Shown here in pieces: positions 1 to 64,000 of a stretch of 64,000 nt of DNA (position 1 is the stretch's first letter; every line of letters begins with the position of its first letter). The DNA comes from an uncultured bacterium (GTDB lineage Bacteria; Cyanobacteriota; Vampirovibrionia; Gastranaerophilales; Gastranaerophilaceae): positions 1-64,000 of the forward strand of contig CADBFN010000002.1 of the NCBI GenBank assembly GCA_902794035.1. The letters run 5' to 3'. Below the pieces are notes generated by a model that made no database searches, was not told the origin of the DNA, and saw only the letters and a program-made list of their open reading frames with translations. The position numbers and the translations under genes were made by a program.

Positions 1-1
1 T

Positions 2-883
2 GTTGGTACGGCTTGTACCTTAAAAACAACGGGTTCAAAAATCGGAGATGTTTATCCTATAGTATTCCATAACGGCACAGTTGAACCTGCCACAAACGCA
101 GGTTTTGCACAATTTGGTGCAGGCAAAGGAGATGGCACATCTGGTTCTTCATCTTCAACATCATCAGGCCCTAGAACAGTGAATATTGATGGAGTAGAAT
201 ATAAGTATTTAAGTGGTAAGTGGTATCATGAAGATGGTCAAGGAAATATTGTGGATTATAATGGCAATAAATACACGAAAACCTCGGATGGGTATGAGCG
301 AACAAACGGTTCATACAAGTTTGTTTTAGATAATAACCTTAATCCACTGGGACAATACTACAATGGCACTTATTATGAGTATAAAGGTTCTGATTTTGTC
401 CGTGATGCCGGCGACGGAACAGGCAATCTTGTAAACAGTTACACTACCTACATCAAAACCTCTGACGGGTATGAGCGAACAAGCGGCTCAACCAGGGTGG
501 TTTATGATAATAACCTTAATCCACTGGGACAATACTACAATGGCACTTATTATGAGCTTACAAATGGTGGTTACTTACATGATCCGGGCGACGGAACAGG
601 CAATCTTGTGCAACTGTGGGGCGATACCTACATCAAAACCTCTGACGGGTATGAGCGAACAAGTGGTCCATACAAGTATGTTTATGATAAAGACCTTAAC
701 CATCTGGGAAGATACGAAGACGGCACTTATTATGAGAAGAAACGTTCTGATTATGTCCGTGATGCCGGTGACGGAACAGGCAATCTTGTAACCTCTGGTG
801 GCACTACCTACACAAAACGGGATGACGGATTGTATCAACTAGGCAGTCAAATTTATGATGAAAATCTGAATCGGATAAAATAA
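2..883 (+). CDS. Repeat-containing protein, C-terminal part (truncated by window edge)
   Basis: The reading frame is open from base 2, so the true start lies outside the window; the GTG at 179 is internal. About 60 residues (including TLKTTGSKIGDVYPIVF) precede a Ser-rich linker near bases 135-170. Then come three diverged copies of a unit of about 59-60 residues (TSDGYERT, then LNPLGQYYNGTYYE, then DGTGNLV) and a short fourth, partial copy. At DNA level the copies are spaced 177 and 180 bp (ATGAGCG at 294, 471, 651). The part before the linker vaguely resembles the globular end of a prepilin-like surface protein, but I do not recognise the family. Tyr/Gly/Asn-rich repeats suggest a surface or secreted protein. 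A strong terminator follows. Confidence 0.75.
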   Translation, partial: VGTACTLKTTGSKIGDVYPIVFHNGTVEPATNAGFAQFGAGKGDGTSGSSSSTSSGPRTVNIDGVEYKYLSGKWYHEDGQGNIVDYNGNKYTKTSDGYERTNGSYKFVLDNNLNPLGQYYNGTYYEYKGSDFVRDAGDGTGNLVNSYTTYIKTSDGYERTSGSTRVVYDNNLNPLGQYYNGTYYELTNGGYLHDPGDGTGNLVQLWGDTYIKTSDGYERTSGPYKYVYDKDLNHLGRYEDGTYYEKKRSDYVRDAGDGTGNLVTSGGTTYTKRDDGLYQLGSQIYDENLNRIK

Positions 884-898
884 ATATATTCTCAATCT

Positions 899-929
899 AA
901 AAAGCGGAGTGGTTACACTCCGCTTTTTT
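899..929 (+). terminator. Rho-independent terminator
   Basis: A perfect 10-bp stem (AAAGCGGAGT at 901-910 with ACTCCGCTTT at 917-926) closes a 6-nt loop and runs into a T-tract. It ends the repeat-protein gene. Confidence 0.9.
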
Positions 930-952
930 AATTATTAAAATTATCTTAATTA

Positions 953-982
953 TTGCTTAATTGTCTATCTTTGTAATATAAT
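953..982 (+). promoter_or_regulatory. Predicted sigma-70 promoter of dapA
   Basis: TTGCTT (953-958), an 18-bp spacer and TATAAT (977-982). It sits between the upstream terminator and the dapA SD, predicting a leader of about 35 nt. Confidence 0.6.
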
Positions 983-1024
983 AAATTTATATTATTGTAT
1001 TATAAAATAACGAGGGATAAGGTA

Positions 1025-1930
1025 ATGACTAGATTTGATTGCGGAGAAGTTATAACAGCAATGGTTACACCCATGAATTCAAAGGGTGAAATTGATTATG
1101 ATAACGTGGAAAAATTAGCAAAACATTTGATTGAAAATGGTAGTGACGCCTTACTTGTAGCAGGTACTACAGGAGAATCTCCAACTTTGACCAATGATGA
1201 GGAAAGAGAACTTGTCAGTACGGTAAAAAGAGCGGTAAGCGGTAAAGCAAAAATTATACTCAGTGCAGGCTCAAATTGCACAAAAACTGCTGTTAATTTT
1301 TCAAAAAATGCTCAAAAAGAAGAAGCAGATGCAATTCTTTCTGTTGTTCCTTATTACAATAAACCAAATCAGGTTGGTCTTATTGAACATTATTCTTCTA
1401 TTGCAAAGGCAACCGATTTGCCGATAATATTATATAATATTCCTTCAAGAACGGGAATTAGTTTAGAACCTTCGACAGTTGCATATTTAGCATCTACGTT
1501 TGAAAATATTGTAGGTATAAAGCAAAGTTTTGGAGATATGGATAAAGTGACAGAAATCAGAAGTCTTTGCCCTGATAATTTTGCGATTTATTCAGGTGAT
1601 GACAGTTTGACTCTGCCGATGTTGTCTTTAGGCGCAAGAGGGGTTATTTCAGTCGCTTCTCATTTGTTCGGCAAAGAAATAAAATCCATGATAAGAAACT
1701 TTAAATCCGGCGATGTTTTGGCTGCAAGAAATATGCACAAAAAACTTTATCCTGTATTCAGGCAGTTGTTCATGGCTCCAAATCCGATTCCTGTAAAAGC
1801 CGCTTTGCAATACAAAGGGCTTATTGAGGAATATGTCAGAAGACCTTTGGTTCCACTGAATGAAGACGAAAAAATTGTTTTGTTCAGAATAATTGATCAG
1901 GTTAAAAAAGAGCTTGATGAAGGTGAATAG
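1025..1930 (+). CDS. dapA: 4-hydroxy-tetrahydrodipicolinate synthase
   Basis: Condenses pyruvate with aspartate semialdehyde in the lysine/diaminopimelate pathway, in the cytoplasm. The 301-residue TIM barrel has the family's usual length. Visible landmarks are the GTTGES loop (T48, T49), Y138 and R142 in YNIPSRTG, and the Schiff-base lysine K166 in GIKQSFGD. I chose the ATG at 1025 because it follows a GAGGG SD and an upstream promoter; an in-frame TTG at 995 would add ten residues with no ribosome site. No lysine riboswitch is visible upstream. secD follows after 43 bp, so the two may be cotranscribed. Confidence 0.95.
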   Translation: MTRFDCGEVITAMVTPMNSKGEIDYDNVEKLAKHLIENGSDALLVAGTTGESPTLTNDEERELVSTVKRAVSGKAKIILSAGSNCTKTAVNFSKNAQKEEADAILSVVPYYNKPNQVGLIEHYSSIAKATDLPIILYNIPSRTGISLEPSTVAYLASTFENIVGIKQSFGDMDKVTEIRSLCPDNFAIYSGDDSLTLPMLSLGARGVISVASHLFGKEIKSMIRNFKSGDVLAARNMHKKLYPVFRQLFMAPNPIPVKAALQYKGLIEEYVRRPLVPLNEDEKIVLFRIIDQVKKELDEGE

Positions 1931-1973
1931 AATTTAAAAGTAAATGTAGTAAATTATATAAGAGGGTAGAAAA

Positions 1974-3311
1974 TTGAAAAACAAGTTAATCATGTTTTGG
2001 GTAATTGTAGCAATTATTATTGCATCAATAATAGTTATTACAAAAATTCCTACAAAATTGGGACTTGATTTGGTCGGCGGTTCAAGAATAATGCTTGAAG
2101 CAAAGACTACCAAATCAGTTACAAAGATTACTCCTGACACAATGACAAGATTGCAGACTGCAATTGAAAAACGTGTAAATAAATTAGGGGTATCAGAAAC
2201 AAGTGTTGCACAAGTTGGCGATAAAAGATTGTTAGTTGAAATACCGGGTGTAATGGATTCAAAAGAAGCAGAAAAAATTCTCGGTAAAACAGCACAGTTA
2301 GAGTTTAAGCAACCGGTATTGGATAAAAACGGCATACAGGCAAGGGATGAAAAAACAAAAGCTCCTTTGTGGGAAAGTGCTGATTTGACAGGTGAAGATT
2401 TGAAAGATGCAAATATCGGAACAAATCAGGCCGGTCAATGGACAGTATCTTTAGAATTTAACTCAAGAGGTGCTCAAAAATTTGGTGAATTAACAGAAAA
2501 ATGGGTTGGTAAGCCAATGGCTATATACTTTGACGGCGAAGAAATTTCTGCACCTGTTATTAATGAGCCGATTTATGGCGGCAGAGCAGAAATCTCCGGC
2601 GGCGGCGACAGCGGCTTTTCTCCTGAAGAAGCTCAAAGTATGGTCAGTTTGTTAAAAGCCGGAGCTTTGCCTGTCCCTTCTGAAATTATACAGGAAAATA
2701 CTGTTGGTCCTACTTTGGGGGCTGTTAGTATTGATAAATCAAAAACCGCAAGTATTATCGGTATAGCTTTAGTTATGATATTTATGCTTTTGATGTACAG
2801 ATTACCTGGGTTGATTGCTGATATTGCATTGGTAATATATGGTTTAATATTGTTTGCTTTATTCAAAGTCTTCGGCGTTGTTCTGACTCTTGCAGGTATT
2901 GCAGGTTTCGTTCTGAGTATAGGTATGGCAGTTGATGCCAATATCCTTATATTTGAACGTACCAAAGAAGAGCTAAGAGCAGGCAGAAACTTGTTTACTG
3001 CGATTAATTCAGGTTTTGACAGAGCTTGGACAAGTATTATTGACTCAAATATGACAACAATGCTTACCTGCGTAATTTTGTATTTCTTGGGTACAAGCGT
3101 TGTTAAAGGTTTTGCTTTAACTCTGTTTATTGGTATTATTGTTTCTTTATTTACTGCTATTACGGTTACAAGAAACTTTATGCATTTAATCTTCGGTACA
3201 GGTGAACTTAAATATCCTGCATTGTTTGGTTTAAGAAAAGAAGAAATCGGACAGGCTGCTGTATTTGAAGAAACAAAAAGAGAAAAAGCACGTTTTGGTA
3301 TATTAGATTAA
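1974..3311 (+). CDS. secD: Protein translocase subunit SecD
   Basis: Membrane subunit of the SecDF complex, which uses the ion-motive force to pull preproteins across the inner membrane. The 445-residue protein has an N-terminal TM segment, the GLDLVGGSRIMLEA motif near residues 24-37, a periplasmic P1 domain, and five C-terminal TM helices with GMAVDANILIFER in TM4. It is shorter than the E. coli protein, in the range of compact SecD proteins. Translation probably begins at the TTG at 1974, preceded by an AGAGGG SD; the next ATG is six codons downstream. secF follows after 21 bp. Confidence 0.95.
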   Translation: MKNKLIMFWVIVAIIIASIIVITKIPTKLGLDLVGGSRIMLEAKTTKSVTKITPDTMTRLQTAIEKRVNKLGVSETSVAQVGDKRLLVEIPGVMDSKEAEKILGKTAQLEFKQPVLDKNGIQARDEKTKAPLWESADLTGEDLKDANIGTNQAGQWTVSLEFNSRGAQKFGELTEKWVGKPMAIYFDGEEISAPVINEPIYGGRAEISGGGDSGFSPEEAQSMVSLLKAGALPVPSEIIQENTVGPTLGAVSIDKSKTASIIGIALVMIFMLLMYRLPGLIADIALVIYGLILFALFKVFGVVLTLAGIAGFVLSIGMAVDANILIFERTKEELRAGRNLFTAINSGFDRAWTSIIDSNMTTMLTCVILYFLGTSVVKGFALTLFIGIIVSLFTAITVTRNFMHLIFGTGELKYPALFGLRKEEIGQAAVFEETKREKARFGILD

Positions 3312-3332
3312 GGGTAATAAGAGGTAGATAAA

Positions 3333-4313
3333 ATGTTTAATTTTAATAAGAACGGAATACATGTTGTTAAGTATAGAGTTCTATGGATGTGTTTATCAGC
3401 CGTATTACTCATACCGGGTATAGTTGCAATGATTTATTCAATGATGACATATCCGACACATTCACCTGTAAGAGTTGGTATTGACTATACGGGCGGTTCA
3501 ATTTTGCAATATGAAACAAGTGCAAATGTTGAACACAAAGATGTTGGTACTATTCAGACGAATTTAACTAAAGCAGGAGTGCCAAGTGCCTATGTTCAGG
3601 TGCTTAAAGGGACATCAAAAGATGCGAAAGATAATGCGACATCTATGATTTCAGTAAGAACCAAGTTTATTGATGAAGGTTCTGATACGGCTGATAAAAT
3701 TTCAGAAATTATAACAAAAGATTATAAAGATGCTAAAATGGTTCAGTTTACGTCTGTCGGACCGACATTGAGTTCTGAATTGTTCAGAATGTCATTTATT
3801 GCATTACTTGCTGCAATTATTGGTATAATTGCATATATTTCATTTAGATTTGAATTTAAGTATGCAGTGAGTGCGATTTTGGGTTTGATACATGATGTAT
3901 GTTTTGTAATGGGTGTATTTTCACTGTTGGGATTGTTTTTCAATGTTGAGGTTGATGGTTTATTCCTGACCGCAATGCTTACCGTTATAGGTTATTCTGT
4001 TAATGATACAATTGTTGTTTATGACAGAATTAGAGAAAATTTAAGATATAACGGCAAGAAAATGTCTTTTGGCGAAATAGTAGATGCATCTGTTCAACAA
4101 ACTCTGACAAGAAGTATTAATACATCAATGACTACATTTTTAGCATTGGCTGCATTGTATTTCTTTGGTGGAGTCACAACAAAAGATTTTGTACTTGCAA
4201 TGATGCTCGGTGTATTGATAGGTACATATTCAAGTATCTTCTTCTGTTCTATGTTAATTGATTTTTGGACAGAAAAAGCAAATGCACCGAAAAAGCCTGC
4301 AATTGCTGAATAA
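3333..4313 (+). CDS. secF: Protein translocase subunit SecF
   Basis: Partner of SecD in the Sec translocon accessory complex. The 326-residue protein shows the SecF signature GIDYTGGS near residue 48, an N-terminal TM helix, a small periplasmic domain, and five further TM helices including GYSVNDTIVVYDRIREN. SecD and SecF are separate genes here rather than fused. The ATG at 3333 follows an AGAGGT SD. A terminator follows directly. Confidence 0.95.
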   Translation: MFNFNKNGIHVVKYRVLWMCLSAVLLIPGIVAMIYSMMTYPTHSPVRVGIDYTGGSILQYETSANVEHKDVGTIQTNLTKAGVPSAYVQVLKGTSKDAKDNATSMISVRTKFIDEGSDTADKISEIITKDYKDAKMVQFTSVGPTLSSELFRMSFIALLAAIIGIIAYISFRFEFKYAVSAILGLIHDVCFVMGVFSLLGLFFNVEVDGLFLTAMLTVIGYSVNDTIVVYDRIRENLRYNGKKMSFGEIVDASVQQTLTRSINTSMTTFLALAALYFFGGVTTKDFVLAMMLGVLIGTYSSIFFCSMLIDFWTEKANAPKKPAIAE

Positions 4314-4338
4314 ATATGATTATATGTTAAATATGACT

Positions 4339-4372
4339 AAAAAGGGTTCAATTATATTGAGCCCTTTTTTAT
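4339..4372 (+). terminator. Rho-independent terminator after secF
   Basis: AAAAAGGGTTCAA pairs with TTGAGCCCTTTTTT around an ATTATA loop, with one G-U pair and a T-run. Confidence 0.85.
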
Positions 4373-4478
4373 ATTAAGTTATGTAAAAGCTTTTTTTGTT
4401 AAATTATCAATTTTTACTAAGAAAAATACTTTATAAAGAAAGAAAGTAGTTTTATAGAAAGTTGAAAGGGGTAATTTT

Positions 4479-4664
4479 ATGATTATTGCAAAATTGGGTT
4501 TTAGCGGTTTGAAATATTTATTTGGTAAAGGAGGCAAAGTAGTTCAAAAAACATTGCCAAAAGTAACAAACAAAGTTACTTATCCACAGTCACATATAGA
4601 TTTCATAAGACAAACAAGTGTTTATGATCCAAATTGCCCTGACTTTATTCACAGAATGTTTTAG
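4479..4664 (+). CDS. Small hypothetical protein (61 aa)
   Basis: I do not recognise a family. The 61-residue basic protein has an excellent SD (GAAAGGGG, 7 nt before ATG) and its own terminator, so it is very likely a real monocistronic gene. The N-terminal half is Gly/Lys-rich and could form a short amphipathic helix (GLKYLFGKGGKVV). The C-terminal half carries SHIDFIRQTSVYDPNCPDF with one Cys. The upstream AAATACTTTAT stretch near 4424 recurs before two other small hypothetical genes in the window. Function unknown. Confidence 0.65.
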   Translation: MIIAKLGFSGLKYLFGKGGKVVQKTLPKVTNKVTYPQSHIDFIRQTSVYDPNCPDFIHRMF

Positions 4665-4687
4665 TTGTAAAATATAATCAAAAATAT

Positions 4688-4718
4688 AAAACGAAACTTT
4701 TAAAGTTTCGTTTTTTTA
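4688..4718 (+). terminator. Rho-independent terminator
   Basis: AAACGAAACTTT pairs with AAAGTTTCGTTT and runs into seven T residues. It closes the 61-aa gene before the birA promoter region. Confidence 0.85.
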
Positions 4719-4775
4719 TATATATTTTGTTTGTTGTATAATAAAACTAATCAAAAGTTTTGATTAGAGGATATT

Positions 4776-5501
4776 ATGCAGATTATAAAATTTGAAGAGA
4801 CTGACTCTACCAATACTTATGCAAAGCAAAACATTACCCTGTTGGAAGACAGGAGTGTAGTGCATGCTCTCAGGCAAACGGCAGGACGTGGGCGTTTAAA
4901 TCGCAGCTGGATTGATTTGGGTGGCGATAATTTATTCTTTTCTATTGTTCTGAAACCTTCAAATTCGTTTAGTCATGTATATTCTAATCTTACTCAGTAT
5001 GCGTCTGTAATATTATGCCGAATTATAGAAAAATATGGTGTAGTTGCAAAGGTTAAGTGGCCAAATGATGTTATGATTGACGGGAAACGCAAAATTTGCG
5101 GAATATTATCGGAAACTGTCATAGAAGGCGGAATTTTAAAAGGAATAATTCTTGGTATAGGTGTTAATTTAAATGCATCTCAAAGTAATGTTGATAGTAT
5201 CCCTGACAGAGTTGCAACAGCTTTAAATTTGGAGATAGGAAAAGCTGTTGATATGGATTCATTTTTGAATGAATTTATACAGGAATTCTTTAAAGGTTAT
5301 GATGAATTCTTATCAAAAGGTTTTGAATTCATAATGGATGAATATTTGAGCAAAAATTGCTTTTTGGAAAAAGATTTGCATGTTCAGGTGTTCAATGATG
5401 TAAAATCAGGTTATGCAAAAGGGGTAAATACCAATGGAGAACTGATATTACAAACACAGGATAATAATGATTTAATATTAAACATAGGAGATATATTATG
5501 A
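4776..5501 (+). CDS. birA: Biotin--[biotin carboxyl-carrier protein] ligase (no DNA-binding domain)
   Basis: Activates biotin as biotinyl-AMP and attaches it to the acceptor lysine of biotin-dependent enzymes. The 241-residue protein has the catalytic core only: the biotin/AMP loop GRGRLNRSW near residue 38, KWPNDVM near residue 87, KICGILSE, and a small C-terminal SH3-like domain. The N-terminal winged helix of repressor-type BirA is absent, so it should not regulate biotin genes. Its stop overlaps the oadG start (ATGA at 5498), coupling the ligase to the gene set containing its likely substrate, the biotinyl domain of OadA (K562). TATAAT lies at 4737 and the SD is GAGGA. Confidence 0.93.
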   Translation: MQIIKFEETDSTNTYAKQNITLLEDRSVVHALRQTAGRGRLNRSWIDLGGDNLFFSIVLKPSNSFSHVYSNLTQYASVILCRIIEKYGVVAKVKWPNDVMIDGKRKICGILSETVIEGGILKGIILGIGVNLNASQSNVDSIPDRVATALNLEIGKAVDMDSFLNEFIQEFFKGYDEFLSKGFEFIMDEYLSKNCFLEKDLHVQVFNDVKSGYAKGVNTNGELILQTQDNNDLILNIGDIL

Positions 5502-5731
5502 ACAATTTAGAAAACGGACTGGCTTTACTGCTTATAGGTATGGGAACAGTTTTGGCTTTTCTTACTGTTTTGATTTTTGCTATGGGCATTATGTCAAAAA
5601 TAGTAGGCTGGCTAAATAAAATTTTCCCTGAAGCAGTTGAAGAAGTCAAAACTACGGCCAAAAAAGTTGCTTCAAATGTTGATGAAGCGATTGCGGTTGC
5701 TATAGCTGCAATTATGGCAAAAAGAGGTTAA
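5498..5731 (+). CDS. oadG: Sodium-pump decarboxylase gamma subunit (OadG-like)
   Basis: Small membrane subunit that assembles Na+-translocating biotin decarboxylases. The 77-residue protein has one TM helix (about residues 10-33, GLALLLIGMGTVLAFLTVL) and an Ala/Lys/Glu-rich cytoplasmic tail, the classic gamma layout. It overlaps birA by 4 bp and lies 29 bp before the carboxyltransferase gene. The family is poorly conserved in sequence, so the call rests on topology, size and context as much as on residues. Confidence 0.85.
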   Translation: MNNLENGLALLLIGMGTVLAFLTVLIFAMGIMSKIVGWLNKIFPEAVEEVKTTAKKVASNVDEAIAVAIAAIMAKRG

Positions 5732-5760
5732 TTAAATAATTATAATGAAAGGACAAATAT

Positions 5761-7551
5761 ATGAGTAAAAAACTTATTAAAGTAATGGATACGTCCTTTA
5801 GAGACGGTTTCCAATCAGTTTACGGGGCAAGAGTTTTTGTTGATGATTTTATTCCTGCCTTGCAATCTGCGGTAAAAGCAGGTTTAAAACATTTTGAAGT
5901 TGCAGGTGGTGCAAGATTTCAATCTCCGATTTTCTACTGCAATGAAAATGCTTTTGAAACAATGGACAAAATCAGAGCTGCAGTCGGACCTGATATCAAT
6001 TTACAATCCTTATCAAGAGGGGTAAATGTTGTCGGTTTAGATTCTCAGCCAAGAGATGTTATTGACTTGCATGCAAAAATGTTTGCAAAACATGGTGTTA
6101 CAACTGTAAGAAACTTTGACGCATTAAATGATGTAAATAACTTATTATATTCAAGCCAATGTATTAAAAAACATGGTTTGAAGCACGAAGTAACAATCAC
6201 GATGATGGAGCTTCCTATCGGTTGTCAGGGTGCACATGATGTTGAATTTTATGAAAGAGTTTTACGTTCAATATTAGATGCAGGAATTGAATTTGATTCA
6301 TTGGCATTTAAAGATGCATCAGGAACTTCTGCTCCTAGAAAAGTTTATGAAACCGTAAAACGTACAAGAGAAATTTTAGGTGAAGGTGCAGATATTCGTT
6401 TCCATTCACACGAAACTGCAGGTACCGGTTTGGCTGCATATCTGGCAGCTTTAGAAGGTGGTGCAAATTGTATCGATTTGTCTATGAAGCCTGTTTCAGG
6501 CGGTACTGCTCAGCCTGATATCGTTTCTATGTGGCATGCGCTAAAAGGTACTGAATACGATTTAGGTATTGATGTTGAAAAGATTTTGGAAACAGAAGAA
6601 ATCTTTAAAGAATGTATGAAAGATTATTTCTTACCTCCTGAAGCAATGGCAACTAATCCTATGATTATTCAATCTCCATTGCCTGGTGGTGCTTTGACAG
6701 CCAATACTCAGATGCTTCGTGATAACAATTTGATGGATAAATATCCTGAAGTTGTTGCTGCAATGAAAGAAGTTGTAGAAAAAGGCGGTTTTGGAACATC
6801 TGTTACTCCTGTTTCTCAATTCTATTTCCAACAGGCATTTAATAACGTAATGTTTGGTGCATGGAAGAAAATTGCAGAAGGTTACGGCAAAATGGTTCTT
6901 GGTTATTTTGGAAAAACTCCTTGCCAACCGGATGAGCAAGTCGTTAAAATTGCTCATGAACAATTAGGTCTTGAACCTACAACTGAAACGGTTGTAGATT
7001 TGAATGATAAAGATCCGAACAAAGGATTGGAAGTCGCTAAAAAGCGTCTTGAAGATGCAGGATTGGAAGTTAATGATGAAAACTTATTTATATCTGCAGC
7101 TTGTAAAGAAAAAGGTATTTTATTCTTGCAGGGTAAAGGTACAATCGGTGTTCGTAAGAATGAAAAATCCTCAGAACCTAAAGCATCTGCAGGAAATGAT
7201 ACAAATGGTTATACCGTAACAGTAAACGGTAAAAAATATGCAGTTGCTCTTGAAGGTGATAAGGCGACTGTCAATGGCAAATTGTATGACTTTAATGTTA
7301 AAGAAGGTATTGAAGCAAAAGCTAATGTTGGCGGAGAAGGTACTCCTGTAAAAGCTGCTTTACCTGGTAATGTATTAAAAGTTCTTGTTTCTGAAGGCGA
7401 CAGCATTTCAGAAGGTGATGTAATTGCAGTTGTAGAAGCAATGAAGATGGAAACAGAAATTAAATCACCTGTTTCAGGAACTGTTAAATCGGTCGAAATT
7501 GAAGTCGGAAATAAAGTCCAAAACGGACAAGTATTGGTAACAATCGGTTAG
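5761..7551 (+). CDS. oadA: Oxaloacetate decarboxylase alpha subunit / pyruvate carboxylase subunit B
   Basis: Carboxyltransferase plus biotin carrier in one chain of 596 residues. Residues 1-300 form the DRE-TIM barrel, with the metal-site motif [10 protein letters not shown] near residue 10, KDASG near residue 188, and [10 protein letters not shown] conserved carboxylase domain follows, then a linker and a biotinyl domain whose acceptor is K562 in EAMKMETE. With OadG and OadB this would decarboxylate oxaloacetate (or a related acid) and pump Na+. The domain order also fits PycB, but an adjacent beta subunit favours the Na+ pump. The SD AAAGGA precedes the ATG. Confidence 0.92.
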
Positions 7552-7561
7552 GGGGTTTTGG

Positions 7562-8776
7562 ATGGAAATTACAGATGGTTTAGTTAATCTGTGGCAAAAT
7601 ACAGGGATATATAACCTGATATTGTCACCTGATCCGAAACTTAGCGGAATTGAACAATTCCTGCATGTGTTCGGTCATCCTATAATGCTTTTGATATGTT
7701 TATTCCTGCTATGGTTAGGTATCAAAAAGCAGTATGAACCTCTTTTGATGGTTCCTATCGCATTTGGCGGTATTTTATCAAATATTGCATTTTTAGATCC
7801 AAATGAGGCAATTGCAGGCCCTAACGGTTTTTTGGGTATTATATTTGCCTTTGGTATAGATAAGGGTTTGTTCCCGTTAATTATCTTTATGGGTGTTGGT
7901 GCAATGACTGACTTTGGTCCGTTAATTGCCAATCCAAAAACTGCACTTTTAGGCGGTGCGGCTCAGTTTGGTATATTTGGGGCATTACTTATGGCGTTAT
8001 GCTTATTTGGGTTTACGCTTCCGCAAGCAGGTGCTATAGGTATAATCGGTGGTGCTGACGGCCCTACATCTATTTATGTAACCCGTTCGCTAGCTCCTGA
8101 ATTGTTAGGTGCAATCGCTGTTGCGGCTTATTCTTATATGGCATTGGTGCCTGTTATTCAACCACCTATTATGAAATTATTTACCACAAAAGAAGAACGC
8201 GTTATTCAAATGGAACAGTTAAGACCTGTTTCTAAAAGGGAAAAAATTGTATTTCCTTTGATTGTTCTGTTTATGTGTATAATTTTGTTACCGTCTGCTT
8301 GCCCTTTAGTCGGGGCTTTCACTTTCGGTAACTTATGTAAGGAATGTGGTGTTGTTGATAGATTGTCAGACACTATGCAGAATGCTTTAATCAACATTGT
8401 TACGATTTTCTTAGGATTGACAGTCGGTTCTAAATTATCTGCTGATCATTTCTTAACTGTTCAGACATTATTTATTCTTGTACTTGGTATTTTGGCATTC
8501 TCATTTGCAACAGGTGCAGGTGTATTAATGGCTAAATTGATGAACTTGTGTGAAATAATTGCAGCTAAAATCGGTAAACGTGAACCTAAACTTATTAACC
8601 CGTTAATCGGTTCTGCAGGCGTTTCTGCAGTTCCAATGGCAGCAAGAGTATCAAATAAGGTTGGTTTGGAATACAATTCTCAAAACTATCTTTTGATGCA
8701 CGCTATGGGACCTAACGTATCAGGTGTTATCGGTTCAGCCGTTGCCGCAGGTATTTTGCTTGCATTATGCAAATAA
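7562..8776 (+). CDS. oadB: Na+-translocating decarboxylase beta subunit
   Basis: Integral membrane subunit that decarboxylates carboxybiotin and exports Na+. The 404-residue polytopic protein carries family landmarks including [17 protein letters not shown], the [11 protein letters not shown] region, and a C-terminal [16 protein letters not shown] followed by [14 protein letters not shown]. It lies 10 bp after oadA with a GGGGG SD. The birA-oadG-oadA-oadB set therefore makes a complete self-biotinylating Na+ pump. Confidence 0.95.
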
Positions 8777-8796
8777 TTAAAAAATACATAATATAT

Positions 8797-8827
8797 TAAA
8801 GGGAGGTTTAAGCCTCCCTTTTTTTTA
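8797..8827. terminator. Bidirectional terminator between convergent genes
   Basis: TAAAGGGAGGTTTAAGCCTCCCTTTT forms a stem of about 10 bp flanked by A-rich and T-rich tracts. It can serve both oadB and the convergent U32-like gene. Confidence 0.85.
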
Positions 8828-8832
8828 TTTAT

Positions 8833-10503
8833 TTATTTGTTTATTGCCATAAAGAAATTGTTTAATAACAGCGGTATATATTTTGGCGGCAGAGCAGAAA
8901 AATCAAATACAAATTCATTTATTCCCGCATTATAAAGTTCCTCAATATTATCAAAATCCTGCATAACTGTATCTTCAAACATGTGCATTCTGCAAAAACC
9001 ATCACAAGTAAAAGGAAATACCTTATCTAATGACGGATCTTTCAGGGCATAAGTCCCGTTATGACAAGGAGCCTTGCAGGATAATCTTGATACAACTGCG
9101 CTATCGTTATTCAATGGACATAATCCCATACTTGAAACCCTTTTATTCCCGCCTATTGTGTATTTTTTGTTTGGAATTTCATTTTTGATTTTCTTTAAAG
9201 TTTTAATTGCTGAATTTACATCCGGAAAAGATGAAAAATCTACAGTATCAATTCTTGCCAAATTGTTCAGGCATTTAATTGACATACTGTTTAAAAGGTT
9301 TATCCCCTGACCGATTTCGAATGGAATATCATTGATATCAGAATCATTAATAAATGACCAAAAATACCCGATATTGTTTATAATTAATGAATCCGGATGC
9401 GGATTTGATAATAAAAGTTCTTTTTCGTACTCATAAGTTCTGTCAAAATCACGTTCAATAAGTATTTTGGGTGTTGAAAGCTGGAATATTATTCCGTATT
9501 TTGAACAGAATTTTTTTACTTTTGTTATAACCTGCGGAAAACTGTTTTTTGAAAGGTCACAGGTAGAAACAATTTCTCCGTATTCTATTGAATAAATCGG
9601 ATTATGCCCTATTTTTTTTATATAGTTTTCAAGTTCTTTAATCTGTGAAAGTCCTGTCAAACGTAAATTTAATCTGTATTTGTTTGTAAACTTTAAATCT
9701 TTTGGGGTCTGAACACGTTTTACATCCCAGTCAAAATTTTTGATGTTTCTGCTGAATTTAAAGTCTTTTCCCTCTGCACTTACTACATCTCCGGAAAAAT
9801 GATTTGTTTGGTAAATACATTGTCTTGTATGTTTAAACGGTAGTTTTTGTTTTTTAAACATTTTAGGTTTTTCTAAGATTTTTTCAATTAGTTCTATTCC
9901 TTCTAAAATGTCCTCAGATCCTTTAAATTTCCCTTTTATGACAACATAATCTATTGCATTTAGTTTTATAATATCTTCTGCGCACCACGGCAAATTATCA
10001 GAATCTATTGCAAGTGAAAGGTCTGTAAATTTTTTAATTTTTTGAATATTCTTCAGATAAATTTCTTCTGTTATGATGATTCCATGTACTTTGTGAAAAC
10101 TGTTTATAAAATCAATTCCGGCTAAGTTATGTATATCAAAATACGAATCAGCCATAACTTTAAATGGCAAATTGAAAACTTTTATAGCTTCAAGAACAGC
10201 AAAGCTGTTTATATAAATACCTGTGATATCAGTTGTTTTCAGATATTTCAGGAATTTTTTAATTTCTGGGAGTTCTTCTTCTGTGATGTCGTGTTTAAAA
10301 TTAATAAAAAATTTCGCCCCGCAGCTTTTTGCCGCTTGTAAAAACACATTAACAAGTTCAAAATTCCCGTTCATGAACCTGTCATAATAGCAGTAAAATC
10401 TGCGGCAATGAGTATTTTTACAAAATACCGGTATGTCTTCAGGTGATTTTACAGGCGAAATAATTTTAATCTCGTTCATTACTAAATTATATCTTTTAAA
10501 CAT
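8833..10503 (-). CDS. U32-like protein (UbiU/V/RlhA-type superfamily)
   Basis: The 556-residue protein resembles the U32 'peptidase' superfamily: a TIM-barrel-like N-terminal part (HCRRFYCYYDRFMNGNFE, then a GIIITEEIYLKNI strand region) and a Cys-rich C-terminal region (LCPLN, LSCKAPCHNG, FTCDGFCRMH) that may bind an Fe-S cluster, as in UbiU/UbiV. Many U32 proteins act in RNA or quinone hydroxylation rather than proteolysis, so substrate and function are unknown. The start is uncertain: the ATG at 10503 lies just after a TGTTAAAAT box, and an ATG nine codons in (10479) is also possible. Neither has a strong SD. Confidence 0.6.
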   Translation of the reverse strand: MFKRYNLVMNEIKIISPVKSPEDIPVFCKNTHCRRFYCYYDRFMNGNFELVNVFLQAAKSCGAKFFINFKHDITEEELPEIKKFLKYLKTTDITGIYINSFAVLEAIKVFNLPFKVMADSYFDIHNLAGIDFINSFHKVHGIIITEEIYLKNIQKIKKFTDLSLAIDSDNLPWCAEDIIKLNAIDYVVIKGKFKGSEDILEGIELIEKILEKPKMFKKQKLPFKHTRQCIYQTNHFSGDVVSAEGKDFKFSRNIKNFDWDVKRVQTPKDLKFTNKYRLNLRLTGLSQIKELENYIKKIGHNPIYSIEYGEIVSTCDLSKNSFPQVITKVKKFCSKYGIIFQLSTPKILIERDFDRTYEYEKELLLSNPHPDSLIINNIGYFWSFINDSDINDIPFEIGQGINLLNSMSIKCLNNLARIDTVDFSSFPDVNSAIKTLKKIKNEIPNKKYTIGGNKRVSSMGLCPLNNDSAVVSRLSCKAPCHNGTYALKDPSLDKVFPFTCDGFCRMHMFEDTVMQDFDNIEELYNAGINEFVFDFSALPPKYIPLLLNNFFMAINK

Positions 10504-10677
10504 CTTTTATAAAATCTATTTTAACATTTCTTAATAAATCGAATAAAAAAAGCAATTTAAAAATACAAAAATACTTTATTTATATATAGGAAATTACCTG
10601 ATTTATTAATTTCAGGGATAGGATGATTCAAAAAAACAATAGGATAATAGTCAAAATCTAAAGGGAGGACGCTACCA

Positions 10678-10917
10678 ATGGGTATAGGCGCAGAAGATTA
10701 CATCGATAAGATGTTAGTTCAAAAGTATCAGGAAGAAAAAGTTGATAACCACGATAGTATGGAATCAATGGTAGATCCTGAAAAAATGCTTGGAGCAATG
10801 AATGAATATGCTTCAACATTAAAAAATATGGTTGAGTTAAGACAGAGGCTGAATATCGCCTGCTATGCGATAAATGCAAGAACCGCAAGATATCAAAAAT
10901 CTCTGGGGCAAAGATAA
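10678..10917 (+). CDS. Small hypothetical protein (79 aa)
   Basis: Not recognised. The very strong SD AAAGGGAGG precedes the ATG. The 79-residue protein is predicted mostly helical, with an acidic N-terminal half (GAEDYIDKMLVQKYQEEK) and a basic, possibly coiled-coil C-terminal half (TLKNMVELRQRLNIACYAI). An upstream stretch, AAATACTTTATTTATATATA near 10568, also occurs before the 138-aa gene at 23686 and may be a shared promoter element. maf follows after 63 bp with its own SD. Confidence 0.7.
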   Translation: MGIGAEDYIDKMLVQKYQEEKVDNHDSMESMVDPEKMLGAMNEYASTLKNMVELRQRLNIACYAINARTARYQKSLGQR

Positions 10918-10980
10918 AAGTTTTTTCTCTTTAAGTTTTTTTGGTAAAATGTTTTTATCAATCAAACTAAGGAGAACAAA

Positions 10981-11553
10981 ATGGGAAAAATCATCCTTGC
11001 TTCTTCTTCTCCCAGAAGAACAAGTATTTTGAAGAAAATGAAATTGGATTTTGACGTAATACCGTCTGAATATGATGAACCTCATACGCAGACGGTTTTC
11101 TCTTACGATTTTGTCGAAAAACTGGCATATAATAAAGCTCTTGATGTTGCTAAAAAAATGCACAAACAAGGTATAGAAGCATTAGTTATCGGTGCTGATA
11201 CTATTGTTGTTACTGATAATCAAATTTTGGGTAAACCACAAAATTATCAGGATGCTTTGTTTATGCTCAGCAGGTTATCAGGTAAAACTCATTTTGTTGT
11301 AACCTCTGTTGCTGTTATAAATTGCGCAAGTTTTGAGTATAAAATAAAATCTGATACAACATATGTAACATTTGAAAATCTCGGGGAAGATAAAATAAAA
11401 TTTTATCTGGATAATTTCAAACCGTTTGATAAAGCAGGCAGTTACGGGATTCAGGAATTACCTGACGGGTATGTAAAATCGATAGACGGTCAAATCGATA
11501 ATGTAATCGGTTTGCCGTCAAAAGTTGTGGAAGAACTGTTGGCGCAAATGTAA
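10981..11553 (+). CDS. maf: Maf family nucleotide pyrophosphatase
   Basis: Maf/YhdE-type house-cleaning enzyme that hydrolyses non-canonical or excess nucleoside triphosphates. The 190-residue protein has the N-terminal ASSSPRR signature, the SEYDEP loop near residue 37, IGADTIV near residue 72, the GKPQ motif, SGKTH, and the C-terminal AGSYGIQ. The ATG follows an AAGGAGA SD. It converges with the response-regulator gene; no clear terminator is visible in the 47-bp gap. Confidence 0.93.
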   Translation: MGKIILASSSPRRTSILKKMKLDFDVIPSEYDEPHTQTVFSYDFVEKLAYNKALDVAKKMHKQGIEALVIGADTIVVTDNQILGKPQNYQDALFMLSRLSGKTHFVVTSVAVINCASFEYKIKSDTTYVTFENLGEDKIKFYLDNFKPFDKAGSYGIQELPDGYVKSIDGQIDNVIGLPSKVVEELLAQM

Positions 11554-11600
11554 TAATTTTACGCCAAAGTTCTTGTATATATAATGACGCAGAATAAATT

Positions 11601-12272
11601 CTACACCATACCTTCTTTAACTGCTTTGACGGCAGCCTGAACTCTGTCATTAACGCACATTTTTTGTAAGATTGAACAAACATGTGCTTTTGCGGTATGT
11701 ACGCTTACTATAAGCTCTTTAGCTATTTCGGTGTTACTTTTCCCTGAAACCAGATGTTTAAGGACTTCCTGTTCTCTTTCCGTCAATGGTACTTTTATCT
11801 GAGAAGAGGCACTGTTACCGACAATTGAAGTATCTTCTATTTTGGGTATTGCTTTCAATGCAAGATCTGCCACTAAAGGATCAATCCAGCAGACTCCATC
11901 ATTTACATCTCTGATGACTTCTGCAAGTTTTTCCGGGTCAATATCTTTTAAGCAATATGCGTTTGCACCTGAACTTAGTGCCGCAACAACTTCTTCCCTT
12001 CTGTCGTGTGATGTTAGTGCTATAATTTTTACATCTTTATCAGATTCTCTTATTTTTAAAATTGCTTCAATACCATTCATTTGTGGCAGTCCTAAATCCA
12101 TTAAAATTACATCAGGTTTGTTTTTTTCTATTTGTTTAAGTCCTTCAATGGCGTCTTCTGCTTCTGCAACAACATCAATATCAATATTGGCATTTAGTGC
12201 GCATCTCAGTCCGACTCTGGTCAATTTAAAATCTTCGACAATAGCCACTTTAATACATTTTTCTTTAATCAT
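11601..12272 (-). CDS. NarL/FixJ-family response regulator
   Basis: The 223-residue two-domain regulator has an N-terminal receiver with acidic pocket E13/D14, phosphoacceptor D59 (MDLGLP) and a conserved Lys in YCLKD. The C-terminal LuxR-type helix-turn-helix covers about residues 155-215 (LTEREQEVLKHL, VHTAKAHV). No histidine kinase is adjacent, so the signal is unknown. The receiver/LuxR layout and the NDRVQAAVKAVKEG tail resemble cyanobacterial NarL-type regulators. SD GGAG precedes the ATG. Confidence 0.9.
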   Translation of the reverse strand: MIKEKCIKVAIVEDFKLTRVGLRCALNANIDIDVVAEAEDAIEGLKQIEKNKPDVILMDLGLPQMNGIEAILKIRESDKDVKIIALTSHDRREEVVAALSSGANAYCLKDIDPEKLAEVIRDVNDGVCWIDPLVADLALKAIPKIEDTSIVGNSASSQIKVPLTEREQEVLKHLVSGKSNTEIAKELIVSVHTAKAHVCSILQKMCVNDRVQAAVKAVKEGMV

Positions 12273-12431
12273 TACAAATCTCCCTTAATAACTAGTGTAT
12301 CTTTTATATGTTTTATAACTCTAACCAATATTTAATTTATTACTTTACAATATTAAAACTATTAGCCGAATGGGTAATAGTTGCTTGTTTTCAATAAATA
12401 AATTTAAAAATTATTTTGTTGTTTAAATTAT

Positions 12432-12459
12432 TTGCATAAAATTAATAATCTTATATAAT
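12432..12459 (+). promoter_or_regulatory. Promoter of cstA, predicted leaderless
   Basis: TTGCAT (12432-12437), a 16-bp spacer and TATAAT (12454-12459) lie just 6 nt before the cstA ATG. No SD is present, so transcription should begin at or next to the start codon. Confidence 0.6.
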
Positions 12460-12465
12460 ATCGAT

Positions 12466-13908
12466 ATGATTACATTTACTTTTGGTATTTTAATATTATT
12501 TGTCGGGTATATATTTTATTCCCGTTATGTTGATAAGGTTTTTGCACCTGATGACAGACCAACACCTGCTCACAAAAATAAAGACCGTGTTGATTTTATA
12601 CCTATGTCTAAAAACAGAAATGCATTGATTCATCTTTTGAATATTGCAGGCATGGGACCTATTATCGGGGCTATTCAGGGAATTTTGTTTGGCCCGATTG
12701 CATTTATTTTAATTCCATTGGGATGTATTTTGGCTGGCGGTGTTCATGATTATTTTGCGGGGATGCTGTCTTTACGCAATCGTGGAGCTCAAATTACAGG
12801 TCTTATTCATGAATATTTAGGGAAAAAAACTTTTAAAATTTTTATGGTAATTGTTGCAATAATGCTTTTATTACTTGCGACTGTTTTTGTTTATACAGCA
12901 GGAGATCTTTTTGTTGAAAGATTTTTGGGTGTTAAAGATTTTGTGATATCAGATCCGAAGGTTTTGTGTACTTATATTGTGATTCTTTCATATTTCGTAG
13001 TTGCTACGTTATTCCCGATTGATAAAATTATTGGCAAATTTTATCCGGTATTGGGTTTAATGCTGATTTTCGGTACAGGTTTTCTTTTGGTTGGTTTTAT
13101 GATAAACGGGGTAAATTTGCAAAATCTGAGTCTGGAGAATTTTAATATACATCCTGAGCATATACCTATAATCCCGATGTTTTTTATGACGGTTAGTTGT
13201 GGCTTGCTTTCAGGTTTTCATTCTACACAGGCAACTATTATATCAAGAACGCTTGATAAAGAAAAAGACGGAAGAAGAGTTTTTTACGGAATGATGTGTT
13301 TAGAATCATTAATTGCAATTATTTGGGCTGCTGCTGCAATGGATGTGTATAGTTCAAATCTTGTACCTCAAAATATTGTAGGGACAGTAAATGTTGTAAA
13401 TATAATTGCAAATAAATTTGTACCTTTAAATTTAGCGTTTTTGGTTACTGTTGCAATTATTATCCTTCCTATAACATCAGGAGATACTGCTTTGAGAGGC
13501 TTGCGTATAACAATTGCGGAAGCCCTGAATCTAGAGCAAAAAAGCATTATAAAAAGATTAGCTATAGTAATTCCTATTGTAATTTGTGTTTTAGCGATTC
13601 TTGTATGGGCAAAAACAAACGCCAACAGTTTTTCATTAATATGGAGATATTTTACCTTCTTTAATCAACTTATTGCAATTCCGACATTGTGTTGTGCTAC
13701 AGTGTATTTGGCGATGAATAAGAAAAATTATTTTATAACACTGCTACCTGCGTTGTTTTATGTCTTTATAACAATGTCATTTATTTTTAGTGAAAAAATA
13801 GGCTTTAATCTCCCGTTAAAGTATGCGTTTATAATCGGTTTTGTCCTTACTCTTGCTGTATTAGTTTATTTAATTAAACATATAGGAAACAAATGTAATC
13901 GTTCCTGA
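12466..13908 (+). CDS. cstA: Carbon starvation protein CstA (pyruvate/peptide transporter family)
   Basis: Polytopic inner-membrane protein of the CstA family, linked to pyruvate and peptide uptake. The 480-residue form is the short version (E. coli CstA is about 700). Family signatures include GMGPIIGAIQG near residue 65, LGCILAGGVHDYFAGMLSLR, SCGLLSGFHSTQATIISRT and TSGDTALRGLR. About a dozen hydrophobic segments are visible. There is no SD; the -10 box ends 6 nt before the ATG (predicted leaderless). The gene converges with the cupin gene with a 4-bp gap. Confidence 0.92.
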   Translation: MITFTFGILILFVGYIFYSRYVDKVFAPDDRPTPAHKNKDRVDFIPMSKNRNALIHLLNIAGMGPIIGAIQGILFGPIAFILIPLGCILAGGVHDYFAGMLSLRNRGAQITGLIHEYLGKKTFKIFMVIVAIMLLLLATVFVYTAGDLFVERFLGVKDFVISDPKVLCTYIVILSYFVVATLFPIDKIIGKFYPVLGLMLIFGTGFLLVGFMINGVNLQNLSLENFNIHPEHIPIIPMFFMTVSCGLLSGFHSTQATIISRTLDKEKDGRRVFYGMMCLESLIAIIWAAAAMDVYSSNLVPQNIVGTVNVVNIIANKFVPLNLAFLVTVAIIILPITSGDTALRGLRITIAEALNLEQKSIIKRLAIVIPIVICVLAILVWAKTNANSFSLIWRYFTFFNQLIAIPTLCCATVYLAMNKKNYFITLLPALFYVFITMSFIFSEKIGFNLPLKYAFIIGFVLTLAVLVYLIKHIGNKCNRS

Positions 13909-13912
13909 TGAT

Positions 13913-14422
13913 TTATTTTAAATTATTATAACCTTCATCAGTTACAGGTTCTAACCATATATTTTCTGTTTCCTCACCTTCAACTTCTATTGCGATATGA
14001 GAAAACCAACTGTCAGAAGCTGCCCCGTGCCAATGTTTTACATTCGCAGGAATATTTACTACGTCACCCGGTTTTAATTCAATTGCTTTTTCTCCCCATT
14101 GCTGGTAGTAACCTCTGCCGCCTATTGCAATCAGAATCTGACCGCCGCTGTTTTTGGCTTTGTGTATATGCCAGTTGTTTCTGCATTTTGGCTCAAAAGT
14201 TACATTATACATTTTTACCTGTTCTGTTGAAATTGGTGCGATATAACTTTGTCCGGTAAAATATTTTGCGTACGCATCATTTGTATTCCCTACAGGAAAC
14301 ATTATTGTTTTCTGGTATTCTTGTAATGTTTGCATTTTATCCCCCTTTTTGCAGAAACAAGCAAAACTCAAATTTGATGTCAAAAATATAAGTGAAAGTG
14401 TTATAAGAAATATTTTTTTCAT
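13913..14422 (-). CDS. Exported cupin-domain protein
   Basis: The 169-residue protein has a Sec signal peptide (residues 1 to about 21, ending FA before CFC) and a single cupin barrel. Metal-ligand candidates are the two His of WHIHKA, a Gln and the later His of VKHWHGA; GDVVNIPANVKHWHG is typical of the second cupin motif. A strict lipobox is not present. It lies 19 bp downstream of the exported CMD gene in the same direction. Cupin/CMD pairs are common and are often annotated as peroxide- or lactone-related, but the substrate is unknown. SD AAGGAAG. Confidence 0.82.
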   Translation of the reverse strand: MKKIFLITLSLIFLTSNLSFACFCKKGDKMQTLQEYQKTIMFPVGNTNDAYAKYFTGQSYIAPISTEQVKMYNVTFEPKCRNNWHIHKAKNSGGQILIAIGGRGYYQQWGEKAIELKPGDVVNIPANVKHWHGAASDSWFSHIAIEVEGEETENIWLEPVTDEGYNNLK

Positions 14423-14441
14423 AAATTACTTCCTTTCTTTA

Positions 14442-15284
14442 TTATTCGCCTATCACATCTTTAACGGTTTTTAGTGCCGCAAATGAATTTGGAAAACCAA
14501 CGTATGGCATAACCTGAATAATTGCAGCAGTGATTGTTTCGATTGAATTACCGGCTTTCAGGTTTCCTTTGATGTGGCTTTTTAATACCCCTGTGTTACC
14601 TGTTGTAGTGAGAATTGCGATAGTCATTAATTCTCTTGTTTTAAGGTCTAAACCCTCTCTTGTATAAAAATCACCAAAACAAACTTCTGTTAAAAATCTT
14701 GCAACATCAGACCCCATATCATCAGGTAACCCTTTCATATTTTGCACAATTTCATCCCCATACATCGGTTTTTGTATTTCGTAGCCTTTTTTGTATCTGT
14801 TATTTTCGTTTGTTGTTTTTGTGCTTTTTAATTCTTTTTCCAATCCTCTTTCTTTTATGACTTCGTTAAATACTGATATTGCATTTAATGTCTTTGGGAA
14901 ACCGATAAACGGTGCACACTGATAAATTGTTTCTCTTATTTCAATCGGAGTATTGCCTGCGTTTAAGGCACCGTTAATATGTGCTTTCAACTGCGGCAGT
15001 GTCTGCATAACGGTCAAACTTGTAACCGTCAGCAGTTCTCTTGTTTTTATATCCAAATCACCGATTGTAAAAACTTCGCCAAAAATATATTTTTGCAAAA
15101 TATCCATAAAATCTTTATCAGCTCCGTTATTGTTTTTAGTTGTTATATTAAACAATATTTCTAAATTTTTATCGGCAATTTCTTGTCTTGAAGTATTTGT
15201 CATAGTTTGATTCTCCTTTGCGAATGCACTCAAATTAAACATTAAAGCAGATATTAAAGTTATAATACAAAGCTTTTTAATCAT
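14442..15284 (-). CDS. Exported double carboxymuconolactone-decarboxylase (AhpD-like) protein
   Basis: The 280-residue protein has a signal peptide (about residues 1-22, MIKKLCIITLISALMF then SAFA) followed by two tandem CMD domains. The repeats share FGEVFTIGDLDIKTRELLTV and FGDFYTREGLDLKTRELMTI, then AHINGALNAGN / SHIKGNLKAGN and PFIGFPKTLNA / PYVGFPNSFAA. The AhpD CxxC pair is not present in either copy, so thiol peroxidase activity is doubtful. CMD proteins are normally cytoplasmic, so the signal peptide is unusual. It is probably an operon with the cupin gene. Weak SD (AGAAAG). Confidence 0.85.
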   Translation of the reverse strand: MIKKLCIITLISALMFNLSAFAKENQTMTNTSRQEIADKNLEILFNITTKNNNGADKDFMDILQKYIFGEVFTIGDLDIKTRELLTVTSLTVMQTLPQLKAHINGALNAGNTPIEIRETIYQCAPFIGFPKTLNAISVFNEVIKERGLEKELKSTKTTNENNRYKKGYEIQKPMYGDEIVQNMKGLPDDMGSDVARFLTEVCFGDFYTREGLDLKTRELMTIAILTTTGNTGVLKSHIKGNLKAGNSIETITAAIIQVMPYVGFPNSFAALKTVKDVIGE

Positions 15285-15470
15285 ATAATTCTTTCTTATT
15301 TATTTATTACAACTACAATAATATTGTATAATAAAATTGCAGAATAAGAGTAAATAAAAGCAGATAAAATTTATTTATCATTTTTTTTAGTGTATAATTC
15401 AGAGTGTTATAAGTTAAGTTTATTGATTTTTTGTGTGATGAAGAAGTTGAAAAAGTTGTGGAGGTTATAA

Positions 15471-17171
15471 ATGTTTGGTCATAAAAAAAAATATGATTTA
15501 ATTTGTTCTCTTGGAGGTAATTGTGCCGCAGCTCATAATTTGTTATATAGAGGCTTAAGGCATTATTCACTGCCTTTTGATTGGTGCTATATAAAAAATG
15601 ATAAACCAATTGAATATTTATGTGAAGGTTTTCAAAATAATTTTAAAGATTTCTTGTTAAAGGAAAATTTAGTTCCATTAACAGGTGAAGAATATAACAA
15701 CTCTCACACTACAAATGCACAATATAAAGATATACTTACAGGATACTACTTTGTAAATCATTTTACAAAAGATGCAGATTTTGATGAAGATTATGAAATA
15801 GTATATGCAAAAATTAAAAGAAGATTGAACAGATTATTAAATAAAATAGTCTGTGGAAAAAATATTCTGTTTGTTTTAACAGCGTCCTTTTATATTGATA
15901 TTGAAAAAATAAAAAATTTAAAAAGTGTATTACAAAGTTCGTATCCGGATAAAAACTTTGATTTTTATGTAATGTTTTTTAACCAAACAGAAAATAAAAT
16001 ATCAAAAGAAGAGAATTTTACAGTAAAATATTGTAAGAGACCGCTGAATGTTAAAGATTTTAATGAAACAAATAAAGAATGGAAATTCTTGGATAAAATA
16101 TCTCTAAACGCTGGAATATCCAAGAAATCCGGATATGAAATCGGTAAAACTGTTGCGGGGGGGTATTCCGTTATTGGAAGTTTCCATGGGTATAGTAAAA
16201 CAAGAGAATTGCACTATATATTTAAAACTTTATATTACAAAATTTTTAATAAATCCCGATACTATTTATATATATCAAAAAATCCGACAAAAGGCTGTGG
16301 CAATATTGAAGGGCATCCCGCTTTGGCTAACAGCTTATTTAGAGGTTTTAAAAAATTAGGTATAGATTATGAATATAATAAAATTACAGGAAAAGATAAA
16401 AATTTGATTTTGTTATGGGCAGATGAAAAGGACTTAGAAACAGTTAATAAACTTAAAAAAAATGGAAAAGTGGATAAAGTGGTAACCGTTCCTACAGCAT
16501 GCAAATATGACTATGATTATATGCAATGGCATTTCCCAGAGGTGCCATGCATTGATAAAGCATTATACGCTTCAGATTGGGTGGCAAATATTTGTAAATC
16601 GAAAGCAAATAAGAAATACTGGGATAAAATACTTTCTTGGCCTTCGGGAGTTGAAGTTTCTGATGTTAAACCTGAAACAAAAATAAATAATAGTTGCATT
16701 GTTTATTTAAAACGAGTAGCAGATGAAAAATCCAAAGTAGATGATTTAATTTCGTTTATTGAGACTCTAGGTATAAAATGTTATATTATTGAATATCCTA
16801 AATATGATTTTAATTATTGGCAAGAATTACTCCCGAATGTTGATTTTGTTATATTCTATCAAGACGATCATGAAACTCAAGGACTTGCTATCGCCGAAGC
16901 ATGGGCAAAAAATAAACCTTCGTTTGTTAAAAATACTGTTAATGGAAATGGCGAAATTACTCAAAATGCTCCTTATCTGACAAAGGATACAGGTTTAAGT
17001 TGGAATAATACTGAAGAATTAAAAACGATAATTTTAAAATATAAAAACAACCCGCAGGAATTCCTTGCGAGTTTTACACCTTACGATTGGGTGAAAGAAA
17101 ATATGTCAGATGAAGTTAGTGTAAAAATGTTGTTAGATATATTTAATTCAATAGGAGTTAATAATGAATAA
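15471..17171 (+). CDS. DUF1796 domain fused to a GT-B-like glycosyltransferase
   Basis: The 566-residue two-part protein starts with a DUF1796 'putative papain-like cysteine peptidase' region (LICSLGGNCAAAHNL, then FDWCYI; about residues 1-220). The second half, from about residue 240, looks like a glycosyltransferase: CGNIEGHPALANSLF, VTVPTACKYDY, a linker near residue 400, then a second Rossmann-like half ending in ETQGLAIAEAWAKNKPSFV. DUF1796 proteins occur in surface-polysaccharide loci, and the fusion suggests a glycan-transfer role. SD GGAGG is strong. The gene overlaps the following GT2 gene by 8 bp. Confidence 0.75.
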   Translation: MFGHKKKYDLICSLGGNCAAAHNLLYRGLRHYSLPFDWCYIKNDKPIEYLCEGFQNNFKDFLLKENLVPLTGEEYNNSHTTNAQYKDILTGYYFVNHFTKDADFDEDYEIVYAKIKRRLNRLLNKIVCGKNILFVLTASFYIDIEKIKNLKSVLQSSYPDKNFDFYVMFFNQTENKISKEENFTVKYCKRPLNVKDFNETNKEWKFLDKISLNAGISKKSGYEIGKTVAGGYSVIGSFHGYSKTRELHYIFKTLYYKIFNKSRYYLYISKNPTKGCGNIEGHPALANSLFRGFKKLGIDYEYNKITGKDKNLILLWADEKDLETVNKLKKNGKVDKVVTVPTACKYDYDYMQWHFPEVPCIDKALYASDWVANICKSKANKKYWDKILSWPSGVEVSDVKPETKINNSCIVYLKRVADEKSKVDDLISFIETLGIKCYIIEYPKYDFNYWQELLPNVDFVIFYQDDHETQGLAIAEAWAKNKPSFVKNTVNGNGEITQNAPYLTKDTGLSWNNTEELKTIILKYKNNPQEFLASFTPYDWVKENMSDEVSVKMLLDIFNSIGVNNE

Positions 17172-18123
17172 CCTAGTATCGGTATTAATTCCTGCATATA
17201 ATCATGAAAAATATGTTCAGGAAGCTATAAAATCAATAATCAATCAAACTTATCAAAATATTGAACTTATAGTTGTTGATGACGGTTCAAAAGACTCAAC
17301 TTGGCAAAAAATTCAAGAAATGAAAAATGAGTGCGAAAAACGATTTGTGAGAGTTCATTTTGAAACAAAAGGAAACGAAGGTACTTGCAAAACCTTTAAT
17401 CGACTTCTTGATTTATCCAAAGGTGAATTTGTCTATTTTATCGCATCTGATGATGTAGCAAAACCTGAAGCTATAGAAACAGAAGTAAAGTTTTTATCAA
17501 AACACAAAGACTATGCTCTGGTCGTTGGCGATAATGAAATTATTGATTCAAACGGAAATGTCGTATTCTGGAGTGAGTATGGTAAAATAGCAAAAAACAA
17601 AGAAGAAGCAAAATTTAAAACATTTGTACAATGTTTTAAGCACTACAGAAGAGATATTAAATTAAATTCTTTAGATTTTGGCTCATATCAATCATTAATG
17701 TCAGGGAATTATATACCGAATGGTTATCTAATCAGAAAGTCAATATTTCGCAAAATAGGTTATTTTACACCTGAAGCACCGTTAGAGGATTATTGGCTCA
17801 TGCTTCAAATATCAAAATATTCAAAAATGAAGTATATTGATAAAATATTTTTTTCTTATCGGTGGCATAGTGACAATACTGCATCTCAAAGAAAAAAAAT
17901 GATTGATATGACAGAAAAAACTATGAGGTATGAATATTACATACTAGATAATATTAACCCAGAAGAAGTTCTACATGGAGTTAATGAATGTAAAAAAGAT
18001 GGTATTATTTCCAAAAAGAAAGGTATTCCATATATATTTGAAATAATCAAATATAAGAAGCGTAACAATTTTGTAAAAGTTATAAAATTATTTAATTTTA
18101 AAATTTTATCTTTTAAAAGCTAA
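17164..18123 (+). CDS. Family 2 glycosyltransferase
   Basis: GT-A fold enzyme that would transfer a sugar from a nucleotide donor to a growing glycan on the cytoplasmic face. The 319-residue protein opens with the hallmark VSVLIPAYNHEKYVQEAIKS, followed by VVDDGSKDST near residue 38 and the metal-binding acidic motif in IASDDVAKPEA near residue 95; EDYWLMLQ near residue 210 fits the catalytic base region. It overlaps the preceding gene by 8 bp, so the two are translationally coupled. Its last 18 bp overlap the convergent RgpF-like gene. Confidence 0.92.
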   Translation: MNNLVSVLIPAYNHEKYVQEAIKSIINQTYQNIELIVVDDGSKDSTWQKIQEMKNECEKRFVRVHFETKGNEGTCKTFNRLLDLSKGEFVYFIASDDVAKPEAIETEVKFLSKHKDYALVVGDNEIIDSNGNVVFWSEYGKIAKNKEEAKFKTFVQCFKHYRRDIKLNSLDFGSYQSLMSGNYIPNGYLIRKSIFRKIGYFTPEAPLEDYWLMLQISKYSKMKYIDKIFFSYRWHSDNTASQRKKMIDMTEKTMRYEYYILDNINPEEVLHGVNECKKDGIISKKKGIPYIFEIIKYKKRNNFVKVIKLFNFKILSFKS

Positions 18124-18951
18124 TTTTATACCGAAGATTGTAAGGATTTTATGTCTTTTATCATTAGAATTCACTAGCGAAAAAATATTTTTAACAAATT
18201 TTTCTGATAAAAATTTCAGATATAGCGGGTAATTTTGTATTTTATATACTTTTAGATTGTTTTCCAAAGCTAAAGTGATAAAGATTCTTTCTAATGCGTG
18301 TGCGATAGTACCGCCTCCCCCTGTTTTCATCACTATACTTATAAAATCCTTTTCACAAATATCAGAATATTTTAAAATTCTTAATGCATCACTTTTTATT
18401 ATAAACATCGTCCCTGCAACAAAATATCTGTTATCAGATTTAATATTTAATCTGATTAGTAAATTATCTAATAGATCTGTTTCTTCTTTCCTCATAGTTA
18501 TAGCTTTTAGAGTTAATAATTTTGAAGCTATAATTCCTGTATCCGGCTTTTTCATATAATTAAGATTTTTTCTAAATATGCTACGAGATCCTATCAATGG
18601 TTTAATTAATTCATTTCGCCACTGATATTCTTGAAATTTTCCTATAAATTTATATTGACTGAAATTGATTTTACATTGATTTTTTGTATGTAATTTTAAT
18701 ATGTAATCATAATCTGAAAGATTTATATCTCTTAAAACTTGAATGAAAGGCCAAACATCATATCCTATATTTTTTACTTTGAAAAATTTAGCTTCCGGTT
18801 TCAGATTTTTAATTTTTTCAAATGTTTTAGGATTTTCTTCAACATATGTTACATATAAATCCCAATCACAACCTTCTATGTTAGAAAGTTTTTCAATAAA
18901 ATAATCAACTTGATTATGATAATACAGATGTAAGTGTACTAATAATTTCAA
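18106..18951 (-). CDS. Rhamnan-synthesis F (RgpF)-like glycan protein
   Basis: The 281-residue protein matches the RgpF / DUF616-like glycosyltransferase family: KLLVHLHLYYHN start, VKNIGYDVWPFIQVLRD near residue 80, and YILKLHTKNQ near residue 100. A role in building a surface polysaccharide with the two convergent transferases is likely; acceptor and sugar are unknown. Translation probably starts at TTG 18951 with an AAAGG SD, six bases after the thioesterase gene. The 3' end overlaps the GT2 gene tail-to-tail by 18 bp, with no terminator between them. Confidence 0.78.
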   Translation of the reverse strand: MKLLVHLHLYYHNQVDYFIEKLSNIEGCDWDLYVTYVEENPKTFEKIKNLKPEAKFFKVKNIGYDVWPFIQVLRDINLSDYDYILKLHTKNQCKINFSQYKFIGKFQEYQWRNELIKPLIGSRSIFRKNLNYMKKPDTGIIASKLLTLKAITMRKEETDLLDNLLIRLNIKSDNRYFVAGTMFIIKSDALRILKYSDICEKDFISIVMKTGGGGTIAHALERIFITLALENNLKVYKIQNYPLYLKFLSEKFVKNIFSLVNSNDKRHKILTIFGIKLAFKR

Positions 18952-18957
18952 TTTATT

Positions 18958-19746
18958 TTACCTTTCATTTTTTACATCCATATCATAATCAACAATGCCG
19001 ACTCTTGGCGTCTTTTCTCGCCAAGTTGTTGATATGTCGCAAACTGAAATTCCGTCTTTTTCTATAATATGTGTGAATTGCTTTTCTAAATTTGTTTTGT
19101 AGGTTCTACAGGTTAATGTATCTCCTAAAAAAGTTTCTTTATTAAATCTTATATTCAGACTTTTTAAAGTGTGTTCGCTGCGAAATTCATTGGTAGAAGT
19201 CATTTCTGCAAGATTTATATAACTTTTATTATTGACGTGATTATTAAAATCAAGGTCTGATAAGTTGTTTGTGTGTTTAATTTCTCTAATCAGTTCTTTT
19301 GATTCCGGTAATATAAATTTTTTGTGTTCCCCAAGAACTAAATTATCAATAACATTAAATCTTTCTGCAACAACGTCAGTTTTTTCCGGTCGTTTTGTGT
19401 TTCTGTCAATTATAAACCAAAGAGCATTGCCTTGAGCGAATGTCTTATTTTTGTATTTGATTTCATAATCTGTATAAATTTTTATTTTAGAAATTTCTGA
19501 TATCCAAATACTTACTTCAATTTCTTCCGACCAAAAAGGCAAATTATCAATAAAATCTATATTAAACTCTGTTACTATCCAGTATTGGTTTGGCTTGAAT
19601 AAATCATAGGCTGCCATTTTCTTTGTGGCGCAAAATCTTGCAAAAGCATCTTGCAGGTACATAATAACAGATATTGGTCTTATTGTATATTCGCAAATAT
19701 CCATATTATCCAGAATTATATTATATTTTTTTTTGTATATATCCAA
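18958..19746 (-). CDS. Acyl-ACP thioesterase (FatA/FatB family)
   Basis: Releases free fatty acids from acyl-ACP. The 262-residue protein has the double hot-dog layout: N-terminal domain with PISVIMYLQDAFARFC and FWSEEIEV, C-terminal domain with the catalytic region DLDFNNHVNNKSY near residue 170 (Asn/His of NNHVNN). The length matches bacterial acyl-ACP thioesterases. The start is a TTG at 19746 with a GAGGT SD; no ATG lies nearby. It is upstream of the RgpF-like gene with a 6-bp gap. Confidence 0.9.
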   Translation of the reverse strand: MDIYKKKYNIILDNMDICEYTIRPISVIMYLQDAFARFCATKKMAAYDLFKPNQYWIVTEFNIDFIDNLPFWSEEIEVSIWISEISKIKIYTDYEIKYKNKTFAQGNALWFIIDRNTKRPEKTDVVAERFNVIDNLVLGEHKKFILPESKELIREIKHTNNLSDLDFNNHVNNKSYINLAEMTSTNEFRSEHTLKSLNIRFNKETFLGDTLTCRTYKTNLEKQFTHIIEKDGISVCDISTTWREKTPRVGIVDYDMDVKNER

Positions 19747-19880
19747 AACTCTTACCTCGATTATCTATTTATTCTCTTAGTTTTCAAACTAACATAACAA
19801 TATGAATTTATCAACTTTTGGTTACAAGTGGAAAAATTTGACTTTTTAGTTTATAATTACACAAAATAATGAGGATAAGT

Positions 19881-20819
19881 ATGCAAAACAAACTGCTGAT
19901 GCCCGGGGATGTCGCAGGTAATTATGATGAAAAATGGACAAAGACTTTTGACTTGAAATTTTTGATTCTATGGTTAATTTTATTTGTTCTTTTATCAAGT
20001 TGGACTATTATTTTTGATCCGAATTTATTTAATGCAAAGTCTTTCTTTTTAAGATCTTGCATTAAACTTTTTATTATGATGGTGTTAGCTCTCGGGGGCG
20101 GAATGTTGTGCCGCCATTATTGCAACACTGATGAGAAAGGTTATATAACTACATCTAAAAATAATTGGTTTAAGGTAAATTATACAAGAAAAATTCAGCA
20201 TTTTGCGGCATATCTTGTCCCTTTGTTAAGCCCTCCTACAGCACCGCTTGGGATACTTCCGCATCTGTGGGAATCTTTATTTGTTCTTTTTATGTTTCTT
20301 GTTCTTATAAAGCCGATAAGAGAATTTTCAACATTTTTTATGCTTCAGTTTAATTCAATGGACAGAGTTGAAGACAGACCAAATACTTTAAAATGGATAG
20401 TCTTAGGTAATATACTTCCGGGGCTTTTAATTATAACAATATTTAAACAATTATTTGAAACGTATTTAAATTTGCCTCTTTTAGCTTCTGTTGTTGTTCT
20501 TACAGTTGCTATCGGTGATGGTTTGGCTGAACCGGTCGGAACATATTTGGGTAAGAAAAAATATGTCGTCCCTTCGTGGAATTTGAAAAATCGTTATGTC
20601 AGATCTTATGCCGGGAGTGCTTGTGTTTATATCGCAGCTGTTGTATTTTTATTATTATTTAGTGAGCAGTTTGCAAACGCGCTTGAATTTTGGACTGCAA
20701 TGATATTGTTTCCGCCTGTGATTACATTATCGGAAGCATTCGCTCCTCATTCAATGGATACTCCTGTTATGATGCTGATAGGATTTTCTCTGTTGTTTGG
20801 AATTTGTGCAGTGTTTTAA
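19881..20819 (+). CDS. Phytol/dolichol kinase-like (CdsA superfamily) membrane protein
   Basis: The 312-residue membrane protein is of the phosphatidate cytidylyltransferase/dolichol-kinase/phytol-kinase group. It has roughly six to eight TM segments and the soluble-loop signature TVAIGDGLAEPVGTYLG with a downstream acidic/Lys-rich loop, plus NYTRKIQHFAAYLVPL, the family's R-K-x-x-H element. Cyanobacterial homologues phosphorylate phytol; in a non-photosynthetic cell the substrate could be another polyprenol. I place the start at the ATG at 19881 because GAGGA lies 6 nt upstream; the ATG at 19869 overlaps that SD. Confidence 0.7.
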   Translation: MQNKLLMPGDVAGNYDEKWTKTFDLKFLILWLILFVLLSSWTIIFDPNLFNAKSFFLRSCIKLFIMMVLALGGGMLCRHYCNTDEKGYITTSKNNWFKVNYTRKIQHFAAYLVPLLSPPTAPLGILPHLWESLFVLFMFLVLIKPIREFSTFFMLQFNSMDRVEDRPNTLKWIVLGNILPGLLIITIFKQLFETYLNLPLLASVVVLTVAIGDGLAEPVGTYLGKKKYVVPSWNLKNRYVRSYAGSACVYIAAVVFLLLFSEQFANALEFWTAMILFPPVITLSEAFAPHSMDTPVMMLIGFSLLFGICAVF

Positions 20820-20835
20820 ATAAAAAACTGAATTT

Positions 20836-22458
20836 TTATGATTTTTGAGGCTTGTATTTTGCTACAATCGAACCAATTCGGTTAAGTATTATACCTGAAA
20901 TTATGCCTAATATTACGGATTTGGTGCCTGAAATAAGCCTTGTTGCAGAAATAAGACTTACTAAAATAGCCCCCGCAACCGGTATTCCTGACTTCAGCAT
21001 AATTGTATCTCGTTCATCAGGGTTTTTTGTTTTTCCTAATGCCCGGATAATCATTGCAGAAGATATAAGGATTGTTAGAATATCTGTTGGTGCAGAACCA
21101 ATTTCTAAATCTCTCAGCTTGTCAAACATAAGCCTGGTTTCTATTTTTATGGATTCGTCAAAAGATTTGATCGCTTTTTTCATACTGTCAAGTGCTCCGG
21201 ATTTAGAAAGTTCAAACGGTGCTATTCTGCGGTAAATATTTAACATATCTCCAATTTCACCTAGGTCTGCGTCATTGACAATTTCTTTGATCAATCGGAT
21301 ATTTGTTTCTTTGTCTTCTGATTGAATTTTTGAAATTTTTTCATCAAAACTTGTTTTAATTTTATGTTTTTCAAGTCTGTCGGCTTCCTGTAGAAAGTTT
21401 TCTTTATGGCTTTTTAAAGGTGTAGAATCTTTTACATACCATTTAAGTCTTTTAATAATTTCTTTCCCTTCTGTATCCTCAATCGGAATTAGACTGTCAA
21501 GATTTTCCAGGTATTCTGAAATATATGATTTCTTCTCCAAATCTGTGTATGATAGTACGTTTCTTGCGAAAGCAGCTTTTTCAGCGAGATTAGTTTTATT
21601 TGATTTGATTTGTTCGGCTGCAATGAAGGTTTGCCACATTTCTTTTCTTTTGAATTTATTTTCTTTACTCCAAAAACCTTTGAATGACTCATTCCAAAAT
21701 TTTGAATATAGCTCTGATGTTGAATCTTTCATGTATTTGTATCTGGTGTTTTGAGCCTCCGGAGCAATAAAATAGTTTACAACCAACTCAACACTTTTGC
21801 GGAAATTTTTGGCACGTTCTACAAGTTCTTTTTTAGTTAATTTTTCAATTTTATTATATTTTTTATTTTTATATTCTACAATTTCATCCCCATGATGTTT
21901 TAAAATATATTCATCTAATATATCAAAATTTTTGTATGTTTCATCAAATTTTTTTTGAGTTTTCTTATAAGCTTTTGTGATTGTTTTATGTGATAAATAT
22001 TCAAAAAATTTAGAAATTCCCTGATGTATCTTTTTGGTAGGATTAGTTTTATACATAAATTTCATAAACAAAATGTCTTTTAATGAGTTGAAATTATTTA
22101 TGCTGTCTGTTTTCTTCATGAATGAATTTATTTTATTGATTGTGTAATCATAAAAAGATGTTTTAATATTTGAGCCCTTTAAAAATGATTTTTCGGCTTT
22201 GTTTTCCAAATGATCTTTTATATTTTCTAGAAGATGTTTTGATTTTCTTTGAACTCCTTTAGAAAGGAACAATAACCCAAGTCCTAAAAACAGAAGAAAA
22301 ATTTTATTATTTTGCGTATCCTTGTTTATTGATTTCGACTTGGAATTTGTTGCAGCAGAATGATTTAGCCAATATCTTTGTGGGAAAATGGTATTTATAT
22401 TGACATATGAATTATTTTTATATTTTGTGAAATTTTGATGCAGGGCAAAATTTTGCAT
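20836..22458 (-). CDS. Hypothetical membrane protein with a long helical middle (about 540 aa)
   Basis: Not recognised. A hydrophobic stretch near residues 50-70 (IFLLFLGLGLLFLSKG) is followed by about 370 residues rich in Lys/Glu that should be largely helical, then two or three C-terminal hydrophobic segments (DILTILISSAMIIRAL; IPVAGAILVSLISATRL; SVILGIISGIILNRIG). A cytoplasmic or periplasmic coiled body anchored at both ends is plausible. The start is uncertain: ATG 22458 or an in-frame TTG at 22467 preceded by AAGAAAG. The gene converges with the kinase-like gene. Confidence 0.65.
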   Translation of the reverse strand: MQNFALHQNFTKYKNNSYVNINTIFPQRYWLNHSAATNSKSKSINKDTQNNKIFLLFLGLGLLFLSKGVQRKSKHLLENIKDHLENKAEKSFLKGSNIKTSFYDYTINKINSFMKKTDSINNFNSLKDILFMKFMYKTNPTKKIHQGISKFFEYLSHKTITKAYKKTQKKFDETYKNFDILDEYILKHHGDEIVEYKNKKYNKIEKLTKKELVERAKNFRKSVELVVNYFIAPEAQNTRYKYMKDSTSELYSKFWNESFKGFWSKENKFKRKEMWQTFIAAEQIKSNKTNLAEKAAFARNVLSYTDLEKKSYISEYLENLDSLIPIEDTEGKEIIKRLKWYVKDSTPLKSHKENFLQEADRLEKHKIKTSFDEKISKIQSEDKETNIRLIKEIVNDADLGEIGDMLNIYRRIAPFELSKSGALDSMKKAIKSFDESIKIETRLMFDKLRDLEIGSAPTDILTILISSAMIIRALGKTKNPDERDTIMLKSGIPVAGAILVSLISATRLISGTKSVILGIISGIILNRIGSIVAKYKPQKS

Positions 22459-22546
22459 TAGGTACAACTTTCTTATTGTATATCTTATGATATATACTAC
22501 AAAGATTTTTATATGTCTATTATTTTCCCTCGCTGATGTTTATTTA

Positions 22547-22555
22547 TGTTAAAAT
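22547..22555 (+). promoter_or_regulatory. Extended -10 promoter, predicted leaderless
   Basis: TGT-TAAAAT (22547-22555) ends 6 nt before the ATG of a 51-aa frame, the same arrangement and box as before proB. Confidence 0.4.
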
Positions 22556-22561
22556 TGTGTT

Positions 22562-22717
22562 ATGAAGAGAAGATTACTTTATAATGTACCTTTACTGGTG
22601 ATAAGAACAATATCTGATTCTGAAAATGATTCTACATCTGAGTATAAGCGTAATAAAAAAGTTACTGCCGCTAAAACTTCTATTATTGTTATTTCGGCTT
22701 TAAATAAATCAGATTAA
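22562..22717 (+). CDS. Candidate small protein (51 aa)
   Basis: A 51-codon frame, MKRRLLYNVPLLVIRTI at the N-terminus and a hydrophobic TSIIVISAL near the C-terminus. There is no SD, but an extended -10 box ends 6 nt before the ATG, matching the predicted leaderless genes elsewhere in the window. It lies between a divergent gene and the glycosidase gene. No family recognised; the call depends mainly on the promoter pattern. Confidence 0.35.
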   Translation: MKRRLLYNVPLLVIRTISDSENDSTSEYKRNKKVTAAKTSIIVISALNKSD

Positions 22718-22787
22718 CTTATTGTAATCTAAATAATTTGATATTTTTATTTATAAATAGTACTATTATATTATTTAAGGGGAAATC

Positions 22788-23609
22788 ATGTTGATAAATA
22801 ATATAGTAAAAAAATATTTTAAGTTTTTGTTGGTATTTGTAATTTTGTTTTTAAGTATGCCGTCATATTCAAATGAAATATCAGTTTCACATGACAATGG
22901 TATATATCATATTGTTTTAAAAGGTGAAAAGGTAAAAAAGAAAATAAAATTTATTTCCAGTGAAGAATTAATTACAAATAAAGAAGCGCATAAAAAAGCC
23001 GGTGCAAAATTAACTGTTAACGCAGGTTTTTTCGATCCAAAGAATTCTCAGACAATATCGTATATTGTTACAGACAGAATGACTTCGGCAGATCCTATAT
23101 TTAACAAAAGTCTTCTTGCAAACCCGTTTTTCAGAAAAAATATGAATAAAGTGTTGAACCGATCTGAGTTCAGAATTTTACAATGCGGAAATAAATTCAG
23201 CTATGAAATAGCACCCCACAATGCAGGAGTTGAATTTGGTTGTACCATTATTACATCTGCCCAAGGCGGACCGCTTGTTTATCCTGAATTAAAGCTTGAA
23301 GAGGAAGGCTTTATTGTTAAAAATGAAGATGGTGATGTCGTTCGTGAGTCTGCATCTGTGTTACACAAAACCTCCCGAACCATTATAGGTTTGAAAGGTG
23401 AAGAATGCCATATTTTGATTATTACGGATGAAAATCCGATGGATATGTATCAGGTCAGAGATTTGTGCAGAAAATTGCAGCTTGACAGAGCAATGGGTTT
23501 TGATGGCGGAAGTTCAACCTCTATGAATTACAAAAATAGTATTGATGTCGTATCACTAAAAGGTGATGGTGCCGGCAGAATGTTAAAATCCTTTATGGTC
23601 GTTTATTAA
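22788..23609 (+). CDS. Exported phosphodiester glycosidase (NAGPA family)
   Basis: The 273-residue protein has an N-terminal signal (hydrophobic core FLLVFVILFLSM, cleavage after about residue 28) and the NAGPA domain. Landmarks are VNAGFFDPKN near residue 78, a central QGGPLVY, SRTIIGLKG, and MGFDGGSSTSMNY near residue 240. The family includes the eukaryotic 'uncovering enzyme' and bacterial enzymes acting on sugar phosphodiesters of envelope polymers, so a periplasmic or envelope role is likely. The ATG follows an AAGGGGA SD. Confidence 0.88.
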   Translation: MLINNIVKKYFKFLLVFVILFLSMPSYSNEISVSHDNGIYHIVLKGEKVKKKIKFISSEELITNKEAHKKAGAKLTVNAGFFDPKNSQTISYIVTDRMTSADPIFNKSLLANPFFRKNMNKVLNRSEFRILQCGNKFSYEIAPHNAGVEFGCTIITSAQGGPLVYPELKLEEEGFIVKNEDGDVVRESASVLHKTSRTIIGLKGEECHILIITDENPMDMYQVRDLCRKLQLDRAMGFDGGSSTSMNYKNSIDVVSLKGDGAGRMLKSFMVVY

Positions 23610-23685
23610 TGTAAATAATTGTGAAAATCATGCAATTTCGGTGTTGAGAAATACTTTATTTAAATATAAGGATCAAGGGATTGTT

Positions 23686-24102
23686 ATGGTTAATTTTAGA
23701 GTATTATCAGAATATGACTTTAAAAACGGCACTTCCGATTACGCAAAATCATTGCGTACAATATACGGCGATGACGGTTATCAAAATTATGCCGCAAAAA
23801 TAAACAGTATAATTGCACAAGGCAAAGAAAAACAATCAAATCCTTTGCAGCAAAGTAACAGCGCAAGAATAAATTACTTGCAGGATGCGTTAAGACAGGC
23901 AGTAACATTAAATAATAAAAAGCGTAATGAATACAGAAACTTCAGAACTAAACTGTCAGGCATGATAAAAATAACATCAAATCAGCAGGCTGATTTAGTG
24001 TCAAAACAATTAGCGTATGGCAAATCAGATATGAATGAAGATTTATTGCGCAGTTCGCTGATGGATGCACTTAATAGTCAGGGAATGTATTATAACGCGT
24101 AA
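23686..24102 (+). CDS. Hypothetical protein (138 aa)
   Basis: Not recognised. The AAGGGA SD lies 5 nt before the ATG at 23686, so I reject the GTG at 23641. The protein is soluble, Asn/Gln/Ser-rich and mostly helical by inspection (INYLQDALRQAV, then NKKRNEYRNFRTKL), without signal peptide or TM segment. The upstream sequence AAATACTTTATTTAAATATA (about 23649-23668) nearly matches one before the 79-aa gene at 10678. Function unknown. Confidence 0.65.
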   Translation: MVNFRVLSEYDFKNGTSDYAKSLRTIYGDDGYQNYAAKINSIIAQGKEKQSNPLQQSNSARINYLQDALRQAVTLNNKKRNEYRNFRTKLSGMIKITSNQQADLVSKQLAYGKSDMNEDLLRSSLMDALNSQGMYYNA

Positions 24103-24227
24103 CCTATTTAGTCACAACTATTATATATATTTATTGTATTTTTTTTTGAAAAATTAATTATTTTGTATTAATGACGAAATGACAAATTTATTATAAAATG
24201 AACCTATATAGTAGAGAGGTTTATTTT

Positions 24228-25463
24228 ATGGCTATTGACAATGCATTGGTTATGATTTTGGCAGGCGGAGAGGGGAAAAGATTGTTCCCATTAACAAAGG
24301 ACAGAGCAAAACCTGCAGTTCCGTTTGGCGGTCGTTACAGGATTATAGATTTTGTTCTTAATAATTTTATAAACTCGGGCTTTTTTAAGATTAAAGTCTT
24401 AACTCAATATAAGTCAGATTCATTGAATAAACACATTACAAGAGGTTGGACTTTATCCCCGTTTTTAAATCAGTATGTAGATTTGGCTCCTGCACAGATG
24501 AGAACCGGCAATGACTGGTACAAGGGTACTGCAGATGCTATTTATCAAAATATATTTCATATAACAGATGAAGATCCTCGTTATGTATGTATTTTTGGCG
24601 GTGATCATATTTATAAAATGCATGTTGATCAAATGTTGGATTTTCATAAAGATAAAGGTGCTGATTTGTCTATTTCCGGTATTCCTATCCCAATCGAAGA
24701 AGCTTCGGAATTTGGTATTATGGAGGTTGATGATAACTGGAAATTAATCAATTTTGTTGAAAAACCTCAGTACAGACCAAAATCTATTCCGGGGAATCCT
24801 AACATGTGTCTGGCATCTATGGGTAATTATATTTTTGACAAAGAAGTTTTGCTTGATGCACTAAACAGAGATGCACAAAAAGATGATTCTGCTCATGACT
24901 TTGGGAAAAATGTTATTCCTATGTTGTTGTCTGAAGGTAAAAATATTTATGTATATAATTTCGCACAAAATTCATTCCCGGGTATGACAAAGGCAGAACA
25001 AGGATATTGGAAAGATGTAGGAAGCATTGATGCTTATTGGCAGGCTAATATGGATTTGTTGTCATATAATCCTGAATTAAATCTGTATTCAAAGGAATGG
25101 CCGCTCAGAACATTCAATTACAATTATCCGCCTGCAAAATTTGTTTGGGAAGAAGGCGACAGAGTTGGTATGGCTACAAATTCTATGGTTTCGGAAGGTT
25201 GTATCATTTCAGGCGGCGGCTTATCTCATTGCGTATTATCTCCAAAAGTAAGAATAAATAGTTATTCAAGTGTTACAGACAGTATTCTTATGGAAAATGT
25301 TGAAGTTGGCAGATATTCTCAAATTAGAAAAGCAATTATTGACAAAAATGTTGTTATTCCTCCGCATACTCAAATCGGTTTCAATCGGGATGAAGACATA
25401 AAACGAGGTTTCCATGTTTCTGAAGGCGGGGTTACTGTAGTTCCAAAAGGTGCAATCTTATAA
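24228..25463 (+). CDS. glgC: Glucose-1-phosphate adenylyltransferase
   Basis: Makes ADP-glucose for glycogen synthesis. The 411-residue protein has the nucleotidyltransferase start MILAGGEGKRLFPLTKDRAKPAVPF (G-rich loop and R/K contacts), the GTADAIYQN region near residue 100, IFGGDHIYKM (catalytic Asp), FVEKP, and a C-terminal left-handed beta-helix (SEGCIISGG onward). The start at 24228 follows an AGAGAGG SD; the ATG at 24198 precedes that SD and is rejected. The sequence style resembles cyanobacterial and plastid AGPases. No other glycogen gene is nearby. Confidence 0.93.
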   Translation: MAIDNALVMILAGGEGKRLFPLTKDRAKPAVPFGGRYRIIDFVLNNFINSGFFKIKVLTQYKSDSLNKHITRGWTLSPFLNQYVDLAPAQMRTGNDWYKGTADAIYQNIFHITDEDPRYVCIFGGDHIYKMHVDQMLDFHKDKGADLSISGIPIPIEEASEFGIMEVDDNWKLINFVEKPQYRPKSIPGNPNMCLASMGNYIFDKEVLLDALNRDAQKDDSAHDFGKNVIPMLLSEGKNIYVYNFAQNSFPGMTKAEQGYWKDVGSIDAYWQANMDLLSYNPELNLYSKEWPLRTFNYNYPPAKFVWEEGDRVGMATNSMVSEGCIISGGGLSHCVLSPKVRINSYSSVTDSILMENVEVGRYSQIRKAIIDKNVVIPPHTQIGFNRDEDIKRGFHVSEGGVTVVPKGAIL

Positions 25464-25548
25464 TATTGTAAATTTTTGTGAATATCAGGCTATTTTAGTA
25501 GCAATAAAGCCATTATATATTTTTTTAATATAGTGGGTGAAAGTGTGT

Positions 25549-26220
25549 ATGTCTAGCCTTGGAATAAAACCTGTTTCAAATTTTGCCAGAAGATCTGCAA
25601 AGTGGGTCTTCAATAAGTTGCCGTCCTGGGAATTAAAGAACGGCAAAGTTCTCAATGGCATAAAATGGGCAGGCCAACATATTTCATCTCCTCAAAACCG
25701 TTTAATTTTAGGCGTAACCGCCTTGATGAGCCAACCGTTTATAGACCTGCACAACCGCCATGTCGATGATGAAACAAAAAAAGTTTCAGCTGCAAGAACA
25801 GTTGCAAAAATTATTGCAGGTACAACAACGGGATTTTTTGTCCGATATTATTCTATTAAGGCTGTAGAAGCTTTCACCAAAAAACCTGACAAGGCAGTAA
25901 AAACTCTCGAATCATTGTTATTTCCTAAAGGTATTGCACACACTACCATAAAAGGAATGCAGCAATATAAGCTGGCACTTGGTACGTTCCTTTCACTTGG
26001 CGTAATGTTATTTACCAATTTTGCTATTGATGCCCCTTTAACAAAAGTTTTGACAAACTTATTTGTCAAAAAAGTACATGAACACGAACGAAACAAAATG
26101 ATGAATAATCCTGTGTTATTGCCAAATTCTTCAGATAGCAAAACACCTGATGCAACAAATGACATTCATCGCCCTAAAATGGATATATTCTTAAATCATA
26201 ACAGAAAGGAGGCTAAATAA
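25549..26220 (+). CDS. Hypothetical membrane protein, first of a pair
   Basis: Not recognised. About 223 residues, basic N-terminus, with hydrophobic segments near LILGVTALMSQPFI, IIAGTTTGFFVRYYS and LGTFLSLGVMLFTNFAI. The C-terminal 50 residues are hydrophilic. Start uncertain: ATG 25549 after a weak GGTG, or GTG 25537. Its stop overlaps the next gene's ATG by one base (TAATG), so the two are translationally coupled. Both carry long Lys-rich linkers between hydrophobic helices and probably form a complex. Confidence 0.65.
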   Translation: MSSLGIKPVSNFARRSAKWVFNKLPSWELKNGKVLNGIKWAGQHISSPQNRLILGVTALMSQPFIDLHNRHVDDETKKVSAARTVAKIIAGTTTGFFVRYYSIKAVEAFTKKPDKAVKTLESLLFPKGIAHTTIKGMQQYKLALGTFLSLGVMLFTNFAIDAPLTKVLTNLFVKKVHEHERNKMMNNPVLLPNSSDSKTPDATNDIHRPKMDIFLNHNRKEAK

Positions 26221-26861
26221 TGTCAAAAGCTAAGGCTGTAACTTCTGTTCTTGATTCATTATACAAAGCATATCATAAAGATGCCGGTAAAATGCTTATT
26301 CATACCGGTACAATAGGCTGGGTATTATCTTCTGCTGCACAAATTGCAGGCATTATGATGAATGATAAAATACCAAAGGAACAAAAAATGTTCCTTATTC
26401 CGCAGGAATTTATGGATGCCTGTGTTAATATTTTATCATTTTATTTTGTTACAAGATCTTTTACATCTGTTGCAAATAAGCTTACAAAAACAGGCAGATG
26501 GATTCCAAGTAATGTAAAAAATCATCTTATAAAAAATGGTTTTAAAGACAGAATAGGTAAGTTTGATTTTAATATATTTAAAGATGTAAAACTAACAGGC
26601 AGTCCAAAAAGAAGTTTTGAATTATTTTATAATGGATTAGGCGTTGTTGCAACAACGATAGGTTCTGTAATTTCTTGTAATTTTATAACTCCTGTACTGA
26701 GAAATCTATATGCATCTCACAGACAAAAAACAACATTGGCAAGTATCAACAATCCTAATCCAAGTCTGCAAAATCCGCAAACCCCAAGGGATAAAGCAAG
26801 AGCTGCTATTCATCATACCTATATGCAGGCATTTATGAATAGAGGCAATTTAAAAATATAG
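26220..26861 (+). CDS. Hypothetical membrane protein, second of a pair
   Basis: Not recognised. The 213-residue protein has three likely hydrophobic helices (GTIGWVLSSAAQIAGIMM; ACVNILSFYFVTRSF; GVVATTIGSVISC) and a hydrophilic Pro/Asn-rich tail. An AAAGGAGG SD sits within the upstream gene. It overlaps the convergent anti-sigma gene by 12 bp. Shared length and layout with its upstream partner suggest a duplicated or co-evolving pair; no function is assigned. Confidence 0.65.
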   Translation: MSKAKAVTSVLDSLYKAYHKDAGKMLIHTGTIGWVLSSAAQIAGIMMNDKIPKEQKMFLIPQEFMDACVNILSFYFVTRSFTSVANKLTKTGRWIPSNVKNHLIKNGFKDRIGKFDFNIFKDVKLTGSPKRSFELFYNGLGVVATTIGSVISCNFITPVLRNLYASHRQKTTLASINNPNPSLQNPQTPRDKARAAIHHTYMQAFMNRGNLKI

Positions 26862-27365
26862 ATAAGCAAAACCGCTTATAATCGCAAGTATAATAATGCA
26901 AAATAATATTATTATATTTCTGAAATATGTAGTATTATAGTCAGAAGATTCATTTAATGCGGATACAATATTTTTAGAGTAGTCAAATTTTGTATTATTT
27001 TTTGTTTTTTCAAAAACAGAGTGCATAAGTTTTTGGTAGCTATACATTGATTCAAGTTTTTTTCTTGCTGACGGATTTGAAATGGTTATTTTTTTAATTT
27101 TTACATTATCAGTTGTATCAAGTTCATTATCTATATATGCAGATAATTTACTTATAAACTCATGACTTAAATTTTCATCTTGTGTTTTATAATTCTTGCT
27201 TTCATATTGCGATAAAACATTTTTTAACTGTTCAATTTTTTGCCTGCATTTTGAACATTTTGAAATATGCTCATCTATTTCAGATTTAAGTGAAGGTGCC
27301 AGTTTCCCTTCTATATAAAAATTTATAAGTGCTTCTACCTGATTACAATTTAAGTTTATATCCAT
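26850..27365 (-). CDS. Zinc-finger anti-sigma factor (single TM)
   Basis: The 171-residue protein has an N-terminal ZAS domain with the H33-x3-C37-x2-C40 motif (HISKCSKC), which binds Zn2+ and the cognate sigma factor. A helical linker follows, then one C-terminal TM helix (NIIILFCIIILAIISGFAYLYF region). It lies 11 bp downstream of the ECF sigma gene and has an AGGAG SD. It would hold the sigma factor at the membrane until an envelope signal triggers release. Confidence 0.88.
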   Translation of the reverse strand: MDINLNCNQVEALINFYIEGKLAPSLKSEIDEHISKCSKCRQKIEQLKNVLSQYESKNYKTQDENLSHEFISKLSAYIDNELDTTDNVKIKKITISNPSARKKLESMYSYQKLMHSVFEKTKNNTKFDYSKNIVSALNESSDYNTTYFRNIIILFCIIILAIISGFAYLYF

Positions 27366-27376
27366 TTAATTTACTC

Positions 27377-27970
27377 CTATGTGTAATTTTTTAAATCATT
27401 CTGAAGTTTAATTCTTGCTCTCGATATGCGTGATTTAACTGTTCCAATGCTTGCATTTGTGGTATTTGCTATTTCTTCGTAAGAGAGTCCCTGAAATTCG
27501 CGCAGAATAATTGCAATCCGAAAAGCATCAGGCAATCCTCGGATTGCTTTTTTTACCTGATGTTCGCATTCTGCAGTAATACACTTTTCCATAGGTTTAC
27601 TTCGCTTATCAGGTATTTCAATGCTTGCATCTGAATTTGAACTTGGGCAGGAATATTCCAAAGGTATGGTTTCCGGTTTCCGTTTCGTTTTTCGCATGTA
27701 ATCATAATAAGCATTTGTTGTAATGTGATTCAGCCATCCGCGAAAACATTTCGGGTTATTGAGATTTTTTATGTTTCTTGCAAATTTCATTAATACATCC
27801 TGAGTTAAATCATAAATGTTTTCATTACTTTTTAGCATATAAGAAAGCGTTGCAAATACATCTTTCTGTACTTTTTTAATAAGTTCTTCAAGCGCCTTAA
27901 AGTTATCTTGTTGCGACAGGATGACAAGATTTTCCAAATTCATTTTTTTATATTCTAATTTATCAGACAT
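27377..27970 (-). CDS. ECF-type RNA polymerase sigma factor
   Basis: The 197-residue sigma-70 family protein has region 2 (YDLTQDVLMKFARNIKNL, GWLNHITTNAYYDYMRK) and region 4 (LPDAFRIAIILREFQGLSYEEIANTTNASIGTVKSRISRARIKL). The length and the missing regions 1 and 3 mark it as ECF group. Paired with the ZAS anti-sigma gene, it likely controls an envelope-stress regulon. I prefer the ATG at 27970; the TTG at 27982 has no better ribosome site. Confidence 0.92.
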   Translation of the reverse strand: MSDKLEYKKMNLENLVILSQQDNFKALEELIKKVQKDVFATLSYMLKSNENIYDLTQDVLMKFARNIKNLNNPKCFRGWLNHITTNAYYDYMRKTKRKPETIPLEYSCPSSNSDASIEIPDKRSKPMEKCITAECEHQVKKAIRGLPDAFRIAIILREFQGLSYEEIANTTNASIGTVKSRISRARIKLQNDLKNYT

Positions 27971-28056
27971 GGCTTTTCTCAAAAAAATATTAAAAGAAAA
28001 TTTAGTCTGAATTATTGGTAATTTTTCTGTATTTTAGGGTAATATTATATTTATTA

Positions 28057-28518
28057 TTATTGAACTTTAGATTTGGATTCTTTAAGATATTGTTCAAAAA
28101 TTTCAACACTATCTCCTACAAGTTCAACACAAGGTCGTTTTTTGTAGTAATTTTCAGTTCTTGGACTCGGTTTAGGATCTGAGGAAGATTCTATCCCTTG
28201 CAGCAGTTCTCTGCAAATTATACTTCCGTTTTTATCTTTAAATCGTTTTGCAAGTTCCTGAATCCTTTTATAATGCTCTCCTTTTTCAACAGGAGAATCG
28301 CTTGCACTTGCAAATGCAAGACCTGCAGCCATAAATATTCCGCTGACTGTTCCGCAAACTTCTCTCATTCTTCCCATTCCGCCTCCAAAGGAGGATGCTA
28401 TTTTCATCGCTGTTTCAAAATCCAAACCAAGTTCTTCACAAAACACTCCCAAAACCGCCTGTGAACAATTGTAGCCTGATTTAAATAATTCTTTTGCTTT
28501 ATCTGTTTTTTCGCTCAT
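28057..28518 (-). CDS. C_GCAxxG_C_C family putative redox protein
   Basis: The 153-residue protein matches the C_GCAxxG_C_C family: GYNCSQAVLGVFCEELGLD at the N-terminus, then FGGGMGRMREVCGTVSGIFMAAG, then an ICRELL cysteine and a distal Cys near PCVELV. These conserved cysteines are thought to form a redox or metal site, but the biochemical role is unsettled. SD GGAG precedes the ATG. It lies 4 bp downstream of the orphan methyltransferase gene, so they may be cotranscribed. Confidence 0.85.
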   Translation of the reverse strand: MSEKTDKAKELFKSGYNCSQAVLGVFCEELGLDFETAMKIASSFGGGMGRMREVCGTVSGIFMAAGLAFASASDSPVEKGEHYKRIQELAKRFKDKNGSIICRELLQGIESSSDPKPSPRTENYYKKRPCVELVGDSVEIFEQYLKESKSKVQ

Positions 28519-28522
28519 AATT

Positions 28523-30400
28523 TTACTCCGTTTCTTTTATTCCATACAAATGATTGCACAATAAATTTAATTCTTTGATTAATTTTTCAGTATTATTTTT
28601 GGATAATATAATTTTATCAACAATATTTATTATCGGTTTTTGTTGTTCATATTTTACGTCTGGGATTGGTATTTGTTCAATGTGAGATTTCAAAACCTTT
28701 ACCGATTTAAATTTTTTTTCAAAATAAAATTGTACTATATCTGAATTTAAAATACCCAAAATATATTTTATATCAAGTCCTTCAATCTTAGGAATAAGAA
28801 TATTACAACTGTTGAGGGTTAGCGTTTGTTTATCGTCATAAGCAAATATCGGTTTTTTAGATATAAATTTATATAATAATTTTTCTTTTGCTCTGTACAT
28901 TTTTTCAGGGGCACATTGCTGAAAATCTGAAGGAGTAAATAATATATAATTTTTGCAATTTTTAATTTTAAATTTTTCTATGTCTGAACCTTTAATTATT
29001 TTTTCATTATCTGATTTTTTTTGATTTGACAAATATTTTTTGTTATCCCCTGTTACGATACCCAACGCAAATTCTGCGTTATTTTTTAAAGTAATTTTGT
29101 TTGGGATATTTTCAATTTGCTCTAATTTTTTGTATTCTTCATCATCACATGTAAAATTAAAAATATCAGGGTTTATTTTTCTATTAGTTCGGATAATAAA
29201 ATTTTTATTCTTAATCTTAACTTCCAAGTTTTTTGTATTAAAAGTTTTTTTATTGATGCAGGTCATTATGATACTCGGACATTGAACACCGTCAAATGTT
29301 TCTCCAAGATATTCAAGATATTTTATTGAAGCTTTGTCCATTATGTATTTTCGTAAATCTTTGTGAGCTTTTACATTCAAAACAGATTCAGGTAATACAA
29401 ACGATAAGATCCCATTTTTATTTAATTTATTTAAAGCTTCTTCAGTTACGACATCATAGGATTCAATATTTGTTCTTTGAGCTGTCTTATATTTTTTTTG
29501 CAAAAAATCTTTTTCTTTATCACTAAAATTATATGCCCAGGGCGGATTTCCTATTATGTAGTCATATTTTTCAGAGTTATCAGATGTTAAAAAATTTTGA
29601 ACTTTAATATGACTGTATAAAAATTTTTTATCATAAATATTATATTTAAGTGCAAAATTTATTCTTGAAATTTTTACGCCTAATTCGTCTATATCAGATA
29701 AATATATGTTTTTGTATTCTATTTTATCAGGCAGCTGAAGCATAAAGTTTCCGCTTCCGCAGCAAGGATCTGTTACTGTACCGTTTTGGTATTTATCAAA
29801 TGTTTTTGTAATTAATTTATTTACAACTAATGTCGGAGTGTAATAGGCCCCCTGATTTTTTCTTTGTCCGATGTTTCTCAGAGATATATAAAGTAACCCT
29901 AATATATCTGTATTTTTTTCGTAAATAAAATTAAAATCTTTCAGTTGCGGATATTTATTAAAAATATTTAGGTTTGTCGATATATCATCTGCCAGATATT
30001 TATACAAGTCATAATTTTTATCACTGCATTGTGTTATGAGTTGTTTTGAGTAGTACGCAATTATCTGTTCAAGCTCTGATTGTTCAAAATATATGGATTC
30101 ATTTGAACAGTACTCAAGTAATTTCTCAACAATTATATTATTCTTTGAATTTGCAGGAATATATGTTTTATACATCCCAAAACCTGATTTAAATGATTTA
30201 TTGCGCCTGCTTTTTAGCTTTCCGCCTTTGGAGTTATTTAATTCTTTAATTATTCTTGAAATATAATCTGATGTAAAAAACGGGCTGCCATCTTGAGTGT
30301 GCTGTGGAACTATTTTCCCCAGCTTAAGCCAGTTCTTCCCTGTCGCCGCAGAAATTGAAAGCTTTTGACATAATTCGTTTAAACTCTGCATTTTTCTCAT
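28523..30400 (-). CDS. N6-adenine DNA methyltransferase with N-terminal HTH (orphan, TaqI/Eco57I-like)
   Basis: The 625-residue protein has an N-terminal MerR-like helix-turn-helix (about residues 5-52), the SAM-binding motif TDPCCGSGNF (210-219), and the catalytic NPPW (285-288), with NQGAYYTP just before motif I. The C-terminal 200 residues end in LGILNSDIVQFYFEKKF, typical of a TaqI-like specificity domain. No nuclease domain or neighbouring restriction gene is visible, so it may be an orphan methylase with a regulatory or self-identity role. There is no SD; a TGA-TATACT box ends 7 nt before the ATG (predicted leaderless). Confidence 0.85.
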   Translation of the reverse strand: MRKMQSLNELCQKLSISAATGKNWLKLGKIVPQHTQDGSPFFTSDYISRIIKELNNSKGGKLKSRRNKSFKSGFGMYKTYIPANSKNNIIVEKLLEYCSNESIYFEQSELEQIIAYYSKQLITQCSDKNYDLYKYLADDISTNLNIFNKYPQLKDFNFIYEKNTDILGLLYISLRNIGQRKNQGAYYTPTLVVNKLITKTFDKYQNGTVTDPCCGSGNFMLQLPDKIEYKNIYLSDIDELGVKISRINFALKYNIYDKKFLYSHIKVQNFLTSDNSEKYDYIIGNPPWAYNFSDKEKDFLQKKYKTAQRTNIESYDVVTEEALNKLNKNGILSFVLPESVLNVKAHKDLRKYIMDKASIKYLEYLGETFDGVQCPSIIMTCINKKTFNTKNLEVKIKNKNFIIRTNRKINPDIFNFTCDDEEYKKLEQIENIPNKITLKNNAEFALGIVTGDNKKYLSNQKKSDNEKIIKGSDIEKFKIKNCKNYILFTPSDFQQCAPEKMYRAKEKLLYKFISKKPIFAYDDKQTLTLNSCNILIPKIEGLDIKYILGILNSDIVQFYFEKKFKSVKVLKSHIEQIPIPDVKYEQQKPIINIVDKIILSKNNTEKLIKELNLLCNHLYGIKETE

Positions 30401-30407
30401 AATTAAA

Positions 30408-30416
30408 AGTATATCA
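30408..30416 (-). promoter_or_regulatory. Extended -10 promoter of the methyltransferase gene
   Basis: On the minus strand TGA-TATACT ends 7 nt before the ATG and no SD follows, predicting a leaderless transcript. Confidence 0.45.
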
Positions 30417-30447
30417 AATTTTTACTTTTTTAGAAAGAATTTTATCA

Positions 30448-30723
30448 TTACGGACAAAGACTTTCCCAATCCGGCTCGTCTTCTTCTTCTCCGGGCTCTG
30501 TTATGTGCTCGTTGTTTTCAAGCATTACCATTAGTGATAATTTTAATTGGCGTTTATAATTTTCTCTTGCTCTTGCTAAAGTTTTGGCACAAAAGGTAAA
30601 ACTTGGAATTTCCTTAATTTCTATATACCAATAAGGATTTCCTTCAAAATCCAAATCTTGTCCCTCTATTAATGTCCAATTCAAATTCAAATAATATTCT
30701 AAATCTTTATTTTGTTCTGCCAT
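30448..30723 (-). CDS. Small protein, possibly HicB-like fold (91 aa)
   Basis: The 91-residue acidic protein has an N-terminal beta-rich part (LNWTLIEGQDLDFEGNPYW, YIEIKEIPSFTFCAKTL) followed by a helix (ARARENYKRQLKLSLMVML). This order is reminiscent of HicB-type partial RNase H folds, but there is no adjacent hicA and no DNA-binding domain. I regard the HicB resemblance as tentative. It lies 4 bp after the GerMN gene and has no clear SD, so it is probably translated by coupling. Confidence 0.55.
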   Translation of the reverse strand: MAEQNKDLEYYLNLNWTLIEGQDLDFEGNPYWYIEIKEIPSFTFCAKTLARARENYKRQLKLSLMVMLENNEHITEPGEEEDEPDWESLCP

Positions 30724-30727
30724 ATTT

Positions 30728-31333
30728 TTAATTTTCTAACGAATTATCACCCAATGGTTGGGATAACATTATTCCTTCTCCGCCGATGACATCTGCTTTA
30801 TGTCCGTCTATATACAAATATACCGGCAGTTGAGAGTTCAGTTTTACTGTTTTTATAAGTTGATACAATCTTTTATAAAGACTATCAGCTCCTCCGCCAT
30901 TTACGAATGAAGAATTTAAATTTACTATAACTCTGTCAGATTGTTCAGAAATGCTTATTACCTGAGCTGAATTTGGAATTTCAGTATAAACTCCAAGTTG
31001 TGTTTCTTCCGGTTTTGGACCTCCGATAAGAGCATATACTGCGAATTTTATTCTGGAGCCATCAACATCACTTTTATATGTTCTTCTGACTGCTTTATAA
31101 ACTTCTTCGTCATTAGAATTTTTACCTATAAAATAGATATTCACATACTCTTTGGTTTTTAATTTTGGATTCTGAGTCGGTAATTCCTGCTCCTGTACAT
31201 TACGCTTAGATACCTCAATATCATCAGGCTTGATTTCAGGTTTAGGCATAAGTATATTAAGCAATACAACCGCAATAACAGCGATAATAAAAACTCCGAA
31301 AATAACCAGAAATGCTCTTTGTTTTTTGTTCAT
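30728..31333 (-). CDS. GerMN-domain membrane-anchored protein
   Basis: The 201-residue protein has an N-terminal TM anchor (about residues 7-30, FLVIFGVFIIAVIAVVLLN), a Pro-rich linker and a C-terminal GerMN domain (VNIYFIGKNS, LIGGPKPEETQLG, VIVNLNSSFVNGGG, LPVYLYIDG). GerMN domains occur in spore germination proteins and in envelope lipoproteins of non-sporulating bacteria. It is likely exposed outside the cytoplasmic membrane. It belongs to a minus-strand run rbfA-truB-DUF2993-GerMN with short gaps. Confidence 0.82.
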   Translation of the reverse strand: MNKKQRAFLVIFGVFIIAVIAVVLLNILMPKPEIKPDDIEVSKRNVQEQELPTQNPKLKTKEYVNIYFIGKNSNDEEVYKAVRRTYKSDVDGSRIKFAVYALIGGPKPEETQLGVYTEIPNSAQVISISEQSDRVIVNLNSSFVNGGGADSLYKRLYQLIKTVKLNSQLPVYLYIDGHKADVIGGEGIMLSQPLGDNSLEN

Positions 31334-31344
31334 ATCTCAAACCT

Positions 31345-32187
31345 TTAATCTTTAGGAATAATAATTACACCATCAGTTGTTATTATATTATTTTTTATCG
31401 CAATGTTTCTTATGTAAACTTTTGCATTCTTATTATCGAAGATATTTACTGAAAAATCAAGCGGATTTAAATATTGCATTAAAAAATCTATCTTTTTTAA
31501 ATCAAGTTTAAACGAATTTGATGAAAGTCTTGTATTTCCAAAATCTATCTGACCGTCTTTTACATTTAAATCTGCAGTTAATTCAATTTTTCTGTCTTTC
31601 ATAAACGGAATACTTATATTAAAAGAATAATAAAATTTATTTCCTCTGATTGAAGCTTCGGTTGAAGAAACTTTTACTCCGCCAAAGCCCAATTTATTGA
31701 CGTTATTTATTATTTTTTTATACTTTTCCGATTGCATTGAATTGTTGATATCATCAGCAGATATCTGCATTTCAAATGACATTGGGAAATCTTCTTTAAA
31801 AGTTAGGTTCCCTTTTCTGTCATACTCAATATAGTTGAAATCGCATAATGATTTCAGTTCTAAAGATGAAATATAGATATTATCTATGCTGAGATTCTTA
31901 CCTGAAATAGTCAAAGATTTAAAAATTCCGTTAGCAAGATCTTTTGCACTGTACGAATCTATATTTACGTTTAATTTCCCGCCTTTTACAGAATTATTTA
32001 TCGCCTTTTTTATTACAGCTTCAGTAATTTTGGTTCTTGTAAAATTCAATCCTGTTATACTGCTGATAAAGGAAGAAAATTTGTTATTCATATTATATTT
32101 TTCAACACAGGTGTAAGAACATTCTGCCCCGTAAGAAGCTGTAGAAAAACAAATTAATAAACCTAACAATAATAATACTTTTTTCAT
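31345..32187 (-). CDS. Exported DUF2993 (LmeA-like) lipid-binding protein
   Basis: The 280-residue protein has a signal peptide (residues 1 to about 20, LLLLGLLICFSTASYGA) and a repetitive beta-rich body typical of DUF2993/LmeA (KLNVNIDSYSAKDLANGIFKSLTISGKNL; VKVSSTEASIRGN; IRNIAIKNNIITTDG). LmeA relatives bind phospholipids, and cyanobacteria have DUF2993 proteins. SD GAGG precedes the ATG. It overlaps truB by 4 bp (ATGA-type junction at 32184-32187). Confidence 0.75.
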   Translation of the reverse strand: MKKVLLLLGLLICFSTASYGAECSYTCVEKYNMNNKFSSFISSITGLNFTRTKITEAVIKKAINNSVKGGKLNVNIDSYSAKDLANGIFKSLTISGKNLSIDNIYISSLELKSLCDFNYIEYDRKGNLTFKEDFPMSFEMQISADDINNSMQSEKYKKIINNVNKLGFGGVKVSSTEASIRGNKFYYSFNISIPFMKDRKIELTADLNVKDGQIDFGNTRLSSNSFKLDLKKIDFLMQYLNPLDFSVNIFDNKNAKVYIRNIAIKNNIITTDGVIIIPKD

Positions 32188-33053
32188 AATACCTCAAATA
32201 CTTTCTTTACCTTGATTTCATTTTCAGTTTTAATTCCAACTGCAATCATTTTACCACCATAAACAAGAAATACAATATCATTATCGGAAATATTTTTTTC
32301 TTTGGCAGGAAAACTCATCCCATGCAAAACTCTTTCTCTTTCAGAATCATTAAGGTTGTATTTTTTCTGAGGTAAAACCTCTAAAGGATTAATGATATTT
32401 TTTTCGGCATCTTCAACAGATTTAATATTTTCAAGTTTTATTGCTGATTCAACCGAAAACATCCCTGCTTTTGTTCGTTCCAGTGCAATCAAATGCCCTC
32501 CGCATTGAAGTTTTTGCCCGATATCATATGCAATTGAACGAATATATGTACCTTTAGAACACGCAACAACTATTTTAGCAATCTGTTCTGTTTCATTAAA
32601 GTCTATCAATTCAATTTTTGATATAAATACTTTTCTTGGTTTTATCTTAATATCCTGCCCGCTTCTAGCGTATTCATAGAGCTTTTTCCCATTTACTTTT
32701 ATTGCTGAATATTTGGGCGGATATTGTTCAATTTCTCCTTCAAAAGTTTTGAGAATTTTGCAAAACTTTTCTTTATCAGCAGTTTTGTTATATGTTTTTA
32801 CAATTTGTCCGTCTAAATCATAAGTATCTGTGTCGCAGCCTAATTTTACCGTTGCAATATATTCTTTATCATCAGGCAAATACTCAATAAGTTTTGTAGA
32901 TTTGCCTATGCACACAGGCAAAACCCCTGTTGCAAAGGGATCAAGCGTTCCGCTGTGACCAATTTGTTTAATATGAGTAATTTTTCTCAAAACTGAAACA
33001 ACATCAAATGATGTCATTCCTGCAGGCTTATAAATATTCAAAAAGCCGAACAA
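32184..33053 (-). CDS. truB: tRNA pseudouridine(55) synthase
   Basis: Isomerises U55 in the T-arm of tRNAs. The 289-residue protein has the N-terminal NIYKPAGMTSFDVV and the catalytic D38 in GHSGTLDPFATGVL, then YIATVKLG, the PPKYSAIKVNGKKLYEYAR loop and CSKGTYIRSIAYDIG. A C-terminal PUA-like tail follows. The start codon is TTG at 33053, immediately after the rbfA stop, with a purine-rich SD inside rbfA. The rbfA-truB order is a classic ribosome-biogenesis pairing. Confidence 0.95.
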   Translation of the reverse strand: MFGFLNIYKPAGMTSFDVVSVLRKITHIKQIGHSGTLDPFATGVLPVCIGKSTKLIEYLPDDKEYIATVKLGCDTDTYDLDGQIVKTYNKTADKEKFCKILKTFEGEIEQYPPKYSAIKVNGKKLYEYARSGQDIKIKPRKVFISKIELIDFNETEQIAKIVVACSKGTYIRSIAYDIGQKLQCGGHLIALERTKAGMFSVESAIKLENIKSVEDAEKNIINPLEVLPQKKYNLNDSERERVLHGMSFPAKEKNISDNDIVFLVYGGKMIAVGIKTENEIKVKKVFEVL

Positions 33054-33401
33054 TTACTTAATTTCCCCTCTTGAAATTTTATTTAAAAGATCCACTACCC
33101 TTGAAGATTCTTCAAGACCGTTGGTATATACAAATTTTAATTCCGGAGTTAATCTAAGGCGAAGCTGTTTACCGACATTATAACGAATTTTGGGGGTTGA
33201 TTTTTCAATAACTTCTTTTGTTGTATTTATATCTTCTTCTGAGCCTAATACACTGTAAATTACTCTGGCAAACGAATTATCATGAGAAACCTCAACATCA
33301 ACAATAGATACAACACCTTTGAGTCCTCTAATTTCTTTTCTCAGAATTTCAGAGATGTCGCGCATCAGTTCTTTTCTTACTCTTTCGTTTCTCAATGTCA
33401 T
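33054..33401 (-). CDS. rbfA: 30S ribosome-binding factor A
   Basis: Assists late 30S maturation. The 115-residue single KH-like domain shows RVRKELMRDISEILRKEI, VSIVDVEVSHDNSFARVIYSV and the terminal RLTPELKFVYTNGLEESSRV, all diagnostic. SD AAGGAG precedes the ATG. It heads the rbfA-truB-DUF2993-GerMN run and is divergent from the zinc-ribbon gene across 81 bp. Confidence 0.95.
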   Translation of the reverse strand: MTLRNERVRKELMRDISEILRKEIRGLKGVVSIVDVEVSHDNSFARVIYSVLGSEEDINTTKEVIEKSTPKIRYNVGKQLRLRLTPELKFVYTNGLEESSRVVDLLNKISRGEIK

Positions 33402-33448
33402 AAATTCACTCCTTAGCTGCCTACATTATAACATGAAAATCGAATATT

Positions 33449-33476
33449 TTGACTTTTGATAAATAAACATTATAAA
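33449..33476 (+). promoter_or_regulatory. Promoter of the zinc-ribbon gene, predicted leaderless
   Basis: TTGACT (33449-33454), a 16-bp spacer and TATAAA (33471-33476), with 6 nt to the ATG at 33483. Confidence 0.55.
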
Positions 33477-33482
33477 AAATAT

Positions 33483-33854
33483 ATGAAATGGAGTCAGATT
33501 TTAGGATTTAGCAAAGAATGTCCGCACGATAAGGTACCTTTAGGTGCGGAATATTACTATTGCCCAGATTGCGGAGAATTAATTGAAAATCAATGGTATC
33601 TTGTCAGATGTGCATCTTGCGGATTAAAAGAAATAGCAACAGTTAAAAACGGAGAGGTTGTTCCGCTTGATAAATTTTGTCACAACTGTGGCGGCAGAGA
33701 TTATACCGTAGAAAGACTTGAAAAAATTGACTGCATAAACATAAATTACGCCGTACTTGTAAAGGCAATAGTCAAAAATGAAGCGGAAGAATATTCTCAA
33801 AGTTGGGTAGAAGCTATCCAAACATCCAATTACATACCCAAACTGCTGAAATAA
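33483..33854 (+). CDS. Zinc-ribbon protein (123 aa)
   Basis: I do not recognise the exact family. The 123-residue protein carries several Zn-ligand pairs: YYCPDCGE, VRCASCGLKEIA and KFCHNCGGRDY, plus an early ECPHDK. Three knuckles suggest one or two rubredoxin-like zinc ribbons. It is followed by a mixed region (INYAVLVKAIVKNEA). The ATG at 33483 sits 6 nt after a TATAAA box with no SD, which argues against the TTG at 33456. The last 41 bp overlap the convergent spmB gene. Confidence 0.7.
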   Translation: MKWSQILGFSKECPHDKVPLGAEYYYCPDCGELIENQWYLVRCASCGLKEIATVKNGEVVPLDKFCHNCGGRDYTVERLEKIDCININYAVLVKAIVKNEAEEYSQSWVEAIQTSNYIPKLLK

Positions 33855-34347
33855 TCCCGACTAAATCGGCAAGTAACCCGACTAATAGCGCATATCTGAT
33901 TTTTGAAATCTTAACCGCCCCAAAATAGACGGCAAGAACATAGAAGGTAGTTTCGCTGCTTCCTACCATAATAGCGGCGAGTTTTGTTGCATAAGAATCA
34001 GGTCCCAAGTTGTTTGCAATATCTGAAAATACTCCTAAAGCAGCTGAGCCTGAAAGTGAACGCACAATTGTCAAAGGCAATACATCTGCAGGTATATGCC
34101 ACGATTTTAATAGCGGAGCAAGAGCATTTGCAAGCATTTCTATAGCTCCGCTTGCTCTAAGCATTGATATCGCAACAATAATTGCTACTAAATAAGGTAT
34201 GATATTTATTGCAACTTTGAATCCATCTTTTGCACCATCTGTAAATTCTTCATAAACAGGAACTTTTTTAATAACTCCGACGGTTAAAACAAGTAAAATC
34301 AACGCAGGCAAAGCCCAAAGCGATATGAGGTTCAAAATATTAGTCAT
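33814..34347 (-). CDS. spmB: Spore maturation protein B-like (nucleoside-recognition domain)
   Basis: The 177-residue membrane protein has a Gate/nucleoside-recognition domain: KDGFKVAINIIPYLVAIIVAISMLRASGA, then RSLSGSAALGVFSD and GSSETTFYVLAVYFG. It pairs with SpmA. The ATG at 34347 follows GGAGGGG and overlaps the spmA stop by 8 bp; the ATG at 34365 upstream lacks a site. In Bacillus SpmAB affects spore core dehydration, but homologues occur widely in non-sporulating bacteria, where the role is unknown. Confidence 0.88.
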   Translation of the reverse strand: MTNILNLISLWALPALILLVLTVGVIKKVPVYEEFTDGAKDGFKVAINIIPYLVAIIVAISMLRASGAIEMLANALAPLLKSWHIPADVLPLTIVRSLSGSAALGVFSDIANNLGPDSYATKLAAIMVGSSETTFYVLAVYFGAVKISKIRYALLVGLLADLVGIISAVWVCNWMFG

Positions 34348-34990
34348 TTTTCCCCTCCGTATCAATTATCCCCTCGCCCTCTGGGAGAGGGTTAGGGTGG
34401 GGGTTTATCATTTGCACTTTCCACACCTTTTGCAAAACTTTTGATAATACAACAGCAAAAGTAAATGCAATAATGGTGACTAAAAGAGTTGGTGCAATTA
34501 TTTCTGTCGGATTTTTGTACCCGATACCGACCAAAACTGCAAGAACTGTTGTCGGAATAAGCTGAAAACCTGCGGTATTCATACCCAAAAATAAACACAT
34601 TGAGTTTGATGCCGAAGTTTTGTCTTTATTTTCTTTTTGCAATTCTTCCATTGCTTTTATGCCAAAAGGCGTTGCGGCATTAGAAAGTCCGAACGCATTT
34701 GCGGTGAAATTCATTGCAATATCGCCAACGGCCGGAGATTGCGGCGGGATTTCGTTAAACAAAACTTTTGTAACGGGTTTTAATATTTTTGATAAAAAGT
34801 CTATAATACCTGATTTTTGGGCAATTTTCATTATTCCAAGCCAAAATGCCATAATCCCGATTAAAGAAAAAGCAACTTTAACTGACAATTCCGCACCGCT
34901 CATAACAGCATTAACAACATCCTGCAACTTGCCGTTTACCGCCCCGATTACTATTGAAATTACTATAAGTAAATAAAATATATAATTCAT
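34340..34990 (-). CDS. spmA: Spore maturation protein A-like
   Basis: The 216-residue membrane protein is the partner of SpmB: GAELSVKVAFSLIGIMAFWLGIMKIAQKSG, then NAFGLSNAATPFGIKAMEELQ and FLGMNTAGFQLIPTT. The last 20 or so residues (HPNPLPEGEG core) are encoded by a GC-rich repeat and are not part of the normal family. The start is odd: the ATG at 34990 has AAGGAGG 17 nt upstream, and the SD instead faces a two-codon ATG-AGA-TAA frame. It is divergent from the NfnA-like gene. Confidence 0.88.
   Translation of the reverse strand: MNYIFYLLIVISIVIGAVNGKLQDVVNAVMSGAELSVKVAFSLIGIMAFWLGIMKIAQKSGIIDFLSKILKPVTKVLFNEIPPQSPAVGDIAMNFTANAFGLSNAATPFGIKAMEELQKENKDKTSASNSMCLFLGMNTAGFQLIPTTVLAVLVGIGYKNPTEIIAPTLLVTIIAFTFAVVLSKVLQKVWKVQMINPHPNPLPEGEGIIDTEGKND
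34370..34403. repeat. GC-rich palindromic interspersed repeat inside spmA
   Basis: A 34-bp G/C-rich tract in an AT-rich genome. CCCTCGCCC (34371-34379) and GGGAGAGGG (34383-34391) form a hairpin with one mismatch, followed by GGTTAGGGTGGGGG. Read on the minus strand it encodes HPNPLPEGEG, a peptide seen at the ends of many unrelated bacterial proteins because it derives from this class of repeat. Confidence 0.7.
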
Positions 34991-35026
34991 ACGCGAATTA
35001 TCTCATTAAACCTCCTTAAGGTCAAC

Positions 35027-35054
35027 TTGAAAAAGCCAAAATTTGTAGTATAAT
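35027..35054 (+). promoter_or_regulatory. Promoter of the NfnA-like operon
   Basis: TTGAAA (35027-35032), a 16-bp spacer and TATAAT (35049-35054), 26 nt before the ATG with GGGAGAG SD between. Confidence 0.6.
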
Positions 35055-35080
35055 TTGTAAATAAGATTAGGGAGAGAAAA

Positions 35081-35917
35081 ATGGGATATAAAATATTATC
35101 AAAAAAGGAAATTTGTCCGAATCAATACGAAATAACAATTGATGCGCCTTATGTTGTGCGCAATGCGAAGGCAGGACAGTTTATAATTTTCAGAGTCGAA
35201 GAAGAAGGCGAAAGAGTGCCTTTGACTATTGCTGATGTTGATAAAGAAAAAGGAATTTTAACACTTGTATTTATGGCTGTCGGTTATTCAACCAAAAAAC
35301 TTGCACAACTCAATGCAGGTGATGAAATAGTTGATATCGTTGGGCCTTTGGGAAAACCTACCGATATAAAAAAATACGGTACGGCAGTTTGTGTTGCAGG
35401 CGGATACGGTGCTGCTCCCTGCTATTTAATCTCTAAAGCGTTAAAAGAAGCAGGAAACAAAGTTTATATGATTTCAGGTGCAAGAACAAAAGATTTGCTT
35501 TTCTGGGAAGACAAAATGAAAGATGCTTGTACCGAACTATATATGACAACCGATGACGGTTCTTACGGTATAAAAGGATTTGGTACAACTGTTTTGCAGC
35601 AGATTATTGACAGAGAAAAAGTTGATTATGTAATCGCAGTAGGTCCGATGCCTATGATGAGAGCTGTTGCGGAACTCACAAGAGATAAGGGTATTTATAC
35701 TGAAGCAAGCATGAACCCTATTATGGTTGATGGAACGGGAATGTGCGGGGCTTGCAGAGTTACAGTCGGCGGAAAAACGAAATTTGCCTGCGTTGATGGC
35801 CCTGATTTTAATGCTCACGAAATTGATTTTGATGAAGTTATTAACAGAACTAAAATATACAAAGATCAAGAGCGTAAACGTGATGAGAATTGTAATTTAC
35901 TGAAGCAGAGAGTATAA
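35081..35917 (+). CDS. NfnA/SudB-like ferredoxin-NADP reductase subunit (FAD, [2Fe-2S])
   Basis: The 278-residue flavoprotein is of the PyrK/SudB/NfnA group: FAD site RVPLTI (residues 45-50), NAD(P) Rossmann loop VCVAGGYGAAP near residue 105, and a [2Fe-2S] Cys cluster C222/C225/C237 (GMCGACRVTVGG, then FACVDGP). NfnA normally works with the large subunit NfnB (GltA-like), which would follow it; here a four-Cys miniprotein and etfBA follow instead. The partner may be elsewhere in the genome. SD GGGAGAG. Confidence 0.88.
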   Translation: MGYKILSKKEICPNQYEITIDAPYVVRNAKAGQFIIFRVEEEGERVPLTIADVDKEKGILTLVFMAVGYSTKKLAQLNAGDEIVDIVGPLGKPTDIKKYGTAVCVAGGYGAAPCYLISKALKEAGNKVYMISGARTKDLLFWEDKMKDACTELYMTTDDGSYGIKGFGTTVLQQIIDREKVDYVIAVGPMPMMRAVAELTRDKGIYTEASMNPIMVDGTGMCGACRVTVGGKTKFACVDGPDFNAHEIDFDEVINRTKIYKDQERKRDENCNLLKQRV

Positions 35918-35928
35918 GGAGAGAAATT

Positions 35929-36102
35929 ATGGCAGAAATGAAAAGTTGCCCTCTTACAAGTATCGGAACAGGTATTGATATGGTTTGTTCGGGAGAAAAA
36001 TGCGCATGGTATGTTGCAAGTGTAAAAAAATGTGCAATGTATTTAATGGCATATGATGCGTTGTTAAATGCAAATCAAAAACAAAAAGCCGCAAAGAAAT
36101 AA
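35929..36102 (+). CDS. Cysteine-containing miniprotein (57 aa)
   Basis: A 57-residue frame with a strong SD (AAGGAGAG) 11 bp after the NfnA-like gene. Cysteines at positions 7, 20, 25 and 35 (SCPLTS, VCSGEKCAWY, KKCAMY) could bind a metal or Fe-S cluster. The rest is a short helix with a Lys-rich tail. Location between two electron-transfer genes suggests an electron-carrier or assembly role, but that is inference. No family recognised. Confidence 0.7.
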   Translation: MAEMKSCPLTSIGTGIDMVCSGEKCAWYVASVKKCAMYLMAYDALLNANQKQKAAKK

Positions 36103-36224
36103 GTTAGGAAATTTAAAGTGAATAGTTGTTATCGGTGCTAAAGCACATATATAATCACAAAATATGTAAAGGTCTGTTCACTATTCACTTCTCACTTCTA
36201 TTATCAATATTAACAGGAGTTTAT
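36103..36224. repeat. Intergenic repeat element with heptamer and inverted arms
   Basis: AAGTGAATAGT (36116-36126) is the exact inverse of ACTATTCACTT (36180-36190), an 11-bp stem with a long loop. The right arm lies in a heptameric run TTCACTA-TTCACTT-CTCACTT (36177-36197). The etfB SD follows. Confidence 0.55.
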
Positions 36225-37022
36225 ATGTTAAAAATTGCATTGTGTGTAAAGCAGGTTCCTGATACAACAGATATCAGGTGGACTGAAAATAATACAATTC
36301 AGCGTGAAGGAGTTGAAAGTGTAATAAATCCTTATGATGTTTACGCTGCCGAGTTTGCTCTTAAAATTAAAGAGCAGCTGAATGACGTTGAGATTACTGT
36401 TTTTACGATGGGACCAAATCAGGCAACTGATATGCTTCGTAAACTCCTTGCGATAGGATGTGATAAGGCGGTGTTAATTTCAGACAGAAAATTTGCAGGT
36501 GCTGATACTTATGCTACTGGAAAAACTATTTCATCTGCAATTAAATCTGAATTGCCCGATTTTGATTTGGTTGTGTGCGGGCAGTTTGCGGTTGATGGCG
36601 ATACTGCGCAAACTGGGCCTTGTATTGCAGAGTTTTTAAATATTCCTCAGGTTACTTATACTCAAAAATTTGAAAAAGTTGATAAAAATTCAATAGAGTT
36701 AAAAAGAGTGTTAGATGACGGTATCGAACGTGTAAAAACGACTTATCCTGCGCTTATTTGTGTATTAGAAAGCAAATTTGAGCCAAGACGCCCCACAATA
36801 AACGGTATTAAATTTGCATCAAAACAGGAAATAAGAATTTGTGATGCGCAAGTTATAGGTCTTGAACCTGAACAGGTCGGATTAAAAGGTTCTCCGACGT
36901 ATGTAAGCAGAGCGTTTCGCAATATGTCAAACCATAATGCCCAAAAATTTGAACTTTCGGCTGAAGAAAGTGCAAAACTTTTAGACGAAAAAATTAAAAG
37001 TTTGGAGGTAAAAAATGCCTGA
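36225..37022 (+). CDS. etfB: Electron transfer flavoprotein subunit beta
   Basis: Binds AMP or FAD and partners EtfA to pass electrons between acyl-CoA-type dehydrogenases and acceptors. The 265-residue protein has the standard start KIALCVKQVPDTTDIRW, then INPYDVYAAEFALK and CGQFAVDGDTAQTGP (nucleotide loop), and the C-terminal SRAFRN region. The ATG at 36225 follows AGGAG; upstream in-frame codons from 36126 belong to a repeat element. The stop overlaps the etfA start by 8 bp. Confidence 0.94.
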   Translation: MLKIALCVKQVPDTTDIRWTENNTIQREGVESVINPYDVYAAEFALKIKEQLNDVEITVFTMGPNQATDMLRKLLAIGCDKAVLISDRKFAGADTYATGKTISSAIKSELPDFDLVVCGQFAVDGDTAQTGPCIAEFLNIPQVTYTQKFEKVDKNSIELKRVLDDGIERVKTTYPALICVLESKFEPRRPTINGIKFASKQEIRICDAQVIGLEPEQVGLKGSPTYVSRAFRNMSNHNAQKFELSAEESAKLLDEKIKSLEVKNA

Positions 37023-38016
37023 TGAAAATAATTCCGGCATAATGTTATATGCTCAATTGACCTGTGATAATTATATTCATACGGTATTTTTTGAATTGCT
37101 TGAAAAAGCACATGAGTTATCTCAAAAATTAGGAGGCGCTGAAATAAGTGCTGTTTGTTTTGCTTCACCTGATTCTATTGAAGGCTTTAAAGATGCTTTT
37201 ATGAATATGGGCGTAAATAAGGTTTATTACTTTGAGGACAGCCGTCTTGAAAAATATTCAACCGAATATTATTCAAAGCTTTTTGTAAATTTGGTAAAAG
37301 AAGTTAAACCTGAAATACTTCTTATTGGCGCAACTAATCAGGGCAGAGATTTGGCACCGAGAATATCAAGTTCATTACATACAGGTCTGACTGCGGACTG
37401 TATAGAACTTGATATAAATGAAAAAGGTCAGCTTGCGGCTACCCGTCCGACTTTTGGCGGAGAACTTATGGCTACAATTTTGTGCAAAAATTATCCGCAA
37501 ATGGCGACTGTAAGACCAAATGTATTCAAAGTTCACAGTGTAGATTATAATGCGCAGACCGAATTTATTAAAAAAGATTCATCAATCATAAATAATTTGA
37601 AAAATCATGTTGAAATTCTTGAATTTAAAAAGACTGTAGAAAATGAGATTAATAATCTTGATAATGCTGATATTGTTGTTGCAGGCGGAATGGGGCTAAA
37701 AAATGAAAAAGGTTTTGAATTACTGCAAAAATTTGCAGATAAAATCGGCGGCTCTGTTGCCGCTACAAGACCTGCAGTTGAAAACGGATTAGCTCCGCAT
37801 TCTGTTCAGGTTGGTCAAACAGGTAAAACGGTAAGACCAAAAGTTTACATTGCATGCGGAATTTCAGGCGCAATCCAGCATACTGTCGGAATGGATAAAG
37901 CTGAACACATTATTGCAATAAATAATGACCCCAATGCCCCGATTTTTGACATTGCAGATACAGGAATTGTTGGTGACTTTTTTGAAATTATACCGCAATA
38001 TTTGGATTTAAATTAA
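37015..38016 (+). CDS. etfA: Electron transfer flavoprotein subunit alpha
   Basis: The 333-residue partner of EtfB carries the C-terminal FAD-binding domain with VAGGMGLKNEKGFELLQKFAD, RPAVENGLAPHSVQVGQTGKTVRPK and IACGISGAIQHTVGM, ending in DTGIVGDFFEIIP. The region matches the adenine and pyrophosphate contacts of EtfA. It overlaps etfB by 8 bp. No acyl-CoA dehydrogenase lies in the window, so the electron donor is unknown; the nearby NfnA-like flavoprotein is a candidate partner. Confidence 0.94.
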   Translation: MPDENNSGIMLYAQLTCDNYIHTVFFELLEKAHELSQKLGGAEISAVCFASPDSIEGFKDAFMNMGVNKVYYFEDSRLEKYSTEYYSKLFVNLVKEVKPEILLIGATNQGRDLAPRISSSLHTGLTADCIELDINEKGQLAATRPTFGGELMATILCKNYPQMATVRPNVFKVHSVDYNAQTEFIKKDSSIINNLKNHVEILEFKKTVENEINNLDNADIVVAGGMGLKNEKGFELLQKFADKIGGSVAATRPAVENGLAPHSVQVGQTGKTVRPKVYIACGISGAIQHTVGMDKAEHIIAINNDPNAPIFDIADTGIVGDFFEIIPQYLDLN

Positions 38017-38216
38017 TCCGGAATATAGCTGAATAAATCTCCAGGCGTGCAATCTAAAGCAAAACAGAGCTTGTTCATTGTCCCAAACTCTATACCCTTT
38101 GTTTTGTCACGATACAGGTTATCAACAGTGTTATAATCTAATCCTGCCAGTTTCGCAGTTTCAGATTTTGTCATTCTCTTTTTACCAATCAATGTTGAAA
38201 TATTGTTTACTATCAT
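38013..38216 (-). CDS. XRE-family helix-turn-helix regulator (67 aa)
   Basis: The 67-residue single-domain protein matches Cro/C1-type HTH_26 regulators (KSETAKLAGLDYNTVDNLYRDKTKGIEFGTMNKLCFALDCTPGDLF). It overlaps the end of etfA by 4 bp and is divergent from the 69-aa gene across 115 bp. The -10 box TAAAAT (38223-38228, minus strand) ends 6 nt before the ATG with no SD, so it is predicted leaderless. AT-rich inverted arms TTTTAAT/ATTAAAA (38224-38246) overlap it and could be an operator. Confidence 0.85.
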   Translation of the reverse strand: MIVNNISTLIGKKRMTKSETAKLAGLDYNTVDNLYRDKTKGIEFGTMNKLCFALDCTPGDLFSYIPD

Positions 38217-38247
38217 AATTAAATTTTAATATTTTTATCATTAAAAA

Positions 38248-38276
38248 TTGACATATTTGTATATAAATAGTAATAT
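38248..38276 (+). promoter_or_regulatory. Consensus promoter of the 69-aa gene
   Basis: TTGACA (38248-38253), a 17-bp spacer and TAATAT (38271-38276). It lies in the intergenic region shared with the XRE gene. Confidence 0.65.
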
Positions 38277-38331
38277 ATGCGTATATTAAGTAATTTTAGC
38301 AATATTTGTTAATAAAATAAGGGAAGTAAGT

Positions 38332-38541
38332 ATGAAGAAAAGTGGAAGTAATCAAGAAAATAATATTAGTTTAATAAATGATGCCTGTACAGTAATCAGA
38401 AGTAATGTATTACTTGCCCAAAGTTATATAGACTATCACGAAGAAATAGATGGCTTAGTTCCGATATATTTTGCTTTGGAGCAGATTGAGCTTGCTTTGA
38501 CAAAAATAGAATCTGTTTGTGATATATCAGTAAGCAAGTAA
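38332..38541 (+). CDS. Hypothetical small protein next to XRE regulator (69 aa)
   Basis: Not recognised. The 69-residue acidic, helical protein (NDACTVIRSNVLLAQSYIDYHEEID, then FALEQIELALTKIES) has a GGGAAG SD and a consensus promoter. Being divergent from the XRE gene, it may be its regulatory target. Two small genes here and the AT-rich intergenic region resemble a phage-derived or stress-response pair, but this is inference. Confidence 0.6.
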   Translation: MKKSGSNQENNISLINDACTVIRSNVLLAQSYIDYHEEIDGLVPIYFALEQIELALTKIESVCDISVSK

Positions 38542-38578
38542 GTTTGCAAATGTAATTTGTTAGTGCAAAAATATTTCT

Positions 38579-39751
38579 ATGATTTACACTAAAGAAGAAC
38601 GAAAACCGCAAATATGGTTTTGCGGAGGTCATTTTATAAATGATATTTATACCGGATTTCTAAATCCGATTATGCCGTTTATTGCAGAACAGGTGAAGAT
38701 TTCTATGCCTGTTGCAACAATTATTCTGAGTTGTTCGCATATATTTTCATCTTTGTTGCAGCCATTTTTTGGTTTTTTTGCTGATAATATGCGCAAAAGG
38801 GCATTAATCTTTTGGGGACTAATATTTACATCTGTGTTTATTTCGTTTGCACCGGCAAGCCAGAATATTTTTAATATGGTATTGTTTATAATGCTTGGAA
38901 GTCTTGGTTCAAGTCTTTTTCACCCGCAATCTTTGGGGTTGATATCTAAATTCTCAAAATCTGATATCGTCAGAAATATGGGAATATTTATTGCCTGCGG
39001 TACATTAGGTTATTCAATGGGACCGTTGTTCTCATCTGCAATCGCTCAATATTTTGGACTTAATAAAATGCCTTTTCTTGCGTTACTCGGAGTTATTTGG
39101 GCCGTAATTATGTTTTTTATGGTGCCGAAATTCTCAAACGAAAAAACTCCTAAGCCAAATATAAACTTTGCAAAAGCTATAAAAGATATTTTGTCAAACC
39201 GAAAATTAAATATTTTAAATGTAATAGCCATGTTAAAGTCACTGATGACAACATCTTGTTCTATATTGCTTCCATTCTTGTGGAAATCTCAGGGTTATTC
39301 TAAATTTCAGATAGGTTTGGCATTATTTTGTTTTATATTTCTTGGCGGAATCGCATCATTATTAAGCCCAAAATTTGAGCATAAAATCGGTACTGCAAAT
39401 GTCTTTTATTTTTCAATGATTACAACATTCCCTCTTATGATTTTATTTATGCTCACATATAAAAGCATGCCAATATTATCATTTGTGATTTTTGCTGTTA
39501 TGGGTTTTGTAACTATGTTTGCTACTCCTATCACAATGAATTTGGCTCAAAATGTGATTCCTGAATATAAAAGCATAATCGGTGGGTTTATAAACGGTTT
39601 TTCCTGGGGAGTTGTTGCAATAATCATGTCAGTTGTAGGCTTTATAGCCCAATCAACAAGTATAGTCCCTGTATTGACTGTGATATCCGCAATACCTGCA
39701 ATATGTTCATGCTTAGTAAAAAAATTATTCAGTGAAAAATTAAGCAAATAA
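38579..39751 (+). CDS. MFS transporter, fosmidomycin-resistance (Fsr)-like
   Basis: The 390-residue 12-TM protein has the Fsr-type start FCGGHFINDIYTGFLNPIMPF, the loop FFGFFADNMRKR (MFS motif A) after TM2, SLGSSLFHPQSLG, and a second-half loop LSPKFEHKIG. Proteins of this group export small molecules, including fosmidomycin. It has no clear SD, and the 3' end overlaps the convergent 66-aa gene by 12 bp. Confidence 0.88.
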   Translation: MIYTKEERKPQIWFCGGHFINDIYTGFLNPIMPFIAEQVKISMPVATIILSCSHIFSSLLQPFFGFFADNMRKRALIFWGLIFTSVFISFAPASQNIFNMVLFIMLGSLGSSLFHPQSLGLISKFSKSDIVRNMGIFIACGTLGYSMGPLFSSAIAQYFGLNKMPFLALLGVIWAVIMFFMVPKFSNEKTPKPNINFAKAIKDILSNRKLNILNVIAMLKSLMTTSCSILLPFLWKSQGYSKFQIGLALFCFIFLGGIASLLSPKFEHKIGTANVFYFSMITTFPLMILFMLTYKSMPILSFVIFAVMGFVTMFATPITMNLAQNVIPEYKSIIGGFINGFSWGVVAIIMSVVGFIAQSTSIVPVLTVISAIPAICSCLVKKLFSEKLSK

Positions 39752-39940
39752 ATTAATAAGTTTTCCTATGATTGAATTAGAGGAAGTTTTTGCCGCATTA
39801 AAATCCATGTTCTTAGCAAAAGACTGACCGCTTATATCGTTCAGATAATGATTTACATAAGGCTTAATCTGAGCCTTTTTAATATCCGCATTGGCAGAAT
39901 TATTCGCCCTTTTCAAGTATCCGATTGAATCGACCAGCAT
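39740..39940 (-). CDS. Hypothetical small protein (66 aa)
   Basis: Not recognised. A 66-codon frame with a GGGG-type SD before ATG at 39940; the protein is hydrophilic and basic (IGYLKRANNSANADIKKAQIK). It ends inside the 3' end of the MFS gene. Lack of homology and small size leave it uncertain. Confidence 0.45.
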   Translation of the reverse strand: MLVDSIGYLKRANNSANADIKKAQIKPYVNHYLNDISGQSFAKNMDFNAAKTSSNSIIGKLINLFA

Positions 39941-40070
39941 ACTTTATACCCCAACTTAACTACTTTAATAGTGTAACATAAACAATTATATTCCACAAAT
40001 TTATTTACTTTTATTTACAATTTCTCAAAAATGTTATTAATATAGGGTAAAAAGTTTTTCTAATAGTTTA

Positions 40071-40099
40071 TTGCCAAAGTTCAAATGGCATGATATTAT
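40071..40099 (+). promoter_or_regulatory. Promoter of the 6S-like RNA
   Basis: TTGCCA (40071-40076), a 17-bp spacer and TATTAT (40094-40099). The predicted start at about 40106 coincides with the first base of the RNA's closing stem. Confidence 0.7.
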
Positions 40100-40105
40100 G
40101 TATTC

Positions 40106-40283
40106 AGTTCTATGCAGGTGTTAATTTTGTTCCTACATTTTATTAAATAGGGAGAGTTAACTCCATCGAGATTGAAGTAAACCCGCCGATATTATATCGC
40201 CAGCGGGAAACGGATTACTCAGGGTTCTCACCCACCTGTTGGAGATCAGCAGGTAACAAAATCCGCCTGTATAGGACTTTTTT
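40106..40283 (+). ncRNA. ssrS: Structured RNA, 6S RNA (ssrS) candidate
   Basis: A 178-nt transcript unit with a strong promoter and a T-run end. A 13-bp closing stem pairs 40106-40118 (AGTTCTATGCAGG) with 40266-40278 (CCTGTATAGGACT), using only Watson-Crick and G-U pairs. Inside lie ATTTTGTT/AACAAAAT, a CCCGC/GCGGG hairpin topped by CGATAT/ATATCG, and an ACCTGTT/AGCAGGT hairpin. Size, rod-like closing stem and terminal T-run fit 6S RNA, which binds and restrains housekeeping RNA polymerase. It could instead be a proB leader or another regulatory RNA; the family has not been verified by a covariance search. Confidence 0.55.
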
Positions 40284-40291
40284 ATATTTTA

Positions 40292-40300
40292 TGTTAAAAT
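40292..40300 (+). promoter_or_regulatory. Extended -10 promoter of proB, predicted leaderless
   Basis: TGT-TAAAAT ends 6 nt before the proB ATG and no SD is present. It lies just after the T-run of the RNA gene. Confidence 0.5.
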
Positions 40301-40306
40301 CTGTTT

Positions 40307-41455
40307 ATGGAAAGAAAAGATTTTATCAAAGCGGAACGAATTGTTATTAAACTTGGCACAAACATTTTAAGAAATGATGAAGGTTTTATTTCATTGCCAA
40401 GGGTTTATACTTTTATTGAAGACATTGCAAATCTTGTCAAATCTGGGAAAGAAGTTATCGTAGTGACTTCAGGTGCTGTAGGAATGGGTAAAAAGCGTTT
40501 AAACTTGCCTGATACAAAAGGTATTGCGCTAAAACAGGCATGCGCTGCCATCGGACAATGCAAATTGATGTCTGTATATGAAAACGGCTTTGATACATAC
40601 GGTTTAACGGCTGCTCAAATCCTTTTGACAGAAGATGATTTTTCTATAAGAGAGCGTTATTTAAGTCTGCGTACAACATTTAATAAACTTCTTGAATTAG
40701 GTGCTGTTCCGATAGTAAATCAAAATGATACTGTTTCAACAATAGAACTTATTTCCCGCGCACCGGAAATTGAAATGCAGGTTAATTTTTCAGATAATGA
40801 TAAGTTATCTGCGCTTGTGGCAAGTGAGCTTGATGCAGATTTATTAATAATTTTATCTGATGTAAATGGTCTTTATGACAGTAATCCAAAGGATAATCCA
40901 AAAGCAAAATTGGTTAAAGAAGTTGATGAAGTGAATGATGAAATTATTTCCTTAGCTTCAGGAGTTTCTGATGGCGGACGCGGCGGTATGGAATCAAAGT
41001 TGCTATCTGCAAGGCTGGTAACAAGGTTTGGAGGTAAAGTTTTAATCGCAAATGGAAAAGAACCGTTTATTATAAAGAAAATTTTTAACGGCGAAGACTT
41101 TGGTACAATGTTTTTACCGTCAAATGAAAATTTATCAGATAAAAAACGCTGGATAGGATATGCAACAAATATTATCGGTAAAATTGTCGTAAATGATGGT
41201 GCCAAAAATGCGCTCATTCATGATGAAAAGAGTTTATTGCCAATAGGCGTTGTTGAAGTAAAGAATGAATTTAAAAAAGGAGATGTTATTTCAATTCTGG
41301 ACGCAAAAGGTAATGAATTTGCCAGAGGAATTGTAAATTATGATTCCGAATCATGCAGGAAAGTTATAGGCTGCCATTCAGACAGTATTGTAGAAATTCT
41401 TGGTTTCAAAAACTATGATGCTATAATAACAAGAGATAATATTACAATATTATAA
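40307..41455 (+). CDS. proB: Glutamate 5-kinase
   Basis: First step of proline synthesis: phosphorylates glutamate. The 382-residue protein has the amino-acid kinase fold (RIVIKLGTNILRN, VTSGAVGMGKKRL, FSDNDKLSALVA, DGGRGGMESKL) and a C-terminal PUA domain (from about residue 280, KIVVNDGAKNALI...). It lies downstream of the 6S-like RNA and has no SD, only a -10 box 6 nt before the ATG. proA is not adjacent. A terminator follows. Confidence 0.94.
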   Translation: MERKDFIKAERIVIKLGTNILRNDEGFISLPRVYTFIEDIANLVKSGKEVIVVTSGAVGMGKKRLNLPDTKGIALKQACAAIGQCKLMSVYENGFDTYGLTAAQILLTEDDFSIRERYLSLRTTFNKLLELGAVPIVNQNDTVSTIELISRAPEIEMQVNFSDNDKLSALVASELDADLLIILSDVNGLYDSNPKDNPKAKLVKEVDEVNDEIISLASGVSDGGRGGMESKLLSARLVTRFGGKVLIANGKEPFIIKKIFNGEDFGTMFLPSNENLSDKKRWIGYATNIIGKIVVNDGAKNALIHDEKSLLPIGVVEVKNEFKKGDVISILDAKGNEFARGIVNYDSESCRKVIGCHSDSIVEILGFKNYDAIITRDNITIL

Positions 41456-41468
41456 ATTTTATTATAAA

Positions 41469-41502
41469 AAAGCCGTCTTATCAGAGTAAGACGGCTCTTT
41501 TA
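41469..41502 (+). terminator. Rho-independent terminator after proB
   Basis: AGCCGTCTTA (41471-41480) pairs perfectly with TAAGACGGCT (41487-41496), followed by a T-run. It can also serve the convergent gene. Confidence 0.9.
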
Positions 41503-41519
41503 TAATGCTTATATTTTAA

Positions 41520-42530
41520 TTATGCCCCTGTTACGTTGCTATGAATCGAAGGACATTTTATTCTGAATTCTGCAGATGTAATTTCAATTCCGTTTGCTCT
41601 GTAAAATTTAGCGTCTGCGCCTTTGCCAACGGCATAATAACCATTATTGCCAAATGTAACCGGCTTTGAATGTGCACCATCAGGCAATTTTGAGTATGTT
41701 TGCATCATATATCGCAATGTCGGTACGTCTAATTTTGTTAAATCGGCATTTTTCTTTATTGAGCCATCTTCATTGAATACACTTGGGTTTTTACGGCATA
41801 AATCTTTCAATAATGCAGCTTTTCTTTCTCCGCTCATAAAGCCGGCACCTTTGGTTTTTAATAGAGCATTCATTACCTGTACAGCTCCGACAGTTCCGTT
41901 GCCCTTAGAACCTTCATTTTGTCTTAGTTGTGATTCGGTTAAACCATTGATATTACCATTTTTATCTGAAAATGCAGGATAAAATCCTTTTGGTACTGGT
42001 TTACGGTGCGGATTTGTTCTATCAACGTTGCCCAACAAATATGACATTGATGGAATATCCAGTTTGCCCAAATTAGCATTGGGTTTTAGCGAACCATCAG
42101 GATTAAATACGCTAGGGTTCGCTGCAATAATCATTTTTCTGACCTGATTTTTTTCCAAAGCTGTTTTTGCGGTGTATTCTTTTGTTCCAATTACTGCATC
42201 TGCTGTGATACCTGCCGGATCTTTTGAATCTTTAATTTTTTGACCCTGATTAGCCAAAATGCCGTCTTTCCCTGTAATGGCAGGGTTAGCATCACTTGTT
42301 GCAGGGTACCATCCTTTTTTAACCTTGTGTGGAGATGGTTGTACTAAATTCTTATCATCCGGAGCTGCAGTCGGAGTTGAAGTTCTTTCTAAAGTTGTTC
42401 CCGCTCCCTGCGGAGTTGGAGATGCAGGATTCCAAATCTGAAATTGCGGTGTTTGTTGCTGTCCCCACATTCTTTCAGTCGGAACACCACTCTGTTGCCC
42501 TTGTAATGGATTAATTCCGTCAATAGTCAT
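41520..42530 (-). CDS. Hypothetical protein with two internal repeats (336 aa)
   Basis: Not recognised. The N-terminal 90 residues are Gln/Pro/Thr-rich and probably disordered. Two related units follow, each with a KKGWYPATSD / PKGFYPAFSD element and a NPSVFNPDGSLKPNANL / NPSVFNEDGSIKKNADL segment plus LDIPSMSYLL / LDVPTLRYMM. A third, shorter GYYAVGKG unit ends the protein. No signal peptide or TM is visible. SD AAAGGAG. The architecture suggests an extracellular or matrix-type repeat protein exported by a non-Sec route, or a cytoplasmic scaffold. Confidence 0.7.
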   Translation of the reverse strand: MTIDGINPLQGQQSGVPTERMWGQQQTPQFQIWNPASPTPQGAGTTLERTSTPTAAPDDKNLVQPSPHKVKKGWYPATSDANPAITGKDGILANQGQKIKDSKDPAGITADAVIGTKEYTAKTALEKNQVRKMIIAANPSVFNPDGSLKPNANLGKLDIPSMSYLLGNVDRTNPHRKPVPKGFYPAFSDKNGNINGLTESQLRQNEGSKGNGTVGAVQVMNALLKTKGAGFMSGERKAALLKDLCRKNPSVFNEDGSIKKNADLTKLDVPTLRYMMQTYSKLPDGAHSKPVTFGNNGYYAVGKGADAKFYRANGIEITSAEFRIKCPSIHSNVTGA

Positions 42531-42868
42531 AGTAAACTCCTTTCAAGTTACTCTTTCTCTATAAGCACACATTGCTTTTATACTCTTAATCATGTAAAAA
42601 CATTTTGCTTATAAAAATTGCAGAAACCTTAATGAATCTTAATAAATTTTGAGATGCCATATCGTATATTTTCTCATTATAGCTTAAATGAAGTCTTGTA
42701 AGAATGTTGTTAATATAACTTAATAATTGCATAAGCATTTTGTAATTTTATTTGATTTATTTAATGCATAGTTATAAATAATTTTGTGTAAATTAGGTTT
42801 TTTAACTTTACAAATGGTATCAAATTTTAAAATTTTGTATAATAATTCAGATGTAAGGCAAGGAAAAT
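42531..42868. other. Intergenic region of 338 bp, promoter only
   Basis: AT-rich spacer between divergent genes. I see a TATAAT (about 42837-42842) and an AAGGAAA SD serving the transporter, and an AT-rich inverted repeat CAAATTTT/AAAATTTTG just before that box. No ORF or RNA is supported. Confidence 0.5.
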
Positions 42869-44170
42869 ATGTCGGAAAGACCAAATTGGACATCAAAATA
42901 CGCATTTATTGTTACAACTATCGGTTCAGCTGTCGGTTTAGGTAATATTTGGAGATTTCCTTATATTATGGGGCAAAATGGCGGAGCTATATTTTTAGCG
43001 GTCTATATTATATTAATCTCTACGATATGTTTTATACCTCTTATAAATGAGCTTTATATAGGCAAACTTACCAAAAGAGAGTGCATAGGTGCATATGAAT
43101 CCATTAATCGTAATTTTAAGTTTTTAGGAGTGTTAAATCCCATAACGGGGATTCTTATTGCAGCTTTTTATTTTATAGTTGGCGGATGGATTATAAATTA
43201 TATATTAAAAAGTATATTAAATTTTAATATCAATGATTACGGAGAATATTTTTCAAACTTTATTCAGCAGCCTGTTTATCCTTGTATTTTAACTATTTTA
43301 TTTTTGTTTATCTGTATATTTGTTACGGCAAAAGGAGTTAAAAACGGTATTGAAGCAACAAATAAAATTTTAATGCCGTTGTTAGCTGCAATACTAATAT
43401 TTTTGGTTATAATTTCAATCAATTTGCCAAATGCAAATATTGGATTGGAATATATGTTCAAACCGGATTTTTCAAAATTAAATTCTCATATGGTTTTGGC
43501 CGCACTTGGACAGGCATTTTTTACGCTTAGTATTGGTATGGGCGCACTTTTGACATACGGCAGCTATATAAAAGAGGATAAATCACTTGTGAAATCTGTT
43601 TATACAATAATTTTATCAGATACGGCATTTGCAATTCTTGCAGGAATAATGATTTTCCCTGCTGTATTTTCTTTTAATATGGAACCAAATTCCGGAGCAG
43701 GTTTGGTTTTTGTTACATTGCCAAAAATTTTCTCTCAAATCCCTTATGGTAATATTGTGTCTCTCGCATTTTTTATACTTTTATTGTGTGCTGCAATTAC
43801 ATCAGGGATAAGTATTGTTGAAGGACCTTGTGCGTCAATGGTCGAAAGATTTAAAATCAGCAGGGCAAAAGCTTGTACTATATTATTTATTGTGATTTCT
43901 GTTCTTGCGATTCCTGCAACTTTATCATTTGGCTATCTTAGTGATTTTAAAATATTAGGTAAAACAATTTTTGAATTTCTAGATTTTCTGACATCAAATC
44001 TGATGCTTCCGTTAAACACTTTATTCCTGTGTATTATTTCCGGTTGGTATTTAAAAATAAAAGGTATTAATATAATAAAAAATAAATTTTTTGCATTATT
44101 ATTTGATGCCGGTTTAAGATTTGTGGTGCCAATTGCATTGATATGTCTGATGCTCATCGGTCTAAATTAA
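42869..44170 (+). CDS. Sodium-dependent transporter (NSS/SNF family)
   Basis: The 433-residue Na+ symporter is of the LeuT-fold family, usually for amino acids. Diagnostic are ATG-proximal WTSKYAFIVTTIGSAVGLGNIWRFPYIMGQNGG (unwound TM1 with Na+ and substrate contacts), then GQAFFTLSIGMGALLTYGSY in TM6 and TSGISIVEGP in TM8. About 11 TM segments are visible. It fits the Na+ economy implied by OadGAB. SD AAGGAAA. Confidence 0.93.
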   Translation: MSERPNWTSKYAFIVTTIGSAVGLGNIWRFPYIMGQNGGAIFLAVYIILISTICFIPLINELYIGKLTKRECIGAYESINRNFKFLGVLNPITGILIAAFYFIVGGWIINYILKSILNFNINDYGEYFSNFIQQPVYPCILTILFLFICIFVTAKGVKNGIEATNKILMPLLAAILIFLVIISINLPNANIGLEYMFKPDFSKLNSHMVLAALGQAFFTLSIGMGALLTYGSYIKEDKSLVKSVYTIILSDTAFAILAGIMIFPAVFSFNMEPNSGAGLVFVTLPKIFSQIPYGNIVSLAFFILLLCAAITSGISIVEGPCASMVERFKISRAKACTILFIVISVLAIPATLSFGYLSDFKILGKTIFEFLDFLTSNLMLPLNTLFLCIISGWYLKIKGINIIKNKFFALLFDAGLRFVVPIALICLMLIGLN

Positions 44171-44229
44171 TTTTTATTCGGCTAATAATTTCTCCGGTTT
44201 GTTATTATGGCGAAATTACATATAAAAAT

Positions 44230-44266
44230 AAAAAGCCAAATTCAATATGAATATTGGCTTTTTGTA
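44230..44266. terminator. Terminator between convergent genes
   Basis: AAAAAGCCAA...TTGGCTTTTT stem with an AT-rich loop containing ATTCAATATGAAT. Confidence 0.75.
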
Positions 44267-44297
44267 ATATATAAAATTGATAATAGAATATTGAAAA

Positions 44298-45047
44298 TTA
44301 TCTTCTGCTATTTAATTTTGCAAGTAACCTAAGAATTTCCATATACAACCATACAATGGTTACCATAAGAGAGAAGGCTCCGTACCATTCCATATAGTTT
44401 GGAGTTCTGCCGCTAAATTGATCAATAAAATCAAAATCGACAAGTAAATTGAAAGCAGCAATTGCGCAAACTACTACACTAAAACCAATTCCTATTGGTG
44501 AATTGGAAAAGATTTGAGGAATTGATGCGTGAAAAAACATCAAAATCCATTGCAGAATATAAATCCCTGCAACGGCAAAAGTTGCGATAAAAACAGTTTT
44601 CCTTAATGTATCAGTTACTCTGATAATTTTTACCGAATATGTGATGTACATACCAAGAATTGTCAGCATAGTTCCCACTATCGCTTGTGTAACTATTCCC
44701 GGATAATAATTATTAAAGATAGCAGAAATGCCGCCTAAAAATAGCCCTTCACACAATGCATAAATTGATGTTGTAATAGAAAGGTATTTGTTTTTCGGAC
44801 CAAAGCAGGCAATGAGTACTGTAATAAATCCGCCAATAATTCCGGCAGTCATCAGCATGATTGCTTTATCCGCAAAACCTGCGCCAACAAGATACCATGT
44901 ATAGAATGCGCTCATAGAAAGTAAACCGCCAAGAAACAGAGTTTTAAGCAACGTACCTGTTTGAGTCATGGATTTTTCAACGCCAAGAGCATCGGAATTC
45001 ATATCATGAGAATTAAAAACTTCTTCTCTCAAAGTTGGATTTGCCAT
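44298..45047 (-). CDS. Bax inhibitor-1/YccA-family membrane protein
   Basis: The 249-residue protein has seven TM helices and the BI-1 family features: FLGGLLSMSAFYTWYLVG, LYALCEGLFLGGISAIF, and IDQFSGRTPNYMEWYGAFSLMVTIVWLYMEILRLL at the C-terminus, with the conserved acidic pair in the last helices. The family includes YccA, a modulator of FtsH proteolysis, and channel-like BI-1 proteins. AAGGAGG SD precedes the ATG, and a TATAAT lies upstream. Confidence 0.85.
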   Translation of the reverse strand: MANPTLREEVFNSHDMNSDALGVEKSMTQTGTLLKTLFLGGLLSMSAFYTWYLVGAGFADKAIMLMTAGIIGGFITVLIACFGPKNKYLSITTSIYALCEGLFLGGISAIFNNYYPGIVTQAIVGTMLTILGMYITYSVKIIRVTDTLRKTVFIATFAVAGIYILQWILMFFHASIPQIFSNSPIGIGFSVVVCAIAAFNLLVDFDFIDQFSGRTPNYMEWYGAFSLMVTIVWLYMEILRLLAKLNSRR

Positions 45048-45134
45048 AATTAACCTCCTTATAAATATTTATCAACCAAATTATATCATATACTAATTAT
45101 TAACTCAATTACTCGCAAAAAAAATAAAAAGTAC

Positions 45135-45163
45135 TTTACAAGAAAAAATTTTTGGTTTATACT
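45135..45163 (+). promoter_or_regulatory. Promoter of tRNA-Asn
   Basis: TTTACA (45135-45140), a 17-bp spacer and TATACT (45158-45163), about 36 nt before the tRNA. Confidence 0.6.
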
Positions 45164-45199
45164 TTAAATATAAGCCGAAAATAAATCGGTTGATAGTAA

Positions 45200-45271
45200 T
45201 CCTCAGTAGCTCAATGGCGGAGCATTCGACTGTTAATCGAAGGGTTGCTGGTTCGAGTCCAGCCTGGGGAG
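45200..45271 (+). tRNA. tRNA-Asn (GUU)
   Basis: A 72-nt cloverleaf: acceptor TCCTCAG/CTGGGGA (one T-G pair), D-arm AGCTC...GGAGC, anticodon arm TTCGA-CTGTTAA-TCGAA (anticodon GTT), T-arm GCTGG-TTCGAGT-CCAGC, discriminator G. The CCA is not encoded. A T-run follows directly. Accessory genes begin just downstream, so this may be the integration site. Confidence 0.95.
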
Positions 45272-45430
45272 TTTTTTATTGCAAAGGTTTCAGCCATTTT
45301 GGGTGAAGTCTTTTTTAATGCAATTTTTCATTTTGCCCGACTATTTCCCGACCTGCCTAACTGATATTTTATGATTTTATGTGATTATAAATGCTCAAAA
45401 TATTAATTTATTTTTGCTATAATCAATTGT

Positions 45431-45565
45431 ATGGATAATATGTTTTTTAGTATTACAGAAAACGGAAACCGGAATGAAATTCCCATTTCAGATGATGGTG
45501 TAAAAATTATTGAAAATTGGTGTAGATTATCAGAGAGATTGAGAAAACTACCCCCGGAAGTTTGA
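45431..45565 (+). CDS. Candidate small protein (44 aa)
   Basis: A 44-codon frame (acidic/Asn-rich, ending LRKLPPEV) with an extended -10 box TGC-TATAAT (45415-45423) ending 7 nt before the ATG, and a strong hairpin plus T-run overlapping the stop codon. Promoter, ORF and terminator together make a compact unit. No family recognised; it could be a nonfunctional remnant. Confidence 0.4.
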   Translation: MDNMFFSITENGNRNEIPISDDGVKIIENWCRLSERLRKLPPEV

Positions 45566-45596
45566 GAGAATTCTCAAACTTTTTAAGTTTCGGGGG
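45551..45596 (+). terminator. Nested hairpin with T-run
   Basis: AGTTTGAGA (45559-45567) pairs with TCTCAAACT (45572-45580) and is followed by T5; CCCCCG (45551-45556) pairs with CGGGGG (45591-45596) to form a surrounding stem. This may terminate the 44-aa unit and have another role. Confidence 0.6.
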
Positions 45597-45749
45597 AAAT
45601 CTTTCAAAACTAACTGATATAAACTCTCAAACTCCCAGATAATTCATTCTCAAAGTTACTGATACTTTTTTGATAAGTTTCGTATTCTTTTGTGTTCAAT
45701 TATAAAACACATTTTAAACTACATTTAAACAACATTTAAATAATAAAAA

Positions 45750-46601
45750 TCAACAAATTGCGCATTCGGGTATTATAGATTTTGAAGCAAAAAACATTAT
45801 TTCCGTACCTTTTTTATTTCTACCTTCAGATGCAGAGTATGAAATATTGAATTGCCTAATTTTATCTTCTTTTACAAATTGATATAAATCTACAATCTCA
45901 GGAACATTATCGTAACTAACAATCCACTTGCCCTTTAACTTGCGTACGCAATTAGCGATTCTGGCATGATCTCCTGACTTATAATGATTTGTATATAACT
46001 GATTACCCTTTCTAAAATAGGGAGGATCTAGATACAATAGGCATTTTTTAAAAGTTTTTTCGTTTTCTTCTAATAATTCAATCGTATCTTTATTATATAA
46101 CTTTATATATTCTTTAAACTCAGCGATTTTTCTTATTCTTCTTATCAAGTCTTCTTTATTAAATCTTGCGTCAATTTTCCACTTTCCTGTTTGGTTAATT
46201 CCACCTATAGGACCGCCTTTTATCACACCTGAGAAGTTACATCTATTGAGGTAGAACGCTGCAAAACCGATTTCCAAATTAGTATACATATCTTGATTTT
46301 TATAAATACTTTTTTGTTTTCTCCAGGTAGAGATATTTATTGGTGTGTTTTCTATTTTTTGAATAAACTGTTCAGTATAGTTTAGTATTGAGTCCCAAAA
46401 ATAATATATTCCATTGTCTTTATCATTTATCCATACTTCTTTTACATAACCTTCAATCAGAAGAGTTAACGCTAATTCTGATCCTCCAGCATATGGTTCA
46501 ACATACACAGGTAATTTGTCAAAATTTGCTTTAACAAATTGTTTCATAAACTTTGCTATTTTACCTTTGCCTCCAGGATATCTTAAAGGTGAGTATCTCA
46601 T
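45750..46601 (-). CDS. Dam-like (D12 class) N6-adenine DNA methyltransferase
   Basis: The 283-residue enzyme starts RYSPLRYPGGKGKIAKF (motif X), has VEPYAGGSELALTLL (motif I) near residue 33, and LDPPYFRKGNQLY with catalytic DPPY at 192-195 (motif IV). This is the D12/Dam class, which methylates A in short sites such as GATC. The ATG at 46601 lies 1 bp after the stop of the ParB-like gene, with AAAGGA upstream. It is the last gene of the minus-strand AAA/TOPRIM-ParB-Dam cassette. No cognate restriction enzyme of the usual kind is adjacent. Confidence 0.9.
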   Translation of the reverse strand: MRYSPLRYPGGKGKIAKFMKQFVKANFDKLPVYVEPYAGGSELALTLLIEGYVKEVWINDKDNGIYYFWDSILNYTEQFIQKIENTPINISTWRKQKSIYKNQDMYTNLEIGFAAFYLNRCNFSGVIKGGPIGGINQTGKWKIDARFNKEDLIRRIRKIAEFKEYIKLYNKDTIELLEENEKTFKKCLLYLDPPYFRKGNQLYTNHYKSGDHARIANCVRKLKGKWIVSYDNVPEIVDLYQFVKEDKIRQFNISYSASEGRNKKGTEIMFFASKSIIPECAIC

Positions 46602-46602
46602 A

Positions 46603-48069
46603 TTAACACCATATCCTTTCAAATAATGGACGAATATTATCCCAAAATACTTTTAAGGAACTCTCGTCTGGGCTGAATTTAGAATTATGAACATATTGGT
46701 TTAATGCTTCTATTTTTACAGGAGATTTTTCATTATCGATAGTTGTTTTAATTGAATTTAGTTCCTTATCAGATAATTTCCCTTTATTATGCAGATCTTG
46801 AGCAACACATATGATTCTTGCTCTTAATTTAAATTTATTAGGATCTTTTCTTTTTTCATCATATCCAGTTATATTATTATCTCCATATGCGTCTACGGTA
46901 AATTCAAGGAAAATTCTTGTCATTATGGAAAACGATTCTTTTTGATTGTTATCAGATAAATCTTTCATCTCAAGATAAACATCATTAATTCTTGATTTTG
47001 GAATTTTTAATTTAAAACTTGTAGGGAAAAGAGTTATTCGATCTAATAACGATTTATTCTCTTTAATTTTGAGTTTATACGAATTTTCTTCTATTGTTTT
47101 ATCTTTTGTTTCACTGGTAGCAATTATTTTTTCATTCTGGACAGATTTTTCAGTTTCAAGATCTTCTGTTTTTTCTATTATGGTATCTTCTGTTTTTACA
47201 GAAATTTTATTAGTTTCAATCGAATCAAAAAGATTTGTCTGAGGAGAAATGTATCCGTTTTGTGAAAAAACTTCATCAAAATATCCTTGTATTGTATTTT
47301 TATTAATATGATGTGCAGTAATTGTGTTTAAAGGGTTTAACCATTTTATAAAAGCATCTATTGAATTAGTAAAAACATTCATATCTGATATGTTAATTGA
47401 TAAATTCTTGTTGAAAGAAAAACCCATTCTCATTAATAAATCTTCTCTTCCAAAAAATCTTTCAATTATTGCTGCACGTTTTCCTTCAATTAACAAGTTT
47501 TTAAACTTAGCAGAATGCTCTAAATCAATTTGATTAGTAGCTTCCCATAATTTAAATAGTCTATATACATTTTTATAGTCTTTAATATATTTTAAGTCGG
47601 ATAACTTACCACCTTTATTTAAATATTCTTGTATGGCGGCACCTTGTGCTAACCTAGACCAACTCTTCACTTCTATTTGCGTATGTCTATTAAAAATTTT
47701 TTCGTTCAATGCTTTTACATCGTTATATATAAGACAATTTACAGAATCTACAATAAAAGGTTCAAATTTTGAATCAGAAAGGTATTCTGAAGGTTTAGCT
47801 AAGGCCTTTAATGCTGCAATCCTGCGGTTGCCTTCTTTTACAACATATCTGCCATTTTGTTCTATAACATAACAAAATGAATCTTCAAAAAAATCTTTAT
47901 TCTCATAAATAGATTTAACTATTTCTAAAGCATTTTCATTTTTTAATAAATAATTTATTATATCATTTTGGGAATGAGAATCATTATAAAGCATTAAAAA
48001 ACGTGGATTTTGTGTATCCAAATCCAAAAGCGAAATATTAATTTTTTCAGTCTTATAAGCTTTTACCAT
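46603..48069 (-). CDS. ParB-like N-terminal-domain protein
   Basis: The 488-residue protein has an N-terminal ParB/sulfiredoxin-like domain: ISLLDLDTQNPRF (start of the ParB strand pattern), then VVKEGNRRIAALKAL near residue 75, the nucleotide-binding/nuclease-type loop of the family. The middle and C-terminal regions, with Lys/Glu-rich linkers around 290-340, are not recognised. It is sandwiched between the AAA/TOPRIM gene and the Dam gene, with a 64-bp gap upstream. No clear SD; TAAATT lies 6 nt before the ATG. Its role could be CTP-dependent DNA clamp or nuclease, but neither is proven. Confidence 0.7.
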   Translation of the reverse strand: MVKAYKTEKINISLLDLDTQNPRFLMLYNDSHSQNDIINYLLKNENALEIVKSIYENKDFFEDSFCYVIEQNGRYVVKEGNRRIAALKALAKPSEYLSDSKFEPFIVDSVNCLIYNDVKALNEKIFNRHTQIEVKSWSRLAQGAAIQEYLNKGGKLSDLKYIKDYKNVYRLFKLWEATNQIDLEHSAKFKNLLIEGKRAAIIERFFGREDLLMRMGFSFNKNLSINISDMNVFTNSIDAFIKWLNPLNTITAHHINKNTIQGYFDEVFSQNGYISPQTNLFDSIETNKISVKTEDTIIEKTEDLETEKSVQNEKIIATSETKDKTIEENSYKLKIKENKSLLDRITLFPTSFKLKIPKSRINDVYLEMKDLSDNNQKESFSIMTRIFLEFTVDAYGDNNITGYDEKRKDPNKFKLRARIICVAQDLHNKGKLSDKELNSIKTTIDNEKSPVKIEALNQYVHNSKFSPDESSLKVFWDNIRPLFERIWC

Positions 48070-48133
48070 ACTATAAATTTATCCCATAAAAATGATCTTT
48101 TTTAAATATTATGTGTTCTTATGTTAATATGCA

Positions 48134-49804
48134 TTATAATGTGATTTGTGGTAAACCCAAACGAGCATTCGCTTGATTTAGACATGCCAAGAAATTTGCT
48201 TTAAACTCATTCTTTATCTCGCTTGGTAAATCTCTGCAATACTGTGTTATACATTGCTTAAATATTTTCTCATCAAGTTTAGACCATTTTTTGCAACTTC
48301 TTATATCTGCACTCTTTATGTTGTCTATTGAAGGAGGATTTATTCGACACTCTTGTACTAAATCCTGTTTAATTTTATCTTGCAATATACCTATTTTGGT
48401 AAAAATTGGACTATTGGGCTCTAATTCTAATAAATATATAAGAATGCGCTTTTCTATCGCATAATAATCAGGATCTGGTAATCTAGTAAATAATGTTTTA
48501 TCTTCAATCCCTTCAACTTCGTCATCTTTTACGTCCCCATCCAATATAACAAAAGAATTGCTTTGTTTTATAACAAGTGGAAAATTTTCACATAAATTTA
48601 TCAAATGATGTTTTGAAGTCCCATTGTTAACTTCATCTTCATCGAGATTATGTTCTATTTTTATTAACCCACAAATTTTTTGTCCGAGAAGAGATTTAAG
48701 CATATGTTTGGCAATTTTATCCTCGCAATACACCGTTGCTTTATGTTTTTCTGTTATATCTTCTGGTTTTGAAAGGGTTAATTCCTGATATGCCAAAGAA
48801 TATTCAGGATTTGATATTATTGCATAATTTTTATCACTGCCTGCTTGTGAATAACTAATAAAATTAATAACAATCCCATTCTCTTCTAATTCTTTACCTT
48901 TATTAAGGTATATATTTTGAATAATATGTAGAGAATGCGTTGTAAGAACAACTTGAACATCATTGTCCTGAGCCCATTTATACAAATAATTAATTATATT
49001 TACTTGTGCCGATGGATGCAAACTTGCTTCAATTTCATCAATGCACAATATCCCACCATTTCCAGCACGCTCAAAAGCTACTAATTTATTAAAAATTGAG
49101 CCTATATTATCTTCTCCCGAGGAAATAGAATTAAAATCATATGTTGCTTTTTCGCCAGTAGGACCAAAGGTTTTCTTTTTCTTATCATCAGATACGGCTA
49201 AAAATTTTTCATGGTTTGACGATACAAAAACATATCCATAAAACTTTATAAGTTCTTGTTGTTCTTCATTTGTCAACGAAATATTTTCTTTTTCATTTGC
49301 ACTAGTTTCAACTATTGGATTTAAACGTCCTAAATTATGGAAGGATGTATTTAAAATAAAATTACCATCACCTTTGCCATGACCAGAAACAACAATTCTA
49401 TGCCTATCGCCAACTACATCAATATTTACAGTTTCTTTTATTTTTTCGTTTTTAGTTGAGGTAAAGCAAACATTATAACTATATTCATCATCATATTTTT
49501 TCGATAATTTAAATACATCACCTAAGTTTGTTTTTAATGGAATACCAAAAGCATCTTTAGCGTCATTAGAAAATGGATGCGCAATTAATCCCATTAGAGT
49601 AGTTTTCATTGTTCCATTTTTGCCGGATATGATTGTTAAGTGTTTACCTAATTTTATTTCTCTACCAGATAAACTTCTAAATTTTTCAATCTCGATTTTA
49701 TCAATTTTTGATATTGGAATATCTTTATTACTTTCATAGCCATAATGAGCTCGATTATGATATTCTTGCGTATCATTTTCTATAATTTGAGTTTCCTGCG
49801 GCAC
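48134..49804 (-). CDS. AAA ATPase with C-terminal TOPRIM-like domain (OLD/PARIS-type)
   Basis: About 556 residues. The N-terminal SMC/AAA_15-like ATPase has Walker A GKNGTMKTT near residues 61-69, the ABC-signature-like ISSGEDN, Walker B ILCIDEIEASLHP and the switch histidine in LTTHSLH. The C-terminal part has the TOPRIM pattern YCEDKIAKHML and VILDGDVKDDE (Glu then DxD). This resembles OLD nucleases and the AriA/AriB parts of PARIS anti-phage systems, here in a single chain. I prefer the GTG at 49804 (GGAGG SD, 6 nt) over the ATG at 49837. It leads the minus-strand cassette. Confidence 0.82.
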   Translation of the reverse strand: MPQETQIIENDTQEYHNRAHYGYESNKDIPISKIDKIEIEKFRSLSGREIKLGKHLTIISGKNGTMKTTLMGLIAHPFSNDAKDAFGIPLKTNLGDVFKLSKKYDDEYSYNVCFTSTKNEKIKETVNIDVVGDRHRIVVSGHGKGDGNFILNTSFHNLGRLNPIVETSANEKENISLTNEEQQELIKFYGYVFVSSNHEKFLAVSDDKKKKTFGPTGEKATYDFNSISSGEDNIGSIFNKLVAFERAGNGGILCIDEIEASLHPSAQVNIINYLYKWAQDNDVQVVLTTHSLHIIQNIYLNKGKELEENGIVINFISYSQAGSDKNYAIISNPEYSLAYQELTLSKPEDITEKHKATVYCEDKIAKHMLKSLLGQKICGLIKIEHNLDEDEVNNGTSKHHLINLCENFPLVIKQSNSFVILDGDVKDDEVEGIEDKTLFTRLPDPDYYAIEKRILIYLLELEPNSPIFTKIGILQDKIKQDLVQECRINPPSIDNIKSADIRSCKKWSKLDEKIFKQCITQYCRDLPSEIKNEFKANFLACLNQANARLGLPQITL

Positions 49805-49987
49805 TATAAACCTCCATGACACATTGTTAATCCCCATAATATTATATCATGCTAATAAATATGAATTATAATATTACACATCCTTGTAGTTTTTAATTTG
49901 TCCGTTTTTGACACGTTATTCTTGTATGATACATACAGGAACTGTTAGTATTTTTATGTTAGAATAACTAAAAAAAGAGAGAACAAA

Positions 49988-52393
49988 ATGAAACCAATTG
50001 ATGACATTGAAGAACAAGAAAAAAATGAAGAAACAACCAAATTAAACTATATTACACCGGCATTAAAGAAAAAATGGTGTAATGAAGGTGATAAAATTGT
50101 CATGGAATATTCAAGAAATGACTTTGGTTTAGATGTCAGCGGTTATTATTTTACAGATGGAAGAATTAAAGTAAAAGAAGATGGAAGTGTCGAAAGAGGC
50201 AAAAAAAATAAAGTAGATTATTTATTGCTCTGTAAAGGTAATTATCCATTAGCTCTTGTCGAAGCAAAAGGATACGATCATGATATAAACGATGGTGTTA
50301 GCCAAGCACTTAAGTACGCAAGACTTTTAGATGTTCCATTTGCATATACATCAAATGGAAAATTATTTCATGAAGAAGATATTAAAATGGGAACAAATAG
50401 GGAGTTTGCACTAGAAGATTTCCCAACTTCAGATGAATTATGGAATAGATATGTAAAAAATGAAAATTTAACACAAGAACAACAAAAAATAATTTTAAGT
50501 CCATATTATACTTTAGGAAATAGAAAGCCAAGATATTACCAACGAATTGCAGTTAATAGGGTAATCAAAGCAATTGCAGAAGGTAAAAATAGAGAATTAC
50601 TTGTTATGGCAACAGGGACAGGTAAAACATTTGTCGCTATGCAAATTATTTACAGATTGCATAAAATGGGATTAAAGAAAAAAATATTATTCCTTGTTGA
50701 TAGAAATGCTTTAGCCGATCAAACAATGACTGATTTTGTCGCGTTTAATCAAAGCTCAATGGTTAAGATTGGTGAAAAATATTCTTTAAAAAGACAGGAA
50801 GACGTAAAGATGCTTTCTGCATATGAAATATTTATATCACTTTATACTCAATTAAAAGGTGGAAAATCAGATGATGAAGAAAGCGAACTTTATTTTGAAT
50901 CAGATGATACAAAAAATTATTATAAAAATTTACCACCAGATTTCTTTGATTTAATAGTTGTAGATGAATGTCATAGAGGCTCTTTGAATGAAGAAAAAAG
51001 TTGGCATGAAATATTAGAATATTTTGGAAGTGCAACTCAGATAGGTTTAACTGCTACTCCAAAAGAAACTTCTTTTGGCTCTAATATTACATATTTTGGA
51101 GATCCTATTTTTACATATTCTTTACAACAAGGAATAGAAGATGGCTTTCTTGCTCCATACACAGTTATTGCATATGAACTTGACGTGGATAGAGATGGTT
51201 ATCAACCAAAACATGGCGAAAAAGATATTTATGGAAAACCGCTTGAAGATAGGCTTTATACTGCAAAAGAATTTGATAGAAAGTTAATTATAGACGATAG
51301 AAGAGAGTTAGTTGCACAAAAAATAACAGAATATTTGAAAGAAACAGATAGATTTGCAAAAACAATCGTATTTTGTGAAACAGAAGAACACGCTGGTGGA
51401 ATGGTAAATGCGTTAAAAAATTTGAATAACGATTTGGTTGCAGAAGATAGCAGGTACATAATGCGAATAACAGCCAATGATCAAGAAGGAAAAGATCAGA
51501 TTAAAAATTTTTCATCTAAATCACAAAAATATCCGGTAATAGCAGTTACAAGTAAACTACTATCAACAGGAGTTGATACAAAAACGGTTGAACTTATTGT
51601 TCTTGATAAATCCATTGGTTCAATGACCGAATTTAAACAAACTATTGGTAGAGGTACACGTATCGAAGCGCACTATGAAGTTGATGGTAAAGAAAAATCT
51701 AAAACTCACTTCACAATAATGGATTTCAGAGGAAATTATAGAAATTTTGATGACCCTGATTTTGATGGCACGGTTGAAGTAATTGATGGCAATTCTGCTC
51801 CATTACCCAAAAAAGGTGAAACTAAAACAAAAACAGAAAGATTTAGAATCAAAGGGGTTGAAGTAGAAGTCGCCGGTAAAATAGTAAGATTTTTGAACGA
51901 TGATTTAACAACAAATAAAGAACAAACTATTGAAGATTTTGCAAAAAATAATATAAATGAAGCTTATAAAACTTATGATGAGTTTAGATCTGCTTGGTTT
52001 AATTCAACAAATAAAACTCAATTTATAAACGAAATTTTAGTAGATCAAAAAATTATACAATTCCTAAAAAAGCAAATCGGTGAAAATGCAGATTGGTATG
52101 ATCTTATAGCATATTATGGATACGGTATTGAAATTCCAGATAAAAAAGAAAGAATTGAAAAATGCCGTCAATTTATTGGAACATTAAATGAAGAGCAGCA
52201 AAAAATCGTTACTATTCTTTTGAAATGTTATCTTGATACCGATTTTTATGACTTAAAAACAGTTGCAATATTTGAAGTAGATGCTTTTAGAAGTAATCAT
52301 TACACTAAAAAATCAGCAGTAATGGCTATTGGCGGTAAAGAAGAATTCAAAAGAATAATCAATAAAATTGAAGAAATTATGTTTAAGGAGTAA
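49988..52393 (+). CDS. hsdR: Type I restriction enzyme, HsdR subunit
   Basis: The 801-residue motor/nuclease has an N-terminal PD-(D/E)xK domain (D77, then E92-x-K94 in LVEAKGYD), the Walker A ATGTGKT (208-214), the DEAD-box-type VVDECHRG, and helicase motifs such as GLTATP and QTIGRGTR. It would translocate DNA and cut distant from an unmethylated site. SD GAGAGA, with TGT-TAGAAT upstream. HsdMS follows after 3 bp. The divergent AAA/TOPRIM gene shares the 183-bp intergenic region. Confidence 0.93.
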   Translation: MKPIDDIEEQEKNEETTKLNYITPALKKKWCNEGDKIVMEYSRNDFGLDVSGYYFTDGRIKVKEDGSVERGKKNKVDYLLLCKGNYPLALVEAKGYDHDINDGVSQALKYARLLDVPFAYTSNGKLFHEEDIKMGTNREFALEDFPTSDELWNRYVKNENLTQEQQKIILSPYYTLGNRKPRYYQRIAVNRVIKAIAEGKNRELLVMATGTGKTFVAMQIIYRLHKMGLKKKILFLVDRNALADQTMTDFVAFNQSSMVKIGEKYSLKRQEDVKMLSAYEIFISLYTQLKGGKSDDEESELYFESDDTKNYYKNLPPDFFDLIVVDECHRGSLNEEKSWHEILEYFGSATQIGLTATPKETSFGSNITYFGDPIFTYSLQQGIEDGFLAPYTVIAYELDVDRDGYQPKHGEKDIYGKPLEDRLYTAKEFDRKLIIDDRRELVAQKITEYLKETDRFAKTIVFCETEEHAGGMVNALKNLNNDLVAEDSRYIMRITANDQEGKDQIKNFSSKSQKYPVIAVTSKLLSTGVDTKTVELIVLDKSIGSMTEFKQTIGRGTRIEAHYEVDGKEKSKTHFTIMDFRGNYRNFDDPDFDGTVEVIDGNSAPLPKKGETKTKTERFRIKGVEVEVAGKIVRFLNDDLTTNKEQTIEDFAKNNINEAYKTYDEFRSAWFNSTNKTQFINEILVDQKIIQFLKKQIGENADWYDLIAYYGYGIEIPDKKERIEKCRQFIGTLNEEQQKIVTILLKCYLDTDFYDLKTVAIFEVDAFRSNHYTKKSAVMAIGGKEEFKRIINKIEEIMFKE

Positions 52394-52396
52394 TTG

Positions 52397-54703
52397 ATGA
52401 ACGGTACGGCTCTAATAAAAAAGACAACTAAAATAATGTATGGTGATGCTGGGGTAAGCGGTACAGCACAATATATGTCGCAACTGATTTGGATATTATT
52501 CCTTAAAGTTTTTGATTATAAAGAAGAAGAATGGGAATTAAATGATGATTATGAACCAGTTATTCCTGAACCATTTCGATTTAGAGACTGGGCGGCTCCA
52601 AAAGACATAAAAAAAAGATTATCTGGAGAAGGTTTAGTCACTTTTGTTAATGATAAATTATTTCCTTTTTTAAAGGGTGAAACCATTGAATATAAAGGAA
52701 AGAACTATACATTTGATTCCGATGGAAATAATAGTAAGGCGAATACCGTAAAATTATTTATGAATGAAACGTCAAATTATATGAAAGATGGGGTAAAACT
52801 TCGCCAAGTAATTGATGAAATAGCAGATATAGATTTTGACGAATACCGAGATAGACACGAATTTAATGAATTTTATGAAACCTTTTTGCAAGAATTACAA
52901 AAAGGTGGTAAGGCAACGGGTGAATTTTATACGCCTCGTGCATTAACAAGATTTATAACTGAACATATTGCTCCAAAACTTGGAGAAAAAATTGCAGATT
53001 TTGCATGTGGTACAGGCGGATTCTTGGTTGAAGCAATTACGTTATTACAAAAACAAGTTAAAACAGCGGAAGATACTAAAACAATACAAGATTCCATATA
53101 TGGAATTGAGTGGAAACAATTGCCATATATGTTGTCATTAACGAATATGTTACTCCACGATATAGATAATCCCAAAATTAATCACGGTGACGGTTTAGCA
53201 AAAAATGTATTAGACCTTGATAAAAATGATTACTACGACTGTATCTTAATGAATCCGCCTTTCGGTGGTGATTTTAATAAACAAGATTTAAAAAATTTCC
53301 CTGACGATTTGGCATCCGCAGAATCAGCAGATATGTTTTTAGTTAGAATTATTTATTCTTTAAAAGAGAATGGAAGATGTGGTTTGGTTCTCCCCGATTC
53401 ATTATTCATAAGCGATAATAATAACACTAAAAAGGATAGTTTAAAGAGAAAATTACTTGCAGAATGCAATTTGCACACCATTATTAGATTACCAAGTTCA
53501 GTATTTGCTCCTTATGCATCTATTCCAACGAACTTACTATTCTTTGATAAATCCGGTCCAACTAAAGAAATTTGGTATTATCGTATGGATATGCCGAAAG
53601 GAATTAAGCATTTTAATAAAACACACCCCATTACTATTGAAGATATGGATTGTGTTGAACAGTGGTGGAATAATCGTCAAGAAATTAAAGATGAAAAAGA
53701 AGATGAATCTATGACCGAAACATGGAAATCTAAAAAATATACTATCCAGGAAATTGAAAATAGAAATTATAATTTAGATTTGTGTAGTTATCCTAATGAA
53801 GAAAAAATTGTGCTTTCGCCAGACGAAACAATAAAACAATATAAAGAATATAGAACTTCTATTGAAAATACTCTTAATAAACAATTAGAAAATATCATTA
53901 ACTTATTAAAAGGTGACGAAACATTAACATCTGCTAATATGCACAATGAAAAAAAAGAAAAGTTTGAAGAATTAAATAAAAATTTCAAAAAAGAAATAGG
54001 ACAATCAATTATTCAGAGTGCCTTGCAAGGAGAGTTATCAAAACAATTAGAAACAGATTCAAATGTTGAAGATTATATTAAATTGTCAAAAAGTATAAAA
54101 AATGAAAGAAAAGAAAAAAATCTTCTAAATAATACTAAAACCACCCAAGAAGTTATAGATGAAGGGCTTTTTGATATTCCTGACACATGGAGATGGGTTA
54201 GATTTGGCGATATTGTTGATTTCAGAATGGGAAAAACTCCGGACAAAACGGACATTAAGTCCTATGGCAATGACTATCCCTGGGTAAAAATTGGTGATAT
54301 AGAAAATGATGGAACAGTAACTTCAACATCAGTAAAAATTTCTGAATATGGATTTAAAAATACTTTTTCGGAAAAAATTTCACCAAAAGGTACTCTTATA
54401 ATGAGTTTTAAATTGACAATAGGAAAAGTCGCAATACTTGATATTGATGCGTTACACAATGAAGCAATTATATCAATATTTCCTTTTGTAGAAAAAGACA
54501 ATATAACAAGAGATTATTTATTTAAAGTATTACCTTATATATCGCAATCAGGTGATTTTAAATCAGCAATAAAAGGAAAAACTTTAAATGCAAATAGTTT
54601 AACTAATTTATTAGTTCCGCTTCCACCAATAGAAGAACAGAAAAGAATTGTTGAAAAATTAGATAAAATAATGCCATTAGTCAATGATTTAGTGGTTCAG
54701 TAA
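52397..54703 (+). CDS. hsdM: Type I modification HsdM fused to a single-TRD HsdS
   Basis: The 768-residue protein joins two parts. Residues 1 to about 430 are HsdM: N-terminal helical domain, SAM site DFACGTGGF (201-209), catalytic NPPF (286-289). After a coiled-coil-like linker (about 480-590), one target-recognition domain follows (IPDTWRWVRFGDIVDFRMGKTPDKTDI onward, LPPIEEQKRIVEKLDKI at the end). Normal HsdS has two TRDs; here there is one, so two fused chains may combine to read a symmetric bipartite site. The ATG at 52397 follows AAGGAG. Confidence 0.9.
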   Translation: MNGTALIKKTTKIMYGDAGVSGTAQYMSQLIWILFLKVFDYKEEEWELNDDYEPVIPEPFRFRDWAAPKDIKKRLSGEGLVTFVNDKLFPFLKGETIEYKGKNYTFDSDGNNSKANTVKLFMNETSNYMKDGVKLRQVIDEIADIDFDEYRDRHEFNEFYETFLQELQKGGKATGEFYTPRALTRFITEHIAPKLGEKIADFACGTGGFLVEAITLLQKQVKTAEDTKTIQDSIYGIEWKQLPYMLSLTNMLLHDIDNPKINHGDGLAKNVLDLDKNDYYDCILMNPPFGGDFNKQDLKNFPDDLASAESADMFLVRIIYSLKENGRCGLVLPDSLFISDNNNTKKDSLKRKLLAECNLHTIIRLPSSVFAPYASIPTNLLFFDKSGPTKEIWYYRMDMPKGIKHFNKTHPITIEDMDCVEQWWNNRQEIKDEKEDESMTETWKSKKYTIQEIENRNYNLDLCSYPNEEKIVLSPDETIKQYKEYRTSIENTLNKQLENIINLLKGDETLTSANMHNEKKEKFEELNKNFKKEIGQSIIQSALQGELSKQLETDSNVEDYIKLSKSIKNERKEKNLLNNTKTTQEVIDEGLFDIPDTWRWVRFGDIVDFRMGKTPDKTDIKSYGNDYPWVKIGDIENDGTVTSTSVKISEYGFKNTFSEKISPKGTLIMSFKLTIGKVAILDIDALHNEAIISIFPFVEKDNITRDYLFKVLPYISQSGDFKSAIKGKTLNANSLTNLLVPLPPIEEQKRIVEKLDKIMPLVNDLVVQ

Positions 54704-54709
54704 AATAAT

Positions 54710-55195
54710 ATGCAAGATTCAATTTTAAAATTAAAAAAGAATAAAAAAATTAATATATTTGGAACGAATTATAAATTAATATCAAAAAAAGGTATTAATA
54801 GAAACTCAATTCAAATTGTCAATAATAATGTTGTTATGAATTTAAAAGATAATTGTACTGAAAAACAATATACTAATCTTGTAAAAAATTGGTACAGAAA
54901 TATTTTAAGAGATGAAATAGATATAATTCTACCGAATCTCGAAAGTAAAACAAATATACATTGCTCAACTTATGGAACAAGAAATATGACGACACGTTGG
55001 GGAAGTTGTAGTATAAAAAGTAAAAAAATATGGCTTAATCTACAACTTGTTCAAAAACCTAAAAAGTGTTTAGAATATGTTATTTTACACGAATTATTAC
55101 ATACAAAATTCCCTAAACATTCACAAGAATTTAGAGACTTACAAGAACAATTTATGCCAAAATGGAAAGAATATCACTCCCTTTTAAATAATTGA
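54710..55195 (+). CDS. YgjP-type (DUF45) zinc metallopeptidase
   Basis: The 161-residue protein has the HExxH zinc site H127-E128-x-x-H131 (ILHELLHTKF) and TRWGSCS, the hallmark of YgjP/DUF45. The family often sits next to type I restriction genes, where it may process or turn over a subunit. It starts 6 bp after the hsdMS stop with no SD, suggesting reinitiation. Confidence 0.85.
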   Translation: MQDSILKLKKNKKINIFGTNYKLISKKGINRNSIQIVNNNVVMNLKDNCTEKQYTNLVKNWYRNILRDEIDIILPNLESKTNIHCSTYGTRNMTTRWGSCSIKSKKIWLNLQLVQKPKKCLEYVILHELLHTKFPKHSQEFRDLQEQFMPKWKEYHSLLNN

Positions 55196-55288
55196 TTATA
55201 TTTGTGTTTATATGTAAAAATTTAAAATAAAACTGGCTTTTCTACATACTTCCAGGTATTGTGTTTTCTGATATTAGGAGGATTAAGT

Positions 55289-55522
55289 ATGGAAAAAGTC
55301 GGATTGAATATCACTCAAAAAGAGTTCAAGCAATTAAGTAAGTGGTCGAAGAATATTTATAACACAGCAGTTGTAATTGATTATTTTGTTGCAAATCAAC
55401 CGGAGATTGAAGAATGTTATAATCTTGCGCCAGTTGTTAAGCACCTGCGAAATGATGCTGATGTTTTAAATGCATTCTTTATAGACCACGAAAAAGAAGT
55501 TGAAAATTTAAATGCCGTTTAA
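55289..55522 (+). CDS. Hypothetical small protein (77 aa)
   Basis: Not recognised. The ATG at 55289 follows an AGGAGG SD; the earlier start at 55259 is rejected. The 77-residue helical, acidic protein (WSKNIYNTAVVIDYF, then LRNDADVLNAFFIDHEKEVENL) may be an accessory of the restriction module or of the phage-like region. Function unknown. Confidence 0.55.
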   Translation: MEKVGLNITQKEFKQLSKWSKNIYNTAVVIDYFVANQPEIEECYNLAPVVKHLRNDADVLNAFFIDHEKEVENLNAV

Positions 55523-55529
55523 AAGGTGT

Positions 55530-55985
55530 TTAATCGGTGTTCAAATCGTGTTCACAAATTTCTTCGTGTGTTATGCCGAGAATTTGTTCCTCAATTTCTC
55601 GTATAACATCAGGTGTTAAACCTTTCGGCTTTTCCTCTTTAGTTTTTTGTTTTTCGTTTAACACTTCATCCTCATAAGATTTAACCGGACCAATCAATTT
55701 CAGCATTTTAGTAACGGCATAATATCTTGCAGGCTCGACTTTACCGTTCTTCTCCATATCCTTTTCGATAGAATTTATCAAACTTCGGGTAAAATCATAT
55801 AAATCCGAGTGCAAGGTTGTTTTTGTGCGAAGATATTCCGCTCTTTTGGTTTCCCAATTATCAGACTTTTTCCATCGGCGGAGCGTTCTTTCGTTCAAAT
55901 GAAGCTTCATCGCGATATCTTCTAACGACATAAAATTTTCAGCATAAAGTTTAAAGGCATCTTGTGCCAATGTTTGTTTTTTCAT
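55530..55985 (-). CDS. HTH protein resembling a phage terminase small subunit (DUF1804-type)
   Basis: The 151-residue protein has an N-terminal HTH (SLEDIAMKLHLNERTLRRWKKSDNWETKRAEYL) followed by helices and a Lys/Glu-rich middle (DEVLNEKQKTKEEKPKG). This arrangement resembles DUF1804/terminase small subunit proteins of Mu-like phages, which bind DNA to start packaging. The ATG at 55985 follows TGAGG; the ORF can be extended upstream but those codons lack support. A Mu-type transposition module nearby is consistent with a phage origin. Confidence 0.6.
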   Translation of the reverse strand: MKKQTLAQDAFKLYAENFMSLEDIAMKLHLNERTLRRWKKSDNWETKRAEYLRTKTTLHSDLYDFTRSLINSIEKDMEKNGKVEPARYYAVTKMLKLIGPVKSYEDEVLNEKQKTKEEKPKGLTPDVIREIEEQILGITHEEICEHDLNTD

Positions 55986-56145
55986 AACTAACCTCAGGGT
56001 AAATAAAGTTTTGGTACACACAGGATAACTCTGTTTCGCAGAAACATCAAGTCCCAAATGTGTCTGAATGATACGTTTTCTGGATTTTAAGTTGATGTTT
56101 GCTCCTGAAAGAGCGATGAATGGTGTAGCTTGAAAGGAGCATACA

Positions 56146-56358
56146 ATGATTGAAATCGGTAAAAAATACAGATTAAAAAAGCTTAAAGGCTGGTTTGAAA
56201 AAGATAGCGAATATTTTACGGTTGTTTGCTTTGGCGAGCATAATATTGTCGGCTGCGTTGCACCGGATGGCGAAAGATATGTGTTTGATAAAGATTTTTT
56301 GATTGATCCTGAAAAACCTGATGAGATATACGCAGATATTAAAATAACGAAAGGATAA
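56146..56358 (+). CDS. Hypothetical small protein (70 aa)
   Basis: Not recognised. The 70-residue beta-rich protein (IGKKYRLKKLKGWFEKDSEYFTVVCFG, then VAPDGERYVFDKDF) has an AAAGGAG SD and begins a run of three plus-strand small genes. It resembles the next protein in having a DKNGKRY/PDGERY element, so the two could be paralogues. Confidence 0.6.
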   Translation: MIEIGKKYRLKKLKGWFEKDSEYFTVVCFGEHNIVGCVAPDGERYVFDKDFLIDPEKPDEIYADIKITKG

Positions 56359-56361
56359 ATT

Positions 56362-56562
56362 ATGGTTGAAAAAGATTATAAATTATATGGGACAAAGATT
56401 TTAAATCTTAAAACACAAGAAATCGGACTACTGATTTGCTTATGGGAAAACAAGTTTGCCGATAAAACAGTAGATTTTGCAACTTGTGTTGATAAAAACG
56501 GCAAACGCTATAACATAGAGCTTGATAACATTAGAGGGTTTGAAGATGATTTTGAAAAATAA
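56362..56562 (+). CDS. Hypothetical small protein (66 aa)
   Basis: Not recognised. The 66-residue protein (YKLYGTKILNLKTQEIGLLICLWENKF, then VDKNGKRYNIELDNIRGFED) is beta-rich and follows the preceding gene by 3 bp with an AAAGGA SD. It overlaps the next frame by 17 bp. Likely a phage-related small gene. Confidence 0.55.
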   Translation: MVEKDYKLYGTKILNLKTQEIGLLICLWENKFADKTVDFATCVDKNGKRYNIELDNIRGFEDDFEK

Positions 56563-56782
56563 ATTGACTAAAGAAACACTTGATATTCCGTATTCTGAAT
56601 TCAGGATAAAGTTTGCCAAAGAAATTCAGGAGGCGTTTGAAAGTTACCGCAAAACACAATTAAATAAATATTCTTGGAACTTCAAAGATGACAATTCATT
56701 GGAGTTTAATTTTTACTTTGAACTCCATTGGAACTTCAACCATTTTGGAAATAGTAACTGGTACATTGAACGCATTAATTAA
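56546..56782 (+). CDS. Hypothetical small protein (78 aa)
   Basis: Not recognised. I use the ATG at 56546 because AGAGGG lies upstream; the earlier start overlaps the preceding gene more. The 78-residue protein (FAKEIQEAFESYRKTQLNKYSW, then FELHWNFNHFGNSNWY) ends in an aromatic-rich patch. It overlaps the convergent DUF4268 gene by 8 bp. Confidence 0.5.
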   Translation: MILKNKLTKETLDIPYSEFRIKFAKEIQEAFESYRKTQLNKYSWNFKDDNSLEFNFYFELHWNFNHFGNSNWYIERIN

Positions 56783-57704
56783 TATTTATAAATGGGCAAA
56801 AAGCTTTTTTGAAAGCAAGTGTTTTTTCTTCATACCAAAGAAAATCTTTTTCCCAATTTTTATTATCGTATAAATTAAAGTTACTTCGGCTTACTGATAT
56901 TCTACTTGCTTTTTTCCCTTTAAGTTCTTGCCAAAGTAACTCTTCCCCAAAAAGTTTTTCAATTTCTTCTTTGTGACTTGATAATTGATAATAAAATTCT
57001 TTGTTATCCGGAATGTACAGTTCTACACCAATTCGATTTTCTTTTCCTAAAGCAGTTAAACTTATATGAGCTTTTGAAGTTCCGATTGAAACATCATTCC
57101 AATGGTCTGATGAAGGCTTTTGAGGATGTACCAGAGAGCCTTTATTATTTAAAAATTCATTTAACGCAGTCCAAAATTCAAGCAATTTTAATTTTCTTTC
57201 AGTAAGTGCTGAAACAGGAGCTTTCATAATTTTTGCCCATTCATTAGGTTTACTGATTATTTGAAATTTGGGAGCATATGGCGAATCCCCAATTTGCCAC
57301 AATTCCAATTTAATAGCAAAGAAATTGATATTTTCATCTGTGTGTTCGTTTAACCAGTCAATAGCTTGTTTATGTTCATTTCTAACTTCTTTTACTATCC
57401 AAATTATAATTTCTGCATTGTAACCAGATGCATAGGTAATGATTTTACCTAAATGATCGTGATTAGTTGCTTCCAATTGATTTTCTATAACAATTTTTCT
57501 TCCATTAGAATCTTCAGCTAAGACGTCAACATTAAAAGAGCCTACATTTGCTTCTGTTTGGATTAAATTTATATCTACACCAATTTCTTCACTCAATAAG
57601 GCAAGATTTTCTTCTTTTGAAAGCCAACGTGTAAAATCTAAAGCTTCGTGTTTCCAAGCTTCTCTTAAGTCAACTTTCTTTAACTTTCCTAATGTTGCAA
57701 CCAT
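56775..57704 (-). CDS. DUF4268 (PD-(D/E)xK-like) protein
   Basis: The 309-residue protein matches DUF4268: DFTRWLSKEENLALLSEEIGV at the N-terminus, VDVLAEDSNGRKIVIENQLEATNHDHLGKIITYASG (nuclease-like strand pattern with an E-x-Q in place of E-x-K), IIWIVKEVRNEHKQAIDWLN, and a C-terminal domain ending near WEKDFLWYEEK. The family is common near restriction and defence genes. ATG 57704 follows an AAAGGAG SD; the ORF can be extended but lacks a site. Confidence 0.85.
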   Translation of the reverse strand: MVATLGKLKKVDLREAWKHEALDFTRWLSKEENLALLSEEIGVDINLIQTEANVGSFNVDVLAEDSNGRKIVIENQLEATNHDHLGKIITYASGYNAEIIIWIVKEVRNEHKQAIDWLNEHTDENINFFAIKLELWQIGDSPYAPKFQIISKPNEWAKIMKAPVSALTERKLKLLEFWTALNEFLNNKGSLVHPQKPSSDHWNDVSIGTSKAHISLTALGKENRIGVELYIPDNKEFYYQLSSHKEEIEKLFGEELLWQELKGKKASRISVSRSNFNLYDNKNWEKDFLWYEEKTLAFKKAFCPFININ

Positions 57705-57786
57705 ATGCCACTCCTTTAATAATAGATTAATCCTATCATAAAAATTATTTTTATTATATGATGTCCTAAACAAAGGAATAACAAGC

Positions 57787-58206
57787 ATGAATAATCATTT
57801 ACAAGAAATAATTAACAAAATAATTAAAAGTTATGATTCTATTGTACAAAAATCTATAAAGATATTAGTATCTCACCATAACGATCAAGCTATAGTTGCA
57901 GCAATATGCGTTGCGGATGGTGCAGCTCTTTCGATAAAATCACGTACTAAAATCACAGTAGCTCCTGATAACGAAAAAACTTTATTTTCAACTTTAAGAT
58001 TTAAACAAATTATTACTAAAAGTTATTCTGGGAATACACCTATTATTTCAGAAGAACCAGAAATAGATTTAAATTATGCTGCACAATTTTTAGATAATAT
58101 CGATAAAGCTTTAGATAATTTTGATAATTTATTAGAAATTAAAGATAAAATTGATAAAATTTTTACAGACTTAAAATACGAAAAAATATGGCTGAATAGA
58201 TCTTGA
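57787..58206 (+). CDS. Hypothetical protein (139 aa)
   Basis: Not recognised. The 139-residue protein has an N-terminal helix (LQEIINKIIKSYDSIVQKSIKILVS) and C-terminal helices (LDNIDKALDNFDNLLEIKDKIDKIF). SD AAGGAA. It is divergent from the DUF4268 gene across 82 bp and precedes the DUF4186 gene tail-to-tail. Function unknown. Confidence 0.6.
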   Translation: MNNHLQEIINKIIKSYDSIVQKSIKILVSHHNDQAIVAAICVADGAALSIKSRTKITVAPDNEKTLFSTLRFKQIITKSYSGNTPIISEEPEIDLNYAAQFLDNIDKALDNFDNLLEIKDKIDKIFTDLKYEKIWLNRS

Positions 58207-58221
58207 ACATATTTTGAACGG

Positions 58222-58578
58222 TTATAAAACGGGGTTTGAATTAATTTGGCGGTTTATCCATTCCATTATTACTGAAACGAGATATTCTTGTTCGGATTTA
58301 GTTAATTCTCTATGTTGAGGGAATTTATGCCATTTTTCGATACAGCCGCGACAACAGGTGGCGGTTGCGTGTTGAGCAATAAACACGGGATGCCCTCGCA
58401 TTGGTGTTTGCTTGCCATCATTTACAGGTTCTGCCGGAGCAACTCTATCCCGAATAAAATCGCAGGCATGAGAATGAATCGTATCAAGCCCTTTGTCTTT
58501 GATGTATTCAAGCTCTTTTGTCCGAAGCTTAAACCTGCTCCTAAATTTTGATTTTGCTAATTTATCCAAAATGTCCAT
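58222..58578 (-). CDS. DUF4186 protein
   Basis: The 118-residue protein matches the DUF4186 family: KSKFRSRFKL start, LDTIHSHACDFIRDRVAP, PMRGHPVFIAQHATATCCRGCIEKWHKFP with CCRGC and His residues that look like a metal site, and the terminal EYLVSVIMEWINRQ. Function of the family is unknown. It shares a 17-bp intergenic region with the divergent 265-aa gene; both -10 boxes overlap in that space, predicting leaderless transcripts in both directions. Confidence 0.85.
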   Translation of the reverse strand: MDILDKLAKSKFRSRFKLRTKELEYIKDKGLDTIHSHACDFIRDRVAPAEPVNDGKQTPMRGHPVFIAQHATATCCRGCIEKWHKFPQHRELTKSEQEYLVSVIMEWINRQINSNPVL

Positions 58579-58583
58579 AAATT

Positions 58584-58593
58584 TATGATAGCA
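58584..58593. promoter_or_regulatory. Overlapping divergent -10 boxes
   Basis: Plus strand TATGAT (58584-58589) lies 6 nt before the ATG at 58596. Minus strand TGC-TATCAT (58585-58593) lies 6 nt before the ATG at 58578. The two boxes share five bases. Confidence 0.45.
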
Positions 58594-58595
58594 TA

Positions 58596-59393
58596 ATGAT
58601 AATGAGTAAAAATGAAATAAAAGAAACTGAAGAAAAAGAACAAGTCGAAAAGTTTTTCAAAACCAAAGTTGGTCAGGAATGGTACGAAGGACTTGGTGTT
58701 ATTGATTGTGTAAAATCAGAAGCTCCGGATTTTAAAATAAAAACAATAAATGGTGACACTATCGCATTAGAAATAACTAAATTTATAGTAGAAAATAAAA
58801 ATCTTAAATTTTCTCAGGCATTAACCAGAATAGGTAATAAAATTTGCCGAGAAGCAGAAAAGGAATATAATCTTCGCATACATATACTTATTGATAAATA
58901 TGATGAAAGGGAATTTAGCATCCATTTGAAAGACCATTTGGATTATGCTTATAATCCTGGATTTTCAGAATTGCCTGATGCGAAAATACTTAAACAAAAA
59001 ATGCGTGATGTTCTCAAAAATAATATAGAAAAATTGAGACAAGGTTGGCTTGTTCAGGAATGGATTAAAGTTGATAATGAGCATTTTAAAATATCAATGG
59101 ACCCCATTGTGTGTCCTTGGACTGGGAAATATGATTGCCACGTTAATAATGCCGGCATGGTCAAGCAAAATCCCATTGATGAATTACAAACCTGTATTGA
59201 TAAAAAGAATGATAAAATCCAATCCTATAGCAAGGATTGTACTAAATGTTATTTGTTAATAATTGTTCCCAATGCATACAATGCTAATTATTGTTCTTTT
59301 GATAATTCACTATTCGAGCATAAATTTAATTCCAAGTTTGAAAAGATATTTTTATGCGAGGAGAATGGTAAATACGCATATACTTTAAATTAA
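58596..59393 (+). CDS. Putative PD-(D/E)xK-type nuclease-like protein (265 aa)
   Basis: Not firmly recognised. The 265-residue protein has an APDFKIKTINGDTIALEITKF segment near residues 43-65 (D...E-x-T, similar to a restriction-nuclease core but with Thr in the Lys place), EAEKEYNLRIHILIDKY, and a C-terminal LEHKFNSKFEKIFLCEENG-like tail. It is divergent from DUF4186 with a 17-bp gap. The start ATG at 58596 has a -10 box 6 nt upstream; a second ATG is at 58602. Nuclease function is a guess. Confidence 0.55.
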   Translation: MIMSKNEIKETEEKEQVEKFFKTKVGQEWYEGLGVIDCVKSEAPDFKIKTINGDTIALEITKFIVENKNLKFSQALTRIGNKICREAEKEYNLRIHILIDKYDEREFSIHLKDHLDYAYNPGFSELPDAKILKQKMRDVLKNNIEKLRQGWLVQEWIKVDNEHFKISMDPIVCPWTGKYDCHVNNAGMVKQNPIDELQTCIDKKNDKIQSYSKDCTKCYLLIIVPNAYNANYCSFDNSLFEHKFNSKFEKIFLCEENGKYAYTLN

Positions 59394-59396
59394 ACT

Positions 59397-60641
59397 TTAT
59401 ATATGTATCAGCTCATAAATCAAATTCAATTGATCTTCAAAGTTGGGGTTGAGTTCTTTCCATAAAAAGACCGAGAGGTGGTGGTCGAGGTATTTTCGCA
59501 TACTTGCCATAAATTTTTTGCGATAAAGAATATTGTATAATCTGCGTGCTTCTTTGACTTCCTCGGGTTGTTGACGTCGTTGTGGAAGCTTTGTTTTTAG
59601 TGCTTTTTGAGCAATAAAAACTTTGTCACCATAACAATAAATGCATATTGAAACATCATTCATAAAAATTCTGACTTGTGGAATTTGTGGGTCTGTGTCA
59701 AAACGTTCAACTAGTTCCTGATATTGTTTATCAAAGATTTTCGCCCTAATAAATTGATAAAAAGTCTCAGTTGTTGTATTACCCAAATTTGCTATTTTTG
59801 CTGTTTGAGAAGCAGGAATTCCAAAACAGAAGCATTTATAAATAATTTCAATTTGTTCTGTCGTTGCTAAGTTATAGACTTTTGGTAGACGATTTAAATT
59901 TCTGCGGACTTTTGGTTCTTCTTCTCTGTAATCCGGCATGAAATATTTAGGGAATATTCCCATCATACCTTCTGTTTGGTACTTTTTACGTTTGGAATGA
60001 AACGCAGAATATGAAACCTTTAGCTTTGGATTCTTGAGAGGAATTAATTCCAAAAAGCTCCGCAGTTCTCTGCAATTCATACCTTCTGTTAGTTTAAAAA
60101 GTTTCAGGTACCTATAAATAAATTCCTTACCCCTGTCTGAAGCCACAACATACAAACGTTCTTCCTCTTTATTGTGGAAAAGTTTTTTGACTTCTTTATC
60201 CATCGCCCGTCGTTCGGAATCTTCTAAAAAATCGTAGAGTTTTAGGGACGAGCGTTTGATTAAATATTTACCATCCAAGTTAGGTTCCTTATTAGGTTTT
60301 ACAATATAACTTCCTTTAAGACAATTTCTTTTAACGGTTTCTTCTTGAATATTTAAAAGCCGAGCGACCTCGGGTATTGTAAGCCAAATATCTGAATCGC
60401 TGCTTTTGTTTGTGGGGACAAATTTATTCACACGCTTTTTAAAATTCGTATATAAATATTCTGTATTTGATATCTTTTTAATTTGATTCAAAGTTTCTAA
60501 ATCATTGAGTGCTTTTTGAATTGATTTTTCATTTTCTTCAAGCATTGGCAGAATGTCAGGCAGAGTAAATTTATTAAGCCCCTTTGCTATTTTAAGAATT
60601 TTCATTTGTAAGTTCAATTTCTTCTGCGTCAGCATCGTCAT
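59397..60641 (-). CDS. Mu-module accessory protein with Mu-type HTH
   Basis: The 414-residue protein has a winged-helix-like N-terminus (about 10-65) and a Mu-type DNA-binding domain at about 84-135 (DIWLTIPEVARLLNIQEETVKR, then GKYLIKRSSLKLYDFLE), closely resembling the transposase N-terminus. The C-terminal half (MGIFPKYFMPD, then SICIYCYGDKVFIAQKALK) is not recognised. A perfect SD (AAGGAGGTG) lies 7 nt before the ATG, inside the ATPase gene, giving a 50-bp overlap. It may direct the transposase to ends or targets, analogous to TnsD/TniQ, but no homology shows that. Confidence 0.65.
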   Translation of the reverse strand: MTMLTQKKLNLQMKILKIAKGLNKFTLPDILPMLEENEKSIQKALNDLETLNQIKKISNTEYLYTNFKKRVNKFVPTNKSSDSDIWLTIPEVARLLNIQEETVKRNCLKGSYIVKPNKEPNLDGKYLIKRSSLKLYDFLEDSERRAMDKEVKKLFHNKEEERLYVVASDRGKEFIYRYLKLFKLTEGMNCRELRSFLELIPLKNPKLKVSYSAFHSKRKKYQTEGMMGIFPKYFMPDYREEEPKVRRNLNRLPKVYNLATTEQIEIIYKCFCFGIPASQTAKIANLGNTTTETFYQFIRAKIFDKQYQELVERFDTDPQIPQVRIFMNDVSICIYCYGDKVFIAQKALKTKLPQRRQQPEEVKEARRLYNILYRKKFMASMRKYLDHHLSVFLWKELNPNFEDQLNLIYELIHI

Positions 60642-61323
60642 TTTTCAACACCTCCTTCAATGTTATTTCGTCAATTTCTTTTATTCCGTTTGATTTTGCG
60701 ACCTGTTCCGCTTTACTGATAGTTTTTACCAATTGCCTGAATCGATTTGTGCGAGTGTATAAAAGCTTTTTGGCACAATCCGTAAACGGAACTTCTGATA
60801 ATTGATCGATTATTGAAGTTATATCTTGTTTAGAAAATGGCTCGAATTTTATAATTTCCAATAATCTGTCATACAAATGCTTGTGCCGTTGGAGCCTTTT
60901 ATTAGCCGTACCCATTCCGACTAAAACAATAGGGACATTCGTTTTGTCGTGAATATCCCTTAAAGTTTCAACCGCCCGAGAATCAATCGTCAAATAGTCC
61001 GTTTCATCTACAATAATGGTTCTTGGTGTTTTGATTAATTGCGATACAACTTGATTGAAGATATCCGAGAACTTGTTATAAGGAATCTCTCCTAACTCTT
61101 CAACCATCTCTTCCAGTAACCACCTAGCAGACATAAGATTGGCACTCCGGATTAATATGGCATCATTTTGCGCCGCCCACCAGGTAATTGCGTAAGTTTT
61201 ACCGAGCCCCGGTTCGCCATAGATAAGTCCCATTCCTGGCACTCCGTCTTCTCTTTCTCGCAGGCGGTTCATCATTGAGATTAGTTGTTTTACGTTTTTG
61301 GTTTTCACAAAGACCTTTTTCAT
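60592..61323 (-). CDS. AAA ATPase of a Mu/IstB-type transposition module
   Basis: The 243-residue AAA+ protein has Walker A GEPGLGKT (36-43) and Walker B IIVDETDYL with D106-E107, followed by sensor LVGMGTANKRL. It is the MuB/TnsC/IstB type that binds DNA as an ATP-dependent filament and activates the transposase. SD AAAGGAG; the ATG overlaps the transposase stop by one base (TAATG). In Mu-like elements this gene follows the transposase directly, as here. Confidence 0.88.
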   Translation of the reverse strand: MKKVFVKTKNVKQLISMMNRLREREDGVPGMGLIYGEPGLGKTYAITWWAAQNDAILIRSANLMSARWLLEEMVEELGEIPYNKFSDIFNQVVSQLIKTPRTIIVDETDYLTIDSRAVETLRDIHDKTNVPIVLVGMGTANKRLQRHKHLYDRLLEIIKFEPFSKQDITSIIDQLSEVPFTDCAKKLLYTRTNRFRQLVKTISKAEQVAKSNGIKEIDEITLKEVLKNDDADAEEIELTNENS

Positions 61324-63392
61324 TACTGCTCCTTTCCGTATATTTCTTTGTATTCGTCTGATTTTATGTAATTAGTTAGCCAAGTTCTGTCCTCTTGGCA
61401 GATACAGCCATTCTGCATATGCCATTCGTAGCGTTCATAAGCACTTTTAAATATAGGTCGTGCTACAATTGAAGTCTTAACCTTTGGTTCAAAATCTTGT
61501 TTTGGCTTTTGTTCAGGTTGAACCGTAATTTCTTTAATCGGTTCGGGTTGAGGTAATCGAATATTTTGCATCAGTTCTTTTTCAAGATAATCCATATCTT
61601 CCAAGTTGAAGTGCTCACGAACAGCCTTAATCGTCTTTCTGCGAAGTGCCTGTTGTTTTTCAATCTTTTGTTTGTAATCTTCAATATCTTTAATATCGCC
61701 CATTTGATAAGCAAGCGGGTGAGTTTCCGTTATGCGGTTTGCCTTACAGATAAATTCACCTTTCATCGAATAGACTTTTATATAAGACAAATCAAACAGG
61801 TTATACTTTATGAGCGTTTTTTCTTTGATTCCGTATAGTGCCTCATCAAAATAATCAGCCTTCAAAAATCTTATTCCGTTTCTGCCGATTGATTTTATCT
61901 CTTGTGCCATCATCAAATCGTCAAGCGAGTTTTCATCAATGTTTTGCTTTTCGATTTCATTTAAAACCTCTTTAATTGTTTTATCTTTAGCATTAGGACA
62001 GGGCTGAGAATGCTTAAATTCGAGCCATTTTTCTATCATTTTAAGAGCTTGTTCAATGGTTGGGGTGAATGAATATTTTTCATGGATGTTTTTGTGTAAC
62101 TTCTCGTTCCGCATCAAATATGCCGGCTTGTTTTCAATGCTTGTCCCAATATAGCTTGGAATCAGCTTTTCAAAACTTTCCTGAAAATCCAAAAAGAAAC
62201 GCTCGATGACTTTGGCTCGAGCGTTGTATGGAGTGGCATAGACAGGCTTTATTCCGAGCTTGTTATAGACCCCAGTAAAACCGAGCTCCTCAAACTTTTT
62301 ATCACCGTTAAAGAATTTGCTTTTGAAGGCTCTGCCGTTATCTTGATAAACATATTCGGGGATATGGTCCATTTTTAAGATGGCGTTTCTTAAAGCCGAT
62401 GCGATATTTTGCGTACATTCTTCGAGCATAATATCGTACCCGACAAGTCCGCCTGATTTCCAATCCAAGAAACCAAGCAAAGTCGCTCTGCAGGGTTTGC
62501 CTGTGAATGGGTTTATTACTTGGAAATTTAGCGTATGTCCATCGGCCACAAGCACTTGCCCAGCCTTTAAAAGTGATGCGTTTCTTACTATAAATGGGCT
62601 TACTTTATCCTTTAATGCTTTTTCTCCGTCTCTTGCAAGTGTCCATTTGTCAAAATTATTATCTCGAAACCATTCTGCGTACCTGCGGAAAGTAATATCT
62701 TTAGGTAAAATTTCTTGCCCGCGTTCTTTTAATATATGCTTGGTTAAAGAAATGGCTTTACCTATTGAAAACGCACTTGGGGAGAGCAGAATTTGTATAA
62801 ATATTTTAATCTGTTCTTCATTTAATGTTGTGCGGTATTCTTTTCGGGTTGAATATTTATATTGTCCAACGAGTGCCGTCCAATCTTTGTTATAATCTAA
62901 AAGTGCCCGCCAGCGATAAAGCGAGCCGATTGAGACTTTGCCCAAGACTTTAAAAATCTCTTCCTGAAACATTCCTGTATTATATAATTGCAGGAATTCT
63001 TTATCTGGAATATTCCCGTTGGTTTTGAGCTTATCCCTTTTATATTCTTTTCTAAAATCAAGCCATGCATAAATTAAATCATATTTTGCAAGTGCAATTT
63101 TCCTTTGATTTTTGGATATCAGTTTTTCTTGTTTGATATTGAGGTTTGATAGTTCAATAACCTCGTTCTCACAAGTTTTATAATCATCATAATATTCTTG
63201 AAAATACTTAAGCTGAAGTTCTTCCTCGAGCGTTGATAATTTAATTTTGTATGTTTTGCCACCACGGATATTTTCAACTTTGTATTCATATTTGTTTTGA
63301 TTCAACGCAAGCCGAACTGCTCGACGAGTAATGTTTTTTAGTTTTGCGAGCGTCTCAACATCAATCCAAATATCATTATTAATGTCTGCCAT
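61323..63392 (-). CDS. Mu-type DDE transposase
   Basis: The 689-residue protein resembles MuA: N-terminal Mu-type HTH (about residues 6-56, DIWIDVETLAKLKNI, KTYKIKLSTL), central rve/DDE core with D284 (LVADGH), D351 (YQDNGRAF) and E397 (KVIERFF), and a C-terminal region ending in Pro/Lys-rich sequence that may contact the ATPase. It catalyses strand transfer of element ends. SD AAGGA. The region just upstream (63471-63488) has two GTGTCAGA copies spaced 10 bp, candidates for end-binding or operator sites. Confidence 0.9.
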   Translation of the reverse strand: MADINNDIWIDVETLAKLKNITRRAVRLALNQNKYEYKVENIRGGKTYKIKLSTLEEELQLKYFQEYYDDYKTCENEVIELSNLNIKQEKLISKNQRKIALAKYDLIYAWLDFRKEYKRDKLKTNGNIPDKEFLQLYNTGMFQEEIFKVLGKVSIGSLYRWRALLDYNKDWTALVGQYKYSTRKEYRTTLNEEQIKIFIQILLSPSAFSIGKAISLTKHILKERGQEILPKDITFRRYAEWFRDNNFDKWTLARDGEKALKDKVSPFIVRNASLLKAGQVLVADGHTLNFQVINPFTGKPCRATLLGFLDWKSGGLVGYDIMLEECTQNIASALRNAILKMDHIPEYVYQDNGRAFKSKFFNGDKKFEELGFTGVYNKLGIKPVYATPYNARAKVIERFFLDFQESFEKLIPSYIGTSIENKPAYLMRNEKLHKNIHEKYSFTPTIEQALKMIEKWLEFKHSQPCPNAKDKTIKEVLNEIEKQNIDENSLDDLMMAQEIKSIGRNGIRFLKADYFDEALYGIKEKTLIKYNLFDLSYIKVYSMKGEFICKANRITETHPLAYQMGDIKDIEDYKQKIEKQQALRRKTIKAVREHFNLEDMDYLEKELMQNIRLPQPEPIKEITVQPEQKPKQDFEPKVKTSIVARPIFKSAYERYEWHMQNGCICQEDRTWLTNYIKSDEYKEIYGKEQ

Positions 63393-63470
63393 ACCGTATC
63401 CTTATTTATTATTACAGCTACTGTATGTTAGACTGCTTTCTCTCAAAATGGAAGTGTTTAAGGGGGAAAT

Positions 63471-63488
63471 GTGTCAGAGTGTGTCAGA
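63471..63488 (+). repeat. Two GTGTCAGA copies with 10-bp period
   Basis: GTGTCAGA at 63471 and 63481, exactly one helical turn apart, upstream of the transposase gene. Could bind the transposase or a regulator. Confidence 0.35.
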
Positions 63489-63511
63489 AATGAGAAATTA
63501 ACAAAACTTAA

Positions 63512-63557
63512 TTGCAACTAAAAAATAGTTGCAAAAAATATCGATATACAGTATACT
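63512..63557 (+). promoter_or_regulatory. hicA promoter with operator-like inverted repeat
   Basis: An 8-bp perfect inverted repeat, TTGCAACT (63512-63519) and AGTTGCAA (63527-63534) with a 7-nt gap, overlaps the -35 TTGCAA (63529-63534). TATACT (63552-63557) follows with a 17-bp spacer, and 6 nt remain to the hicA ATG. HicB autoregulation is likely. Confidence 0.6.
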
Positions 63558-63563
63558 ATTAGT

Positions 63564-63818
63564 ATGACAAAAGTAGACAAATTACTAAAAAAATTTATAA
63601 GCAAACCCAAGGATTTTACCTATGAAGAACTTGTCCAGATTCTAAAACGTTTTGGATACACAGAGTTAAAGACAGGTAAAACATCTGGTTCTGCTGTAAG
63701 ATTTAAAAACAATTCTAATGATATAATAATGTTCCATAAACCTCATCCGGGTAATATAATAAAAAGTTATGTAATCGATCAGATAATAGAAAAACTAGAA
63801 AGGAATGGGTTAATATAA
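63564..63818 (+). CDS. hicA: HicA-type mRNA interferase toxin
   Basis: The 84-residue dsRBD-like toxin has the HicA elements YEELVQILKRFGY, GKTSGSAVRF and FHKPHPG, where the second His is the usual catalytic residue. It cleaves mRNA when not held by HicB. It is predicted leaderless (-10 box 6 nt before the ATG, no SD), and its stop overlaps the hicB start by one base. Confidence 0.9.
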   Translation: MTKVDKLLKKFISKPKDFTYEELVQILKRFGYTELKTGKTSGSAVRFKNNSNDIIMFHKPHPGNIIKSYVIDQIIEKLERNGLI

Positions 63819-64000
63819 TGTTTAATATGAAAAATGACAAAGTTTTAAAATATAAAAATTATATTGGTTCTGTTGAATATGATTTAACAGATAAATGCCT
63901 TTTTGGAAAAATTTTATTTATTGATGATTTAATTACATTTGAAGGTAATACAATAGAAGAACTAGAAAAAGCTTTTCATGATATGGTAGATGATTATTTA
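63818..64000 (+). CDS. hicB: HicB-family antitoxin (truncated by window edge)
   Basis: The first 61 residues are visible (YIGSVEYDLTDKCLFGKILFIDDLITFEG, then IEELEKAFHDMVDDYL), the partial RNase H-like HicB fold. A GGAATGGG site lies in hicA. The C-terminal DNA-binding domain would lie outside the window. Confidence 0.85.
   Translation, partial: MFNMKNDKVLKYKNYIGSVEYDLTDKCLFGKILFIDDLITFEGNTIEELEKAFHDMVDDYL

Follow-up and report, generated by a model that had tools for sequence, protein, structure and literature searches.

Do three adjacent genes of a gut bacterium, predicted to encode an OLD-family ATPase-TOPRIM protein, a ParB-like protein and a D12 methylase (Dam), form one anti-phage unit in which methylation separates self from non-self? 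The question was raised by a sequence-only reading of the window (the whole stretch of 64,000 nucleotides that was analyzed), in which Dam marks host DNA, ParB loads on or cuts unmarked DNA, and the ATPase-TOPRIM protein is the effector. All three open reading frames are present in the tight order on the minus strand that this reading had described. The cassette and its surroundings comprise the following features:

48134-49837, minus strand: predicted OLD-family ATPase-TOPRIM gene (protein P0001, 567 aa), intact ORF
46603-48069, minus strand: ParB-like gene, PD-λ-5 component A (P0002, 488 aa), intact ORF
45750-46601, minus strand: predicted D12 methylase gene, PD-λ-5 component B (P0003, 283 aa), intact ORF
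49838-49987, no strand: divergent intergenic region of 150 bp separating the cassette from hsdR and, by position only, a candidate promoter region for both
49988-54703, plus strand: EcoAI-type type I restriction-modification genes for HsdR and an HsdM-HsdS fusion, transcribed away from the cassette (NCBIfam, Pfam; context, outside the cassette)
45200-45271, plus strand: tRNA-Asn (gtt), downstream of the cassette (ARAGORN; context)

The methylase ATG lies 1 bp past the stop codon of the ParB-like gene, as had been proposed. The cassette had also been placed beside a type I system and after a tRNA gene, and both neighbors were found (HsdR by NCBIfam NF046051, E 1e-247; HsdM-S by Pfam N6_Mtase and Methylase_S). 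The span originally given was 45750-49804. Its methylase end holds, but 49837 is the likelier start of the ATPase gene, because the N-terminal residues encoded from this position are conserved in the relatives L032, L033 and L038. Consensus promoter-like sites in 49838-49987 were not more frequent than in shuffled sequences. A tRNA-bounded island was considered as well and is not supported, because the 3' end of the tRNA-Asn gene has no second copy in the 64-kb window.

The ParB-like protein and the methylase match a known defence system over their full length. P0003 corresponds to PADLOC model PDLC04018 (PD-λ-5_B; residues 2-279, E 5e-111) and P0002 to PDLC03998 (PD-λ-5_A; residues 7-487, profile positions 4-464 of 466, E 6e-55), in the order A-B and with the 1-bp gap. 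Nine of the ten phages tested in E. coli were affected by PD-λ-5, which its authors interpret as a compacted restriction-modification and abortive infection system (Vassallo et al. 2022, PMC9519451). The sequence-only reading knew no named system of exactly this composition. As ParB plus Dam is PD-λ-5, two of the three genes belong to a named system; what stands of the claim is that no PADLOC model spans the ATPase as a whole, the best match being AriA, to the ATPase part only. The PD-λ-5 names in PADLOC cover A and B only, whereas the window adds the OLD-family gene before them; no such ATPase gene adjoins the Vibrio and Kosakonia plasmid copies of PD-λ-5.

P0003 is predicted to be a D12-class N6-adenine DNA methyltransferase, in agreement with the original assignment (Pfam MethyltransfD12, E 1e-19). 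Its DPPY motif (residues 192-195) and the PGGK motif are invariant in 8 homologues, and a role of Dam as self-mark is plausible. As in type II restriction-modification, a methylase adjoins a predicted nuclease; unlike there, the cassette has no classical restriction endonuclease, and its predicted effectors are NTPase-linked.

Pfam recognized no domain in P0002, and a search of PDB sequences with the ParB family profile gave no match, yet the ParB-like domain that had been proposed is clear in the structural model. The modeled protein consists of an N-terminal ParB/Srx NTPase-fold domain (Z 9-10 against ParB structures over ~95 residues, rmsd 2.3-3), a middle helical part, a disordered linker (~280-337) and a C-terminal HEPN-like domain (355-488). 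Residues N81-R82-R83, R385 and H461 are invariant in 62 homologues. The C-terminal domain matched the AbiA C-terminus (Z 8.6), 2q00 (Z 8.0), and HepT and other HEPN chains (Z 7-8), scores that helical bundles can reach; nearly all of its structural matches were HEPN-type proteins. Unlike in HEPN RNases, the canonical Rx4-6H motif is absent from P0002: positions 455-457 before H461 are not Arg (consensus counts, 62 homologues), and the invariant R385 lies away from the motif position. P0002 shares the NTP-binding fold with chromosome-partition ParB in its model, and no ParA gene was found among the neighbors scanned with Pfam. That the protein loads on or cuts unmarked DNA, as had been supposed, is not obvious from this architecture. 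Because P0002 models as a ParB/Srx NTPase domain with a C-terminal HEPN-like domain, an RNA-directed effector would be as likely as a DNA-cutting one.

P0001 is, judged by fold and catalytic residues, an OLD-family ATPase-TOPRIM protein. The ABC-type ATPase (~43-358), first noticed as AAA_15-like (Pfam AAA_15, E 1e-19), is followed by a TOPRIM/helical part (~365-560), and residues 43-555 match phrog_3940 (E 2e-80), as do all 35 homologues. In none of the 35 did Pfam recognize the TOPRIM part; its assignment, made originally in the style of OLD and PARIS, rests on conserved residues and on a match of the fold to OLD nucleases. With the P0001 model, Foldseek ranked the OLD nuclease 6P74 (Thermus OLD) best, then retron PtuA and GajA; 595 columns were aligned with 6P74, but with TM 0.28 and rmsd 17, and the VIA-align rows cover the ATPase part only. 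Among the 35 homologues the ATPase motifs K78, S239-x-G241, D267-E268 and H301 are invariant, as are E372 and D433 of the TOPRIM part, with D435 in 34/35. The second metal site and catalytic lysine of Bp OLD comprise E404, T506, E508 and K562 (PMC6755086). By spacing rather than superposition, the invariant K516 is equated with the lysine, and position 462 (E or D in all 35) precedes it by 54 residues, as in Bp OLD. The T506 position is variable. Compared with class 2 OLD nucleases, P0001 appears to have an incomplete second metal site: the equivalent of E404, again by spacing, is A376, and that of E508 varies between E and D. ATPase activity is not certain, because the glycine before the P-loop lysine (residue 77) is replaced by Met; Ser or other residues occupy this position in many relatives.

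The OLD family has been divided into five classes: single genes (1), Gabija GajA (2), retron effectors (3), PARIS (4) and archaeal Cran1 (5) (PMC10568477, PMC12796447). P0001 resembles them in its ABC-type ATPase followed by a TOPRIM domain with the E, DxD, E/D and K residues. It differs in its partner, a D12 adenine methylase; members of the five classes stand alone or are paired with a UvrD-like helicase, a reverse transcriptase, a separate TOPRIM gene or a membrane protein. No UvrD-like helicase GajB adjoins the gene, the direct neighbors being the ParB-like gene and HsdR (SF2 type; Pfam), and neither a reverse transcriptase of retron type I-B (Pfam) nor a separate AriB TOPRIM gene (PADLOC) was found among the neighboring genes. 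PARIS is alike in linking an OLD-type ATPase to TOPRIM and in having restriction genes nearby, as in the window's class; here, however, the TOPRIM residues lie within the ATPase protein, and PARIS has no methylase partner. P0001 may equal one of the unnamed clades U1-U11 (PMC12796447).

Both effector genes are recurrently linked to one Dam subfamily. Among 122 Dam clusters, 76 contained ParB only, 28 the OLD ATPase only, 5 both and 13 neither. Based on independence alone, one would expect both partners in 22 clusters. ParB and the OLD ATPase are mostly alternatives around Dam. Seen from the ATPase, 48 of the 50 assessable viral OLD-ATPase clusters adjoin the Dam, as do 9/10 ATPase homologues in the window's class; the tenth adjoins an m5C methylase and an NgoPII endonuclease. 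The ATPase therefore seldom occurs apart from a methylase, which is what protection of self by methylation would predict. Many relatives are carried on viral contigs; scanning viral contigs with P0001 or P0002 as single proteins yielded none.

The sequence-only reading had asked whether the three genes co-occur elsewhere. The trio does recur, both among relatives and, as independent cases, in other phyla and in viruses; the arrangement is therefore not due to chance, but the three genes do not generally form a unit. On the Dam tree, the state with both partners needs five changes, at least four of them forced by well-supported branches (the doubtful locus L079 included). Trios arose on several occasions, and their gene order differs. 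The 'ATPase' of L079 was set aside, with a score of only 32 bits and an RloB-like protein following it (by eye).

Relatives within the window's class show how the parts are exchanged. Among 289 genomes of the class there are four full-length ParB genes, all with the ATPase gene upstream. In L037, the ParB-Dam block is 91% identical in DNA to that of the window, and the ATPase slot, with a break at the ParB start, holds an OLD ATPase of 27% identity. In L038, ATPase and Dam are intact and ParB is reduced to remnants. Loss of ParB in L038 and replacement of the ATPase in L037 show that direct action of one effector on the other is not required.

Taken together, these data slightly favor (roughly 0.55) a composite anti-phage cassette made of PD-λ-5 and a second effector, an OLD ATPase-TOPRIM protein that is normally paired with the same kind of methylase, methylation guarding self from both. 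It is best read as a modular defence, restriction-modification plus abortive infection, with a single methylase shielding self from two alternative effectors. The methylase would mark host (and prophage) DNA at its motif, keeping the effectors off self. Infecting DNA without the mark would activate them via their nucleotide-binding domains, the ABC ATPase in one and the ParB/Srx fold in the other. The TOPRIM site of the OLD protein would then cut nucleic acid, and as a second, abortive layer RNA would probably be cut by the HEPN-like domain of P0002. We infer defence by the window's copy, methylation as its off-switch, this trigger and these substrates; a self/non-self model remains the best inference, and the earlier interpretation is partly supported. 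No assay of this cassette, of an OLD-Dam pair or of a trio came to light.

It is possible, though rather doubtful, that the OLD ATPase (perhaps with the ParB-HEPN-like protein) instead senses phage inhibitors of restriction or methylation and triggers abortive infection in the manner of PARIS, the methylase being bait or neighbor and not a self-mark read by effectors. The matched relatives include AriA of PARIS, a system that responds to the anti-restriction protein Ocr (PMC12839542), and methylase linkage would be expected under this explanation as well. Separate restriction systems do adjoin cassettes in the window's class: type I genes in the window and L024, HsdM in L038, a MutH/MvaI-type endonuclease with D12 and N6_N4 methylases in L022/L035, and an NgoPII restriction-modification system beside the ATPase of L025. 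However, L037 has no adjoining restriction genes within the stretch examined, the near-constant D12 partner is foreign to PARIS, and outside the class type I genes are only weakly enriched next to the ATPase (5/21 genomic ATPase loci, three of them loci with both partners, one doubtful, versus 7/49 ParB-only loci).

The trio might also lack a joint function, PD-λ-5 simply adjoining an OLD gene that landed upstream. The deficit of trios and their varying gene order fit such a juxtaposition, which we nevertheless hold to be improbable: the OLD gene is itself linked to this Dam subfamily in nearly all cases, it lies upstream of every full-length ParB gene in the class, its slot was refilled in L037, and sharing one methylase would in itself be a joint function. 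Least probable is a prophage accessory module outside defence, with a methylase that shields the phage from host restriction and the other two genes acting in lysogeny or superinfection exclusion. The L037 cassette does lie inside a Mu-like prophage, many relatives lie on viral contigs, and an E. coli Dam-OLD pair, at 1451782-1454342 of NZ_CP135688.1 in strain TUM2820, sits in a P2 prophage, between the replication endonuclease and portal genes. Against this, defence genes usually travel on prophages, the P2 site is a known defence hotspot, and PD-λ-5 was selected as a defence system (both PMC9519451).

A further proposal we put forward tentatively, at somewhat less than even odds. The OLD-Dam pair would be a defence system in its own right, widespread but not yet named: a methylase-linked OLD class whose ABC-TOPRIM nuclease is controlled by PD-λ-5_B-type methylation. 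OLD-Dam and PD-λ-5 would be interchangeable effector modules of one methylation-guarded platform, the window's trio being its two-effector form. Aravind and colleagues may already have described the pair in their survey of ABC-ATPase conflict systems from 2020. Should the shared platform be real, a single methylase subfamily would supply the self-mark for two or more unrelated effectors that exchange freely, defence systems now listed separately would be variants of one platform, and the OLD nucleases would include a methylation-linked class whose off-switch can be tested. For the ParB-Dam pair of L153, no E. coli match was found; the OLD-Dam copy in E. coli P2 prophages makes a test practical in laboratory strains.

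The cassette consists of three genes, separated by 64 bp (ATPase/ParB-like) and 1 bp (ParB-like/methylase), with a tRNA-Asn gene downstream and an EcoAI-like type I system that begins 150 bp upstream on the opposite strand:

48134-49837, minus: OLD ATPase gene (product P0001), first of three
46603-48069, minus: ParB-like gene (product P0002), second of three
45750-46601, minus: D12 adenine methylase gene (Dam), third of three

PADLOC PD-Lambda-5_A matches the ParB-like protein across its entire length (E 6e-55), and PD-Lambda-5_B matches the methylase (E 5e-111). The sequence-only reading, which knew no named system of this composition, therefore has to be corrected for these two proteins, which are PD-λ-5, but holds for the ATPase, with only partial, ATPase-centred PADLOC matches, e.g. 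to AriA (likewise for its E. coli relative). PD-λ-5 came out of a functional selection carried out in E. coli, where nine of ten phages tested were affected; its authors regard it as apparently an RM+Abi system compacted for prophage carriage (PMC9519451). The host strain used for testing had no mrr region, as would suit an active PD-λ-5 methylase, although this link is our inference.

The remaining component of the trio, the ATPase, is an OLD-family protein. Pfam AAA_15 matches its ATPase part, and its residues 43-555 match phrog_3940, a family of phage proteins without an assigned function, as do 35 of 35 aligned homologues. Using the predicted model (mean pLDDT 81.6), Foldseek ranked the Thermus OLD nuclease 6P74 first and retron PtuA and Gabija GajA next, all with low TM-scores, and a second structural aligner covered the ATPase part alone. 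K78, the S-x-G signature, the Walker B D-E pair, H301, E372, D433 and K516 are invariant in the 35 homologues; D435 is almost invariant, and only E or D occurs at position 462. The E462-K516 spacing is 54 residues, as for E508-K562 in Bp OLD (PMC6755086); the position equivalent to Bp OLD E404 is unconserved. In the P-loop (GKNGTMKTT, window 49598-49624), Met replaces the usual glycine before the lysine, a position occupied by Ser in several trio relatives. The OLD classes described in PMC10568477 and PMC12796447 are defined by partners other than a methylase; among open papers we found none naming an OLD-Dam pair, and 11 OLD clades are still unnamed (PMC12796447).

The ParB-like protein was modelled with a folded domain at each end. 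The first, residues 1-135, resembles ParB structures (Z 9-10, rmsd 2.3-3), and an N-R-R motif is invariant among homologues. Residues 355-488 resemble HEPN-domain proteins, with the AbiA C-terminus at the top (Z 8.6) and 2q00 close to it (Z 8.0), at weak Foldseek E-values; H461 and R385 are invariant. Because the canonical Rx4-6H motif is absent from this domain in the homologue alignment, it is the fold alone that suggests a possible RNase activity.

In the window's class, Vampirovibrionia, a full-length ParB homologue was found in 4 of 289 genomes (two of the four are near-copies), always with the ATPase gene directly upstream and the methylase gene directly downstream. The trio also recurs in Kordia, Acetivibrio and viral contigs. 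Ten ATPase homologues were present in the same 289 genomes: four in trios, five immediately upstream of the methylase without ParB, and one adjoining an m5C methylase and an NgoPII endonuclease. On viral contigs, the methylase lay at most 2.2 kb from the ATPase in 48 of 50 assessable clusters, four of the 48 also having ParB. Gene order is ATPase-ParB-Dam in two viral loci (L128, L208), ParB-ATPase-Dam in Kordia (L103) and ParB-Dam-ATPase in Acetivibrio (L071) and viral L245, and the trio lies on mixed strands in L228 and L270. In Vibrio phage ValB1MD-2 (L193), the ATPase and methylase genes are accompanied by a ParB gene broken into two neighbouring ORFs (6461-8013).

Scanning with the methylase alignment yielded 80 loci from genomes and 80 from viruses; clustering at 90% identity gave 122 clusters with usable flanks. 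Partners were ParB in 76, OLD ATPase in 28, both in 5 and neither in 13. If independent, both effectors would be expected beside one methylase in 22 clusters; the observed 5 are fewer (Fisher p 7e-13, ignoring kinship), and the two are therefore mainly alternative effectors. The methylase tree requires 22 partner-label changes; the "both" label needs 5, at least 4 of them imposed by well-supported branches, and one locus that the tree counts as "both", L079, is doubtful. Many "neither" loci have a different gene pair next to the methylase. By eye, L065, L081, L085, L109, L113, L114 and L118 share a third kind of partner with the same methylase subfamily, namely proteins of ~650-680 aa and ~450-485 aa encoded downstream of the methylase, with an AlbA/Schlafen-like protein upstream in several.

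Two relatives show modularity directly. L037 shares the ParB and Dam block with the window at 91% DNA identity, which stops at the ParB start, and its upstream ATPase has just 27% protein identity. L038 has intact ATPase (72%) and Dam (76%) genes, between which (2200-2436) lie ParB remnants, including the last 58 codons (65% identity to L024 ParB, E 6e-25). The near relative L032 matches the window at 99% identity in the methylase and 95% in the ATPase but only 85% in the ParB protein, with differences in the linker and part of the HEPN-like domain.

The L037 cassette sits within a Mu-like prophage, and the same prophage (89% DNA identity) adjoins the window cassette:

55287-63486: Mu-like prophage (part)
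61323-63392, minus: MuA-like transposase (PF09299)
60592-61323, minus: MuB/TniB-like ATPase
58222-58578, minus: DUF4186 gene
55530-56057, minus: terminase-small-like gene

The slot that holds the trio in L037 is filled here (56751-58240) by a DUF4268 protein and a 139-aa ORF. The Dam-OLD pair was found in 15 of 5426 E. coli genomes; the copy examined (L195 9001-11561) belongs to a P2 prophage, where it is flanked by the replication endonuclease gene and the portal gene, a site described in PMC9519451 as a defence hotspot.

The trio is best explained as a putative methylation-guarded system in which the OLD ATPase and the ParB-like protein would act as two effectors; its best support is that a methylase persists where the effectors vary, decay and relocate. 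The main rival is a PARIS-like guard role, with an effector sensing phage anti-restriction or anti-methylation proteins and the methylase as bait or neighbour, which is possible because most cassettes in the window's class adjoin a further restriction system. By eye, the window's contig also carries a BREX type 1-like gene run (G000:C2 about 85200-96000; L197 1194-12083) with PglZ-, PglX-, BrxC-, BrxB- and BrxA-like genes.
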